DNA from: Phytopythium helicoides
Taxonomy: Eukaryota > Oomycota > Peronosporomycetes > Pythiales > Pythiaceae
Reading direction: 5' to 3'
Length of the DNA stretch: 64,000 nucleotides
Assembly (NCBI GenBank): GCA_024867545.1
Contig: JANFNE010000035.1
Span: forward strand, 1 to 64,000
Part shown: positions 1-64,000 of the stretch, one piece after another
Layout: every line of letters begins with the position of its first letter
Numbering within the stretch: position 1 is the first letter of the stretch
Notes under the pieces: model-generated
Databases searched by the model: none
What the model was told of the DNA's origin: nothing
What the model saw: the letters and a program-made list of their open reading frames with translations, nothing else
Translations under genes and position numbers: made by a program

Positions 1-200
1 AAACCCTAAACCCTAAACCCTAAACCCTAAACCCTAAACCCTAAACCCTAAACCCTAAACCCTAAACCCTAAACCCTAAACCCTAAACCCTAAACCCTAA
101 ACCCTAAACCCTAAACCCTAAACCCTAAACCCTAAACCCTAAACCCTAAACCCTAAACCCTAAACCCTAAACCCTAAACCCTAAACCCTACTAAACCCTA
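1..200. repeat. Telomere, CCCTAAA array
   Basis: About 28 tandem copies of the 7-mer AAACCCT (TTTAGGG on the other strand). The array is perfect to about base 190 and ends in an imperfect copy. TTTAGGG-type telomeres occur in oomycetes and plants. The C-rich strand read 5' to 3' at base 1 means this is the left physical end of a chromosome. Confidence 0.98.
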
Positions 201-1714
201 TATGTAACTTACATTTTCTTTCCGATTTATTACCGATAAATTTCAAAACGCTAATCATACACCACACCGGGTTTTCATATACACCTACACATCATTGCGC
301 GCGCATTCGCATCGAATGTGTCTTCTAATCACTTCGAATAAATAGACGTCGTCAACCACTTCAAACTCCCATCTTCATTCAATACGTAGCAATCAGCCTC
401 ACACGAATATGTTGTTCATGCCTATCATTATGTTGTTTCATACTCGCCGCGCCTGCGACGCTCTTCACTCATCCGCGTACCATTCTCGATCGCTATGTTT
501 CATTGTTTCTCTTATCGTCTACACAACACCATCACATGCGTCATCAAACACTCATTACTCTACAATCTTCTTCAATTCTACTATACTTCACTTCAGACAT
601 CAACACTTACTGTCTAACCACAATGTGCTGAACATCATTGCTTTCCATCATCATATGTGATAGAGACTCGCGACAGCACTTACTCATGCTAGTGCACACA
701 TCACAGTTCAGCTGACACACCAGCGCCTACATGGTGTTCATTCAATTCTACTTGGTTGAAAACAAGAGTCACTCTGCATAATCAAGTCGAATTCCAATCG
801 CTCGGGCTACACACAGTTCATTGTACTATCCAAAACATCAAGCACAGCACGTGTTTGCTTCAAAATTATTTTATATTGATTTTGGAAAGAGCATAGCTGC
901 GTCAGTGAAGGTAAGTACGTCGCTATCAATCGGTGTGCTACTTCATCATGTTCTTTGCACACTTCACTGGATAGTGAATCATGTGCTTCAGTTTGGTTTA
1001 CTTCATCTTCATTACATGCTCCACATCAGCTCCCTTGCCGATCTACTAGGTGAGCTGTAGTAATCAATGGTGTCTCAACTCAGACACTAGATGACACGTA
1101 TCAGTCCATTTAACAATCAAGTATTGATCGTGAAGTAGCCGTCACAGCTTGTTATCCATCACATGTCAGTCAATAATCCATTGGTAACATCTCATGGCGT
1201 TTGATTTCATTGCGGACCAATCGAACATGTAGGATTACACTCGCTCATGGTACGTTCCACATGTATACCTTGGCTACATCAAGTTGATGAACGCGTGTTG
1301 TTATCTTATCTATTCATACTTGTCCAGTGCTATATCAAGGAGGTTATGTTTGCATGATAATTGATTGTCCATCTTTTTGAATTTGCTTCATGTTCTGCCT
1401 GTGCATGTTTGAATTGGTACATGCGTCAGTCTTTCAGCTTACACAATGTACATTGATGGTCACGCACCTTTCCATTACAAGAACTGCAATGGCTTGTTGC
1501 TTGATTCAGAATAACTTGACTGTGTAGCATTCACATCCATCAACTTGCTACGGTGACAGTACATGTGGTTTTACTACCCACACAATGTACATCACAACTG
1601 CGAATAGTCTGGCAACATTCCAGTGACATCGTTGTTACGTACAGTATGGCTTTGTGGTAGTACCGTGGGTGAGGTTTAGTTTTTGTATCGGAGTTTCCAT
1701 CAAGGGCCCACATA
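201..1714. other. Subtelomeric AT-rich DNA, no gene seen
   Basis: AT-rich sequence with many short CATCA/TTCAATTC-like motifs. The only open frames are short (under about 100 codons), low-complexity and without recognisable domains. I see no gene, RNA or transposon here. Confidence 0.6.
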
Positions 1715-1901
1715 TAGGGAATTTCCATAGTTAAGGGTCCGGACATCTGCGCTCGGGACGGATAATGGCTAGCCCGATACAAATTCCAAGATAAAAGTGG
1801 CAGGACAATGGCTCCGGGGAGGGATGGCCATTGTCCTGCCACTTTTATCTTGAATTTTGTATCGGGCTAGCCATTGTCCGGACGTGTATAAGTTCCCTAA
1901 A
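1715..1901. repeat. Palindromic (MITE-like) element
   Basis: Two about 53-bp arms, 1760-1812 and 1827-1879, are inverted copies with only a few mismatches. They are separated by about 14 bp and would form a long hairpin. Outside the arms, weaker inverted similarity extends to TAGGGAA at about 1715 and TTCCCTA at about 1893-1899. No coding capacity is visible. The structure resembles a foldback or MITE-type non-autonomous DNA transposon. I could not identify a clear target-site duplication, so the outer boundaries are approximate. Confidence 0.7.
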
Positions 1902-1914
1902 CCCTAAACCCTAG
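1895..1914. repeat. Interstitial telomere-repeat tract
   Basis: CCCTAAACCCTAAACCCTAG: almost three telomere units, about 1.7 kb inside the terminal array and in the same orientation. It abuts the right end of the palindromic element. It could be an old chromosome end, a repair scar or part of the element. Confidence 0.9.
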
Positions 1915-2462
1915 AATCGCGTTCTTGGTGGCAGCCGACACCGGCCGGAGCCTTGGAAGATCTCTGTCGAGCCAAGATCTATGCGACGGTTCGCATTGCT
2001 TACTGCCGCCGCCAGCCGTCAAAGCGTCTCGCCGTTGCTGCCGGAGCTCGCGAGCACGACGGAGTCTCTCGCATTTTGCAGTGGGATCCTCGCGGGCAAG
2101 GTAGCGCAGTGCTGCGAGGCGGTGCCGCTCTCGGCGTTCTTCGGCAGTGAAAACCATTCTCTCTCCGGGCAGGCATTAGGAACGCTCGATAACCAACTAC
2201 CTTGCTGCCAGATTGCTGCGCGGCATCAACGGCAGTCCATGGTAGAAACGCAAGCGTGACCAAGCCTCGTTTGCTAAACTTATCACACGAACGCATGCAA
2301 CTGCAATCTAAAGCGCTGGACAATTGATGAGAAAAAAATGGATAGTTCGACTCGAACGGATGCAACTTCGCTCTTTGAAACGAATCATCGCGGATGGATG
2401 ACTTCCGCGCCCATCGCCAACATCTACTTCACCTACGGCTACTTGCCTCGGCTGTAACCGCG
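1915..2462. other. Gene-free stretch downstream of the SET gene
   Basis: GC-richer than the telomeric side. Several overlapping short open frames occur on both strands, but none shows a recognisable domain. It lies 3' of the minus-strand SET gene and may contain its 3' UTR. Confidence 0.4.
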
Positions 2463-3202
2463 TCAGGTCCGTAAGAACTGGTCCAAGGTCAATTGGGAAT
2501 ACTTGTGGACTGGCACGGACTGGTGGATTCCGCGAGTTGCTTTGCTTTGGCAGGTCGCGTGGGTGCCGACTACCCCTCGACAGCACCACGCTCCGCACAA
2601 GCACTCGAACCCGCTCTGCACAATGGCCCGATATAACGCGTCAGCACAAGTATCAAGCGCCAGCCATTCGTCGTAGCTACAAACCTCGCTGTCAGCCGCG
2701 TAGAACTTGTAGTCAATCGTGAATTCCTCGCCGGCAGCAATTCGGCGCAACGCGAACACCCCGCAGCGCTCTTGACCTCGGATGCACCACTTTTCCACCA
2801 AGCAGTTTGGGTCGCAAGAGTGGTTAACAAATCTCATGAGCCCGCCAATTGTTGTGGCGTCGATGTATGCGTCGGTGTTGATCCGCATCATGTAGGAATG
2901 ACGTTCGCCTCGGTGCAGCTATCGAGATCCGACAGAACAAGAGAAGTGTTACGGACGGCTATAAGCGCGTTTCGGTGATGATGGTGTACCTGGGCGCGTA
3001 GAAGAGCCTCTTCGCAGCCCACCAGCTCGCCGACGTACTCACCAACGAAAGACCCGTCGGCAATGGCCTCAAGCGCAATGACGCCCACCGCTTTGGCACC
3101 GCAGTCGATTACGGCGGTCTCCACCGTCGATCCAAGCTGCAACTGGCGATTCGAGCACTTGTTGCCGCACGGGCAGCTCCACGCATCGCACTCGAATCGC
3201 AT
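2463..3202 (-). CDS. SET-domain histone lysine methyltransferase (5' end incomplete)
   Basis: Likely a nuclear SAM-dependent histone lysine methyltransferase of the SETD2/ASH1/NSD type. Two exons are proposed: 3202-2990 and 2918-2463. The 71-nt intron 2989-2919 (GTACAC..GATAG) has a pyrimidine-rich 3' part and is phase 0, and joining the exons gives 222 continuous residues. The order of motifs is an AWS-like Cys cluster (residues 5-16, with CPCGNKC), the SET N-lobe (GEYVGE), NHSCDPNC (103-110, the SAM-binding pseudoknot), EEFTIDY (135-141) with the catalytic-site Tyr, and a post-SET CLCGAWCCRG. About 30 extra residues lie between SET and post-SET. The ATG at 3202 directly follows a good acceptor (CTGAC..CTACCAG) with an in-frame stop just upstream, so a 5' exon further right is likely. 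Its subtelomeric position is unusual, but no core motif is missing. The substrate lysine cannot be read from the sequence. Confidence 0.82.
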
Positions 3203-3734
3203 CTGGTAGCATGCACGTCAGTCAGACAAAGTGCACGCCAGATGATCAAGCAGAACCGATACCGCTCGGTTCTGGCAGCCGGCCCCGCACCCTAGCTCCT
3301 CGCCCAGCCCAAGCTCGCAGCAGCACACAGGAGCTTCGTCCTGCGATCTCCAACGAATCCATCAGAGAGCCACGCACGGCGCACCCATCCGGCTGGCACA
3401 CCTGAGCTTCCGCGAGCCAATCTCCGCCGACAAGGACGTTTGCCCCCACGATGCGCACATTCGCGAAGGCGCGGCCAACAGTGCCGTCGGCCATGATCGC
3501 GCAACTGCACAAAAGCACAGCCAGCATCTCGCGCATTCGTCGGCACCCAGCCCCTGGGCCGGTGCTCAACGGATCTTACGCTCAACGGATCTTGTAGCAT
3601 CTTCGTGTTTGTATGGGTGGTACTTGAAGTGCCGCGAGGGGCACATTGGAACGCTGACGGTACGCTGAGTGCCGGCCGTAGCGCTGGCCCGAAACCAAAG
3701 CCATTCTTCAATTCGACCCAAGGCTGCAACTACC
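3203..3734. other. Region upstream of two divergent genes
   Basis: GC-rich sequence between the minus-strand SET exon and the plus-strand gene starting at 3735. A missing 5' exon of the SET gene probably lies here, because a splice acceptor ends at 3203. Open frames exist on the minus strand (for example 3246-3569), but I cannot choose between them. Confidence 0.4.
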
Positions 3735-4494
3735 ATGCCACCGAAAAAACGCGAAAGAGACGCAGCAGGCGCCTTGCCACCAGCGAGTAGAGCGCAAGTC
3801 ACCTGCGGATTCGTGATGACCCGCGAGCCTGCAGCGCTCCAAGAGCCCCGACCTGTTTCGCCGACTTTTGTGGCGCGCTCGCCTCCAAACAGCTACCAGT
3901 CGCCATTGAAGAAGCTGAAGATCACCATCGCCAAGCACAAGCGGTTCGTGGTCGACACGATCGACGGTACGCGCAGCGAACCGGTGCTTGCATTGCACTT
4001 TTGGATGGCACTACGCTGAGTACCTTGGGCTCTGTGCTTCTGATGAAGATCTACGCGAGTTCATCTCGCACAACGACACCACCAAAAAGGACGTTTGCGC
4101 AACGGTGCGAATCAAAGCCCGCCTGCTACGGATAGGGACTGAAACGGTGGGCGAGCTACCCTTCCTGAGGCTTCACTTTGGCGAGTTCCAGGCGCCCGAG
4201 CCGTTCGAAGAGCAAGCGCAGGTACGCCTGCCACAGACCCATGCTGGGCACCAGCTATGATACTAACTGTCGCCAATACACCAGGCGTTCCGTGATGCGC
4301 AGCGCGAAGACCCGTTCGAGGCGAATCAGTTCCTCATCGTGGTCTCGCTGCTCAATGTCGACATAACGAACCCTAAGCTGCCACGCCCCGGCGACGTCGT
4401 GAGCATTACGCCCTGGAGGATGAACGTGTATCGTAATTGCTGCCAAGTCGACTCGAGGCTGTACTGGCTCAACGTCATCGATGCTCGCCCGTGA
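3735..4494 (+). pseudogene. Unrecognised gene with one intron and a probable frameshift
   Basis: The reading starts at the ATG at 3735 (MPPKKRERD, a basic N-terminus). It switches frame near the T4 run at 3999-4002, where one T fewer would join the two halves. It continues to 4221, is interrupted by a clear 63-nt intron 4222-4284 (GTACGC, perfect TACTAAC branch point, CACCAG), and ends at TGA 4492-4494. With the frame corrected it would be about 231 residues. The second exon has a hydrophobic beta-strand-like run followed by a Gly-Asp-Val-Val turn. That could be an OB-like fold, but I do not recognise the family. The frameshift may be a real mutation or a homopolymer sequencing error. A degenerate partial copy follows downstream. 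Confidence 0.5.
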
Positions 4495-4620
4495 GAATGG
4501 AGACGCAGCAGCTCGACACGATTGAGAATCCGCAACAGCCGCAGCAGCAACGTAGCCCGAGTGCATGCATGCATTCAATTCAATTCACACGCACTCAGTC
4601 ATTCACACAGTCAGTCAGTA
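4495..4620 (+). repeat. 3' flank duplicated at about 5140-5260
   Basis: The 3' flank of the preceding gene (CAGCAGCTCGACACGATTG, then GCATGCAT.. and ATTCAATTC runs) reappears in diverged form at about 5155-5260, after the second gene relic. This implies an old tandem duplication of gene plus flank. Between about 4620 and 4820 there is no clear gene. Confidence 0.5.
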
Positions 4621-4824
4621 CATTCAATTCAACATTCAATGCCCCTTTCACATGCATAGCTTTCACTGTAAACCCCTGTTGCTGGCCGAGACACATTAGC
4701 GGCAGGAGTGAGTGGCCGGTTCGGACGAGTCCCAGCGCACGGTGCCACGTCTCGATCATCAATCGCGAGCTCCAGGTCTAAGGTACTAGCCCGCGAAGAC
4801 ACGCTGCCGACAGGGGCGGAGTGG

Positions 4825-5082
4825 GGTCCGAGGTGTGCGTCATCCCTCTCAATGGCGAGGGCTACCTATACGTCGTGCGCGACGTGAGCAGCTCGACGTT
4901 CAAGACGTCGAGCAACCGCCGCGAGCTGAACCCGCATCGGGCGCCGCCGGAGAAGCTCAGTTCCTTGCTCGTCGAGTGAGAAGACGAGTTCGTGCTGGCC
5001 GAGGTCTTCGACTTGGATCTTTACTTCAAGCTTCGGCCCAAGACCTTGACCGTCGTTTCGCCCTCGCTCTTCGCCGGTAAGG
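4825..5082 (+). pseudogene. Degenerate coding relic, second copy of the 3735 family
   Basis: A plus-strand reading beginning about 4825 gives protein-like sequence (VCVIPLNGEGYLYVVRDVSS) for about 50 codons. It is cut by a TGA at 4977-4979, then continues in the same frame (EDEFVLAEVFDLDLYF) to about 5082, where a GTAAGG donor-like site occurs. The duplicated 3' flank suggests it derives from the same family as the gene at 3735. The product is unknown and it is broken. Confidence 0.4.
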
Positions 5083-6792
5083 CGACAACGGGTACACAAG
5101 CTCTACAGCTACTCGCTCGTGCTGCTTCATGCGTCTGAATGATGAATCGAGGGCGCCTCGAGCTCAAAACAATTGAGAATCCCTAACACGCGCAGCAGCA
5201 ATGCAGCCCGACTGCATGCATCCAATTCGATCTGATTCATACGCAATCATTCATTCAGACAATCTGTCGGAAGCAACCAAGACTACATGGCACTCACAGC
5301 TAGAATCGGTGCTTCACCTGCAGGACGTTGACGAAAAAAAGTTGCACTTCGATACGAACTACGCACTCCCGAGCCTTTGGTCGGGTAACCAATTGGGAAT
5401 AACCCAATAATTAATTGACCAAGTTTTCGTGGCCCAATCAATATGATACTGGAATATGCCATGCCCTGGTCGGTGGGATCGTCCATTGCGGACAGTGGTC
5501 GCGTGGCTGTGTCTGGCGACTCAAGCTCGACGGGAGCTGCCGCATTAGTCTTGATCACTGGCGGTGCGAGTTCTCTTAGCACGACGTCAACGAGGTCAGT
5601 GATCAGTGGCATGCTATGAGCAGGTCATTCTATTGGGGGGGGGGGGGGGGGCCTGAGGTCTCTATCACCTAAACGACGGAAGATAGCATTTAGTAGTTTG
5701 TAGGAAGCACGATGATGGCAATCGGAGCTAGTAGAACGGGTAGTTGTGAGTCGTCGTCTGTGGCAGTGTTTTTCGAAAGTGTGGTGACTAGATGCGCCGA
5801 CAGTAGCAGCAGTGGAGTATCCGGTTGCATGTGCATCTTGAGCAGCATCACAACATCAAGCTGCACCAGCGTTATCATGAGTGCTAGCTTTGCGTGCAGC
5901 GCCGAAGGCGTTGTGTCTCTGACAATTGGAAGTAGCTACAGCTCGATGGAGTGTCCGGTAACTACCGCCTGCATGCCCTCATTCGATCGGACGAGACTCT
6001 ATTGCGATCGATTTTGCTGAGTGATCTTACACTTATCGAACTTTGTAAGCGAGGGTATTTGCAGCGATTCATGCCGTCTCAGAGCGTTGTCGAAGAAATG
6101 GAATCCTAAGTACGTCGATGTCAGACATAGCATCGCAGTATGTGGGAATCCAAGCAAACGATATAATCAGTGTTGGACCTTTTTTTTCGCTGAGAGATTT
6201 CGTGCCAGAGAAGTACGACCGCACCACGGCTTCAAGCGGCTCTGCATCTGACGGGGCGGCGAGCGTGTCTGGCAGCACTAACAACCTGTTCGGAGGTAGC
6301 GTGACATTCTCTGACTGCGAGAACGTTGTGTCTGTCAGTAGTTCAGTGACGACGTCAACCAGCCAATATTCACAACTGCACGCAGCCAAGCCCGCGTGCG
6401 TCGGGTACCCCGACTACTCTTTGAGCCCGCAGGGCGAAACACGCAATAACCCTATTACAACCACTATAAAACGCCTGAAGTAACAAGTTGAAGTCAACTT
6501 CAATGAAGAATGAATGTCAACTTCAAGTCACACGTTTATCCAACACGTACCGCAAAGCCTGGTCCCCCACATTCTGGAATCTGTGACTTGCACCCAAGCA
6601 CTTAGAGCACGAGGTACGTCAAGTCTTGGGCGGGTGGTGTAATGGGTCAGAGGTCCTGAAGACCAAACCACGCACCTGAGCCAAGGATCGAGGCAGATTC
6701 GCGGCTAAGCTGGCACCTGATCGGGTGAGATTGTAGGACATAGAATAGCGAGTCTGACTAGGGTCTCGGAGGGGACCCGAGTACGAAGGTCG
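5083..6792. other. No convincing gene; Ser-rich open frames
   Basis: Short plus-strand frames (5712-6020, 6118-6483) are rich in Ser/Val/Thr, and stretches resembling each other recur at about 5500-5600, 5740-5890 and 6230-6360. This suggests degenerate internal duplication of a low-complexity coding region. No domain, signal peptide or splice structure is clear enough to call a gene. Confidence 0.35.
5635..5651 (+). repeat. G17 homopolymer
   Basis: Seventeen consecutive G residues. It is the longest G/C homopolymer I noticed in the window and is likely unstable in replication and sequencing. Confidence 0.95.
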
Positions 6793-7269
6793 GTGCAGAG
6801 CGTCGCCAAGTATGGCCAGAGCTCACTTCTCAACAAGCGAACCAATACAAAGCAAGGACCTTCAGGAAGCGCCAGCTTCCCTCGATACTGTTTTCATTCG
6901 AGATCCATTACACTAGCCGAGACATTTGTGCTTCGCCCAACCACTGCTTGCCGCGGAAGATGCACACCAGCGACCCGCGGAAGACGCCCGACAAGCTCGC
7001 GGTCAAGCCCAGAACGCCGGTTGACTGCCACACCGCAGACTACTGCGCGGCCGAAGACACGCGAATCGCGCTCCGGCCGCTGCTACTCGTCGCGCCCACG
7101 CTTGTCGCCATCATGCCAGAGTCAGAGCCTTCTCACTTCGCAGACTCCACCCATTCTGCCACCTCCTACACATCGATCCCGCGCAGCTCCGCGCTCTCCA
7201 ACTTGAACGCAGCAACCACGGCGTCAACTTTGAAGCCCTAGACTGTAAGCTTTGCCAACTTTCATTGTC
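6793..7269. other. Unassigned open frame region
   Basis: A plus-strand open frame (about 6948-7241) encodes a Thr/Ser/Pro-rich stretch of under 100 residues that I do not recognise. It overlaps the 3' side of the minus-strand relic beginning at 7270. It could be an exon or chance. Confidence 0.25.
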
Positions 7270-8290
7270 ATCCCTGGTCCACAGTGTCCTGGTCCTCACC
7301 CCTGAGTATATTAACTGATACGCGGACCACCACACCCTCCATGAACCGCGGCCCATACACGCGCGACGCCGGCTTGAATAGCGCGGGATGAGTCAGGCTA
7401 TACCCTACAGGCAACAGCGTGCCGTCGAGCTCAGTGGTGACGACGATGTAGTCGATGGACTCGGACATGGCGAAGTGCCAAACAAACCGCTCGCCACGCT
7501 TGAGGTTGTCGTCGTGAAGAGAGGTGAGAGACTGTGTTAACCAGGCATGCGAGATGAGTACTCCTCAAAGTTTACGCCGATCTTCGTCCGGGCAACAAAA
7601 GGATCTTGAAGCTGCAGTCGTCGATGTGATCGCAACCCATGAACAGCTTCAACACAAGACACACCCAGTCAGAGATAGTCCCCTCGAACACCACGCCATC
7701 CGTGACTTCGTGGTACTGCTCTACGTCCAGATCACCCTTCTCATAAAGAGTTACTGCTGCTGCAGCAGCTGCAAAGTCCCTGCCGACAGGTCTCCGAGAC
7801 GAAGGCGGCGCCCCTTCCGCTGCGCGTGTGGTCGCTGGAAAGTGCCCGACACCTGGTTGCGCTGCACGTCGCTGATCTTGTGCTCCGCGCTTGGAGCGCT
7901 GCCAGGACGAAGGCAGCGTGCTCCCGCAGTCTTTCTGTCTTGAAAGACGACTGCTCAAGTGGAAGCACAGCGCGCAGCGCATCGACCGCCGCGCGATCCC
8001 TCATCCGCCCTCAAACTCGTGCACGTCGTGAAGTCACGCGTGGCTACCTTGACTTGGATACGTCGCGCTTGACCCCCTTCGTGGCCGACCATCCCTGCCG
8101 CATGTTTGCCAGACTCCGATGTCGCCGCGGCGAAGGCCTTGGAAGGGTCTGGAGGCTGGAGGTGTGGCCCCGGGTCGTGAGCCGGGAAGTGCGGCCGCTT
8201 GGACTCCATCTCGCAAATCGCCGACTGAGGCGAAAAGCGGTGCGAGTCGAATGGCTCGCACTGGCCGAGAGTGCAAGTTGAAGTCCTCAT
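7270..8290 (-). pseudogene. Frame-broken relic of an unrecognised protein gene
   Basis: Several protein-like stretches follow one another on the minus strand in different frames. They are an N-terminal part from about 8290, MRDRAAVDALRAVLPLEQ.. at 8004, LYEKGDLDVEQYHEV.. at about 7740, and MSESIDYIVVTTELDGTLLP.. at 7468-7268. Joining them would need several frame changes, and no good splice sites explain them, so this looks like a decayed gene. The order and style vaguely recall the large oomycete START-like family, but the resemblance is too weak to assign. Confidence 0.4.
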
Positions 8291-8961
8291 GACATCCCTC
8301 CTTTTTTTACTTGCGAAATGAATTCAAAGTCAGATGAACGCCATCCTCCTGCCTCTATGGTTCATGCGAGCACCCAGGACTCAACACTTGAAAAATGGCC
8401 GCAAGTGGGAGAGCGAAGATGCAATGCAGGCTTGCCAACCTGTAGGTTGGGGTCACGATGCAACCAATGAGCACTCGGCAAGCCTTCAACGTGCCCGAGC
8501 AATCCAGCAGCGTCTTGGAGTCGCCTAGGTAGTCTTCATGATGCTCGGCTCTTCGCTTGGTGCCAGGCACTCCATGCTATTGAGAAACTAGCGTGTCATG
8601 CAGAGACTATCGCTTTGCAGCTCATGTGCTGATGTCGAAAGATACGACGTTGGGAACTTCATGCCAGTACCTAAGGCAATCAGTGGAGTTTCGACCAATC
8701 ACTTTGCATCGTCAGGATTTTCCTCACCTGACGAGCCTGCTGTGTGGCCAGGCAAGAGGATGCTGCATTCCCGGCGTGGGATAATTGCCAGCGCTGAGGT
8801 GAGAGGTTCACGAGCCGATACCTCGCTCTGTATAGGAATGACTTGGCTAGACATGAGCTGGCGCAGAAAGGATGGCATCTAAATCACTTCGCATCTTACC
8901 AAGCTGGTGACGAGACCCCTCTGCGAGCCTAGGGCTGTCACGCCCTCACGGCAAGAACGCC
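8291..8961. other. Upstream region of the ankyrin-kinase gene
   Basis: 670 bp with only short open frames on either strand. It presumably contains the promoter of the gene starting at 8962. I see no clear core promoter element. Confidence 0.4.
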
Positions 8962-11900
8962 ATGGAAGATATCCTGAAGGCTGCGAGTGATGGCGACCTC
9001 GCAGCAGTGGAGAAGGCGCTTCAGGGTGGAGCAGACGTCAACGCCAAGGACAAAGCCGACGACACAGCGCTGATCAAGGCTGCTGAGAGAGGCGAGTTGG
9101 ATGTGGTGCGGTATCTCGTGGAGGAGAGAGGCGCGGACATCAACATCAAGGACAATGACGGCTACACTGCACTGATGTTAGCTGCTGGGAGTGGCGAATT
9201 GGATGCGGTGCGGTATCTCGTGGAGAGTGGCGCGGACATCAACATCAAGGACAATGACGGCTACACTGCACTGATGAACGCTGCTTCGAGTGGCAAGTTG
9301 GATGTGGTGCGGTATCTCGTGGAGAGTGGCGCGGACATCAACATCAAGGACAAAGCCGACGACACTGCACTGATGAAGGCTGCTTCGAGTGGCAAGTTGG
9401 ATGTGGTGCGGTATCTCGTGGAGAGTGGCGCGGACATCAACATCAAGGACAATGACGGCTACACTGCACTGATGAAGGCTGCTAGGTATGGCAAGTGGGA
9501 TGTGGTGCGGTATCTCGTAGAGGAGAGAGACGCGGACGTCAACGTCAAGGGCAATGACGGCAACACTGTGCTGATGAAGGCTGCTTCGAGTGGCAACTTG
9601 GATGTGGTGCGGTATCTCGTGGAGAGTGGCGCGGACATCAACGTCAAGGACAATGACGGCTACACTGCACTGATGAAGGCTGCTGAGAGAGGCGAGTTGG
9701 ATGTGGTGCGGTATCTCGTGGAGAGTGGCGCGGACATCAACGTCATGGACAAAGCCGACGACACTGCACTGATGGAGGCTGCTAGGTATGGCAAGTTGGA
9801 TGTGGTGCGGTATCTCGTGGAGAGTGGCGCGGACATCAACATCAAGGACAATGACGGCTACACTGCACTGATGAAGGCTGCTAGGTATGGCAAGTGGGAT
9901 GTGGTGCGGTATCTCGTAGAGGAGAGAGACGCGGACGTCAACGTCAAGGGCAATGACGGCAACACTGTGCTGATGAAGGCTGCTTCGAGTGGCAACTTGG
10001 ATGTGGTGCGGTATCTCGTGGAGGATAGAGGCGCGGACATCAACGTCAAGGACAATGACGGCTACACTGCACTGATGAAGGCTGCTGAGAGAGGCGAGTT
10101 GGATGTGGTGCGGTATCTCGTGGAGAGTGGCGCGGACATCAACGTCATGGACAAAGCCGACGACACTGCACTGATGGAGGCTGCTTCGAGTGGCAAGTTG
10201 GATGTGGTGCGGTATCTCGTGGAGAGTGGCGCGAACATCAACATCAAGAACAATGACGGCTACACTGCACTGATGAAGGCTGCTTCGAGTGGCAAGTGGG
10301 ATGTGGTGCGGTATCTCGTAGAGGAGAGAGACGCGGACGTCAACGTCAAGGACAAGTACGGCGACACTGCGATTATGTATGCTGCTTCGAGTGGCAAGTG
10401 GGATGTGGTGCGGTATCTCGTAGAGGAGAGAGACGCGGACGTCAACGTCAAGGGCAATGACGGCAACACTGCGATTATGTATGCTGCTTGGAATGGCAAG
10501 TGGGATGTGGTGCGGTATCTCGTGGAGGAGAGAGGCGCGGACATCAACGTCAAGGACAATGACGGCTACACTGCACTGATGAAGGCTGCTGAGAGAGGCG
10601 AGTTGGATGTGGTGCGGTATCTCGTGGAGAGTGGCGCGGACATCAACGTCATGGACAAAGCCGACGACACTGCACTGATGGAGGCTGCTAGGTATGGCAA
10701 GTTGGATGTGGTGCGGTATCTCGTGGAGAGTGGCGCGAACATCAACATCAAGAACAATGACGGCTACACTGCACTGATGAAGGCTGCTTCGAGTGGCAAG
10801 TGGGATGTGGTGCGGTATCTCGTAGAGGAGAGAGACGCGGACGTCAACGTCAAGGGCAATGACGGCAACACTGTGCTGATGAAGGCTGCTTCGAGTGGCA
10901 ACTTGGATGTGGTGCGGTATCTCGTGGAGGATAGAGGCGCGGACATCAACGTCAAGGACAATGACGGCTACACTGCACTGATGAAGGCTGCTGAGAGAGG
11001 CGAGTTGGATGTGGTGCGGTATCTCGTGGAGAGTGGCGCGGACATCAACGTCATGGACAAAGCCGACGACACTGCACTGATGGAGGCTGCTAGGTATGGC
11101 AAGTTGGATGTGGTGCGGTATCTCGTGGAGAGTGGCGCGAACATCAACATCAAGAACAATGACGGCTACACTGCACTGATGAAGGCTGCTTCGAGTGGCA
11201 AGTGGGATGTGGTGCGGTATCTCATGGAGAGTGGCGCGAACATCAACGTCAAGGCCAAGTACGGCTACACTGTGCTGATGAACGCTGCTTCGAGTGGCAA
11301 GTTGGATGTGGTGCGGTATCTCGTGGAGAGAGGCGCGGACATCAACATCAAGAACAATGACGGCTACACTGCACTGATGGAGGCTGCTGAGAGAGGCGAG
11401 TGGGATGTGGTGCGGTATCTCGTAGAGGAGAGAGACGCGGACGTCAACGTCAAGGACAAGTACGGCAACACTGCGATTATGTATGCTGCTAGGTATGGCA
11501 AGTGGGATGTGGTGCGGTATCTCATGGAGAGTGGCGCGGACATCAACGTCAAGGTCAAGTACGGCTACACTGTGCTGATGAACGCTGCTGAGAGTGGCAA
11601 CTTGGATGTGGTGCGGTATCTCGTGGAGAGTGGCGCGGACATCAACATCAAGGACAATGACGGCTACACTGCACTGATGAAGGCTGCTTCGAGTGGCAAG
11701 TTGGATGTGGTGCGGTATCTCGTGGAGAGTGGCGCGGACATCAACATCAAGGACAAAGCCGACGACACTGCACTGATGAAGGCTGCTTCGAGTGGCAAGT
11801 TGGATGTGGTGCGGTATCTCGTGGAGAGTGGCGCGGACATCAACATCAAGGACAATGACGGCTACACTGCACTGATGAAGGCTGCTAGGTATGGCAAGTG

Positions 11901-14900
11901 GGATGTGGTGCGGTATCTCGTAGAGGAGAGAGACGCGGACGTCAACGTCAAGGGCAATGATGGCAACACTGCGATTATGTATGCTGCTTGGAATGGCAAG
12001 TGGGATGTGGTGCGGTATCTCGTGGTGGAGAGAGGCGCGGACGTGAACATCAAGGACAATGACGGCTACACTGCACTGATGAAGGCTGCTTCGAGTGGCA
12101 AGTGGGATGTGGTGCGGTATCTCGTGGAGATAGGCGCGGACGTCAACGTCAAGGACAATGACGGCTACACTGCACTGATGAAGGCTGCTGAGAGTGGCCG
12201 CTTGGATGTGGTGCGGTATCTCGTGGAGAGTGGCGCGGACATCAACGTCAAGGATAATGACGGCAACACTGCGATTATGTATGCTGCTAGGTATGGCAAG
12301 TGGGATGTGGTACGGTATCTCATGGAGAGTGGCGCGGACATCAACGTCAAGGCCAAGTACGGCGACACTGTGCTGATGAAGGCTGCTAGGTATGGCAAGT
12401 GGGATGTGGTGCGGTATCTCATGGAGAGTGGCACGGATATCAACGTCAAGGCCAAGTACGGCTACACTGCACTGATGAAGGCTGCTAGGTATGGCAAGTT
12501 GGATGTGGTGCGGTATCTCGTGGAGAGTGGCGCGAACATCAACATCAAGAACAATGACGGCTACACTGCACTGATGAAGGCTGCTAGGTATGGCAAGTGG
12601 GATGTGGTGCGGTATCTCGTGGAGAGTGGCGCGGACATCAACATCAAGGACAATGACGGCTACACTGCACTGATGAAGGCTGCTGAGAGAGGCGAGTTGG
12701 ATGTGGTGCGGTATCTCGTGGAGAGTGGCGCGGACATCAACGTCATGGACAAAGCCGACGACACTGCACTGATGGAGGCTGCTAGGTATGGCAAGTTGGA
12801 TGTGGTGCGGTATCTCGTGGAGAGTGGCGCGAACATCAACATCAAGAACAATGACGGCTACACTGCGATTATGTATGCTGCTTGGAATGGCAAGTGGGAT
12901 GTGGTGCGGTATCTCATGGAGAGTGGCGCGGACATCAACGTCATGGCCAAGAACGGCTACACTGTGCTGATGAACGCTGCTTCGAGTGGCAAGTTGGATG
13001 TGGTGCGGTATCTCGTGGAGAGAGGCGCGGACATCAACGTCAAGAACAATGACGGCGACACTGCACTGATGGTAGCTGCTGGGAGTGGCGAATTGGATGC
13101 GGTGCGGTATCTCGTGGAGAGTGGCGCGGACATCAACGTCAAGGCCAAGTACGGCTACACTGCACTGATGAAGGCTGCTAGGTATGGCAAGTTGGATGTG
13201 GTGCGGTATCTCGTGGAGAGTGGCGCGGACATCAACATCAAGGCCAAGTACAGCTACACTGCACTGATGTTAGCTGCTGGGAGTGGCAACTTGGATGTGG
13301 TGCGGTATCTCGTGGAGAGTGGCGCGGACATCAACATCAAGGACAATGACGGCTACACTGCACTGATGAAGGCTGCTTCGAGTGGCAAGTGGGATGTGGT
13401 GCGGTATCTCGTAGAGGAGAGAGACGCGGACGTCAACGTCAAGGGCAATGACGGCAACACTGCGATTATGTATGCTGCTTGGAATGGCAAGTGGGATGTG
13501 GTGCGGTATCTCGTGGAGGAGAGAGGCGCGGACGTGAACATCATGGACAATGACGGCTACACTGCACTGATGAAGGCTGCTTCGAGTGGCAAGTGGGATG
13601 TGGTGCGGTATCTCGTGGAGATAGGCGCGGACGTCAACGTCAAGGACAATGACGGCAACACTGCGATGATGTTAGCTGCTGGGAGTGGCGAATTGGATGC
13701 GGTGCGGTATCTCGTGGAGATAGGCGCGGACGTCGACATCCAGAATACGAAAAATGAAACAGCGCTATACCAAGCAACCAAGAAGGGATACGTCGCAATT
13801 AGGAACTTCTTACTCAAGTATGTCTCATCGAGTGAAGACGTGGTGCATGGGGATTCATCTGTGGAATCACTGAAGTCGTTCTTAACATTGAGAAGCTGGG
13901 CGATCTCTCCGTTCGATATCGAACCAGTCAAACACAATGACACTAAGAGTTTCGGGGGAGAATATCGAGCGAAATGGTTGGACGCCGACGTCATCATCAA
14001 ACTGTTTGTCCAGGATGCTTCGGTTTCAACATTTGAGGATGAAGTCACTACATGGCTTCAACTACGACATCCAAACGTGATCAAGTTGTATGGAGCTTGC
14101 GATATTTATCACTCGTTCTTCGTGCTTGAGCATGCAAGCAATGGGTCGGTGGTGGAGTATCTTGCTGAGTGTAAGAAGAAAGGGGAAACACAAACGCCAT
14201 GGAAGTTATTGTGCGAAGCGGCATTGGGTCTCGCATACTTGCACGAGCGTGGAATCATCCATGGGAACTTGCAAAGCAGTACTGTGTTGGTTGGAAGCGA
14301 TGGCGTGGCGAAGTTGTCTGATTTTGGTTTGAGCATGTCATCTCGAGACGGTTCTGAAGAAGTGGTATCAAGCAGAGCGGGGTTTGGCTCAGAGCTTTGG
14401 CAGGCTCCGGAGCAGATGAAGGGTGGAAGAGCGTCGTTAGCGGGAGATATCTACTCTTTTGGTCTCTGTATTGTGGCGGCGATAACTGGACGAGAACCAT
14501 GGGGAAAATATTCTCGTTATGAAAAACCTAAGCTCGACTGGGATCCCGCGGCTGGCCCCGATTCGTGGGGTGGTCCTTCGTGGGATGATGGTCCTTTGTG
14601 GGATGATGATCCTGCTGATTTCGTCGAAAATACCACACTCCTGATATCCCAAATGTGTGCTCAAGATCCCAAGCAACGCGTACCAGCAGCAGTAGCTGTT
14701 CGACTTCTCGATAATCTCGCTGCAAAGGAAGCCAGTGATCTTCGGTCACCGTCTCAAGATGATGGTATCAAGAGTAACGTAGACAAGTACAAGGGCGGAG
14801 AACTGACTCAACTTTTAGCGACCATTCGGAATCAAATATCGTTGCAGCATTCCCAGTACGAGTTCGTGCTACATGAAATCGAAGCGATCCAGAAGCAACT

Positions 14901-16683
14901 CGCACAAGAAACCCGGTCATTGAAGCTTCTCGAGGCATATCGCTCACTCCTCGTTGACTTGGACGGTGTTCTCCAGTCAGGATCACTTGGGAACCGCGTG
15001 GTTGCGTTGTCCTCGACAAGAGTGGCTGGCAGCAACTTGACTGTATTTAAACGTCGCATTGACGAGCTGTGGATGCTGCTCGATGCCTCTCGAGTTGTTG
15101 ACGAGGAGCGAGATCGACACTGGGATATGCAGCGCAAGAATCAGCTCGAGTTATTCGTGTCGGATGTATCACAGACGGTGGCAGTTCTGAGCGAATTGGA
15201 TGACGAGGAGGAGCGGACCACCTTCATGACATTGTTGAAGTTGGAATTGGATAGTCATGCGTCTAAGTACACTGAGATTCAGCTTGAAGTGATACAGAAG
15301 GCGTACGATGATTGTTGTCAAGGCAAGTGGAAGAACGTTGTGACGACTGTTCCTGCATGGTATCTGCCGTGGCACGAGCTTGTGATCAACCGGATGGAGA
15401 AGCTCGGCGAGGGTGGATTTGGTGATGTGTATCGTGCAAAATGGCTGGACTCGGAGGTGGTTGTGAAGGAGGTGAAGAAGCTTGCATCAACTAACAGTGA
15501 CTCTTTCGCATCGACTTGGTCGCAGAGTGTGTCACAGTCTGAGCCAAAGACTGAAGTGAAGGCACCCACTGACAATGTTGAATTCCGAAAAAAGAGGGAA
15601 GAACGCCGTAAGTTGTTCGAGCAAGAAGTGAACGTCTGGTTTGGACTGAGCCACCCGCATGTGATTCGTTTGTTTGGAGCATGCCATGTTGGAACGCCGT
15701 TCTTTGCGTGTGAGTATGCTAGCGGTGGGCCGCTGGACAAATACCTGCGAGAACATCCTGAAGAGATATGGCCAAAACTCTTTGAAGCAGCACTTGGTGT
15801 ACAGTACCTGCATTCACGTGGTATTATCCATGGAGACCTCAAATGCAACAATATCATGATTGGTAACGACGGGAAGGCTAAGGTAACGGACTTTGGTCTG
15901 AGTTCGTTTGAGGAAGCGAGTGAAGGGAAGTTGAGTGGTGCGTGGCAGTGGGTGGCGCCTGAGTGCATTGAGGGTGGTGTCTCGATGATATCGGTGACGT
16001 CGGATGTGTATTCTTTGGGTATGTGCATCGTGGAGGCGCTTCGAGTGGTGGAGAAGGTTGAGGACGATGATCGTCCACCATATCCATGGTACGATGATGA
16101 CCATACTACTGTCAAGGTCAAGGTGGTCGATCGACATGAGTTGCCGTCGCGGCCTCGGTTGTGCACGGATGAGCAATGGCAGTTGGTGGAGCGAATGTGC
16201 GCTCACGACCCAGACAAACGAATCAAGATCAGCACTGTAGTGGACAAGCTTGCGATTCTTGCACGAGGCAATGTGGATTGCGATGGTGAAGAGGTTGAGC
16301 CGGAGCCGTCAAAGGAGATTACAGAAATGAAGGACCTGTCAAAGGTGATCGCTGAAATGAAGAGCCATTGCGACCAATTCTACGATAGCGCTACATCACG
16401 CAACGAGAAAATCCTGTGCCAAATTTACGCGTTGCTGTGGGAGCGACTGGCAGATCGGGCGGATGACACCGAGTTCCTTGGGTCTCTTATCAAACAAGCT
16501 CGAAAGAGTACGCTGATGCTTCAGGAGGAGAGAGGCACCGTATTCGCGTTCACGGAGGCAGCACTGCGGGGATACGCATTGCATCGCAATCTGGACAAGG
16601 TGATTGAAGCGCAGATGTGGAAGGCGGAGAAACTAGAGTGGAGAAAAAAGTGCTGGAAATTGCTGAAAAGTCAGGCAATATAG
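8962..16683 (+). CDS. Giant ankyrin-repeat protein with tandem pseudokinase and TKL kinase
   Basis: A single 2,573-residue open frame without introns. Residues about 30-1610 are ankyrin repeats of 33-34 residues (consensus DGYTALMKAA..G..DVVRYLVE.GADIN). I count 47 copies of the RYLV/RYLM motif. A first kinase-like domain follows (about 1640-1890), with Lys1680 and DFG at 1787. Its glycine loop is degenerate, and His-Gly-Asn at 1767-1769 replaces the catalytic Asp, so it is probably a pseudokinase. Residues about 1925-2130 look helical or coiled-coil. The second kinase (about 2140-2410) has GEGGFG at 2149, Lys2169, HGDLKCNN with Asp2292, and DFG at Asp2310, so all catalytic residues are present. 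Both resemble tyrosine-kinase-like (TKL) Ser/Thr kinases, which are abundant in oomycetes. No signal peptide or membrane segment is seen, so it is probably cytoplasmic. The JAK-like pairing suggests the first domain regulates the second; this is inference. Confidence 0.93.
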   Translation: MEDILKAASDGDLAAVEKALQGGADVNAKDKADDTALIKAAERGELDVVRYLVEERGADINIKDNDGYTALMLAAGSGELDAVRYLVESGADINIKDNDGYTALMNAASSGKLDVVRYLVESGADINIKDKADDTALMKAASSGKLDVVRYLVESGADINIKDNDGYTALMKAARYGKWDVVRYLVEERDADVNVKGNDGNTVLMKAASSGNLDVVRYLVESGADINVKDNDGYTALMKAAERGELDVVRYLVESGADINVMDKADDTALMEAARYGKLDVVRYLVESGADINIKDNDGYTALMKAARYGKWDVVRYLVEERDADVNVKGNDGNTVLMKAASSGNLDVVRYLVEDRGADINVKDNDGYTALMKAAERGELDVVRYLVESGADINVMDKADDTALMEAASSGKLDVVRYLVESGANINIKNNDGYTALMKAASSGKWDVVRYLVEERDADVNVKDKYGDTAIMYAASSGKWDVVRYLVEERDADVNVKGNDGNTAIMYAAWNGKWDVVRYLVEERGADINVKDNDGYTALMKAAERGELDVVRYLVESGADINVMDKADDTALMEAARYGKLDVVRYLVESGANINIKNNDGYTALMKAASSGKWDVVRYLVEERDADVNVKGNDGNTVLMKAASSGNLDVVRYLVEDRGADINVKDNDGYTALMKAAERGELDVVRYLVESGADINVMDKADDTALMEAARYGKLDVVRYLVESGANINIKNNDGYTALMKAASSGKWDVVRYLMESGANINVKAKYGYTVLMNAASSGKLDVVRYLVERGADINIKNNDGYTALMEAAERGEWDVVRYLVEERDADVNVKDKYGNTAIMYAARYGKWDVVRYLMESGADINVKVKYGYTVLMNAAESGNLDVVRYLVESGADINIKDNDGYTALMKAASSGKLDVVRYLVESGADINIKDKADDTALMKAASSGKLDVVRYLVESGADINIKDNDGYTALMKAARYGKWDVVRYLVEERDADVNVKGNDGNTAIMYAAWNGKWDVVRYLVVERGADVNIKDNDGYTALMKAASSGKWDVVRYLVEIGADVNVKDNDGYTALMKAAESGRLDVVRYLVESGADINVKDNDGNTAIMYAARYGKWDVVRYLMESGADINVKAKYGDTVLMKAARYGKWDVVRYLMESGTDINVKAKYGYTALMKAARYGKLDVVRYLVESGANINIKNNDGYTALMKAARYGKWDVVRYLVESGADINIKDNDGYTALMKAAERGELDVVRYLVESGADINVMDKADDTALMEAARYGKLDVVRYLVESGANINIKNNDGYTAIMYAAWNGKWDVVRYLMESGADINVMAKNGYTVLMNAASSGKLDVVRYLVERGADINVKNNDGDTALMVAAGSGELDAVRYLVESGADINVKAKYGYTALMKAARYGKLDVVRYLVESGADINIKAKYSYTALMLAAGSGNLDVVRYLVESGADINIKDNDGYTALMKAASSGKWDVVRYLVEERDADVNVKGNDGNTAIMYAAWNGKWDVVRYLVEERGADVNIMDNDGYTALMKAASSGKWDVVRYLVEIGADVNVKDNDGNTAMMLAAGSGELDAVRYLVEIGADVDIQNTKNETALYQATKKGYVAIRNFLLKYVSSSEDVVHGDSSVESLKSFLTLRSWAISPFDIEPVKHNDTKSFGGEYRAKWLDADVIIKLFVQDASVSTFEDEVTTWLQLRHPNVIKLYGACDIYHSFFVLEHASNGSVVEYLAECKKKGETQTPWKLLCEAALGLAYLHERGIIHGNLQSSTVLVGSDGVAKLSDFGLSMSSRDGSEEVVSSRAGFGSELWQAPEQMKGGRASLAGDIYSFGLCIVAAITGREPWGKYSRYEKPKLDWDPAAGPDSWGGPSWDDGPLWDDDPADFVENTTLLISQMCAQDPKQRVPAAVAVRLLDNLAAKEASDLRSPSQDDGIKSNVDKYKGGELTQLLATIRNQISLQHSQYEFVLHEIEAIQKQLAQETRSLKLLEAYRSLLVDLDGVLQSGSLGNRVVALSSTRVAGSNLTVFKRRIDELWMLLDASRVVDEERDRHWDMQRKNQLELFVSDVSQTVAVLSELDDEEERTTFMTLLKLELDSHASKYTEIQLEVIQKAYDDCCQGKWKNVVTTVPAWYLPWHELVINRMEKLGEGGFGDVYRAKWLDSEVVVKEVKKLASTNSDSFASTWSQSVSQSEPKTEVKAPTDNVEFRKKREERRKLFEQEVNVWFGLSHPHVIRLFGACHVGTPFFACEYASGGPLDKYLREHPEEIWPKLFEAALGVQYLHSRGIIHGDLKCNNIMIGNDGKAKVTDFGLSSFEEASEGKLSGAWQWVAPECIEGGVSMISVTSDVYSLGMCIVEALRVVEKVEDDDRPPYPWYDDDHTTVKVKVVDRHELPSRPRLCTDEQWQLVERMCAHDPDKRIKISTVVDKLAILARGNVDCDGEEVEPEPSKEITEMKDLSKVIAEMKSHCDQFYDSATSRNEKILCQIYALLWERLADRADDTEFLGSLIKQARKSTLMLQEERGTVFAFTEAALRGYALHRNLDKVIEAQMWKAEKLEWRKKCWKLLKSQAI
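9049..13770 (+). repeat. Ankyrin-coding tandem repeat with 402-bp higher-order unit
   Basis: The 99/102-bp ankyrin units are nearly identical in DNA. A four-unit block (33+33+34+34 codons = 402 bp) recurs almost unchanged, for example starting at 9660 and 10062, and at 10566 and 10968, with part again at 12660. A separate block at about 9261-9452 is repeated at about 11664-11855. This points to recent block duplication or conversion. Long antisense open frames over the array are by-products of the repeat. Confidence 0.93.
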
Positions 16684-17027
16684 CCAGCAACCTCCCGTTG
16701 CGCTGCGTGCCCTTCGCGACGAAAGCTCCTGATGCTCCTGCGACACTGTGATTGGATGTTCGCTCGGTACATGTCTATTGCCGAAGTGTGATTCCAACAT
16801 CAAAAGCAGCACTGGGTTTATTCTCTGACAACCTTACTTTTGCTCCAGCAAGCGCATTGTTGTGGTGGCAAGGACGCACGGTCACGAAAAGCATGGCTCA
16901 AACGCTGCATTTCCCGACCGGAGAAGTTGCCGTTCGCCTGGATGAATTCTGCTGCGGCTTCTGCTAGTGCGTTTGTTTAGCTTTATATCCTTCAATGCAT
17001 CTATCTGACAGTACCGATACCTCCTAG
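16684..17027. other. Gap between kinase gene and FAM194-like gene
   Basis: Probably the 3' UTR of the kinase gene plus the unseen 5' part of the next gene. A short frame about 16752-16967 contains HFPTGEVAVRL, which is faintly like the FAM194 YPSG.VA motif and could be an upstream exon. Unproven. Confidence 0.3.
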
Positions 17028-17694
17028 CTACTCCTCTGGCAGAGTCGCAGTGTGCGTGAACAAAATCAGCAATTACCAAAACACATTTCAGTTCTATGCA
17101 GATAACTCCAAGCGCACGCTGCTGGGTGCGCTTGACGAGCATGCTGTGCGTAGCTCACTGCATTCTTCTTCGAGTTAGCTGCCGTGGTTACATGGATTTG
17201 TCGATGAGCAGGTGGGATATGCCGGTCGATCTGGCGGCACTAAGCTGATGCTGTCAAGCACCGGCGGGATTGTTACGGATGGGGACGACAAGGTCATCAA
17301 AGTACGCATAGTTTGTGAGTCCAGTGCTCAAATGTTGCTTGACGCGTTGCTGATGTCTCTATAGTCCTGGAATTGGGACTCCAAAGCGCAGCAAGTCGGA
17401 TCTCCTCCTGCTGAGCCGCTGATAATCCACCTGAATGACTGGTTGACGTTCACGTTTCGTGATCGCGCCAACATCACCGTCAAATTTTCGCCTGCTCCAG
17501 GAATTGCCGTCGACTTTTCGTGTGGAGAGCGCTTGCGGAGAACCACAACGTACCTCACCAATGCGCGTCGGGTTGTCGACGGTCCCAGCTGCGGAAAACT
17601 AATGATCGATCAGCAAGTTCCGACGCTGATCGAGACCAGCGACAAGTCGAGCGCGAAGCGCTTGATAAGAGGAGCAAACAAAGCCGAGAAGTAA
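17028..17694 (+). CDS. FAM194/ERICH6-like protein, C-terminal exons
   Basis: Three exons are proposed: 17028-17145, 17212-17301 and 17365-17694. The introns are 17146-17211 (66 nt, GTGCGT..GAGCAG) and 17302-17364 (63 nt, GTACGC..CTATAG). The frame stays open across both joins. The conserved sequence starts with YSSGRVAVCV (the family form is YPSGRVA), then GGTKLMLSSTGG, then SWNWD with an EPLIIHLNDWLTFTFRDR stretch. This order of motifs is that of the FAM194 domain of glutamate-rich protein 6, which is typical of ciliated eukaryotes; oomycetes have flagellate zoospores. The 5' end is missing, and an acceptor at 17026-17027 indicates an upstream exon. The reading stops at TAA 17692, only a few bases before the next coding segment in another frame, so the two may be one gene with a frameshift or an unrecognised intron. 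Confidence 0.65.
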
Positions 17695-17698
17695 AGAC

Positions 17699-18663
17699 TT
17701 GGGTCACGACGATATCAAGTCGATCGTTGTTGGACTGGAAAGCACTTTTGACGACTACGAAGGCTGCAAGGTAACACCTGCTGCCGATGGAGACTGGCGA
17801 GAAAAGGCACGTCCTCAAACCCTGCGCGAAGTGCCAGTGCTTTCACCGACCGGCGTCGAAATTGGTCCTGAACCAACACTTTTTGGTGCTCCAGTGCAGC
17901 CAAACGATGCTTCCGATTCACTTGCACAGCTGAAAAACTCGAAAAACGACAACTGGCTAGGGTCAGTGGATCTTCACAGTCGAATCGCAGAAAAGTACCC
18001 CAGTCTTAAACGGGGCGGGCCACTAACAAATGCCAGGGGACGGTACTCGAGCGAGTTGGCGGTGCCAGGAGGTGGGGTGAAAGCGCTTGGCAAGCGGCTC
18101 CGTCTTCTGCCTGGAGAGAAGCTGGAGGAGTTTATTTCAGCTCGGACAATCAAAGACGAGCTTATCGTTATAGCGTGTCTTCGAGCTGATGATGCGCAAG
18201 CGCGAGCAGCAGAGGCTGTTCTTGAGCACGCGTACGCCAGGCTTTCGCCGGACGCGAGCGACAATGACAGCCCAACAGTTCCAAAAGATAGGTGAGAGGC
18301 TTGGGTTTCATGCTGCGACTACGCGGAAGGCGACTACAACGTGTAAACTTGCTCAGCACCAGCATCAAGCTTGTCAAGTGCGATCTCGCCGAGTCGTCGG
18401 CACTGGTGAAGCAGTATCGCATCGTTGCCGTGCCGACTTTTCTCATGTGCGTTCTCAACAACCAGTCCTGCACAGTTTACGAGACCAACTCACACATGTG
18501 CAATTGGTTTTGCGGTAGGTTCTACTCGGGAAAGCTCGTCCACGTCTCCAGTATGGGCGGAGCTCAGCTTCGCGTTGTACCAGCAACAATGAATGCGAGC
18601 TTGTCGTCGCTGATGGATCGATTACCACGCATACTGCTGATCGAAAGCAGTCCAAAGCAATAG
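17699..18663 (+). CDS. Thioredoxin-fold-like segment, possibly the C-terminus of the FAM194-like gene
   Basis: Exons 17699-18291 and 18357-18663 join through a 65-nt intron (GTGAGA..GCTCAG, phase 2) and give about 299 residues. There is no ATG at the left end, since the frame simply opens there. The C-terminal half reads DELIVIACLRADDAQ..IKLVKCDLAESSALVKQYRI, then AVPTFL, which is the beta-alpha-beta plus cis-Pro pattern of thioredoxin folds. The usual CxxC is replaced by CLRA, so a redox-active site is not expected. The N-terminal part contains LSPTGVEIGPEPTLFG and is not recognised. Its position 5 bp behind the FAM194 stop suggests a single protein split by a frame error, or an intron with donor GTAAAG at 17691. 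Uncertain. Confidence 0.5.
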
Positions 18664-19371
18664 ATTGCGTCCGAAAAGATTCTGCCCGTGCAGCCATTCT
18701 CCCGCCAGGACTGGCCGAGTTGGCACACGCCGCAGCGTTCCCACACATCAAGCCCGCGACCGTCCACCGCCTCGCCGAGCTCTGGGCAGCAAGTTCTTCT
18801 CATCAAGCCGAGTCCAAGGAGAGCGAGAGCCACCTGGGGCTCACCGTGGGCTCATTCTTCGCCGAGGCCGAGCGTGTTCTAGCCGCCTGCAAGCGCGGGG
18901 CCGCACCGATGGACGCACGGCCGCCCGCCATGGCGCTGAGCGCCTCCGACGCAGTGCTGGGCCGCCACTCGCGCGTGCTGTCGCGCGCCGCCAGCTCCAT
19001 CTCCAGCCGCGCGACCTCCGCGTAGCGTAAACCTCATATCACAGGGAGCCAACGACGCGCTCATGAAGCCACCGGAGCCCTCTGCCTCCGCGCTGCGTCG
19101 GCTCAACCAGCTGGCGCGGCACCGCCATCTGCGCCAGCGCCGTCAGCAGTCTGTTCAGATAGTCGCAGGCCACCTTGCGTTAGCGTAGCGCCGCCCATGT
19201 AGGTACACATACACATCTCAGCTGTCGTCGGCGCCGGCCGGAGCCTCTGCCAATCGCATTCAGCACCGGCAGTCGGAGCTGCTCGACGGTCGCATGGCCG
19301 GGAATGCTCCAATCAAATCGCAGCAGTCTGAATTTCCGCCAATGAGAATCCGTGATGGGCGGCAGAACACG
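18664..19371 (+). other. Coding-like, frame-broken region, product unknown
   Basis: Ala/Ser-rich protein-like runs occur in changing plus-strand frames. One is 18720-19025 (HRLAELWAASSSHQAESKE.., ending at TAG). Another is about 19040-19185 (GANDALMKPPEPSASALRRL.., Gln/Arg-rich), and a third is about 19240-19350. They could be exons of one coiled-coil protein or a decayed gene. The splice sites are unconvincing and I do not recognise it. Confidence 0.3.
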
Positions 19372-20223
19372 TCACACGTCGAGACAGTGGCATTTCCACC
19401 GCCAGCAGCTCCATTTGCCGCCGCGACGACGGTGCCGATAGCAGCAAATGGACGGCGGCAGGCCCAGCATGATGGCGTGCCTGCGTGGCGGCAAGGAGCC
19501 CTTCCCGCTGAGCGCGACGCACTTCCCGCACGTAGACTGCTCGCGCGAGCTTGTCACAGCGGGAGTCGGTATGGTCGTTCCTGTGGTGACGAACGTTTGC
19601 AAATACACGCTAGTCGTGCGCGAGGCTGGAATCGCTGTTGTAGCTGTACTAACCGGTGGTGGAGTTGTGAATGGCGAGGCAGTGGCTCGCGCCAACTGCG
19701 CGGTCGCTTGCTGTAGTCGCAGCATATCTAACTCCTCTTCCATGCGCTTGGCGTGCGCATCTCGCTGTTGTTGCTCGACTTGTCGCTGGCGCCGTTCCCG
19801 TTCATGCTGTAGACGCATCTCGTCTTGCTGCTGCTGGATTTGTAGCTCTCGCTGGTTCATCTGCGACTTGAATAATCGCTCTTGCTCGGCGCGGGCTTGT
19901 TCTGCAGCGAGCAGGTCAGCATTGCGCCGTTCTTGTGCGCGTTCGGTGAACTCCTTGTACTCCGCAGACGCTTCACCTCGGAACTCTTCCCACATGCGAA
20001 CCTTCTCAGCTTGGCGTTGTCGCTCGGCTTGATCGGCTTGCTGCTGTAGTTGAATCTGGTGTTGTCGAACTGTCTCCCCCCAAGTGCGATGATCTTGGAC
20101 GCTGGCTTGTTGGAGTCGAATGACCTCTTCCTGCGGAACGCGTTGCTCAAGTGCGAGTCGCTGGTTCTCGCGTTCTGCTTCTAGACGATACTTCTCCCGG
20201 TCAGACTGGTTCTGCAACTGCAT
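19372..20223 (-). CDS. Gln/Glu-rich coiled-coil protein, unknown function
   Basis: 283 codons from the first ATG at 20223; the frame is open a little further to about 20290. Residues 1-190 are a nearly uninterrupted charged coiled coil with poly-Gln runs and heptad-like spacing. A Thr/Pro/Ala-rich linker and a Cys/Arg-rich tail follow, and the tail may be non-coding read-through. There is no enzymatic motif. It could be a gag-like relic or a structural protein. No RT or integrase lies next to it, so a retroelement origin is only a guess. Confidence 0.45.
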   Translation of the reverse strand: MQLQNQSDREKYRLEAERENQRLALEQRVPQEEVIRLQQASVQDHRTWGETVRQHQIQLQQQADQAERQRQAEKVRMWEEFRGEASAEYKEFTERAQERRNADLLAAEQARAEQERLFKSQMNQRELQIQQQQDEMRLQHERERRQRQVEQQQRDAHAKRMEEELDMLRLQQATAQLARATASPFTTPPPVSTATTAIPASRTTSVYLQTFVTTGTTIPTPAVTSSREQSTCGKCVALSGKGSLPPRRHAIMLGLPPSICCYRHRRRGGKWSCWRWKCHCLDV

Positions 20224-20557
20224 CTCATCGATCTGACGCTGTAGAGCTCGAATCTGCTGCGCTTGTTCACCGAGGATAGTGTCTAGGGTTTAACCCACAG
20301 ACTGCTGGTTAACTCCCTGAGGAGGGGTAACAGCTCTCGGCAGTGCCGGTAGTATCGATGGTTCGATAGTCGCATCCCAGTGCTATCCGATGAAGGCTAA
20401 CATGCCGGGGACGTATTGTTGCACCACGGAGGTGTGACAGCTTGTGCCATCATCACAGCGTGTTAGGGGGCGTATCTCAACCAAAAACGTTCAAGAGACG
20501 TGTTATGTCGAGCAACGGGATGCTACTGAGTTTGATTGATCTGGTAATAGTCAGGAT

Positions 20558-21184
20558 ATGAAGACTGTCGGTTTCGTTGGGAGACAAATCGTCTCTATCT
20601 CGGAGAGTCGAGATGGACCTTCTAAACTCCGCGAAGTGGATGCAATTATAAGCATGTTGATCGACGGAACCGGTCGAGGCAAGGCTTCAGCTGCACATTG
20701 CATTGGTGTACTAGCACGAAGAAATCACAGAATCGTAGCGTCAAGAAATGCAGTGACTACTCTCATTTCTATGATAGCGACGGGAACCTACGAACAGCAG
20801 ACTCAAGCAGCGTTTGCAATTAGCGACCTATCATCCCATACAGATCTAAGTGGGAAGGTTCTGAAAGCGAATGGCATCGATGCAAATATCAAGCTAATTC
20901 GTAAACCACTATTGATTTTTGCGTCAACTGAGAAACGGCAGAAGTTTGGTGCCCGAGCACTGGCCAACTTGTCAATGTGGGCAGATATCTGTGCGGCTGT
21001 TTTGGCTGCAAACGGGATCAGTCCGCTATTGCAACTCATCCATGAAAACAATGACATCCAGAAGGGTGCGGCTGCTTGGACTTTAGCTAACTTGTCAAGG
21101 TGGGCGAACATCAGCTCATCCATTTTGGCGGCTGACGGTGTTCGCACTTTAGAGCAGCTCACAATGAATGGAACTGTTGGTTAG
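20558..21184 (+). CDS. Armadillo-repeat protein fragment
   Basis: 208 residues from ATG 20558. About four armadillo-type helical repeats are visible, with signatures such as ARALANLSMWADICAAVLAAN followed by GISPLLQLI, and AAWTLANLSRWANIS. ARM repeats form a solenoid for protein binding. The frame ends at TAG 21182-21184 within the loop after a repeat (MNGTVG), so the protein appears truncated. A frame-broken ARM segment on the same strand at 33611-34491 could be its continuation, displaced by rearrangement, or a separate paralogue. Confidence 0.6.
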   Translation: MKTVGFVGRQIVSISESRDGPSKLREVDAIISMLIDGTGRGKASAAHCIGVLARRNHRIVASRNAVTTLISMIATGTYEQQTQAAFAISDLSSHTDLSGKVLKANGIDANIKLIRKPLLIFASTEKRQKFGARALANLSMWADICAAVLAANGISPLLQLIHENNDIQKGAAAWTLANLSRWANISSSILAADGVRTLEQLTMNGTVG

Positions 21185-22322
21185 GTGGTGAAACCCGAAG
21201 TGAATTTGTATTCGGAACACATTCAAAACATCCATTAGAGCTTTCTCAGCATGAATTTGTACGCAATTCCTATGTTTGATGCTTGGCCGTGGAGAAACAC
21301 CATGCCAACCGCAGACCTCCGATCCCTCGAAGCTCGATACCTACTTTCCTTGCAGGTCCGAGTAATCAGCCAATCATCGTCTAGTATCACGAGTACCGTG
21401 GACCATTCCGCCCAACCAGGATGGAGTCGTGTGCGATCTGCCCAATCAGCGTGCAGGCACCATACCATCCACACAACACCAATAGATTCGCCGCGAGCAC
21501 GCGCCAGAGCCTAACGGATCGCTGAATGAGCGGCGCACTTCAACAGCAAATGATACACAGCTTGGTCTGGTGCGTGACGAGACTGTTGGGCTGCATAATA
21601 CAAAGCCATCGGACTAGGCGTTGTCTGTGGCTGGCTAATTCGAGGTTGCAGGCAACTGGTACGTAAATTGCGATGGCGCATAGCATCGAGTGGTTTGCTG
21701 TCAAATGCTGCGTCTGGCATCCCGAGTACTCGGACCAGTGCGATAGGCAAATACGAGTGACTCGACAAGGGCAACCCAATGTTCGGCGCGCGACTTTCAG
21801 AGTGAATTATGAGTCGTTCAATATCTAGATGTGATTTGGTGACGACCTCGCCTCGCCAGTCGCATCGATGGCCATTGCTGGCAGCATCTACACGTGAGGA
21901 GACGGTCAGTGTGGTCTCTCCAGTGTAAACGTGACTTTCCGGGACATTGGCGGTAGGATCTGTAGGGAGATACGAACTTTCGTTTCGACGTCAGCCAAAG
22001 CTACAACCACAGTGTACCGCCACGTTGTGCTGCACGAACAGGTTGTCGACACGCCGAACAAGATCCATTTGGAAGGGCTTAAATGTTCTCTAGTAATCCT
22101 GCCATGGCTGTGTCAAACTGCTTGGCGATGATGACGGCACGCCCAAAATGCCAATACAGCAAACACGTTCCGGCTAGCTCACGAGCTGATTCAGTATTAA
22201 TCCTCTGTCAAGTCGGGAAGACCTGAGCGGTCGACGACCATGAGACTCGGTCAATCAGGACTCTGAAATTCGACAGCAACCGTCTCAGTTCGCTTTACGC
22301 AGCAACCTCCTCGTTTGCACCT
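21185..22322. other. 1.1-kb intergenic region, no gene seen
   Basis: Only short open frames without recognisable domains, on both strands. It includes the 5' region of the SKN1/KRE6-like gene. No terminal repeats or transposase relics were noticed. Confidence 0.4.
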
Positions 22323-23825
22323 ATGCAGCTCGTCTCAAGCCGCACCACCAGTCGAATCATGACTTATAGTACGCATTGGATCATACTGGCGATCCATCTC
22401 AATGCCTTCTTGTGGAGCTCATTCTCCACTGCAAAAACCTACTCGACCAAGTCAGGCATCCTGCCATGGGTTGATCCAGATACTCCAGACGATGATCAGA
22501 CGTACAAATCTTCACGTGGTGTGACCTGGACACTTACCATGAGCGACGAGTTCAACACCGCTGGGCGAAGCTTTGAGGCAGGAGATGACCACATCTGGGT
22601 TTCGATTGAGATGCCGGACGGCACCAATTCGGCTCTCGAGTACTTTTCGCACAACATGACCTCGACTGAGTGTGACGACGACAACACATGCTACTTCCAG
22701 ATTGAGACGAACACCGACGCGTCAAACGTCACGGTTTGGAACAACTACATGTCACCTCCAGGATACCAAGACGTCACGTTCTACTACCGCTCGGGGATGG
22801 TTCAGTCGTGGAACAAGTTCTGCTTTCAAGGTGGTGCTATTAAGGTCAAGGCTCAACTTCCCGGTGCTGTTTCCAACGAATCCGGCAACCCAGATGTCTC
22901 CACGGGGTCTACAAGTGTTCGGGCTGCAAGTATCGACTACTACCCGGTATGGCCTGGTATCTGGATAATGGGGAATCTCGGGCGTGCGTTGTACTCCGGA
23001 TCGACAAGCCGAATGTGGCCGTTCACGTACAATGAGTGTAACGAAACTGTCTTCGACTCGCAAAACCAGCGTATCAGTGCATGCGATGATGACCCGGGCC
23101 ATGGTCTCAACGCGAACCAAGGGCGTGGCGCGCCGGAGATCGATATTCTTGAAGGTGGTGGCACAGCTATCTCGACGTCGATGCAGGTTGCACCAGGAAT
23201 GCCCGACAATTTTAGGATGATTGCGGACGCGACGTCGCTGGCGGCCTCTTGCTTCTACACCTACACGTGTACAACGAAAGGCGCCAACAACCCCGACGTC
23301 CCGACGGCCTACTATTCGAGCCTCCGAGGGCACAAGTCGTGGTACCAGGGCCTTCGTTACGGCGCCAATAACCTCTGCGATGTTGATGCGGACGACATTC
23401 AAGCGTACGCAACCATCAATGCTTCACTCACAAAAGGCATCACGGAAAACGCGTGCACGATGGCGCTCTGTCCAGCGTCCTACGACGTCAATGGTGATCT
23501 TGACTATATCAACAGGACCACCGACCGCTGGGGTATCAACGCCAATGGCACGTGCTTCCCAATGCAAAACGCATACATGGGAGCGTACTTGTGCAGTGCT
23601 GGCAATACAGCTTCCGAGTGCGGGACCTCGAGTGGGTCTACCAGTTCTGGATCTGAATTCTCCTACCAGATGGATGCCATCTCGGCAAACTGGGAAGTGC
23701 ACATGGGAGCATACCTCGACTGGGTCGTCTACACAGTTGAGTGGGTTACGGGCAACGATGGGTACATCCGGTGGGAAGTCGAAGGCCAACCTGTCTTTGA
23801 GATCCCTGCAGTGGCTTTAATAAAT

Positions 23826-23935
23826 TGGATTATTTCCTGGCAGTGGTTTCGAAGGGCCACGAAGGAAATTGCCGTTTCCAACCAACGGAGTAGAAGTAGG
23901 AACAGTCATATTAGATTTTGCTTGCAAGAGCAAAC
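23826..23935 (+). repeat. Split direct repeat A1
   Basis: 110 bp from TGGATTATTTCC to AGAGCAAAC at the 5' end of the element. It appears identical to A2 at 29600-29709. It begins immediately after the SKN1 codon AAT. Confidence 0.93.
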
Positions 23936-23984
23936 AACCTCGAAGCGACCCTTCACAGCAGCCTCCCTTCTCGGACCTCTCAAG

Positions 23985-25934
23985 ATGAACTATGTGTTCT
24001 GTAGTGCTGGGGCCTTCGGCGCTCCGGGTCATGCTTATGGTAAAGGCAAGATAGTGGGAGGTCGTGGGGCTCGTGTACGCCTCGAGCGACTGCAAACTGG
24101 GCGTTGGTCTGAGGTCGCCACGAGTACCGCGACGTTTGAACGGGCAGGGGTGAAGAATCGCTTGGTTTCCGAGGAAGAAGCACTGAGCGGGATCGGAACT
24201 TACGTCGGCAGCTGCATTTGTGTTCCGAGACTACGGGCTCGTGCAGCTCGTGCCTGGGACTATGGCGTTGTTACGGGATATGAGTGGACTGGGCCATCCG
24301 GGTTTTTAGTGGTCGACTTTGGAGAGCAAACGGAGCGGGTGGTCTATGATGAAGCTAACCTTCAAGAGTTAGCTGTGGAGACTTATGCATTACGTCCCTG
24401 TTATCGACGCCCTGTTGTACAAGTCATGCCGGCCGAAATGCGTACTGCTCACCAGCTTATGTTCGACACCTTCCATGGCCTCGCTGCAGGCTCGCCAGCT
24501 GAGCGCAATTCGTCGATTGTCAGGCATACCGCTGGCGTCACAGCTGTACTTGATGAGTCTTTTCGAGTCCCACTTTATGAGCTAACCAGTGCTGAAGTTG
24601 TCTCCCTTCCGATTCGGCATATTCTAGACTTTGTTTTATACAAGGAAAGCAATCTTGAACCCCCTCAAGGAGTCAGCTTAGGAGATACGATCTTTGATAT
24701 TCCAGGAGAAGATGCCCCGCAGCCGGAATTGGCTTCATCGGCGGTGGAAGGTCCACTAATCAGAGCAACAGAGCTAAGCGACTCAGATAGTGAAGGAGAT
24801 GCTGTTGAGCCGGTATCAGCCGCTGCCGTCGAGGCTCCGGCGCCTGTGAGTTCTCGTAAGCGAAGAAAGCGGTCGGAAGATGTCCATCTGTCCTCGCCGT
24901 CTACCGAATTTCCTGTTAGAGAGAGTTTACTGGATCAGTTCGAGGCGTTTCTTAGTCACAAGCGTGCTGCTACCGCTCAAACCGTACCGTACAGACCTGA
25001 TGAAAGCAGTAGTGGAGACGGCAAGACCCAATTTCGGCCATCAGCACTGCAGAAATCAATCCACAACACGATCGTGAACGGTAAGTACTCTGAGTTAAGC
25101 CCTCATCAGCTACTTGAAACATTTCAGGTCGATCTGGATATGCTTGCGTTCATGCCACACCCTGCTGTCCTTCGCGGATTATACTCTTGGGAGTTTGGGC
25201 GCGGATTGTCAGTGATGCACTTCGCTCGTATCACGCGCGGTGCACGTAACGAAGCCTCCCAATATGTTAATCTCCTTGATTTTTCTCTAAAGAACCGATT
25301 CCCAACTACAAAAGCTTCTGCGACAATGGGTGATATCGTTGAAGCCCTCGAAATCCTGGCTCGAATTGCTCAACTAATCTTTAAACCGTTCGTTGAAGAG
25401 ATTGTAGCATCGTCGATTGAGTGCGTCAGGGAGTTAACGGATGATTTCTGTGCTATACGCATGTTGGAGCACGGTGAGGTGGTGCGTTGGATAGATTCAC
25501 GCCTGGCCGACGTGCGAGCGTACCTCTCGAAAGGCGATCTGTCATCAGTCGACACTGTTTTGGATGATTTCAAGGCTAACAGTGCGCCACGACTCCGGTT
25601 AGCAAGCGTGCTGTCGGAGCTGCAAGTCGATGAAAAACTTTCGGTGGCTAGAAAACAATATGCATCACGGGTCGTTGAAGGTCGCACACTCCCGTCTGGA
25701 CGGAAGCAGCAAGAACGGAGACCTGTGCCAAAACACGTGCGGGATGCGTTGCCCATGCTCAATGGTAAGCAGCTTTGCATGCGTTCCATTTCCAATCTGC
25801 GTTGTCACAGCAACAGTGATGGCTGTTGGAACTCGGAGCGAGCCCATTTCCGACCTGCACGGCTTTCTCGCGTGGTTCGAACGTTTATAGAACAAAATTA
25901 CGACGGCCTCCGCGATGAATTCAAAGATTTATGA
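23985..25934 (+). CDS. gag: DIRS-like element Gag-like protein
   Basis: 649 residues from ATG 23985, the first ATG of the frame inside the element after repeat A1. The frame also stays open back into SKN1. It has a basic nuclear-localisation-like SSRKRRKR run and an acidic Ser/Asp/Glu stretch in the middle. A helical region with LDMLAFMPHPAVLRGLYSWEFG follows, and there is a C-terminal Cys/His cluster (LCMRSISNLRCHSNSDGCW, then RAHF) that may bind nucleic acid. This fits the structural protein of DIRS-type elements. It ends at UGA 25932-25934. The same frame is open beyond the stop into pol. Confidence 0.8.
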   Translation: MNYVFCSAGAFGAPGHAYGKGKIVGGRGARVRLERLQTGRWSEVATSTATFERAGVKNRLVSEEEALSGIGTYVGSCICVPRLRARAARAWDYGVVTGYEWTGPSGFLVVDFGEQTERVVYDEANLQELAVETYALRPCYRRPVVQVMPAEMRTAHQLMFDTFHGLAAGSPAERNSSIVRHTAGVTAVLDESFRVPLYELTSAEVVSLPIRHILDFVLYKESNLEPPQGVSLGDTIFDIPGEDAPQPELASSAVEGPLIRATELSDSDSEGDAVEPVSAAAVEAPAPVSSRKRRKRSEDVHLSSPSTEFPVRESLLDQFEAFLSHKRAATAQTVPYRPDESSSGDGKTQFRPSALQKSIHNTIVNGKYSELSPHQLLETFQVDLDMLAFMPHPAVLRGLYSWEFGRGLSVMHFARITRGARNEASQYVNLLDFSLKNRFPTTKASATMGDIVEALEILARIAQLIFKPFVEEIVASSIECVRELTDDFCAIRMLEHGEVVRWIDSRLADVRAYLSKGDLSSVDTVLDDFKANSAPRLRLASVLSELQVDEKLSVARKQYASRVVEGRTLPSGRKQQERRPVPKHVRDALPMLNGKQLCMRSISNLRCHSNSDGCWNSERAHFRPARLSRVVRTFIEQNYDGLRDEFKDL

Positions 25935-28526
25935 CTCGCGGGGTCCCCACGTAGCTCAAAGAGCAAGTGCAAAAGTTATGCAACGAAAGAGCTGAAGGTC
26001 GAGCCTATCGTCGTTCTACAAGAGTCACCCAGCAACATATTTGAGGCTCAGCATAATGCCGAGGCTTCCAGTCGTGTTCTATCGGGCTCAACACAGTCTA
26101 CGGTTGAAAGGGTACTCACGACAGATAACTGTGCGATCAGCAGCACCAGTAACAAGATAAGCAACTCTAAACCACTACAACTCCGGGCAAGTGCCCTTGG
26201 CAACCATTTGGCACACGCCAATGGTTGCTCGACTCATTTAGCAAGTGCTGATGAGAGAGTCCACGGCGACTCAGACGCCGAGGCAAGTGCCTCCGGCAGC
26301 CAATTGGCAAGTGCCACTGATAGACTAACGCGTTTAGCAAGTGCTGAGGAGAACGCACAACCACGACGGGTGGTTTGTGGAAAATGTGGTCGTACCAACA
26401 TGGATCACAATTGTCAAGCCCAATTATCATCTCCCGGAGTCGTTCTAGCTTCGGCAGGGCGAACAACGGCCAGCAAGCTCACTGCAGACACAACAGAGGA
26501 ATATACTCGTCTGTTGCGGGGCAATCTGGAAGCTACAATGAGAGCCCAGAAGGCTCTGTGGGAGTTCTACACAGTACGAGCCACGCATTCTCTAGCAGAG
26601 GCATTCTCAAAAGTCGATGTCTTAGTACCAGAGGAGTCACCGCATTCAGAACTGCGGGGTGGAAAATCAGTCTTTTTGCTCGATCGAGCCAAGCAACACA
26701 CGTTTAGTACCTTCATTCGCCGCTCCAGGATGGCACTACCCGAGTTTGTAAGGCTGCTGAGGGGTGAGACACCAACAGACCCACGTCCGAATAAAGCTCT
26801 GGAAATCCCTTCATGGTTACCGTGCTGGAGGTCGTATCGCTATCGGGACGTATGGGAAGGCATTGTTCGGGAAGGCGTACGCCCGCGCTGGAAAAAGCCT
26901 TTTCAATACCAGAATGAACGCCCGAAAAACCATGGATCTGCCCTTCGAGCGTTGAATATTATAGTGAAGAATATCCGAAAAGGCCAAGATTTGAACCAGT
27001 ATTTGGTCCTTGACATCGATCTTCTAGATGTTCTTGAAGGTGTGACGTGCAGTCCATTCGGTGCAGTACAAAAAGGTCAATTGGATATCGCTGTGGAGGC
27101 TAGGGTCATACACGACTTATCGTTTCCTCCAGGAGGATCAGTAAACGATCACACCGCTGAAACCGCGAAAGTGCAAGTCTCGTATGATGGTGCTCAGGCT
27201 ATAGCCCAGCGAATCCTGGAGTGTCGCTCTTCTTATCCCGGCAGAGCCACCAAGATGATGACTGGTGATGTTCATGGTGCTTTCCGGCATGTTCCATTAC
27301 ACGCGGACCATGTTGGCCGATTTGCAGGCTCGTTTCCAGAGTTAGGAGTGCTTGTAATTGACTTGGCGTGCCCATTTGGGTGGACAGAATCTCCGGCCTG
27401 TTATTGGGTTGCAGGGTGCGCGATCAATCATGTCTATTCAAACACAGCCCCTTCATGGCCCCTTCAACCATTAGCCGCAGTTCAATGTTTTGACGGGAAG
27501 GTATGGTGCGACGATCATGTTCCTGTCGAAGTTGACGTAGGTACCCGGCTGATGGAGGCCGATTTAGCCCTGCGTAGAGCAATGACTACAATCTTAGGTC
27601 CTGCTGCTTGCAACGAAGAAAAATTTTCCAGCTGGTTCACGGAGGGCAAGGCATTAGGTTTGATCTGGAACACGTCCAGCCGCACAGTATCAATTCCTTC
27701 AGACAAAGTTGAAAAGGCCCGCACAAGAATTCGCTCAATGTTGGCCAAGCGCAACACAACACGTAACGAGTTACAAAAACTTCTGGGCAGCCTTCGACAT
27801 GTCACCACATGTGTACGAGCCGCGGCGCCGTTTTTCCAACGCGTATCATCGCTACTACGAAGCGCACCGCGTTTTGGCGGGGTTGCAATCACGCCAGGTT
27901 GCCGGGACGATTTACACTGGTTTGAAGCAATCATTCAACTTGCCCAGCTACAATCTATCCCATTAGTGCGTTTCACAGCAAGTCAAGGCCCCACTATTCA
28001 TATTTACATGGACGCAAGTGACTATGGATTGTGCGCGCTCTTTCCAGCCACAAGAGAATATTTGCAAGTCAAATTCACTGCTGCAGAACACGATGCTATC
28101 CGAAACACATCCGATACAAGCTTTGGGATCAACATCCGCGAATTAATGAGTGCGGTGTTTGCGAGCATTGTGTGGGGAGAGCAGTGGGAGCCATCTTCGC
28201 ACGGACACCAGCACCACGTCAGGTTCTGGATAGATAACATGTCTGCAGTAGCGTGGAATAACCGCCAATTCACGCCGAACCCTCATGGTCAGCTATTACT
28301 CCGCCTCCTGGCGCTGCAAGAAGTTCGTCACAATTTCTATTCATCGGCAGCGCACATTGCGGGTGCTACCAATACCATGGCGGACGCTGGCAGCCGGGTG
28401 TGGCAGTGTCGAGAATTGGCTAACAAATTTGCTAACATGTCGCGTGGATGGACACAGGCGGAGGTCCCAAACAGGTTCAGGAATCTCTCGCAGTTATGGG
28501 AACATTGTTACGTCGCGCAGCTGTAG
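25935..28526 (+). CDS. pol: DIRS-like reverse transcriptase / RNase H (in frame with gag after a UGA)
   Basis: The frame is open from the codon after the gag UGA to TAG at 28526, giving 863 residues. The N-terminal part repeats an A/LASA motif and then has a zinc knuckle (CGKCGRTNMDHNC). The reverse transcriptase has an RVIHDLSFPPGGSVND stretch, DVHGAFRHVPL, LACPFGWTESP and the catalytic WCDDH (the YxDD equivalent). RNase H has IYMDASDYG, INIREL, FWIDNMSAV and HIAGATNTMADAGSR, so the acidic residues are present. No methyltransferase domain is visible. It reverse-transcribes the element RNA. No ATG lies between the UGA and the zinc knuckle; the first in-frame ATG is inside the knuckle at about 26400. 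Expression as a Gag-Pol readthrough product is therefore the simplest reading. Confidence 0.88.
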   Translation, partial: LAGSPRSSKSKCKSYATKELKVEPIVVLQESPSNIFEAQHNAEASSRVLSGSTQSTVERVLTTDNCAISSTSNKISNSKPLQLRASALGNHLAHANGCSTHLASADERVHGDSDAEASASGSQLASATDRLTRLASAEENAQPRRVVCGKCGRTNMDHNCQAQLSSPGVVLASAGRTTASKLTADTTEEYTRLLRGNLEATMRAQKALWEFYTVRATHSLAEAFSKVDVLVPEESPHSELRGGKSVFLLDRAKQHTFSTFIRRSRMALPEFVRLLRGETPTDPRPNKALEIPSWLPCWRSYRYRDVWEGIVREGVRPRWKKPFQYQNERPKNHGSALRALNIIVKNIRKGQDLNQYLVLDIDLLDVLEGVTCSPFGAVQKGQLDIAVEARVIHDLSFPPGGSVNDHTAETAKVQVSYDGAQAIAQRILECRSSYPGRATKMMTGDVHGAFRHVPLHADHVGRFAGSFPELGVLVIDLACPFGWTESPACYWVAGCAINHVYSNTAPSWPLQPLAAVQCFDGKVWCDDHVPVEVDVGTRLMEADLALRRAMTTILGPAACNEEKFSSWFTEGKALGLIWNTSSRTVSIPSDKVEKARTRIRSMLAKRNTTRNELQKLLGSLRHVTTCVRAAAPFFQRVSSLLRSAPRFGGVAITPGCRDDLHWFEAIIQLAQLQSIPLVRFTASQGPTIHIYMDASDYGLCALFPATREYLQVKFTAAEHDAIRNTSDTSFGINIRELMSAVFASIVWGEQWEPSSHGHQHHVRFWIDNMSAVAWNNRQFTPNPHGQLLLRLLALQEVRHNFYSSAAHIAGATNTMADAGSRVWQCRELANKFANMSRGWTQAEVPNRFRNLSQLWEHCYVAQL

Positions 28527-29488
28527 CCGACTCTACTCGTGCTCATTATCGTCGAGCTTGGCAACAGTGGACCACTTGGTGCAAATTTATGGAGTGCGAA
28601 CCATGGTTGTCCAGAACTGCTGTGAGTCACAACACCTCCCAGCTTGGAGCATTCGCTGTTTACCTCTGGAAGTTCGGGATGAACCAAAAGTCAGTAGGTA
28701 ACACTCACTCTACGATCCGCGGCAAGCTAGCTGCGGTTGCGTGGTACCACCGGAACTTTTTGGGATTCGAACCTGCATTTGATACCAGTCACGAGCTATT
28801 ACTTCGAGGAATTCGTCGTATGTCAGATCCAGTAACAAAGCAGCAACCGCTGACTACCCACCTGCTGCTCGCCATTCATGCCAGCTTGGACCTCGGCTCG
28901 CCGCGAAATCAGCTTCTGTGGGGTGGTTTACTGCTTGGCTACTTTTTCCTGCTTAGGCGATCAGAATATCTGCAGATCGACGGAAAACATCATGATTACA
29001 TACTGCAATTGGGTGACATCTCTTTTCGATCAAAGAATGAGCAGTCTTGTCTACCTCGCAAAGCCCACGTGGTTGGCATCCTGTTGAGGGGCGCCAAAAA
29101 CAACCAATACGGACGGCAAGAGCATCGATTCCATCATAAGTCCGGCCACGAAATTCTGTGTCCAATCAAAGCCGCTCGATGGATTCTCAAAGGAGCGTCA
29201 GCATTCGGTACAATTCGCAGTGCGCCAGCACTCTCCACTGGAAGTGCCAGTGTTATCTCTGCTCGAGAAGTGTCAATGCTGATTAAGGATGCTGCTAAAA
29301 GATTGGGTTTAAACCCTGACCGTTTTTCAACTCATTCAGTTCGAATTGGTGGAGCCACTGCATTGCTGAACGCGGGGGCAGATCGCCTCATAATCAAACT
29401 ACTGGGCCGCTGGCTCTCCAACTCTTTCGAAGACTACCCAGTACTCTCCTCAGCTGGTACAGCTAACCTGTCGAGGCTGATGTGCTAA
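28448..29488 (+). CDS. DIRS-like tyrosine recombinase
   Basis: 346 residues from ATG 28448, overlapping the end of pol by 79 nt in another frame. The N-terminal SAM-like core-binding region has STRAHYRRAWQQWTTWCKF. The catalytic set is visible: Arg in LLRRSEYL, His-x-x-Arg in HSVRIGGATALLNAG, Trp in LGRWLSNS, and the nucleophile Tyr in FEDYPV. It would integrate the circular DNA copy by site-specific strand exchange in place of an integrase, which explains the lack of target duplication. Translation probably starts by reinitiation or from a separate message. Confidence 0.92.
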   Translation: MDTGGGPKQVQESLAVMGTLLRRAAVADSTRAHYRRAWQQWTTWCKFMECEPWLSRTAVSHNTSQLGAFAVYLWKFGMNQKSVGNTHSTIRGKLAAVAWYHRNFLGFEPAFDTSHELLLRGIRRMSDPVTKQQPLTTHLLLAIHASLDLGSPRNQLLWGGLLLGYFFLLRRSEYLQIDGKHHDYILQLGDISFRSKNEQSCLPRKAHVVGILLRGAKNNQYGRQEHRFHHKSGHEILCPIKAARWILKGASAFGTIRSAPALSTGSASVISAREVSMLIKDAAKRLGLNPDRFSTHSVRIGGATALLNAGADRLIIKLLGRWLSNSFEDYPVLSSAGTANLSRLMC

Positions 29489-29532
29489 GGTCTGCGTCAT
29501 CAGGCCATGACATCGCGAAATCAAGTGTGGGG

Positions 29533-29776
29533 CCGCCTCGCCACGCCCTAATGACGCAATACAATGCGAGGTTTTCCCCCACGCAGTGATAGTTGGAAAT
29601 GGATTATTTCCTGGCAGTGGTTTCGAAGGGCCACGAAGGAAATTGCCGTTTCCAACCAACGGAGTAGAAGTAGGAACAGTCATATTAGATTTTGCTTGCA
29701 AGAGCAAACCCGCCTCGCCACGCCCTAATGACGCAATACAATGCGAGGTTTTCCCCCACGCAGTGATAGTTGGAAA
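29533..29776 (+). repeat. Split direct repeats B1-A2-B2
   Basis: B1 (29533-29599, 67 bp, CCGCCTCGCC..GTTGGAAA) is followed directly by A2 (29600-29709, 110 bp) and B2 (29710-29776, identical to B1). Recombination between these repeats would generate a circular form in which the A and B parts are adjacent, as in the internal B1-A2 junction. Confidence 0.93.
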
Positions 29777-30532
29777 CCACCACAAGACACGGCGCAGACG
29801 AATCCCAAGAAGATCATGATCGAAGAGCCTATGTATATTATCTTCAGTGTCGCGCTGTCCTCGACGTGGGGTTCGACGCCCCCGAACGCAGGCAGCGATT
29901 GCTATGGTGATGGTTCGAGCTCGCAGTCGAACGCGATTTGTAACTCGTTCCCCATGTACATGAAGATCGACTATATTCGTCTGTACCAGGACACCTCGGA
30001 CAGCACTAATATGTCAATCGGTTGCGATCCGTCGACACATCCAACAGCACAGTGGATCGAGGACCACATCGATGACTACACCGACTCGGACAACCCGGAC
30101 ACAGAAGTGTCAGGAATGGGCTTCTGCACAACCAACGATGACTGTACGATCGACGGCAGGGTCATTACTGGTACTTGCAGCAACGGCCGTTGCAAGTGCA
30201 AATCGTCATCTTGGAAGGGTCCGCGCTGTACAATTGCTGGAAGTTCGGCAACGTCTACAGACAGCAGCAACGATACCGAGCAAGAAGGATCCGAGTCGTA
30301 TGGACCATCGATGGCGGTGTCTGCATCGCTAGCCGGCATCACGATTGTGTCGACCATTACTGCTATGTATATCTCGTCTCTATGGGGTCGCAGAAATGAT
30401 GCAGAGCTTCGCAAGAAAATGCTTCTGCAGCAACTTCAACAGCAGAACGAGCAGGCCAAGGTGGGGGCTGTGTCTTCAAGCGACATTGGACTCAAGCTTC
30501 CAGAGGATAACTACAGCACTAACTTCATTTAA

Positions 30533-31039
30533 AATGATCTTACGCAGCTGTATCGATTGTTATCACCATTCCTATTTCATTGTTGATGCGTTGCAAAGGT
30601 TGTAGCCCAACTGAGTTTTTTTTTCGGAGCAACATAAAGCTCTGTTTCCGGCACCAAAGATTTTGACAGAAGTGCTCCCATACGGAAAATACTGTTTCGT
30701 CAAATTTCACTCACAACCTTTTTCGCGTTGGCACGAACACGAACGCATCTACATACTCTGCGTGAAGCAAACGTAAAATCACCTGACCTCGCAAGCGTGC
30801 AGGATATCTGCGCAGCAGCAACTTTGGCGATATCATTGCATCCAAGCTTTCGAAATTTAACGCATAATTCGTCCCCAAACCACCCAAAGCAATCCAAAGC
30901 GATGTGAACGCAAACCAAAATGCTGAGCCTAATGTCCTGCATCGTATCTAATCTAAACGTCTATTTTTTGGCCAGCATGGAACGCGTGTAAACAAACCTA
31001 GTAAGGCGTCGGCCAGTGGGGAACTTGTTGCAAAAGTGA
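30533..31039. other. Spacer between SKN1 3' end and MULE
   Basis: AT-richer sequence holding the presumed SKN1 3' UTR. No gene is seen. The minus-strand frame 30700-30942 has no recognisable features. Confidence 0.5.
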
Positions 31040-31048
31040 TTATTTTTA

Positions 31049-31103
31049 GGGAAAATCCCAAAACGTGACTCACTTCAGAAATTGTCCCAAAAGGTGACTC
31101 GAT
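31049..31103 (+). repeat. MULE left terminal inverted repeat
   Basis: 55 bp starting GGGAAAATCCC, complementary to the right-end repeats with one difference (ACGTGACTC against AGGTGACTC). The adjacent target duplication TTATTTTTA is at 31040-31048. Confidence 0.93.
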
Positions 31104-31147
31104 TCTCTAAAAAGAGAGCTAATCCTAATTTTAAGATTGCACGCCTT

Positions 31148-32959
31148 ATGGCGGAGATGGTTGCGCTGCAGCACACAAATTGTCAGGCAGACTCCTCATT
31201 CTCCACTCGGACCATGCAGAGCGACGCGATAAGCTCTCTGCGCCAACATCAGTGGCCCACAGGCAGAGATGCGGTCTGTGCTATCAAGGACATGGCGCTG
31301 ACTGAGGGTAAGCAGGTACATGTTGAAAAACGAGGAGGAACATTCCGGCGTTTGGTTTGTTCAAGCGCTTCTCCATGCCGCTGGTTCGTCAATCTTTCTC
31401 GCACGAAGCGCAAGCAAGCTCCTAATCACTGGCATGTCACTACTGCTCATCTAAACCACTTCAACTGCACAAGCACAGCTAAGCCAACTGAAAACCAATT
31501 GGCAGCAACATCAGTCCTACGATCGGCAGTGATTGCTGACCCAAATGCAGCAGCCTCTACGCTTAAGAGTCAACTTCAACTTGAGACGGGGCTTCTCTGT
31601 GGTCGAAGCAAGCTTTACAGAGCAAAGGCAAAGATACTAGAGGAGGTTTTCTCGGACAATCTGCAGTCCATCGAGCTGCTACCTAGTTTTCTATTGAAAT
31701 TTGCTGAGCTGAATCATGGTGTATTCACAGAAGTTGGGAAAGATGAGAGTGGAAACTTCGAGAGAGCAATCATAGTACTTGATCCAGCATGGTTTACTGG
31801 GGGCCTCCGCTTGTTTGGTGTCGATGCCGCTCATATGAAACACAACAAGTACAATGGCGTTCAAATTGTTCTAGTTGCTCGTGATGGAAACTTACAGAAT
31901 CGTGTGGCAGCAGTTGCCCTAGCTGCTATTGAGGACCACGCTACGTATCATTGGTTCTTCAGTGCTGCTATTAACCATGGGTTTCCATTGCGCAGCTACC
32001 CGGTCTTTAGTGACCGTCATGTCGGCATTGTGTCAGCAGCTACAGAGCTGCAAGTACGAAGCATGTACTGTACTCGCCATTTGCTAGGGAACATGCGTGC
32101 AGACAAGAAAGTAAAGCTGGCTGTTGGCCATGAAGCTATAGTGTGGCGTGCACAAGCGGCTGAGTCATCGACACAGTATGATGCTGCAATTAGTGAGTTG
32201 ACTGCTGTAAATGCACACGCTGGTGCTTACCTTCGAGCAATTGAGCCGGTCAAGTGGGCTTTGTATCCCCACCTGAAATCTACGCCGCTTTACGGGTGGA
32301 GAACCACCAATTTTGTGGAGAGTGAGCAAGCAAGAGCTCTTCGATTAAGACCCAGAATGATGCTACCCTTTGAGTTCTTTTGCTCATACACAAAGATAAT
32401 GATGGCTGAGGCATGTAAAGTGATGGAGCAAGGTGCAAAATGGAACAAAGACGGACGTCTGGTGACTCAGCGCGCTGAATCCAAATTTCAGAGAGAGCTA
32501 CGTGATATGACGAACTACAACGTGTTGTTTAGCTCGAGTTTCATCGGATACGTAAGCAGAAATGGACATCCTAACAAACAGCGACGTGTGGACATTGATC
32601 CCGGCGAGTGTAGCTGCAAGATGTGGCTCCAGCACCGCATCACTTGCCGTCACCTACTCGCCGCACTAAACGCTCGTGGTCGACTCAACGAGGGTCTTAA
32701 TCTAGTCGGTTGCGAGTACACTGTAGCACAGTATACTCGCACCCAACGCCCGATTGAGCTCCCCTTGTCAGACGCACTCGAGCCAGATCATTCTCTTCGC
32801 CCTGCTGTGTTTCGGCGTCAAGCAGGGCGTCCGAGAAAGCGTCGAATTCGCTCGCGGGGAGAGCGAAGCGATGGGGGGAGTGGCGTCAAGAGATACAAAT
32901 GCAGCAAGTGTGGCCATGCCGATGGTCACAACGCCAGAACGTGTCGCGCGGTGCTGTAG
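31148..32959 (+). CDS. MULE transposase
   Basis: 603 residues from ATG 31148, the first ATG of the frame; the frame opens slightly earlier without an ATG. It catalyses cut-and-paste transposition by a DDE/RNase-H fold. Visible features are an N-terminal DNA-binding-like region with Cys/His residues, LFGVDAAHMKHNKYNG (first Asp), YPVFSDRHVGI (second Asp), and a SWIM zinc finger CSCKMWLQHRITCRHLL. A basic GRPRKRRIRSR stretch and a C-terminal zinc knuckle KCSKCGHADGHNARTC follow. These are typical of MuDR/MULE transposases, and length and order are normal. No stop or frameshift is seen. Confidence 0.93.
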   Translation: MAEMVALQHTNCQADSSFSTRTMQSDAISSLRQHQWPTGRDAVCAIKDMALTEGKQVHVEKRGGTFRRLVCSSASPCRWFVNLSRTKRKQAPNHWHVTTAHLNHFNCTSTAKPTENQLAATSVLRSAVIADPNAAASTLKSQLQLETGLLCGRSKLYRAKAKILEEVFSDNLQSIELLPSFLLKFAELNHGVFTEVGKDESGNFERAIIVLDPAWFTGGLRLFGVDAAHMKHNKYNGVQIVLVARDGNLQNRVAAVALAAIEDHATYHWFFSAAINHGFPLRSYPVFSDRHVGIVSAATELQVRSMYCTRHLLGNMRADKKVKLAVGHEAIVWRAQAAESSTQYDAAISELTAVNAHAGAYLRAIEPVKWALYPHLKSTPLYGWRTTNFVESEQARALRLRPRMMLPFEFFCSYTKIMMAEACKVMEQGAKWNKDGRLVTQRAESKFQRELRDMTNYNVLFSSSFIGYVSRNGHPNKQRRVDIDPGECSCKMWLQHRITCRHLLAALNARGRLNEGLNLVGCEYTVAQYTRTQRPIELPLSDALEPDHSLRPAVFRRQAGRPRKRRIRSRGERSDGGSGVKRYKCSKCGHADGHNARTCRAVL

Positions 32960-33203
32960 AAGCTGCTTTGAGGCGCCTGTAGATGCCAAAAAAGCAAGTT
33001 AGTATTCCTCAACCACATCCAATGACATTCAAAGCGGTACATACCTTTCAGTGCGGAGCATTAACGGCTGAGCCGCGACAACCCTCTTCCCCAACGGGCC
33101 CTCAATTGACCTCGGTGATATCGATCCGTGTGTCACTCACACAACACACACGCACCAAACCACTTGAGTCGTCAACACCAAGTCGACTCGACCAATCACA
33201 TCA

Positions 33204-33357
33204 CAATCTTTAACCGCTCTGCCATATCGAGTCACCTTTTGGGACAATTTCTGAAGTGAGTCACCTTTTGGGATTTTCCCCAATCTTTAACCGCTCTGCC
33301 ATATCGAGTCACCTTTTGGGACAATTTCTGAAGTGAGTCACCTTTTGGGATTTTCCC
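33204..33357 (-). repeat. MULE right end, tandemly duplicated TIR
   Basis: Two identical 77-bp units, each ending in the 55-bp TIR (33226-33280 and 33303-33357). Only the outer copy abuts the target duplication (33358-33366), so the outer copy was the one used at the last insertion. Confidence 0.93.
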
Positions 33358-33366
33358 TTATTTTTA

Positions 33367-33610
33367 TGTGTGCAAGATGGATTGTTTCCCTCTTGATGGA
33401 AAACGTGATATTCATTCATATTCTGGTGGGTTTGAGAGAAACCACTGCTAGTAGGCATGCTTTCACTCCATTCGGAAACAAAATACTTGACACCCAGCAA
33501 CATAATTTCTAAACTATCGACTTCAGGAAGTAGTTACTCCTCCAACCTGAATAAGGTGAATCTCTCTGTCGTCACCTTCCTATATGTGAGACTTGTCACA
33601 TTGAAAGCGT
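33367..33610. other. Spacer right of the MULE
   Basis: AT-rich and without a gene. It is the continuation of the pre-insertion sequence left of the MULE. Confidence 0.5.
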
Positions 33611-34491
33611 AGGCTCTGTCGGCGACGTTTCTTTCAGCACTGAGAGGAGTTTCTGAATGGGCAGACGTTAGTGAGTCGGTGACAGCTACAAATGGGGTCG
33701 AATTGCTACTGAAGCTCGCGCGTGAAGGTAACGACCACCAAAAGAAAGAAGCGTTTCGGTGTTATCCAATATGGCTTCGAGGACGGACATCGACGAGCTT
33801 GTTTTGGCAGCAAACGGAGCTGGTTCATTAAAGCAGCTCGTGCATGAAGGCAACGACCAAAAACTGGAATCGACAAGAATACCGTATTGATCAACTTGTC
33901 TAACCATACGAATATCACCCCAGCCGTAATGGCGTTAGATAGCATCTATGCCATTGTGCACCTTGTATGTAACGGCACTGACGGTCAGAAGATACAAGCA
34001 CCTCAACTATTGGCAAATTTGTCGAATTCGGCAGATTTTAGCCCAGCGATACTGGAAACTGATGGGCTCGACGCGCTGGTGCAGCTCGTACGTGAAGGAA
34101 CAGTGGGTCCACAACACACACCGTTGGCGACCTTGGCCTACTTGGCCAAATCTTCTGATGACAGCCGCCAAATTTCCTCATCGGGCCACTGGTGCTGATG
34201 TTGCCAACGCCAAATGACATAGGAAAGCGTAAAGCTGCTCGTGCGTTGGCCAACATTGCTCACTGGACTGACATCAGCGGTGTGGTGATGTCGCACGGTG
34301 GGGTCCAGATACTCTCAGACCTCCTCCATTGCGGCGTCGATGATCTAAAGACGCTGACAGTTCTCGTATTTATGAATCTTGGAAGACGAGCAAACATAAG
34401 AGAAGCGCTAGAGTCGGCTGGTGGCGTTGAGATCTTGCACGGAACGGAGCGAAGGAGCAGAGAGAGATGGCCAAACGCGCGTGCAAATTGA
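33611..34491 (+). pseudogene. Armadillo-repeat pseudogene
   Basis: At least four consecutive ARM repeats are readable, but only by changing frame about three times. The pieces are ALSATFLSALRGVSEWADVS, then VLSNMASRTDIDELVLAANG, then LINLSNHTNITPAVM to AYLAKSSDD (to 34198), then AARALANIAHWTDISGVV and LVFMNLGRRANIREAL (34192-34491). Stops and shifts at about 33755, 33885 and 34170 break it. It is related to the ARM fragment at 20558-21184 and may be its 3' half or a paralogue. Confidence 0.7.
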
Positions 34492-34813
34492 TGCGACTAA
34501 AACCCTCACGTTCTCCAGGCACTTCGAGGCGAGCTCAATATCGCACAGATTTCCAGTGATGACTACTGTACAAGCCGTAGACTGCAATGAATTGACTGCA
34601 CGCGAGCAAACGAACTTATGGGGTTGGCGTGGCCACTCAACAATACGTATTATTGAACTGGAATTGATGCTCACAACGAGGTGATTTCGAAGTGACTGAC
34701 TGCCGAGCGTGCATTTCGTTGCCTCGCTTGTCCACCTATACACTCCAAGTATTGTAGCCTGGTAGATGATCAACTGATGAAGCTCCCCGACCGATCACTC
34801 TTCGAATATCGCC
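34492..34813. other. Promoter-side gap of the FBT gene
   Basis: 322 bp with no convincing coding sequence. It should include the 5' region of the transporter gene starting at 34814. Confidence 0.4.
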
Positions 34814-36511
34814 ATGGTGCACACACCAATTGAGATTCTCGAGCGAGCATCGGCCACCAGCCTCAACAATCAACGGTCAAGCGGCTCCAAGACCCCAGAT
34901 ACCAACGCTTACATCCAGGCCAAGTCTCCTGGATTTGCGGATGAACTTGAGAATGGTGCGCTGCGTGCCGGCCCCGCGCCTGTCTTCTGGACCAAGAGCT
35001 ACTTGGCTATCCTGATGCAGTACTGCGGCATGAGCGTCGTTGCCACCGTCATGACCGGCCTTATCTACCCAGTCTTAACGATCTACCTGCACATGTCGGG
35101 CTACGCGACGGCTTCGGCGACCGTACTCCTCACGCTGCCCTACACGTTCAAGGTTTTCTTCGGCATCCTGATTGACTGTGTCCCCATCCTGGGCTACCGT
35201 CGTCGCCCATACATGATCATTGGTGGTTGCATCTGCACCACTTGCTGCGTCATTTTGGCGTGCATGTCGCTCGGTGAACCGTACTATCCCGAGTACAGCT
35301 GGTTGTTGACTTCAGCTTTGCTGACGGAAGAGCAACTCGAGCAGATCAATTACGACGCTCCAGGAAGCGGTGCCAAGTGGGTTGTGCTCATGATACTGGC
35401 CAACTTCGGCATCGTCATCAGCTACTCTGCCGTCGGTGGTGTTGTTGTCGAGCAATCTCAGCGCGAGCCCGAGAAAATTCGTGGGCAACTCCAAACCCGA
35501 ATCTGGATCGCAGGCGATGTTGGTACTGTTGTCGCATCGGTGCTCGTAGGATTCGGACTCAACTCGGAGGATTACGGCGGTAGTTTCTCGCACGACATTG
35601 GTGTCAATGCGATCATGGCCATTTGTGCGGCCTTCTCGCTCCTTACTACTGCTTCGTCATGGCTCATTGACGATGAACGTGCCGAGCGAAGATCCATTCG
35701 CAAGGTGGTGGCTGCTCTCTTCGACCTCATCCAGATGCGCGTCGTATACCAGGTGCTGGCGTTCCAGTTCTTCTTGAACATGTTCTCGTACGTGTCCGTG
35801 ACGGCGTCGTTACTCATTTCGAGCGTCTGGGTGACCGTCGAGCCACTGACGAGCAACATCATCACGTTATGCTCCTTCACGATCAGTATGGCGGCTCTGA
35901 CCTTCATTTCCACGTACGGTCTCAACTGGAGCTGGCGCTCCATCATCGTGACCTGCCAAATCGTGGTTGTGTGTGTCGACGTTATTCCGACTTTCTTGAC
36001 GATCTGGGATGTAGTGCGGAACCAATGGTTCTGGCTTGGCTTCCCGCTGCTGGAAAACATCCCAAGCAATTTCAGCTTTATTATCTCTACTTTCTGCATC
36101 GTGGAAATCACGGGGGAAGGCAACGAATCGTCTTTCTACGGCCTCTTGGTAGCCGTCTCGACGCTGGCATCACCTTTTGCGACGGTCATCACCAAGAACA
36201 TCGACGCCAACTTTGACATTGAGTACGCCGACATCCAGCTCGACACGACGCACGTGCGCTGGCAGACGACGTATGCTTACCTTATTGCGTACGCATTCAA
36301 GCTAATCTCAGTCGTCTTCGTGTTGTTGCTGCCTCGCCAAAAAGCCGAGTGCCAAGAGTTGCGACGAACCGGTGGGAAGAGCAAGATGGTAGGCTGGGTC
36401 GTTGTGGTGGTTCTCGCCTTTCTCTACTTCTGGTCAATCCTCACCAACGTCATGAGCATCTTCCCATCCACGTCGTGCTACATCATCGCTGGCGGCTCTG
36501 GCTGTTCTTAG
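34814..36511 (+). CDS. Folate-biopterin transporter (FBT/BT1) family protein
   Basis: 565 residues, no intron, start ATG 34814 in context CGCCATGG. This is a polytopic membrane carrier of the major facilitator superfamily, FBT family, for folates, pteridines or related compounds; the family is strongly expanded in oomycetes. About 12 hydrophobic segments follow a roughly 60-residue polar N-terminus. Family-like motifs include KVFFGILIDCVPILGYRRRPYM after the third helix and VEQSQREPEKIRGQLQTRIW before the next helices. TTHVRWQTTYAYLI lies near the C-terminus. The C-terminus has a further hydrophobic segment and a Cys-containing tail. A decayed duplicate of its 3' end lies downstream. The substrate cannot be deduced. 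Confidence 0.9.
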   Translation: MVHTPIEILERASATSLNNQRSSGSKTPDTNAYIQAKSPGFADELENGALRAGPAPVFWTKSYLAILMQYCGMSVVATVMTGLIYPVLTIYLHMSGYATASATVLLTLPYTFKVFFGILIDCVPILGYRRRPYMIIGGCICTTCCVILACMSLGEPYYPEYSWLLTSALLTEEQLEQINYDAPGSGAKWVVLMILANFGIVISYSAVGGVVVEQSQREPEKIRGQLQTRIWIAGDVGTVVASVLVGFGLNSEDYGGSFSHDIGVNAIMAICAAFSLLTTASSWLIDDERAERRSIRKVVAALFDLIQMRVVYQVLAFQFFLNMFSYVSVTASLLISSVWVTVEPLTSNIITLCSFTISMAALTFISTYGLNWSWRSIIVTCQIVVVCVDVIPTFLTIWDVVRNQWFWLGFPLLENIPSNFSFIISTFCIVEITGEGNESSFYGLLVAVSTLASPFATVITKNIDANFDIEYADIQLDTTHVRWQTTYAYLIAYAFKLISVVFVLLLPRQKAECQELRRTGGKSKMVGWVVVVVLAFLYFWSILTNVMSIFPSTSCYIIAGGSGCS

Positions 36512-37943
36512 AGTGGACTGCGCATGCAGTTTCGAAAGAAGTGCTGTTGAATTCGCTTTTACCAATGTTCATGGAATGGATGCGTTTTCGTGACGACCTC
36601 AAGTGGATGGCGTCGCTAGTCATGCACGCATTGCTGCTCTGTTACAGCGCAGGTCGTTTGTGAGCTGCTGTTGGTGTCTCGGTGGATTCGACATGCGGTC
36701 TCGCCTTCACATATCGGCTCTTGCGATTAGCAGCTCAGGAGTACGGCGAAGATCAACGCCAGACTAGTTTGTACCCCCTTCTTTGTAAACACACGTGAAC
36801 TCGTGTTGCCTGTGAACTCCAACGGCTTAAACTGGTACCTAGGAGCTGCCAGCCGGTTTGGAGAGCGAACACGTCGGTGGTCCAATGGACTTTGTAGAAA
36901 GTCTCAATTCAGCTTGCCGCTCAACACGACGCACGTACGCAGGCATCCGACGAATGCTTACCTTGCTCAAAATGATCTCAGGCGAGTTTACCGAAGAGTA
37001 AGAGCTAGTCGACGGGATCGTTGTTGCGGTCAATCCCAATCAACGTTTCATTTTTTTTTTTCGTCCACGCTGGTGGCTCTCGTTGCGGTTGCATCTTCGT
37101 AGGATTTGTAGTTGAGTGTAACAAATCTTACCTGCCATCAATGCATTTCTGTGACGACCGCGAGTTGATCGCTTCGCAAGGAATGCACTCGTTACTGCTC
37201 TGTTGCAACGTAGGCGATCTGCTCCCAGTTTCTCGGTGTATTCCTCGTCTTCATGAATCGGCTCCTGCGATTAGCACCTCAAGTGTACCGCGACTCGGCA
37301 AGATCCTAATGCCTCGATGCAACACCCACAACTCCACGAGGAGCGAGAGGCGGGATCACTGAGCAGCGATTGCAAGCAGCCAAGTCTCCCACGCCCGATA
37401 CACAAATCGAGTAGAATCACGTTGCTGGGTATCAGCGTCGCGACCTCGAGACTGTGCGAGTTGTGAAACCAAGTGTATGCGCAGTCGTCTCTGACGCACA
37501 TAAAGGCCCTGACCGTGGTACAGGTTTGCATGCAAAGGGTGCCGAGATCTGTTGGAGGACCCACTTCAATGCCACGCCCGACGCATCACCGCGTTCCCGC
37601 CTCCCCCATTGGCCGCCCGCTGCTGACGCGCCGCGCTCGGTGCCGCCGATGCACATTCAGCGGCGCAGCCCATCGGATGCGTGACCTCCGCGGTAGTTCA
37701 GTGTGCTCCAGCTCGTGTACACACGGAGCGAGCTTACGGGACTTTCGCGTTGTTCAAATGACACGCCCATCTCACCCTTGTTACGACGGACTCGGCGGGG
37801 TTCGGCACCAGAGGATGGGCCATCTCCAGTGCACCGGAGACCATCGCTGGGGCTCGCCATTCTCCAATTTCCAGTCGGAGCCGCAGCTCCTTTGTCGTTG
37901 AGCTTCTCGGGTGGGCGATCCCTATCAACGGCGTAAAATCAAG
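36512..37943. other. Intergenic with decayed duplicate of the FBT 3' end
   Basis: About 36910-36970 resembles the FBT coding stretch at about 36226-36290 (LNTTHVR instead of LDTTHVR). The FBT 3' flank at about 36580-36770 recurs, diverged, at about 37141-37310. So the 3' end of the transporter and its flank were duplicated and have decayed. Further right (about 37440-37940) is probably the 5' region of the permease gene. No intact gene is seen. Confidence 0.5.
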
Positions 37944-39605
37944 ATGGCCCACGTGCAAGAGCTCGACCTCGAGAAGAGCTCGGCCAACTCGTATGTGCGC
38001 TTGGACAGCCAGGCCAACGTGCCGTTCGAGTATGCGCACGGCGACACGTGGTACGCCCGCGCGCAGCGCTGGGCCGAGAAGCACAACATGGAGCAGCGCA
38101 GTATCGACCGCGTGCCCGAGGACGAGCGCAACGACACCTCGCTGCTCAACGTCTGCACCATGGTGAGAGACTGCCGTTGTGGTGTGTGACGCGGCTGAAT
38201 GGATGGATGCTCACGTGTGCTTGCTTCCCACGCAGTGGTTGTCGCCCAACATGGTCATGGGCCACTTCGCCGTCGGCGTGCTAGGCAAGGCGGTCTTCGG
38301 GCTTGGCGTCGTGGACGCCATGCTCGTGATCCTATTTGCCAACCTACTCGGGATGCTGCCAACGTGCTACTTCTCGTGCTTTGGCCCCGTCTTCGGCCTT
38401 CGTCAGATGATCCTGTCGCGCTTCTGGTTCGGCTGGTACGGCATCCGCCTCGTGGCTTTCATCAGTGTGCTCTCGGGCCTCGGCTGGTCGTGCGTCAACG
38501 TGATTGTTGGTGCTCAGCTCATTCACGCGGTCAACACAGACGTCCCAGGGTGGGTTGGCATCATCATCATCGCCTTTTGCACCTTTGTCATCACGCTCTT
38601 CGGCTACAAGGTCGTGCACATGTACGAGTACTGGGCGTGGCTCCCGAACTTCATCGTCTACCTGATCCTCATCGGCCAGTTCATCCACTCTGGCGCGTAC
38701 GTCCACATCCCCATGGGCACGGGAACGTCGGAGCTATCGGGTGTGCTCAGCTTCTTCTCGGTCGTGTTCGGTACGGCCATCAGTTGGGGCGTCATGTCGG
38801 CAGACTACACGGTGTACCAGCCGGCGACACAGAGCAAGCGCAAGATCTTCTTTGCGACGTGGCTCGGACTTATCTTCCCGTCGATCTTCACCGAGTGGAT
38901 CTCAGTCATTGTCATGACGGCGACTGGACTTGACCCCACGGCGACCGACAACCCGTACCTCAATGGCTACAACGAGTCAGGCGCAGGTGGACTGATTGGT
39001 GCAGTGCTCATTCCCCCCTTCAAGGACTTTGGCCGCTTCTGCATGGTTATCATGGCTCTTTCGACGGTTGCCAACAACTGCCCGAACGTCTACTCGGTCT
39101 CGCTCAACATCAAGGTGATCGCGCCGTGGACTGAGGTCGTACCTCGCTTCATCTGGGCGGGTGTCGCTGCTGTGATCTACTCCGCGGTCGCGATTGCGGG
39201 CTACTCGAACTTCGAGGCCGTCCTGAACAACTTCATGAACTTCATCGCCTGTGAGTATTGAGCTGTTTGATGCGTACTCGAATTCACACTCTAACCCTTG
39301 GTGCCTTCGCAGACTGGGCCACGATCTACTCATCCGTCGCACTCACGGAACACTTTGTGTTCCGCAAGGGCTTCTCAGGCTACAACCCTGAGGACTACAA
39401 CACGCCGTCAAAACTGCCAATCGGCTTTGCTGCCATCTTCTCTTTCGTGGCCGGCTGCATCGGCACGGGTCTGGGCATGAGCCAGACATGGTTCACCGGT
39501 CCGCTCGCAGATCACGGAGACATCGGTTTCGAACTGGGCTGCATCTTCACGGTCGTGGCACTGCTCGTGGCGCGGCCGATTGAGCTACACTACTTCAAGC
39601 GGTAG
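37944..39605 (+). CDS. NCS1 nucleobase/cytosine-purine permease
   Basis: Three exons: 37944-38162, 38236-39250 and 39313-39605. The introns are 38163-38235 (73 nt, GTGAGA..CACGCAG) and 39251-39312 (62 nt, GTGAGT, CTAAC branch point, TTCGCAG). Joined they give 508 residues in one frame. Start is ATG 37944. This is a plasma-membrane nucleobase:cation symporter of the FCY2-like (Transp_cyt_pur) family. The polar N-terminus has the family pattern AEKHNMEQRSIDRVPEDERND before the first helix (WLSPNMVMGHFAVGVLG). About 12 hydrophobic helices follow, including VMSADYTVYQP and TVANNCPNVYSVSLN. It probably imports cytosine, purines or related bases with H+. Substrate preference is unknown. Confidence 0.9.
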
Positions 39606-39748
39606 ATGTGGCGGTCGTTGGTTCTGTTGCCACGCATGAGATTGTGTATTGTCGCATTTTTGCGTTGGTTTGCTATAAGTTTTATTGAGTTTCCTTGCTT
39701 GCATCTAGTATTCACACAGCTACAACATTGATTCATGGAGAACTTCAC

Positions 39749-41272
39749 CTACGATCTCGAAAAGTGGAACTCGGGCTTCTTGAGTCGGCGATCTCGGAAC
39801 TCTTGCTGGATCTCGGCGCAGGTTTTGCCGGAAGTGTCAGGCACCATGGAGTAGATGAAGACAAAGAAGATGGCGACCGAACCGATGAATGGCACGAAGC
39901 TGAAATGCCCGAAGGCAGCTGAGATGTAAGGGTACGACACCCCAACAATGAGGTTGAAAAACCAGCTGAAGAACACACAGATCGATGATCCGGTGGCCCG
40001 CAGCTCGTTTGGGAAAAGCTCGGCCATGACAACCCAGGCTAGAGCTCCCAGTGTCGAACCAAACACCGCTACGTAACTGGCTGTGAAGATGATCGCAAGA
40101 GCCGGAATGGTGGCAACCAAAGCTGCGGTCATCCCGACAGCGCTGATAAACATCCCTGCCATTCCGCACAGGATAACGCGGTGGTTGCCGAAGCGTGTCG
40201 CAAGGACTCCGCTGAAAAGAGTCGGAAGTACGTTTACGACGCTGACAGCGATGATGCCAACGCGATCGTCAGCGATGCCAGCAGCTTCAAAGAGACTCGA
40301 CGAGTAGTAGAAGACAGCATTGATACCAGTCAACTGCTGCGCGCCTGCAACGCCGATTGCGGTGACAAGTTGAAGCAGGTTTTGGGGCGAGAAAAGTGCT
40401 TTTGCCGACGATGCTTGTGCGACCGTGGCCAAGGAGTCAGAGGAACCCGACATTGCGATTTCAATCTCGTTTTCGGCCGCAGTCGTCATCCATTCCAATG
40501 CCTCCGAGTACCCATCTTCACCGAAAAGGCGAGCAAGTTCATAGTGGGCTTCATCGCCTCGGTTCTTGGACAGCAGCCAGACCGGACTCTCAACGACAGT
40601 GAACGCTGAGAGCATTAGGAATAGGCCCGCGAATACCATGGGGAATCCCGCGATGAGTCGCCAGCCAGTGCTCGACTCGGCAACAAAGAACGAGGCGGAG
40701 ACCAAAAAATTGCCGCTCGCGACAGCGATCTGGAACCCGACGCCGAGCTTGCTCCGCAGCCCAGGAGGTGAAATCTCGTTGATGTAGCCGGGAATTACGC
40801 AAGTGGCGCACCCAGTTGCAACTCCCGATACCACACGACCTCCCATGAAGATCCAGATGCTTGTTGCGCTGGACTGGATGCAACTCCCCAAGATGATCAC
40901 TAGGCAGTTGAGGACCATCACAGTGCGACGACCGTAGCGATCTGCTAGTCGTCCTGAGCATAGACAGCCCATCATGCCGCCGACGATCCATGCGCACACG
41001 GCTAGTGTCCATTGATACTTGGAGTGACCGGGAAACATGAGGCAAGTCCCTTTGGTGATGGGGATCGAAGAGCAGTCGTCTTCATTGTTGAATGCCGAGA
41101 GATTGAGCTGTCCGGTCGACCAGCCGTACAGCAGTGCTTGTAGGAGCGGCACGAAGGCACTGGAGTAGAGCACCCACGTGGGTCGGAGCGGATAATGGGC
41201 TTCATTGATGGTTGATGCTGGATCAGCTGACTTGGGAGTCTCGACTTGGATGTACACGCGATCGGAGCTCAT
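39749..41272 (-). CDS. MFS sugar transporter (SP family), copy 1
   Basis: 507 residues, no intron, start ATG at 41272. 12-helix major facilitator of the sugar porter family. Motifs seen are GRLADRYGRRTVMV after helix 2 and GYINEISPPGLRSKLG after helix 4. VVESPVWLL follows helix 6, a variant of PESPRWLL. QQLTGINAVFYYSSSLF is in helix 7, and AELFPNELRATGSS follows helix 10. DTSGKTCAEIQQEF stands at the end in place of PETKG. An extracellular loop between helices 1 and 2 has two Cys. Likely hexose uptake, substrate unproven. It is a paralogue of the transporter at 48427-50136 and convergent with the permease (143 bp apart). Confidence 0.92.
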   Translation of the reverse strand: MSSDRVYIQVETPKSADPASTINEAHYPLRPTWVLYSSAFVPLLQALLYGWSTGQLNLSAFNNEDDCSSIPITKGTCLMFPGHSKYQWTLAVCAWIVGGMMGCLCSGRLADRYGRRTVMVLNCLVIILGSCIQSSATSIWIFMGGRVVSGVATGCATCVIPGYINEISPPGLRSKLGVGFQIAVASGNFLVSASFFVAESSTGWRLIAGFPMVFAGLFLMLSAFTVVESPVWLLSKNRGDEAHYELARLFGEDGYSEALEWMTTAAENEIEIAMSGSSDSLATVAQASSAKALFSPQNLLQLVTAIGVAGAQQLTGINAVFYYSSSLFEAAGIADDRVGIIAVSVVNVLPTLFSGVLATRFGNHRVILCGMAGMFISAVGMTAALVATIPALAIIFTASYVAVFGSTLGALAWVVMAELFPNELRATGSSICVFFSWFFNLIVGVSYPYISAAFGHFSFVPFIGSVAIFFVFIYSMVPDTSGKTCAEIQQEFRDRRLKKPEFHFSRS

Positions 41273-43801
41273 GGCGAAAGATTATCGAGTGCGCTTGAGC
41301 TTTGAAATTGAGAACTGGGTGAACTGCCGCCAGAGCTCAGCGAGCACGAGCCAAGCGCTCAGCCCGCCCTCACATTTTCTCGAACCAGCCGGACCCAGAG
41401 CTGCTGCAGCAGCAGCAGCCAGTCGAGGGCTTTGGCAGCTAGGCGCCGATAGACATGCTGGAGCGCATCACGTTGCACTCGAAGCGATACCGCAGCATCA
41501 CGTTGCACTCCTGCGAGCTAGACCACAGCATCACGTTGCACTGGCTTAGGGTTGCACCGGTTCGTGCGAGTCACCATACTTTCAATCAATGGGGTCTTGG
41601 TGCTCGTCACGATCCTGCGCTTCACAACTCTGCGTTTCTGCCGCGACCAAGGCTCGCCGTCTCATCTCGTGCGAAAGATCACTGCAGCACAGCATGCGAC
41701 AGGTTTGAATTACCTGTCAGTATGCAGGGCTCCGTGCCTAGGCACACACACAGACAGTCCACAGCAGACAAGCGAGGCTCGATGGCGCGCGAAACCGCGC
41801 GCTGCATCTGACGAGAAGGCCGTTTCGAGAGAAACAGGGAGCGTTTCGTGTGGATCGCGTGATGGCCTTGTTCAGGCTTTGGCAGTCGACAACAACAATG
41901 GATCGGGCGAAGGTGTGATGCTGCTGCTGTTGAAAGAGCATCGTGCCCGAGCTCGAACTTGGCGCAGCGCATAAATAATTGTGCAGTGCGTCGGCGACCC
42001 CGACGACTAGATTGTCCAAGTTTTATACCGCAGTGCAAGCTAAGGAATCGGGCCTTGGCAGATATCTTTGCCTAAGGCTGTGCTTTCATCGAGTGCAACA
42101 CGTGAGCGTCCTAAAGAGCATTGCAGTGAGCACAAGCGGAGGTGCAACACTACAGTATAACACCAGTACGCTCATCTCCTCCGCGCTCACATTATGGGCG
42201 GAACGATGCCTCCTACTCTATGGTGAACTACAGTTGCACTGTATCGATCGCTTCGAGAGCTCACGCTGCGTTCGGTTGCACTCAATTCTCAATGTTTCGG
42301 ACCTTCTTTGGACAAATATAGCGTTCATGGAGATATACCATTTCGCGCGAAATGGAGTTGCGCTCGGCCAGCTCTTGTTTGGCTTCGAATGCTATTTGGA
42401 GAGATTGAGAAAATCGGCAATGTACAGAAATAGAATCTTGGCCGGAACGCAATGCCCTCCTCTTCTTTATAGCACCACACAGCGTTTAAGTGCACTTTTC
42501 ATCACGCCAACCAAACATCAGAATCGCTACCACCAGGGTAGGCACCGAAATGACACGTTGGAACGATGATGACACCCAGATCTTCATCATGGAGATGCTT
42601 AGCGAGTCACGGCAAGCCGTCTGTTGCTCCAACCACAAAGAACGCTGAGTAGAACGAGTAGTTATTCACCGCTTTGCATCTCTACAAGAGCAACATCTTC
42701 GTCCGATGAAGATGACGACGTGTGTATAGAGCTCGTACTGCTGGCAGAGCTCAATGAGCCCAGGTCGTCCAAGCTACCCGATCGATCGCTCTCGCCGCTG
42801 GAATCGTCCATTGCTTTGATCACTTCTGAACGGTCGCAATCGTCTTTTAAAACCTGTGATACTCAATGATGTTGCGCTTCGCGTAACGAATGATCTCAAC
42901 CTCATTTGAGAGGTTTGAAATTTGAAATGTCGTGGCCGAACGCACTCGATCTCAATTTCATAGTGAATTGAGAACGCTGCAAGAATTGGATTCCACGCAA
43001 AATCGTATTTGAAAATGCAATGTCTGCCGAACGCCGCCTCATCGCCATTGACTAGCACTTCAACCACCATCCACGACAGTCACTCTACAGTGCAAGCGGC
43101 TCACTTCGCCATCTTGCGGCGGTATCACGAGGAGATCACGATTCCTCCGAGCTGTAAACAGAGCTTCCCAAAGATTCTGCTGCCAATGAGCGATCCACTT
43201 AGCGTCCTTCAGACGCTCAAAATTTTGATCCTTGAGATCTCGTAACGGTCCGGTACAATACAAGACGCTACATGGACTGTAACGAAACCACTTCGACGCA
43301 TAGCATCGCCACGCAAGAATGATACGGCGCAGCATTTACCCACTAGGCTGTGCATCCAAAATCCCGAACGTGCACCTCTCGGTAAGCTATTGCGCAAAAC
43401 AACAGTAATGGGATGAGCCCTCCGACGATGGTGCAGAGATCGCTGCTCGAATTGCCTTGCATGGTTGCACTCGAGGCAGCTCAGCGCACTCGATCTAGAC
43501 TACCGGTATCAATAGTTGAAGCCAACCAAAGACAGCACTGCTTGGTCTTGGGTCGTCGCACTCGTGCCGAATGGATCTGTACACGCTCTGCGGATGACGA
43601 GCGGCGAGAGACATGCCGTTCCATTCTCCCCTGCTCTGTTCACGGTTCCAATTGTCGACCACATAGAGAAAAGCTTGCACGCAAGTCCAAAGGCTTTATA
43701 AACCCTCATTACAAAAGATGCCAAGGACCTATAGCAACAACACTACTCCGACACTACTCTCGCAGGATCCAGAGTCAGCACGATGGCTTACACACCAGAA
43801 T
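41273..43801. other. 2.5-kb intergenic region
   Basis: No convincing gene. It contains a short repeat CATCACGTTGCACT three times with about 30-33 bp spacing (about 41465, 41495, 41528), 190-260 bp upstream of the sugar transporter start, possibly regulatory. A poly-CAG-like run occurs near 41403-41420. Scattered open frames below 200 codons occur; one on the minus strand (43335-43060) looks protein-like but matches nothing I know. Confidence 0.4.
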
Positions 43802-45442
43802 TTAGCACGCTCCGTGCGGCACCGTCGGCTCCGGCGTTCCGGTAGCCGAAGGCGTAGCAGTTGTTGTCGACGGAGCACCAGTAGTGGTCGACGGAGCACC
43901 AGTAGTCGCTGACGGAGCACCAGTAGTCGTCGACGGAGTAGCAGTAGGAGTAGCAGTAGGAGCCGACGTCGTCGAGTTCTGAGGCCACTCAATCACGTCC
44001 GCGCCATTGGCGTTGATCGTGAATCCGTCCGTCGCAACAGCCTCCGAATCGCTCAGGAAGTCGTTCGCGAACCACATGTAGCGCAGCGAGTCGCGCGTGG
44101 CAATCACACGCGAGCCACCGAAGGTGACGTTGTTGGCAGCCAGCGACCACTCCGGGATGAGCGAGCTGCTGAGACGCGGACCAGCGTGGCCCTCGTAGTT
44201 GCCTCCCGATCCCGTGGTGACGTAGTAGACACCGTTGGTTTCATCGACAGCGTTCTTGTAGATCTTGTTGGTGCGCTCGTAGGCGTGGACGTGACCGGCA
44301 ATGACAACGTTGACGCCGTTCTCCGAGTACACCTCCTCGAGCTTAGACTGAAGCCCACAATGAGGCTCCGAGTAAACGGTTCCCGAGTGGTAAACGCCGT
44401 TCCAGCAGTTGTCGGCGTCGGCGTCATCGATATCGAAGATGGTCGATGAGCATTGGCACTGATGATTGCTCCACGTGTTGTAGTACGGGTTGTGCTTGAA
44501 AACGATCACCCACGGCGTCACCGAGCGGTCGACACTCGACAGGTCCGACTTGACCCACTCGAGTTGCGCCTCACGGTCGGCGAGCCAAGCCTCGGTGCCG
44601 ACGACAGCCGAGTTGGTACCGTTCGATCCGGTGTAGTCATCGATGAAGACGCAGTGGACGAGACCGATGTCGAGTGAGAACCAGGTGCGGAGCGCAGCCT
44701 TGCTCTCCTCCGAGATCGGCGTGTACACACGCGTGATGTAGCCAAGGTAGTTCTCAGCCTCGAGCGTCGTATCAGCTGGGTAAGGAGGAAGGTTCAGGTG
44801 ACCTGACGACGTGATGGTCTCGTGGTTGCCATTGATGCCAGTCATCGGGTAGACCGACGTCAGGTTCTGCTGTTCGCTCATCCAGTTGTCCCACTGACGG
44901 TGCTCTCCGTTGGCGTACGAGTAGTCACCAGCGATCACGAGAGCCTGAATGTGCTTTCCCTCGAAAGGCTTGGACAACTCCGCCAGTGTCGTCTCCGAGT
45001 ACGTGGTGTCACCCGGGTCACCGACGACACCGAGGATGGTCTCGACGACGTCCGAGCCGGGCTTGGGCGGCGTCAGGAACGATCCCGAGAACGCCGAGTC
45101 GCCGATGGTGTACGCGTACTGCGTGTTCTCGGCGAGGTCGCAGAGCAGCGCCGTGTGGAGCATGGGCGACGCGTACGTGTAGTTGTACTCTGGCTCGGTG
45201 ACGTTGTAGGATGTCCATGTGCTCTGTGCCGAGACGGTTCCGGCCGAGGACGTGCCGGTGACGGTGATGGCGGCGGCAGTGTCACTGGCGAAGGAGACGG
45301 CGATGCCGTCGGTGCATCCTACCGCAGCGCTGGAGAGTCCGAGGTGGACCTGGGAGACGGTGGTGGCAGATGCGACGGTCATGGCGAGGGCGGCGGCGGC
45401 CGCTGAGGCGGCGGTAGCGGTCAGGAGAGACGCTTGGGTCAT
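43802..45442 (-). CDS. Secreted purple acid phosphatase, copy 1
   Basis: 546 residues, no intron, ATG at 45442. A cleavable signal peptide is likely (Ala-rich residues 1-26). It hydrolyses phosphate monoesters at acid pH with a binuclear metal centre, outside the cell. All five metal-binding motifs are present: GDPGD, GDYSY, GNHE, a VFKHN (VxxH) and GHVHAYER. Several Asn-X-Ser/Thr glycosylation sites occur. The C-terminal about 45 residues are a Thr/Pro/Ala/Ser repeat tail, likely O-glycosylated, ending TVPHGAC. It is head-to-head with an almost identical copy at 46652-48304. GC-rich third codon positions give long antisense frames, which I discount. Confidence 0.93.
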   Translation of the reverse strand: MTQASLLTATAASAAAAALAMTVASATTVSQVHLGLSSAAVGCTDGIAVSFASDTAAAITVTGTSSAGTVSAQSTWTSYNVTEPEYNYTYASPMLHTALLCDLAENTQYAYTIGDSAFSGSFLTPPKPGSDVVETILGVVGDPGDTTYSETTLAELSKPFEGKHIQALVIAGDYSYANGEHRQWDNWMSEQQNLTSVYPMTGINGNHETITSSGHLNLPPYPADTTLEAENYLGYITRVYTPISEESKAALRTWFSLDIGLVHCVFIDDYTGSNGTNSAVVGTEAWLADREAQLEWVKSDLSSVDRSVTPWVIVFKHNPYYNTWSNHQCQCSSTIFDIDDADADNCWNGVYHSGTVYSEPHCGLQSKLEEVYSENGVNVVIAGHVHAYERTNKIYKNAVDETNGVYYVTTGSGGNYEGHAGPRLSSSLIPEWSLAANNVTFGGSRVIATRDSLRYMWFANDFLSDSEAVATDGFTINANGADVIEWPQNSTTSAPTATPTATPSTTTGAPSATTGAPSTTTGAPSTTTATPSATGTPEPTVPHGAC

Positions 45443-46651
45443 GGCGAAGGAAGTTCGACAATGACAGACGTCGAGCGTCTGGCATCTGGCAGGCTAGGGA
45501 GCGCTAATGTCTTCACCACGGATCATGATGGGCCATTCGTTAGCTAGCGTTCGTGCATGAATGCTGTGTTGAGTGGTCCTCGAGCCGAGGATTGTTGTGC
45601 AATGTGTGCTTCCGCTTCAAAGCCCTTCATCGTGCAGATTCGGCGATCAACGTGTTGTCGCGACCTCCACAAACGCGTCAGCTGACTGTCACCGAAGCCG
45701 ATTGCAGAGCGATCTCTAGCGTCGAGAATGCCCGCGACCTGCTTCTTGCCCACGCTCCGTTCAACTTGATGCGGGCGCACCTGATCGCTTGAGATGGTCC
45801 CGCCACGCACTGGCACAGCGGTGACCCGGCTCTGGGCTGCTACCATTCTCTACTCAGATTCCGGTGAGTTCCCATGGCTATTGCTCGGAATCGAGAGCTG
45901 ATGCGGGCTGCACAGCCGGTGACTCGCATTGACACGGGCGCATCAAGGTGTGAGCGTGAACACTACTTCGCCGTTTGCGTAGACGACGACACCTTGAAAT
46001 CGGCGAGCTCATTTGGAGCTGAATGCGGGCTGTGCTACAGTACCTTGCTTGGAAGAGCATGGACCTCGCCCACACTGCTCGGGCTCGCTTCGAGTTTGCT
46101 CCGCCACGCCAAATTGCATTCTGGCTAGCGCTTCTATGAAGAATGCGTCTCCAGACTGTACACCGCCAAGCCGAATTCTTGGTTGTGCGAAACAGACCGT
46201 TGCACCGGTGCCCGCATTCGTGTGGCTGGCGATCGAGCGCTCCTCACTGAGATGGAGCTGACTTGTGAGACCACCGGATCGGTCATTTGGGTTCGGGATG
46301 CTCATTAGGAGCCGATTAAACACATCAATTTTCCGATTCGATTCGCTGAGCGCAGAGTCACAATAACATCTGCAAGTATCCACTGGTGTACCAATCCTGT
46401 CATCCTATCAATAACGGCAGTTCCGAATTGCAGGCAGCTCCCAGTGACTCACCAGCTGTCCAGTTCGCCCATCTCTCGCTGTCTTCCCTCCGAGATTCGC
46501 ATTTCACGAACTTCAGATTCCTGTGCTGGTCTTTCGACACCGCCACCATCCAACGCTTTAGTCACGCACTGATGGCAACACAGATTCGTGTACGAAGGAC
46601 AATCGCAATCGCGATGCTAGCCACTGTTCATCATTTTCTATCTCGCCAGCC
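45443..46651. promoter_or_regulatory. Divergent spacer between the two phosphatase genes
   Basis: 1,209 bp containing both promoters. The sequences just upstream of the two ATGs do not resemble each other, although the coding regions are nearly identical. Small open frames (for example 45874-46128) have no recognisable features, and no core element is obvious. Confidence 0.5.
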
Positions 46652-48304
46652 ATGACCCAAGCGTCTCTCCTGACCGCTACCGCCGCCTCAGCGGCCGCCG
46701 CCGCCCTCGCCATGACCGTCGCATCCGCCACCACCGTCTCCCAGGTCCACCTTGGACTCTCCAGCGCCACGGTCGGATGCACCGACGGTATCGCCGTCTC
46801 CTTCGCCAGTGACACCGCCGCCGCCATCACCGTCACCGGCACGTCCTCGGCCGGAACCGTCTCGGCACAGAGCACATGGACATCCTACAACGTCACCGAG
46901 CCAGAGTACAACTACACGTACGCGTCGCCCATGCTCCACACGGCGCTGCTCTGCGACCTCGCCGAGAACACGCAGTACGCGTACACCATCGGCGACTCGG
47001 CGTTCTCGGGATCGTTCCTGACGCCGCCCAAGCCCGGCTCGGACGTCGTCGAGACCATCCTCGGTGTCGTCGGTGACCCGGGTGACACCACGTACTCGGA
47101 GACGACACTGGCGGAGTTGTCCAAGCCTTTCGAGGGAAAGCACATTCAGGCTCTCGTGATCGCTGGTGACTACTCGTACGCCAACGGAGAGCACCGTCAG
47201 TGGGACAACTGGATGAGCGAACAGCAGAACCTGACGTCGGTCTACCCGATGACTGGCATCAACGGCAACCACGAGACCATCACGTCGTCAGGCCATCTTA
47301 ACCTTCCTCCTTACCCAGCTGACGTCACCTTGGAAGCCGAGAACTACCTTGGCTACATCACGCGTGTGTACACGCCAATCTCGGAGGAGAGCAAGGCTGC
47401 GCTCCGCACCTGGTTCTCACTCGACATCGGTCTCGTCCACTGCGTCTTCATCGATGACTACACCGGATCGAACGGTACCAACACGGCTGTCGTCGGCACC
47501 GAGGCTTGGCTCGCCGACCGTGAGGCGCAGCTTGAGTGGGTCAAGTCGGACCTGTCGAGCGTCGACCGCTCGGTGACGCCGTGGGTGATCGTTTTCAAGC
47601 ACAACCCGTACTACAACACGTGGAGCAATCATCAGTGCCAATGCTCATCGACCATCTTCGATATCGATGACGCCGACGCCGACAACTGCTGGAACGGCGT
47701 TTACCACTCGGGAACCGTTTACTCGGAGCCTCATTGTGGGCTTCAGTCTAAGCTCGAGGAGGTGTACTCGGAGAACGGCGTCAACGTTGTCATTGCCGGT
47801 CACGTCCACGCCTACGAGCGCACCAACAAGATCTACAAGAACGCTGTCGATGAAACCAACGGTGTCTACTACGTCACCACGGGATCGGGAGGCAACTACG
47901 AGGGCCACGCTGGTCCGCGTCTCAGCAGCTCGCTCATCCCGGAGTGGTCGCTGGCTGCCAACAACGTCACCTTCGGTGGCTCGCGTGTGATTGCCACGCG
48001 CGACTCGCTGCGCTACATGTGGTTCGCGAACGACTTCCTGAGCGATTCGGAGGCTGTTGCGACGGACGGATTCACGATCAACGCCAATGGCGCGGACGTG
48101 ATCGAGTGGCCTCAGAACTCGACGACGTCGGCTCCTACTGCTACTCCGTCGACGACGACTGCTACTCCTTCGTCGACGACTACTGGTGCTCCGTCAGCGA
48201 CTACTGGTGCTCCGTCGACAACGACTGGTGCTCCGTCGACAACTACTGCTACGCCTTCGACTACCGAAACGCCGGAGCCGACGGTCCCGCACGGAGCGTG
48301 CTAA
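46652..48304 (+). CDS. Secreted purple acid phosphatase, copy 2
   Basis: 550 residues, no intron, ATG 46652. Same enzyme as copy 1, with a signal peptide (1-26). Motifs are GDPGD from residue 141, GDYSY from 172, GNHE 205-208, the VxxH His at 317, and GHVH 383-386, so the active site is complete. Outside the C-terminal tail only about three amino-acid differences from copy 1 are visible (for example PADVTLE against PADTTLE, and GTNTAVV against GTNSAVV). The Thr/Pro/Ala tail differs in repeat number and order. It is convergent with the sugar transporter 122 bp downstream. Likely for organic phosphate scavenging. Confidence 0.93.
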   Translation: MTQASLLTATAASAAAAALAMTVASATTVSQVHLGLSSATVGCTDGIAVSFASDTAAAITVTGTSSAGTVSAQSTWTSYNVTEPEYNYTYASPMLHTALLCDLAENTQYAYTIGDSAFSGSFLTPPKPGSDVVETILGVVGDPGDTTYSETTLAELSKPFEGKHIQALVIAGDYSYANGEHRQWDNWMSEQQNLTSVYPMTGINGNHETITSSGHLNLPPYPADVTLEAENYLGYITRVYTPISEESKAALRTWFSLDIGLVHCVFIDDYTGSNGTNTAVVGTEAWLADREAQLEWVKSDLSSVDRSVTPWVIVFKHNPYYNTWSNHQCQCSSTIFDIDDADADNCWNGVYHSGTVYSEPHCGLQSKLEEVYSENGVNVVIAGHVHAYERTNKIYKNAVDETNGVYYVTTGSGGNYEGHAGPRLSSSLIPEWSLAANNVTFGGSRVIATRDSLRYMWFANDFLSDSEAVATDGFTINANGADVIEWPQNSTTSAPTATPSTTTATPSSTTTGAPSATTGAPSTTTGAPSTTTATPSTTETPEPTVPHGAC

Positions 48305-48426
48305 CCTTTGTCATTCGCATTTTCACCTCCTAGCGGGGTACAAACCAGATAGTGGTGAACTTCCATTTTGTTGAGGGACGTATAGCTCCAAACGGTTTGA
48401 TAATGGACATATGACGTGTTCATAGC

Positions 48427-50136
48427 TCATACTCTAGAGTTTTCTAATGCTGCATTCTTCCGTCGCTGGAAGTGCTCTTGGATTTCCTGGGACGTCTTTC
48501 CAGCAGTCTCAGGCACGAGCTTGTACGTGAACAGCACAAAGAGCGCCAATATGACGACGAACGGGAGGAAACTGAGATCGTCCAGGGCGTCAGCGATGTG
48601 TGGGAAGGCAATGCCAATGATCAAATTGGCACACCAGTTGCTGCAGATACAAAGCGAGAGTGCTGTAGACCGCAAGTGACTCGGGAACAAGTCGGCGGTA
48701 ACCACGTAGACCAGCGGGCCGATGCTGAAGGCGAAGCCAGCGACATACGTTGCCGTGAAGATAATAGAGAGCGCAGGACTCTCAATGCTCAGAGCAACTG
48801 TCATACCCACAGCGCTAACCAGCATACCGGTCATGCCACCCAGCAGTAGTTTGCGGTTGCCATAGCGCCTAGCGATAGAGCTAGCTCCGAAGGTCGGGAT
48901 GACGTTGACCGCGTTGACGATCACATTTCCAATTCGGTCGTCGGCAATGCCGGCTTTCTTGAAGATGTCAGAAGAGTAGTAAAAGACGGCGTTGATACCT
49001 GAGAGCTGCTGTACCATGGCGATGACGATCGCGATCACCAGCTGCAGGCGGTACTCAGAGGACACGAGCGTTGCAAGAGTGCCGCGCGAGGTCTCGTCCA
49101 CACTGGCCTCCTCGACGCCACAGTCTTCGGACAGCATCCCAGCGGTCTCAACGTCGGATCCACTCGAGTTCCCGGACATCCACTGCAGAGCCTCCTGCAC
49201 ATGTTCTTCGCCGTACAGCTTGGTGATGACACGCTCGGCTTCAAGCTGCTTGCCGTTCGCCAGCAGCCACACGGGGCTCTCAACCATGAACCACGGCGCA
49301 AACAGCAAGAACAATCCAGCGTTCACGACAGGGAAGCCGCCGATGTAGCGCCATCCACTCGACGTGTCGGCGAAGAAGAAGGTGGACACGACGCAGAGGA
49401 TACCGATCGACAGCGAAATCTGGAGGCAGATGCCGAGCGAGTTACGCAGGTTGGGCGGCGAGACTTCATTGATGTAGCCGCCGATCATACCCGTGGCGCA
49501 CCCTGATGCGACACCAGCGAGAAAGCGACCGACAACGAAAACCTTGACGGTGGAAGCCGCCGCCTCGACGATGGCGCCGGCGAGCATGAAAGCACAGTTG
49601 GCGATCAGCACGCGCTTGCGTCCAAAGCGCTCCGAGAAGTAGCCGCACCCGAGGCTGCCGACCATGCCGCCGACAATCCACGAGTTGACGACGAAGGACC
49701 ACTCGGTCGACGAGTGACCCGGGAACATGAGGCAGGTGCCCTCGGCCACCGGTCGGGCATCGCACTCGGACTCGGTGTTGAACGTCGAGAGGTTGACTTG
49801 CGAGAGCGACCAGCCGAACTGGAACGGCTGCACCAGCACGACGAGCACGGTCGCCAGGAGCGCGAACGTGGGTCGAATGTTCACCGGCGGCTCTGATACA
49901 TCGATCGCGGGCTTCTCTGGCGTGCGGATCGAGTCGTAGGCCGCCGAGGGGCTCTCGGTCACTGCCGCCGGCATTGGAGAGCGTTGGAAGGCTGGAATGG
50001 GCGTGTTGGGAGTCCGCCGCTGGTACTGCTGGCTGTCGTGACCGCACCGCTGGAGCGTCTGACTTGATGCGGACTCGGAGCTGCGAGAGCAGGAATGACT
50101 GGTCGAGTCGGCCGCTGCGGACGGCGCCGAGTGCAC
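48427..50136 (-). CDS. MFS sugar transporter (SP family), copy 2
   Basis: Up to 569 residues from ATG 50136. A later in-frame ATG at 49977 (MPAAVTESPS) would remove 53 Ser/Gln-rich residues and match copy 1 better, so the start is uncertain. 12 helices with sugar porter motifs: SERFGRKRVLI after helix 2, GYINEVSPPNLRNSLG, VVESP.. as MVESPVWLL, and QQLSGINAVFYYSSDIF. ADLFPSHLRSTALS and VPETAGKTSQEIQEHF complete the set. It shares the same layout and extracellular Cys loop (FPGHSSTEW) with the transporter at 39749. The two transporters bracket the phosphatase pair. Confidence 0.92.
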   Translation of the reverse strand: MHSAPSAAADSTSHSCSRSSESASSQTLQRCGHDSQQYQRRTPNTPIPAFQRSPMPAAVTESPSAAYDSIRTPEKPAIDVSEPPVNIRPTFALLATVLVVLVQPFQFGWSLSQVNLSTFNTESECDARPVAEGTCLMFPGHSSTEWSFVVNSWIVGGMVGSLGCGYFSERFGRKRVLIANCAFMLAGAIVEAAASTVKVFVVGRFLAGVASGCATGMIGGYINEVSPPNLRNSLGICLQISLSIGILCVVSTFFFADTSSGWRYIGGFPVVNAGLFLLFAPWFMVESPVWLLANGKQLEAERVITKLYGEEHVQEALQWMSGNSSGSDVETAGMLSEDCGVEEASVDETSRGTLATLVSSEYRLQLVIAIVIAMVQQLSGINAVFYYSSDIFKKAGIADDRIGNVIVNAVNVIPTFGASSIARRYGNRKLLLGGMTGMLVSAVGMTVALSIESPALSIIFTATYVAGFAFSIGPLVYVVTADLFPSHLRSTALSLCICSNWCANLIIGIAFPHIADALDDLSFLPFVVILALFVLFTYKLVPETAGKTSQEIQEHFQRRKNAALENSRV

Positions 50137-51195
50137 GAGACGGAGCGATCAGTAAGCAGCGAGCGGTTGACCGCGACGCAAGCGACTGCGACGCGAAAGT
50201 TCAAGCGAGTGCTTGAAGCGAGCGGCCCCATGGAGAGCTCGGCTTTGTTGTATCGGCGACCTGCATGTGCCACAACTCTACGGTACACTGCAACTGCGGT
50301 GCGTTTCTGCGCATGCGTCGAGCATTCAGCGACTGATTGGCTGTCGTTTTGCGCGACTAAAAGCCTGTAGGAGTATATAAGATCCATAATATGCTCGTAC
50401 CTTCTGGAGCCTAATAACTAGAAAATGTATGAAGCAAGACCTCTAGAGGAATGATATCAAACCAGTCGCCAAAGCACCGGACGATAGACGGGGCCGGCTC
50501 GATGGGACAAGCGAGCTCACTTAAATCTGTGACGTGAGATATATTTGATTTTGTAAGCCGTCAGATCCGGAGGACGGACTTGTCACGAGTTCCAGCATCA
50601 CGCAATGCCTTACCTCGGCCGGACTTGCGTTTATGGCGCCTCGAGTCAGCATTCTCGAAGCAATCGATGCAGGAGCGCTGTTGCCAAAAGTTGACGTCGA
50701 TTAGAGCAGTAGATTGCAAGCTGTCGGCCTTTATGTTTTGAACATGACGGCCACAGCTTCGAGAGGCTGGAGGGCGAGATGAGATGTTTGTCTGCACGTG
50801 CGCGGTACAGAATGAGGGGTAGCACTCCAGTCGAATGACGTGGCGGATTCGTTCACTCGATTGGCAGCAGACGCTGCACGCGAGCGTGGTGCAAAAGGTC
50901 GCACGACTCGCATTCACTGCCGCGAGCTTCAACCAGCTTCGATCGTGGCGATGACTCAACCAGTTGCGTCCATTGAATGCATGCGGCAGCAACGCTCATC
51001 GTCTCAAGGATCCTGCACGCGCATTCACCTGAAGCAGCAGACGAGCGCAGCACAGCACCGGAAGCTTCAGACGCAAGCGCATTCACGCATTCACCCAAAG
51101 TGTACCCATCGCATCCACAACTCAATGAATCGCCTCTTTCAACTCATTGAATCGACGCGTAGCTTCTGAAGCCAAAGAACAGCATCATCATCATC
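50137..51195. other. 1.06-kb divergent intergenic region
   Basis: Separates the minus-strand sugar transporter from the plus-strand dehydrogenase-like gene, so it holds both promoters. A TATA-like ATATAAGA is at about 50376. Only short featureless open frames are present. Confidence 0.4.
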
Positions 51196-52199
51196 ATGCG
51201 AGCGTCGAGTGCCCGCAAGGCCGCCGGGCCGACGGGCGCGTACGCGAGCGCGTCGAGCCAGCAGCGCGCGTCGCACCACCGCGTGGCGGTCGTGGGCGCG
51301 GGCTTCCTGGGCAAGTGCGTCTCGCCTCTGGAGGCTCCGTGGTTGCTGCGCTACGTCCGTTCAAAGCTGACTCCTCCGGCGCAGGTGCATCGCCATCGAT
51401 CTGTCGCTGCTGGGCGCCACGGTGCTCGTGTGCGACGCTGATGGGCGCGCGAGCAGCGAGGTGCCCGCCTTCGCCTACGAGCTGCTCAACCCGCTCGTGC
51501 ACCTGGGCTACGTGACCAAGAGCATGGTCACGCGCGCATGCGCCAACATCTCGGTCGTCTCGGAGCTCGCGCAGTGCGCCGACGTCGACATCGTCATCGA
51601 GGCGGTGAGTTCGCAAGAGGGAGAGAGCTGTAGATATGCAGCAGCAACTGAAAAGGATGCTGGTGCGGCAGATTCCCGAGCGCCTCGATGTCAAGGTGCA
51701 GCTCTTCCGGTCACTCGAGCAGATCTGCTCGGCATCCACGGTGCTCGCCACCAGCACCGTCGAGTTGCCCATCGAGAGCATCCAGTACGACCCTTTTTCC
51801 TTTAACAATGCAGTGTGGTTGATGCTCATATCGCTCCTTGCTGCCTGCAGACAAAGCCTACAGCGACCGGAGCGCGTGCTCGGCGTGCGCTTCTTCCACC
51901 CGTGCGTGCTGTTGCCACCAGTCGAGATCACGGTCGGCGCCAAGACGAGTCAGCAGACGATCGACCACGTCGTCGAGCTGCTGGTTGCGCTCGACAAGGT
52001 GCCGCATCGCGGACCCACGAAGCGAACGCTCTCCAAGAGCGAGATCAACGCGCTGCAGTTCGACACGGCAGTGCGCGGGGGTTTCTACCACGGACTGCTC
52101 GAGCCAAAGCGAGCCGCCGGTGTCGACCAGATTATCACTGGCCTTCCGGGCCCGCCGCTCGTTCGTCGCAGCCACTTCGAGAACGCAACATCCCTCTAG
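51196..52199 (+). CDS. 3-hydroxyacyl-CoA dehydrogenase-like NAD-binding protein
   Basis: Four exons: 51196-51314, 51385-51604, 51672-51784 and 51851-52199. The introns of 70, 67 and 66 nt are 51315-51384, 51605-51671 and 51785-51850, all GT..AG. The join is 801 nt and gives 266 residues, with phases consistent throughout. A Rossmann fold begins VAVVGAGFLGK (G34-x-G36-x-x-G39), then TVLVCDADG with the NAD-ribose-binding Asp. ADVDIVIEAIPERLDVKVQLF and RPERVLGVRFFHPCVLLPPVEI match the hydroxyacyl-CoA dehydrogenase NAD domain, where HFFNP is usual. The protein ends shortly after this domain, so the C-terminal catalytic domain is short or absent. Likely an oxidoreductase of fatty-acid or related metabolism; the substrate is unknown. 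Confidence 0.85.
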
Positions 52200-52353
52200 G
52201 ATACCGCATTGCATTGCGCGAATCGTTTTCCGACTCCCTTCCAGGAATCCCATTGAAAATTTCCAGAGAGGCGATTACATCACAGCGCTTTCACTCGTGG
52301 TCTCAGCACTTCTGTATCTGACAGCTACTGATCGCGTCGCAGCATCGGTCCAG

Positions 52354-53928
52354 ATGATCAGGCCTGCAAGACGCTCGCGATATTTGCCATTAATAACAGG
52401 CGGACTTGCTCTGCTCCTTGCCCTCTACTGCTTGGTGGTTGTTGGGCTCTGGAGGCTAAGCCAACAACTCCCATATAACTCCAGACCTGGATTTCTCCAC
52501 CACCAACGTGACCTATTGCCACGGCACCAAAACCAGCTCGCTTTCCCGAACGAAAGTGGTGAGGAGGACTGTGACTCCACGCTGGAATCGCCTCGATCGG
52601 TATGGAAAAAGGACGACTTTGATTGTCTCGGCTGGATCGAGACAGATGACGACGGTATCCCGACCGGAAACAAACGTGAGTGCTGGCAACGCATTCGAGC
52701 CGGCGATTCGGGATTCTGCGAGATTGGGAATCGCAGTTCTGGAGAGCGTTTCCATGTGATGCGAACCACGTCGCTCTCGCTGAAAGACGAAGCCCGCTTC
52801 ACATGCCAGCTCGCTCGTGCTTTCACAGATTTTCGGTACCGTGCCACAAGATACTGCCACGACCCACCCATGGAATTATGGGTAGGCTCCACGAGTAAAG
52901 CGAACGAAAACGGTATCGTTATTGCGGTGCACGAGAAGGTTTTACCAAGCGCATTCGCGGGTATTAGACGTCTGCGTGATATCAAGTGCTCTCTGCCAAT
53001 TGAGTTGTGGTTTCGCCACGAAGAGCTGTCTGTTGACAACCCAGTGCTCACGTTACTCCGCGAAGAGTATGGCCCCATTTCGCTTCGGCAAATCTATGAC
53101 GAGAGAATTCGCGGCTTTAACGTGAAGGTTCACGCGCTTTATTACTCTCAGTTTGCGAACGTACTGCTGCTGGATGCGGACAATTTCGCGATTCGCAATC
53201 CCACTTCATTATTCAAATCTCCTGCATTCCTCAAGTACGGCGCTGTATTTTGGCCCGACTTTTGGCATCCGGCCAACACGATCTTCAACCTGCATGCGCA
53301 AAGTCTAGCATGGGAGCTGTTGGGGGTCGATTACATTGACATGATGGAGCAGGAGAGTGGGCAGGTTTTGCTCAACCGTCTTTGGAGTCGTCCAATGCTG
53401 GAGCGGCTTCTTTTCTTCGCCACTGCACGTCCCAATCTTTTTGAGAAGCTGCAGCTTGTATGGGGCGACAAGGATTTGTTTCGTCTAGCATGGTTGCAGC
53501 TTGGTCGCCCATTTCACTTCAATGATATCAGAGTCCCAGGACTCCTCGGCGTGCTGAACAGAGAAAGAAAGCGATTCTGCGGACTCACAATGGTTCAGTA
53601 CTCACCAGATGACAGCTCGGCGATCATGTTTTTACATCGCAACACGGTCAAGCTCACAGGAATTCCAGAAAAAGATAGACTCGTGTGGCAAGCGTTGCAA
53701 GAGTTCCCTCTTGGTGCAGTTAGCTCCAAAACGATCCCTCAAATCCAGTCATTTAGCGGCGAGAAGTTGTTCAGCGAACCTTCCTGCTTCGGCGTCAAGC
53801 GTTATGTGAATCGCTCCGATGTGGTTGTCACAGAGGGTAATCACTGGATGGGAATCGAGATGACCTTGATACGGTATGCGCAGCAAGCCTACCGACTTCT
53901 CCATCAGGCAGATGCACATGGTAGCTGA
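52354..53928 (+). CDS. Type II membrane alpha-mannosyltransferase (GT71/MNN1-like)
   Basis: 524 residues from ATG 52354, chosen because it directly precedes a basic cap and one transmembrane helix (about residues 11-33); the frame is open further upstream but there overlaps the preceding gene. Golgi-type topology: short cytosolic tail, anchor, stem, then a catalytic domain with GIVIAVHEK, LPIELWFRHEEL and YYSQFANVLLLDADNF. The DAD motif (Asp274-Asp276) binds metal and the sugar nucleotide. FWPDFWHPANTIF and QVLLNR follow. This pattern fits the MNN1/alpha-1,3-mannosyltransferase group. It probably extends mannose chains on secreted glycoproteins. It lies 154 bp behind the dehydrogenase on the same strand and converges with APC5 (48 bp). 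Confidence 0.85.
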   Translation: MIRPARRSRYLPLITGGLALLLALYCLVVVGLWRLSQQLPYNSRPGFLHHQRDLLPRHQNQLAFPNESGEEDCDSTLESPRSVWKKDDFDCLGWIETDDDGIPTGNKRECWQRIRAGDSGFCEIGNRSSGERFHVMRTTSLSLKDEARFTCQLARAFTDFRYRATRYCHDPPMELWVGSTSKANENGIVIAVHEKVLPSAFAGIRRLRDIKCSLPIELWFRHEELSVDNPVLTLLREEYGPISLRQIYDERIRGFNVKVHALYYSQFANVLLLDADNFAIRNPTSLFKSPAFLKYGAVFWPDFWHPANTIFNLHAQSLAWELLGVDYIDMMEQESGQVLLNRLWSRPMLERLLFFATARPNLFEKLQLVWGDKDLFRLAWLQLGRPFHFNDIRVPGLLGVLNRERKRFCGLTMVQYSPDDSSAIMFLHRNTVKLTGIPEKDRLVWQALQEFPLGAVSSKTIPQIQSFSGEKLFSEPSCFGVKRYVNRSDVVVTEGNHWMGIEMTLIRYAQQAYRLLHQADAHGS

Positions 53929-53976
53929 ACAAAAACATTATAGGCAATAATTTGGTTGGGATGCCAATCTACAGTA

Positions 53977-56956
53977 TTACTCCTTCATCCGAGTAAGCAC
54001 CGCGTTTCGGAGCTCGTCAACTGATCCAAATTCGACTGATCGTTCTATTGCCTGGTACTTGGCGTCGTTCAGCTGTTTCTGGAGCGCTAAGAACTGTTTG
54101 GCTGCTGTCTCTCGCCGCTCTATCATTTGGGCTTCGTCAATGCCATCTGAACCAACTTGAAGAGCATGATCAGACACTAGTGCTGTGAGATAGCTAGTCT
54201 CCTTCAGTCGCTCTGCATCTTGCGAAAGCTTGAAGAGGTGCATGCTTTCATCCAGAAGTGACGCAATATTACTGGTGGAACTCCTTTCACCTGAAAGTGA
54301 AAACTCGCATTTTGCAAGCAAAAGGAGCGCTTCGGCTCGGAGATGCACAGTGCCGTGCTCAGAGATTAATGACATCTCATCGCGCACTAACGCCCGAGCA
54401 TCCCCGGCGCATCCCATTGACAAAAGAACTTCAGCCATCAGCAAGTGTGCTTCTGCCAGCAGGAGATCGTATCCATGCCGTTTGCAAATGTCGATACACT
54501 TTAATATTGGTGGAAGTGCAGTGCCAGTCGATGCGCTCGGGGCACACGCTTTCACTCGCACTTCTCCTGCAATCAGGAGTGCTTGAGCGAGAGCATAAGC
54601 GAGCTCTAAATGAGCGCACTTTTCTTCTATAGCTTCAAGAAGATCGATGCACTGGTCGTAGTCACCAATTTGAAGATTCAGTGTGGCACGTGCAAGCTGA
54701 GCTTCGATATGTGCTGGAAGATCCGACGTTGCTGGTGACAAATGCTCTAGCACATTCAAGTGGTAGGACGCCAGCGAATACTGTCCCTTTCGCATTGCCC
54801 ACAGGAAAAATAAATAATGCACAACGCGCTGGAGCGAAGGTTGACGAATCAGTAGCTCCGCTGAATCACCAACTCCCACTGCGTCCAAAATGTGTTCGAT
54901 AGCGCGGCTGTAGATGGGGGCATGAGTTTCACCGTCAACACGAATGAGACAGTGCAAGGCCATTCGACCAATCACTGCAGCAATCTCTGACAGACTGGCG
55001 ACATCCTTGTATGAAGTCACAAAAATCTGACTGAAGACCTGATCCAACGACATGTTTCCAAACAAACGCCACGCGACTGCACTTGAAAGATGAACTTGGC
55101 TTCTCATCTCCCACATTGTGTCTAGAACTGCATCTGACGATCGAATCCAAGCCATTCCACCTCTCGGAATCCCAGCACCTGAGTTTCCTCCACTTCCTGC
55201 TTGAGCAGCCTGCTGTTGAGCAAGTTGTAGCATTGCTGCGCCATTCCGACCTGCCGCGGTGGTTGCTCCACTTGTTCTCGACATTGCAGAGCTTTCAACC
55301 ATGCTTACCACTTCTGAGGCACTCCGGTCAAGCTGTTGCCAGATTTCTGCCGGACGAGGCCCAGGGGCTTGCGCCACCAATAAGTGAGGTAGCAATTGAC
55401 TACCAGTCGAAGTCGGAGAGGTCTGCTCAAAACTCGGCTCTTGCCCTCCCCTTGTTAGCTCTATGTCAACCTCAGCTATTGCAGACAAGACACTTAGTGT
55501 TGGGAGAACAAGCTCCTTTGCGCGATCAATACAGCTCTTCACGAGAGGAAGAACGTCTGCCTTGGGTTTGCCACGCTTTTGTGCGACTCGAATCATCCAT
55601 GACAGCGCAAACGCGACGCAAATGTGGTCGCCATGGTGCTGCGCTACTCGTATGGCCTCCACCAGACTTTCGTGAGCGGCATCATAGTGGCCGAACACAA
55701 TATGGAGCCCAGCAAGGTTCAATGCTGCGTACTGGATGCCCGATCCACGGTAATGGGGGCTTAGTGAACCAGTGGCTCCACTGAGCTGTGCTCTAGAGCG
55801 GGAGATATCGGCTGGGGTTGCATCGTGGTACTGGTGCAAAGCGTGCAGTGCGCCTTGGTAATCGCGCGTGTGCAGGTGGTACAAGTACTTGGCATAGAGC
55901 GCATTGTGGTTGCTAGCTCCTACGCTTGTAGCAATAGCTTGTGCAACCTGCACGCTGTACGGAAGCTCACTTGAAGGGTCTGTCGTCGCTACAGAGCCGC
56001 CAGGTCCCGCCGCCTTCCGGACCCACTGCATCGACTCATTTAGGATTACATCGAGTTGCTCACTTGAGAAAAGCGCTGCATCTTCCATCGCGACGCCAGA
56101 CACTACTACTTGCTCTGGTAGTTTTCGGACAGCAAGTGACATTGTTGGATCCGGTGACTGGAAAGAAATCAGCGGTGGCGACGACGCAGACACCGAAGAG
56201 ACTGGTGTGGTGTCTGCCATCAAAGACGACCCCTCTCGGATCGGCGAGAGCAGCAACTCACCGCTCGCTTCCTCATTCCACGTGAACTGGCTAGAGCCTC
56301 TGCGCTCGTGGCTGCTGTCCTCCCGAAACTGCTCAACATACCGCTGCACGTCGTCGTAGAGCGCCGACAACCCATCAAAAAGCAGTCGGTTGGTAGACAG
56401 CAGGAGCTTGCGCACGAACACTCCGAGCACGCTATTTCTCGCAAGCACAGTGCTAGTGGCGTCCTGCACACCACCTCCTTCGGCCGCCGCAACATCCAGC
56501 GGCGCGACACACTCGGCAATGCGATCGACGGCGCTGTCAACGGCCTCGGGCGAGTCGATGGCTGCCAGCGCGCCGACCAGCGCACCCGACAGCACATGGA
56601 ATGCGTCAGCGTCGTCCAGCGCTCGCTCCAGCCGGTTGATCAGCGCCACAAGGCTAGTCACAGGCACATCAAGGTCTGCGCCAGGCGTTAGCCGAGCTTC
56701 AATGACGATCCATATGATGGCGCGTACCGTCTCCGCCTTGCGGACGCTGAATCTCAGCCCCCAGGAAGCGCACGAGCGCCGCGAGCGCGGCGCTGGGCAC
56801 GCGCGGGGCCTGCACGTCCTCCGGCGCGCCCCTCGCCCTCGCTCGCCGCACATACTCGGCCACCAGCAGCGCGACGGACAGCGCGTAGGCCGACGGTCGC
56901 ATGTTGCCGTCGCGGTTGCCGCCAGGAAGGATACTGGCGAGTAGCGCGTCCGCCAT
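53977..56956 (-). CDS. APC5: Anaphase-promoting complex subunit 5
   Basis: Scaffold subunit of the APC/C ubiquitin ligase that drives mitotic exit. Exon 1 is 56956-56728 and exon 2 is 56675-53977. The 52-nt intron 56727-56676 has GTACGC, a GGCTAAC branch point and GCGCAG. The join is 2,928 nt and gives 975 residues. The uncorrected frame would extend to 57621, but that part lies antisense to SMG1 and is spurious. The APC5 signature is seen at ALYAKYLYHLHTRDYQGALHALHQY and then IQYAALNLAGLHIVFGHYDAAHESLVEAI, followed by TPR-like helical repeats to the C-terminus. Low-complexity Ser-rich linkers lie between. The start ATG at 56954-56956 follows twin CCAAT-like motifs in a region shared with SMG1. 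Confidence 0.88.
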
Positions 56957-57114
56957 TGGCCAAAACGCGCATTCCCTCCTATGATTGGCCAAAATCCGCT
57001 CCTCCGCCACCTTTCCTCGCACAACTGGAAGCGCGCGCTTCCCCCGCCTGTCGCCGATGCTCGAGTCGCCCTGAAGGCGCTCCGAGACCCTGACCGCCGC
57101 CCCCCTCCGCCCCC
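56957..57114. promoter_or_regulatory. Bidirectional promoter region APC5/SMG1
   Basis: 158 bp separate the two divergent start codons. ATTGGCCAAAA occurs twice, at 56955-56965 (touching the APC5 start) and 56984-56994, spaced 29 bp. Each contains the palindrome TTGGCCAA and an inverted CCAAT core. No TATA box is seen. Untranslated leaders must be very short or overlapping. Confidence 0.6.
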
Positions 57115-60100
57115 ATGCGCCAGTCGCAGCCCAAGGACGACTTCAACCCGCTGCCGGCGCTGCAGACGCTGCTGGCAGACGTGGCGCCCGCCCGCCAGCG
57201 CGCGCGCGCCGCGCAGCAGCTTGCCGACCACCTGCAGCTGCTGCCGACCGCCGCCGCGCTCTTCGCCACCTACGAGCCCTACCTGCCGCTGCTGGCCGAG
57301 CTCGCGGCGCAGGATACGGCCGCCAAGGGTGCCAGAGAGCTGAGAGCCGCCGTGCTCGCCATGCTCGCGGCGCTCGCGGGCCACAACGCGCGCCGATTCG
57401 CCGACTGGATCGCGCTGCGAGCGCAGCTGGCGCACGAGCGCTGGCTGGTTGATTGGAGCGCCCAACTGCTGCAGGAGGCCGAGCGGCGCCTGCCCAGGAC
57501 GGACGCGCAGCGCTGGAACGAGAAAACGGTTGAGTTTCTCGAGTTCGACGCTGCAGTCGCTCGCGTCCTGCAGATCTGGAGAACGCTGCTGGACCACGCA
57601 GCCGATGAAGACGTCATTCAATCTATCGTCAGCGCGCTTGGCGGATTACTGTCACCGGATGATCAAACGCTGGACCAGCGACGAGCTTTAGCGCTTAAAA
57701 AGCTGCAGCCACATTTTGTCGACGTCGCGGACGTCCTCATCGGCTGGGCAATCCACTCTCAACCGGGCTCTAATCTTCGGTAAAAAAAAAAATGCGAGAT
57801 AGTACGAATCGCCACTTTGACTGACCCGACGACATTCGCTACAGGGACGGAATTGTCAGCTTGCTCCAGGGAATGACGCAGCTGTGGGCGGACAACAGCG
57901 TCTTTAGCCTCCAATTGCTAGTATCATTTGCAGAGGTACGTCGTTGACGCTAATGGGGTTTGGCTTCTCTAGAATGGCCAATTGATGGCGGCGATTTTTT
58001 TTGATGCCATGTAGGAGATCACCGGGCTTTCGACTGCTGCAACTGGGGGCGACAATGATGCAGGTGCTCGATTGAGCATGCTGGTGGTATGCTTTTTAAT
58101 GGTTGCACACAGCGTTCCTGAACACGGTACGTGTGGAGCTATTAATTTTGATTCTCGCGTATATCACTATTGCTGATTGTACATAAAGCGCTTTCGCGAA
58201 TGCAGGATGGCCTGAGCCCTCTTGAGCGCGTACTTAGAGCTGCGGTGGCATCATGTGGCTGCTTTGAAGCTTCGTACGTGAATATTTAGTGGACACCCAC
58301 TTCCTTTACACGCAACTCATGCCATTGTATGCTCGTCCTGCAGAGATTTTTTTATTTTGAAGTGCGCAGAGTTTGTATCTTCTATCTCAGCATCAACTCC
58401 GACAGAGTTTGCCCCTCTGGCGCTCCGGGCTGCAAAATTGTTGGTTTGCCAAACTGCGATGCTGGAACTTCACCACGACACACCATTCGAAGCGATTGCG
58501 AAGTCATTGAATACTGCGTTTTGTATCATTCAAAAGAACGTTGACTTGATATCATCGTTCCAGGATTCAAGAGAAGAGGTAGTCTCTTTACTGGAGCTGA
58601 CAGTGAGCGTGAAAGCAAAAAAGGGAGGACCACGTCCCAAGGCACTGTCGGCATTAGTTTGTTTGTATCGTCTCCAAGCGAATCAGAGCCTGAAAGGGAT
58701 CACTCGTTGGCTTATCGTGCTGCTTCGAGTTGGTGGGATTTCGGCGATGAAGGTAAGCGTCTCGTTGCTCTTTTTGAATTGTCTTTGTCGTGTATTTACC
58801 TGCTTCTAAGCAGATCGTAGCAGCATATGCCATGAGCAAACCATATTCTGCAAAACTCAGAGAACCAAACCTTTCGTTCTCGGCGTTTTGTGCGACTACG
58901 TTCATCCTATCGATCAAGAACCTTCGTCGGCATGGATTGGATGCAGACGAATTTGAACAGACGAAAGAAGCTGGGATGATGATCGCGAACTCGCTTGACA
59001 CGGCGAAATATCAACAAGGCTCGTCCCACCGCGCAGATATAGGAGGGCGAATGCTAACTGCCCTGTTGAAGACTCGCGCCGATGACACGGCTTATTGGAA
59101 AGATCCTGAAGTCGTTAACATCATGCTGCAAGTGGTCACAGCTGCAGCAATACAGCTTGCGGAGAACTCGGAGAAGATGAACCAGTCTACTCTCAAGATC
59201 GTGCTGAATTTGATTCGAGAGGTCGTTCGTCGACAGGAAGTCCGAGTGGTGCTCAGTAATGATTCCAGAGCTAGCATCGTCTCGGGTGTCTCTCTCGCAA
59301 GCCAATGTCTCGGATCCGATAGTCAAGACCTTTGCTTGGCGATTCTGTCTAATGTTGCGGACGGCGTTTGTGACCCCACCGTGGTTGGTAAGCTAGCCGT
59401 GTCTTCCCTGGACGTTTTACTTGATTCGAGCAGTGCAATCCGTGAACGTGCTCTTTGGGACGTTCTTGGCAAAGTTGCAAGCGAAGCTGTGACGACATCA
59501 TTTTTACCTTCCACAGGAGCTGCTGCTGGTCTCAACCATATGACATTCACGGCAGTAGACTTTCAGGATGTCCTTGGTCTCTTAGCCAACCCTGAAAGTA
59601 CCGAAGAAGAGTGGGCTGCTTTTTGCTCTAGTTTGATCGATCAACAAGAGCTGGACAGTGATCAAGGCGTCGCTTCACGGACGAAAAGTACACCACAGGC
59701 ACTGCGCACTGTTGCGCGACAAGCTGCAGAGTGGTGTGTTCAGAATCGATTGAGAACGCATTTTGGTGGCCCTGCACAGACATTCACCAGTATCGAGCAA
59801 CTTCTCTTGATGTATACTGTCCCGAAGATTGATGACAAACGCTCGTCGCATCAAGGACTATCAGATAATGTGTATGTGAAAGCGTCCTCGCTCCTATTGT
59901 CGCCAAATTCGTGGTGGGGTGTTGGGAAATGGCTGACTCTGGAGTTTGTAAGCTCACTGGAACTCTTCATCGACCATACAACGGCAGCAAGTGAGCCAGA
60001 GCACGATCTCGAGAGCGAAGCTTACAAGACACGCATGTTCTTTCGTGCCAACCGGGCAGTTTGCGACGACTGGCTTAACAGAATCCGCCCTCTACTTGCT

Positions 60101-63100
60101 GAGATGTCCTCCATCTCGTCGTCCATGGAGCTAAGCCGACTTCACTATTATGCAATCGTGTCAGTTAGTTACAGCAAATTGAGACGGATTCTCCAAGCGG
60201 TGCTTAGTTCTCGTGAGCAAAAGGTCGCACTGAGCATCGATCTAGTATCGGCTGAACACGAACTTGATTCAGCTTTGTTCAGCCTGTGCCGGTGCTGCTG
60301 TGACCTCAAAGACGTCGATACAATTGTTGGCCTCCAGAAATGGGCCAGCCGACTGTCAATGGAACTCGAGAGGTACCAGCCTAGTTCGGCAGGTGAAAGC
60401 ACCAACGATACCAAAGCGCCGCATTTCGGGTGGTTATCTGCGATCCAGATGGAAGCATCAATGCAATACGAAGATGCTATTGAGGCCTACAAAGAGTTGC
60501 TTCGCCCAGTACTTCGCCTTCAGCATCCTGAGTCTCATTCGGAACGGGAAGAGCTTTTTGCCTTTTTCGAGTCGCCTCTCCAGAGCGTTCGTATGTCGAT
60601 AACAACACTACTTGGATGCGTTCGGCAGTGCTCACAGTGCTTTATCCGACTTCAGAAATGGCCGCAAGCGCGCTCATTTGTTGAAAGCTTTGTTCGAGCT
60701 GCAGCATTTGTTGAGCAAAGGCGAGATTTCCCCGGAGCCCAGAGTGTGATCGATTGCATTGAAGTGTGGAAGCAAGATTTAGAACTGATTCAAGTTTTTG
60801 AATTGAAGGAGGATCAAGACAGCTTGTCAAGCTCTGCGAATTGGCACTTCGGCATCTCGCCGCATCAATTAATAGCCTCTCACCGGTGGGGGTTGCTCAG
60901 TGATTCTGAACGGTTGGATGCTGCGGATTTCCTGACGACCAGAATAGCAAGTGGAAGCGATTTTGTAGTATCTCGGCTTCGTGAAATCGCACTTCAGCCA
61001 GGATTCAGCACCGGGCGTACTGTTGGAAAAAAGCTTGAGCAGCTCCTTCTCGATATAGCAAGGTTCTCGAGGCGGAAAAATGTTCAGGAAAGCAGCTATG
61101 ATTCTACGAAACGTCTCGGGCAAGTTTACCTTGGCGGAATGAGCACATTAGATCCGTCTCGCCATGACTCTGCGTCTTGGGCCGCACATATCCATCACAT
61201 TGATGATTTCAGCCTCGATGATGCAGAACGGTCACAGAATTGGAAAAACTTGGCTCGACTAGCACGGAAGCAGCGAAACTTTGAGCTTGCGAGCGGTCTG
61301 CTGAAGCGGGCAGAGAGTTTGGCGTCCTTGGCCACAATGCCAGGAGGAATATCATTGCAAATGAACTATGAGCGGGCTAGGTTGCTCGCTGCAATGGGTG
61401 CAGAAGCTGACGGCTTTCGAGCACTTTCTCGCGAATGCGGGCCTGCCCTTTTGGCACTGACTGCCGAAAACTCGCTGACCGTGAGAAGTGCATTGGTTCA
61501 AGCTTTGGGCCGCTTGGCTGCTTCCCTCAACAGCGCAGCCACACTTTCTTTTGAAGATTTGCCGTCCATTCTCAAACTCATTCAGCCCGTTTTAGACTTT
61601 CGGAGCAATGACGACTCTCTGCATGTGTCTGACGTAGAAACAGATTCCTCCATCGCAGCCGCTGAAAAGTGCCTTCGTGTCGCAACAACTATAATGCCGA
61701 AGTCGCCAGATGCATGGTTTCGTTACAGCAATTGGTGCTACGAGCTCGGCAAACGTGAGGTGGATCAAGTCATGGGCCACAACGGATACATCCACTTGTT
61801 GCCAGTCGAAGAGGTGGAGATTACGACAATTTTGAACGAATTGGGCGTCGTGGGTCCTAGTAGGGATGCAATAGCTCGTGAGTTCTGCCTCATTTTTGAA
61901 AACGGTGCTGTCGTGCCTCACGGGGAAAAGCTCCGCCGAATCTGTTCAGAACATGTCGGCAGTCTCGTAGACGAAAGTGCTATCAGCAAACTTGTGGCAC
62001 TGCAGGCAACTTGCCGAGCGCGAGTACTGCGCTACCATTTACTAGCAGCTAATAGCTATGGGGTGTACTTACAGGTTCAAGGAGACAACACCAAAGATGC
62101 GCGCGACGACGACGGCAAAAAGCAGAGAGTAATGCTGGTGACGTTACGTGTGCTTCATTTGTTGACAAAGTATGGATCCGAGAAAGATATTGTTGCGTCA
62201 GTCGAGCAAACATTTCAATCCGGTCCGGTTGCGCCATGGGCTCAAGTCGTACCTCAGCTGATCGCTCGGGCCGATCATCCGAACGTGACAGTGTCAACCC
62301 TGGTGTGCTTGATGCTCGAACGGCTTGCGCGTTCATACCCACACTTGCTCGTGTATCCAGCTGTGGTTGATTCGTCTGGGGTGTCGGGAACTGTGGTGGA
62401 CCCAGAGGCACCTTCAACACCTCGATTGAAGGGCGTAATAGACGCACTTCGAAATGTCTCGAGTAATTTGGTGGACGGCGTCAGTCTTCTGGTGTCAGAG
62501 CTCCGACGGGTCTCTATTTTATGGGACGAAGCGTGGATCGCCGTGCTTGTGAAGCTGTCTACTGATGTATCTCGACGAACTGCTACGCTTGAGAAGGAGT
62601 CTGCGCGTGTTGCAAGGAACACCTCATTGTCGTACGATGAGAAGCGTGAGCTCGCAGAACGAAAGTTTGTTGCCATCATGAAACCAGTGCTACTGTCTTT
62701 AGAGCGCGTGTGGGCCACTACTTGTGGTGCTGCTGGGCGACATGGACCGCTTACATCTCACGAGCAGCGCTTTTTGCGTGAGCATGGTGCTCTACTTGAG
62801 CGGGTTCTGGCAGATTTGCGGGAGTCTTGCACTCTCGGTAAGATGACAACCCCCGAAAGTTTCTCCCCACAGCGGGTCCAAGTCATCTGGGAGCCACTTG
62901 ATTCGATGTTGAAGTCCCTGCTAAGCTCTGCTGGTCGCCGCGACCGGTTGAGTTTGAACGAAATTTCGCCTGCTTTGCTATCAATTGCTGACTTGTTTGA
63001 GCGCATTAACATGCCCGGAATTGGGCGTTCGCCTGCGGGACCTTCAACAGATACAACTCGAATGGTACACATACAGAAGCTGTTGCCATCGGTGTCGGTG

Positions 63101-64000
63101 CTGAAAACGAAAACGAAACCCAAGCTACTTCAGTTCATCGGCTCAGATGGCAACAAACATCGCTACCTCTTGAAGGCAAAGGAAGATTTGCGTCTTGACG
63201 AGCGCATTATGCAGTTTTTGGTGGCTGTCAACTCACTTCTAAAGGCTGACAAAGCGGCGTCGGTGCGCGATCTTACGGCCAAGAATTATAGCGTCATCCC
63301 GATCTCAAATGACGCAGGCCTCATTCAAATGGTCCCGAATGTTCTCCCATTCTTCCAAATCTACACCAGTAACCAAGAGTTAAATGCAAGTGGAAGAAAT
63401 CCGCAAATGTCTCCTCAACCTGCGGGACGTGGGGTCGCAGCCACTACAGCTGCAAACGCACCCCAGCCGCCAACAGTTCAATTTTATGCAATGCTGAAGC
63501 AGCACGGTATCGTTGATGCTTCGCAACGTTCGAAATGGCCGATGCCTGTTCTCAGACAGATCTACGCAGACCTCGTCCGTCAGCTGCCGAGGAATATGCT
63601 GAAGCAAGAACTTTCGTTGCGGAGCCAAGATTTGCGTGAGGGCTGGACCAAAGGCCAGCGGCTCATTAAGTCTCTTGCGGTTATGTCTGTTCTTGGCTAC
63701 GTTGTTGGACTTGGAGATAGGCATCTTGACAACATCTTGCTGTGCGTCAATAGTGGGGATGTGGTGCACATTGACTACAATGTTTGTTTTGACAAGGGAC
63801 GAAGGCTGAAGGTACCGGAAGTTGTGCCTTTCCGATTGACTCCTATGCTACAAGATGCACTTGGCTTGACTGGAACCGAGGGGCCGTTTCGGATAGCTTT
63901 TGAGACCACACTACGGGTCGTTCGCGCCGAGAACTCGCGTGAAGCACTGCTAACGCTACTTGAAGCATTCGTTTACAGCCCTTTGACTGAGTGGATTACG
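57115..64000 (+). CDS. SMG1: SMG1-like PI3K-related protein kinase (3' end beyond window)
   Basis: Ser/Thr kinase of the PIKK family that phosphorylates UPF1 in nonsense-mediated mRNA decay. Six exons: 57115-57779, 57845-57935, 58015-58126, 58189-58273, 58344-58752 and 58814 to the window edge. The introns are 61-79 nt, all GT..AG, with phases 2, 0, 1, 2 and 0 that agree throughout. 2,183 residues are visible. The long N-terminal part is helical (HEAT-like). The last exon is open for 5,187 nt. The kinase domain contains LGYVVGLGDRHLDNILL (Asp2089) and VHIDYNVCFDKGRRL (Asp2108, in place of DFG). The following VPEVVPFRLTP is the SMG1 form of the PIKK activation segment, as is LLTLLEAFVYSPLTEW. 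The FATC domain lies outside. The start ATG is the first one in frame after the shared promoter. Confidence 0.92.

Follow-up and report, generated by a model that had tools for sequence, protein, structure and literature searches.

The animal proteins TNNI3K, ILK and RIPK4 carry a few ankyrin repeats joined to a single TKL kinase or pseudokinase. Janus kinases are tyrosine kinases with FERM-SH2 domains and a short linker between JH2 and JH1. For plant tandem kinases, it is a known idea that one of the two domains serves as a decoy or docking surface. To our knowledge, oomycetes have no receptor with an established intracellular immune or self-recognition function.

No ankyrin-pseudokinase-kinase class was found described in the open-access literature searched, the nearest source being the kinome of Phytophthora infestans (PMC3019232). 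This species has oomycete-specific TKL kinases, including Oomycete Subfamily 1, and TKLs make up 19 of its 32 inactive kinases; PITG_06288 has 15 ankyrin repeats ahead of its kinase, and a tandem of two kinase domains occurs in three proteins (PMC3019232). In its available sections, that paper describes neither an ankyrin-pseudokinase-kinase class nor different routes of inactivation, arrays of 47 repeats or clusters beside telomeres. In plants, the tandem kinase-pseudokinase proteins (TKPs) have D166, D184 and G52 as their least conserved pseudokinase positions, and WTK1 and RPG1 are mainly cytoplasmic (PMC6170490).

Here, we describe a gene in a window of 64,000 nucleotides, which forms the start of one contig (C30) of the 49.06-Mb assembled genome of Phytopythium helicoides. 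Its predicted product joins 47 ankyrin repeats to a pseudokinase (K1) and a kinase (K2), where the animal ankyrin-TKL proteins have few repeats and one kinase domain. With plant TKPs such as Yr15/WTK1 and RPG1, it shares the kinase-pseudokinase tandem, the pseudokinase positions that are lost and a multigene family; TKPs, however, are mostly of plant receptor-kinase origin, the 92 treated in that source are without another conserved domain and there is no ankyrin array (PMC6170490). The TKP definition (no other domain, plant RLK origin) does not apply to a protein with 47 ankyrin repeats whose best-matching named relatives are oomycete. Janus kinases likewise have a pseudokinase-kinase tandem, with HGN for HRD in JH2 (PMC6287396). 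Both Janus kinases and plant tandem kinases are analogies to the family. Fungal NLRs with highly conserved ankyrin, WD or TPR repeats resemble it in their near-identical repeats and large families, and vary on the concave face of the repeats (PMC4986451); unlike these proteins, which have a NOD domain, the protein described here has none and its output would be the kinase pair.

The larger finding is the family: it is multi-copy, the clade of the window lies telomere-side, the array probably re-assorts and K1 appears inactivated by varied routes. We favour the reading, with a probability of roughly 0.55, that a regulatory pseudokinase links an ankyrin recognition array to a kinase, making the protein an intracellular sensor kinase of a large oomycete TKL family. 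With a pseudokinase-kinase pair attached to a rapidly changing ankyrin array, the family offers a concrete candidate for an oomycete intracellular recognition receptor.

Architecture of the predicted protein

Counted from the telomere, no other open frame of at least 200 aa precedes the gene, whose features are listed in Table 1. Pfam recognized 47 Ank stretches, in line with Tandem Repeats Finder (47.1 copies of a 99-base unit, 9026-13731), and two PK_Tyr_Ser-Thr stretches (E 2.4e-70 for the whole protein). One degenerate repeat follows the 47. The Pfam rows that are neither ankyrin nor kinase (e.g. MurD-like_N, 57 bits) fall within the repeats, and none of their stretches passes alone. Neither FERM or SH2 nor NACHT or NB-ARC (NLR) families were found in the protein at E ≤ 0.001. 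By hydropathy, no signal peptide or membrane helix was apparent (highest 19-residue Kyte-Doolittle mean 1.57), and secretion was rejected, the N-terminus not being signal-like.

Table 1. Features of the telomere-side ankyrin-K1-K2 gene (positions in the window)
Feature	Position	Strand	Residues and remarks
Telomere	1..190	.	27 perfect AAACCCT units from the first base of the contig
Whole gene	8962..16683	+	2573 aa; single uninterrupted open frame
Cap-like stretch ahead of ankyrin repeats	8962-9045	+	
Ankyrin repeats	9046..13740	+	aa 29-1593; 47 repeats (36 distinct), each 33 or 34 aa long
K1 pseudokinase domain	13909..14736	+	about aa 1650-1925; limits estimated from model and alignment
K1 VAIK-type lysine	13999..14001	+	Lys1680; kept
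K1 HGN replacing HRD	14260..14268	+	1767-1769
K1 DFG	14320..14328	+	1787-1789; kept
Helical linker domain	14794..15336	+	about aa 1945-2125; without Pfam family
K2 kinase domain	15388..16251	+	aa 2143-2430; all catalytic residues present
K2 glycine loop GEGGFG	15406..15423	+	residue 2149
K2 lysine	15466..15468	+	Lys2169
K2 HGD with catalytic Asp	15829..15837	+	2290-2292; Asp2292
K2 DFG	15889..15897	+	2310-2312
C-terminal helical tail	16279..16680	+	about aa 2440-2573; without Pfam family

In K1 of the window, the catalytic loop reads HGNLQSST, in which the catalytic Asn is also replaced, by Thr. The glycine loop is lost, and Lys1680, the alpha-C Glu and DFG are retained. With HGN and no glycine loop, K1 classifies as a pseudokinase on its residues. 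K2 has the glycine loop, Lys, Glu, HRD Asp, Asn and DFG Asp all in place, as expected of a complete kinase. The first-pass annotation had listed the 47-repeat array, the K1 residues (Lys1680, HGN, DFG and a degraded glycine loop) and the K2 residues (GEGGFG, Lys2169, Asp2292 and DFG), all of which were found where it had put them. Its range of 13879-16300 spans both kinases, but the whole protein extends beyond it on either side. The structure prediction that it had proposed is now available as an AlphaFold model of K1-linker-K2-tail (mean pLDDT 81.6, pTM 0.85), in which a helical domain of roughly 180-200 aa lies between K1 and K2.

A multi-copy family shared with other oomycetes

Searching the P. 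helicoides genome with the kinase part of the protein gave 52 matches, which after joining of split matches lie at about 48 places including the window; these counts are lower bounds. Identity to the kinase part of the window was 41-87%, apart from the self-match and one 35% fragment. Array length seems to be strongly variable among members, since their open frames range from 605 to 4032 aa. The longest frame printed for the family, 4032 aa, belongs to a locus on the contig of the window (L030, C30:399064-401709), whose repeats are of another type and also much alike. A profile of the window's repeats recognized at least five repeats in 33 of 37 loci, the repeat counts being partial for L009-L038, which include only 1.5 kb ahead of the kinases. 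Split, frame-shifted or truncated copies were seen at L012, L019, L023 and L044, with the repeats of L012 in a different frame from its kinases, and part of the family may be decaying.

A protein search matched 374 proteins; of the 120 listed, 29 were 37-56% identical to the 944-aa kinase part over 90% or more of its length. The closest named relatives among the matches listed are oomycete and include Phytophthora cinnamomi, P. ramorum, P. fragariae, P. nicotianae and P. lilii, Nothophytophthora and Globisporangium. Their automatic names include serine/threonine kinase, TNNI3K, LRRK2 and hypothetical protein. Judged from the alignments, a collinear K1-linker-K2-tail that is similar along its length defines the family across P. 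helicoides, Phytophthora and relatives. The same build was met in Phytophthora proteins, the first-pass annotation having suggested a search of oomycete proteomes for ankyrin repeats with two TKL domains. This build, of which the first-pass annotation knew no exact described oomycete example, is not unique but common in the P. helicoides genome and in Phytophthora.

Other multi-kinase proteins appeared among the hits (P0022-P0048), many of them without ankyrin repeats. Their earlier kinases tend to be degenerate and the last or near-last one intact, with exceptions such as P0022 and P0027.

Loss of catalytic residues in K1 and their retention in K2

Key residues were compared in 89 frames, each with K1 then K2. 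Thirty-five of these, the window counted, are the single frames among 37 of the about 48 places in P. helicoides (L023 and L044 are split). The other 54 are those with exactly K1 then K2 among 108 of the 233 listed kinase hits (P0002-P0048 and P0120-P0180). Both catalytic Asp residues were kept in 88 of the 89 K2 domains and in a single K1 (P0010), which has no glycine loop. At least one was replaced in 86 K1 domains, and two had an alignment gap there. The three loop glycines of K1 were kept in 0/35 P. helicoides frames and 1/54 others, the VAIK Lys in 33/35 and 48/54, and the alpha-C Glu in 34/35 and 50/54. In K2, the Asp pair was kept in 35/35 and 53/54 frames and the VAIK Lys in 35/35 and 51/54, a key residue being missing or not shown in three of the other frames (P0020, gap; P0150, Arg for Lys; P0158, several). 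At the level of residues, K1 lacks what normal phosphotransfer would require in nearly all relatives compared, and K2 retains it. Loss of catalytic residues is no proof of inactivity, nor are intact residues proof of activity.

The residue lost from K1 differs between members. Of the 35 P. helicoides frames, 15 had lost the HRD Asp but not the DFG Asp, 17 had lost the DFG Asp but not the HRD Asp, and three had lost both. On a K2 tree of 88 of the 89 rows, in which many forks are weakly supported and two branches are long, the K1 state requires at least 19 changes by parsimony. All 16 rows in the group of the window, including P0120 and P0121 from outside the genome, have lost the HRD Asp and kept the DFG Asp. 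HGN with DFG occurs in the window's own clade and some others, and many relatives have HGD with the DFG Asp lost. Taken together, the tree groups and the residue counts of the 89 frames indicate that glycine-loop loss is common to the family and that the lost Asp varies by clade. As far as residues tell, HGN is clade-specific and K1 inactivation general to the family, and we infer an ancestral pseudokinase whose leftover catalytic residues drift. The 35 tandem frames of one genome form a natural series, in which one kinase was inactivated by different routes next to an intact partner, and such a series is useful for telling structural from catalytic roles of pseudokinases.

Among 16 close members, median dN/dS was lowest in K2 (0.24), followed by K1 (0.32), the tail (0.40) and the linker (0.43), as calculated from pairs with dS 0.05-1 (78 to 88 of 120). 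No K1 or K2 pair exceeded 1, and one linker pair (L015-L019) reached a ratio of 1. These substitution ratios show K1 to be held by purifying selection, and with a median of 0.32 and no pair above 1 it is probably retained for a role other than normal catalysis. The proposed pairing of a pseudokinase with a complete TKL kinase is thus borne out by the Asp counts and the constraint on K1, but the change from which it was read, HGN with DFG, is limited to certain clades. The first-pass annotation had named absence of the first-domain changes in orthologues as a counter-argument; inactivation proved general, while the exact HGN change is missing in the many relatives that keep HGD and lose the DFG Asp.

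JH2 of JAK2 has been reported to be weakly or unusually active, and K1 could by the same token be a slow regulator kinase. Lys1680, the alpha-C Glu and DFG of the window's K1 would suit such an activity, but its catalytic Asp and Asn are both replaced, and the loop glycines and Asp pairs missing across the family make residual catalysis very improbable. Alternatively, K1 may be a decoy or docking surface rather than an allosteric switch, with outside factors or substrates binding K1 and K2 or another protein responding. K1 does diverge faster than K2, and the positions that vary here are those least conserved in plant TKPs (D166, D184 and G52; PMC6170490). Its Lys and Glu are mostly kept, however, and the ankyrin array varies more freely, so that recognition is more likely to reside there; we regard a decoy as unlikely. 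In the regulatory arrangement that we prefer, K1 would pass on or restrain the signal through its contacts with either K2 or the helical linker, as the constraint on K1 and the analogy with Janus kinases and TKPs suggest, and K2, given its intact residues, would phosphorylate a downstream substrate.

Linker, tail and domain arrangement

The best Foldseek match of the whole K1-linker-K2-tail model was a full-length JAK (8ewy), at a TM score of only 0.24 (model) or 0.22 (target) and an rmsd of 21.3 Å. Homology to JAK was rejected on the different domain arrangement. The JAK-like logic proposed at first may be kept as an analogy for the pseudokinase-kinase tandem, but the JH2-JH1 arrangement is absent here, a helical domain lying between the kinases. 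Ordinary kinases make up most of what Foldseek and VIA listed for the whole model, and the absence of other folds there is uninformative. Considered as possible copies of one domain, linker and tail aligned to each other with a probability of 32-39% (hhalign, E 0.0003-0.0005).

A structure match (6ka4) and one HeLo match had prompted the idea that the linker is a HeLo/MLKL-type bundle, which would make the protein a cell-death or membrane-acting receptor. The HeLo/MLKL_N profile gave no match in the linker of the window, and HeLo matches in 4 of 35 family linkers stayed below the curated cut-off (best 18.4 bits vs 23.2). The idea is unsupported and has little chance of being correct.

Elsewhere in the genome, MLKL_N gave 11 matches, four of them over the cut-off (C82:30333, C12:900345 and 925851, C9:181868). 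Contig C35 carries four 480-aa MLKL_N frames below the cut-off across 33 kb (67-100 kb). By position, these loci are not part of the ankyrin-K1-K2 family.

Variation within the ankyrin array

The 47 repeats of the window have a mean pairwise identity of 0.876 in nucleotides and of only 0.73 in protein, the latter unlike the highly conserved repeats of fungal NLRs. A 17-base backbone piece of the repeat occurs at 46 places with at most one mismatch, where shuffles lead to an expectation of 0. In protein, nine unit positions are invariant (7, 12, 13, 16, 19 and 21-24), and positions 2, 4, 6, 11, 14, 15 and 17 are the most variable. Eight repeat columns, insertion included, are those we take to be randomized in designed-ankyrin libraries (the paratope set). 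Their mean entropy was 1.25 bits vs 0.67 for all positions, a value reached by 0.15% of random choices (P 0.0015), the set having been picked after the repeats had been seen, though based on outside knowledge. In the portion available, the DARPin paper places the randomized positions at the surface. The array thus shows, in its predicted protein, a near-fixed backbone with variation concentrated at positions that face targets in designed ankyrins. Ordinary ankyrin constraint would equally give variability at target-facing positions.

When the repeats are split into pieces, 23 fronts and 12 backs occur in 29 combinations. Fronts and backs are associated (mutual information 2.60 vs 1.97 in shuffles), as copying of whole blocks would predict, yet three of the seven recurring fronts are paired with more than one back. 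Comparing the array with itself at an offset gave matches over 100 aa at 85% identity. This history fits block duplication plus some shuffling. A comparison of 12 arrays, the majority covered in part, revealed no exact repeat unit common to the window and its paralogues.

Positive selection on the repeats is not supported: the pairwise pN/pS of 2.3 looked strong but counts each copied variant repeatedly. Counting events by column gave a synonymous share of 12/58 (0.207) in the window, against a neutral value of 0.257 (P 0.24), and six pooled arrays gave 0.268 vs 0.255; the array of L016 alone reached P 0.005. In fungal NLRs, positive selection on repeats was found from strains (PMC4986451), whereas event counts detected none here in the window or in the six pooled arrays. 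In nine close members, the synonymous share was 0.419 for K1 and 0.478 for K2. The repeats differed from K1 (Fisher p 0.0029), K2 (p 0.00013) and the tail (p 0.044), the difference from the linker (p 0.063) not being significant.

In the sensor that we propose, the array would bind a partner, and its changes through duplication and some shuffling of repeat pieces could make copies differ in what they bind.

Chromosomal position and neighborhood

For the 13 closest members, including the window, the distance to a contig end ranges from 12 to 86 kb (median 36 kb), whereas its median is 146 kb in 30 distant members. The p value of 1.5e-6 is approximate, because members are clustered; the test covered the 46 places (13 close, 3 intermediate, 30 far) on contigs of known length, which are all but those on C61 and C73. 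True telomeres are present at no fewer than two of the contig ends of close members (C30 and C8). Part of the effect may be technical, since repeat families break assemblies. In Neurospora, HET-domain genes, some of which serve self-recognition, also lie near telomeres according to the portion of the source available (PMC10684091).

Telomere-side slippage and unequal exchange might by themselves explain both the expansion and the homogeneity of the repeats; the protein would then be a common signalling scaffold kinase that takes no part in recognition. The clustering of the close clade at contig ends, the broken copies and the neutral value of the event-based synonymous share are all compatible with such dynamics. 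However, the 47-repeat frame is intact, nine unit positions never vary in protein and constraint is seen in the kinase portion of these genes, the repeats departing clearly from K2 but not significantly from the linker. On balance, a purely neutral origin appears improbable to us, and recognition by the array remains the preferred reading.

A role in immunity or self-recognition is appealing, though still hypothetical. More speculatively, the family could be an oomycete innate recognition system of tens of receptors, the clade of the window being telomere-side, in which a fixed backbone and a small set of repeat pieces would allow arrays to be re-assorted, as a natural counterpart of designed-ankyrin libraries. 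Such receptors would detect changing partners (self/nonself or microbial) and signal through a relay of dead and live kinase instead of an NLR. We consider this wider scenario doubtful at present.

Several other features were observed in the window. The product of a neighboring APC5 gene has 54% identity to its unnamed match and about 40% to Phytophthora. Near the telomere, a 54-base inverted repeat (94%) at 1759-1880 is followed by a short telomere-like piece. A SKN1/KRE6 beta-glucan synthesis gene is present in two parts on one strand (22323-25934 and 29741-30532) with a weak, below-cut-off match to the phage-integrase family between them (28448-29488), and is perhaps an interrupted gene. 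One purple-acid-phosphatase gene on the minus strand (43802-45442) and a second on the plus strand (46652-48304) lie between two minus-strand sugar transporter genes (39749-50136 in all). The open frame at 31082-32959 has a SWIM zinc finger, a motif that occurs in some DNA transposases.
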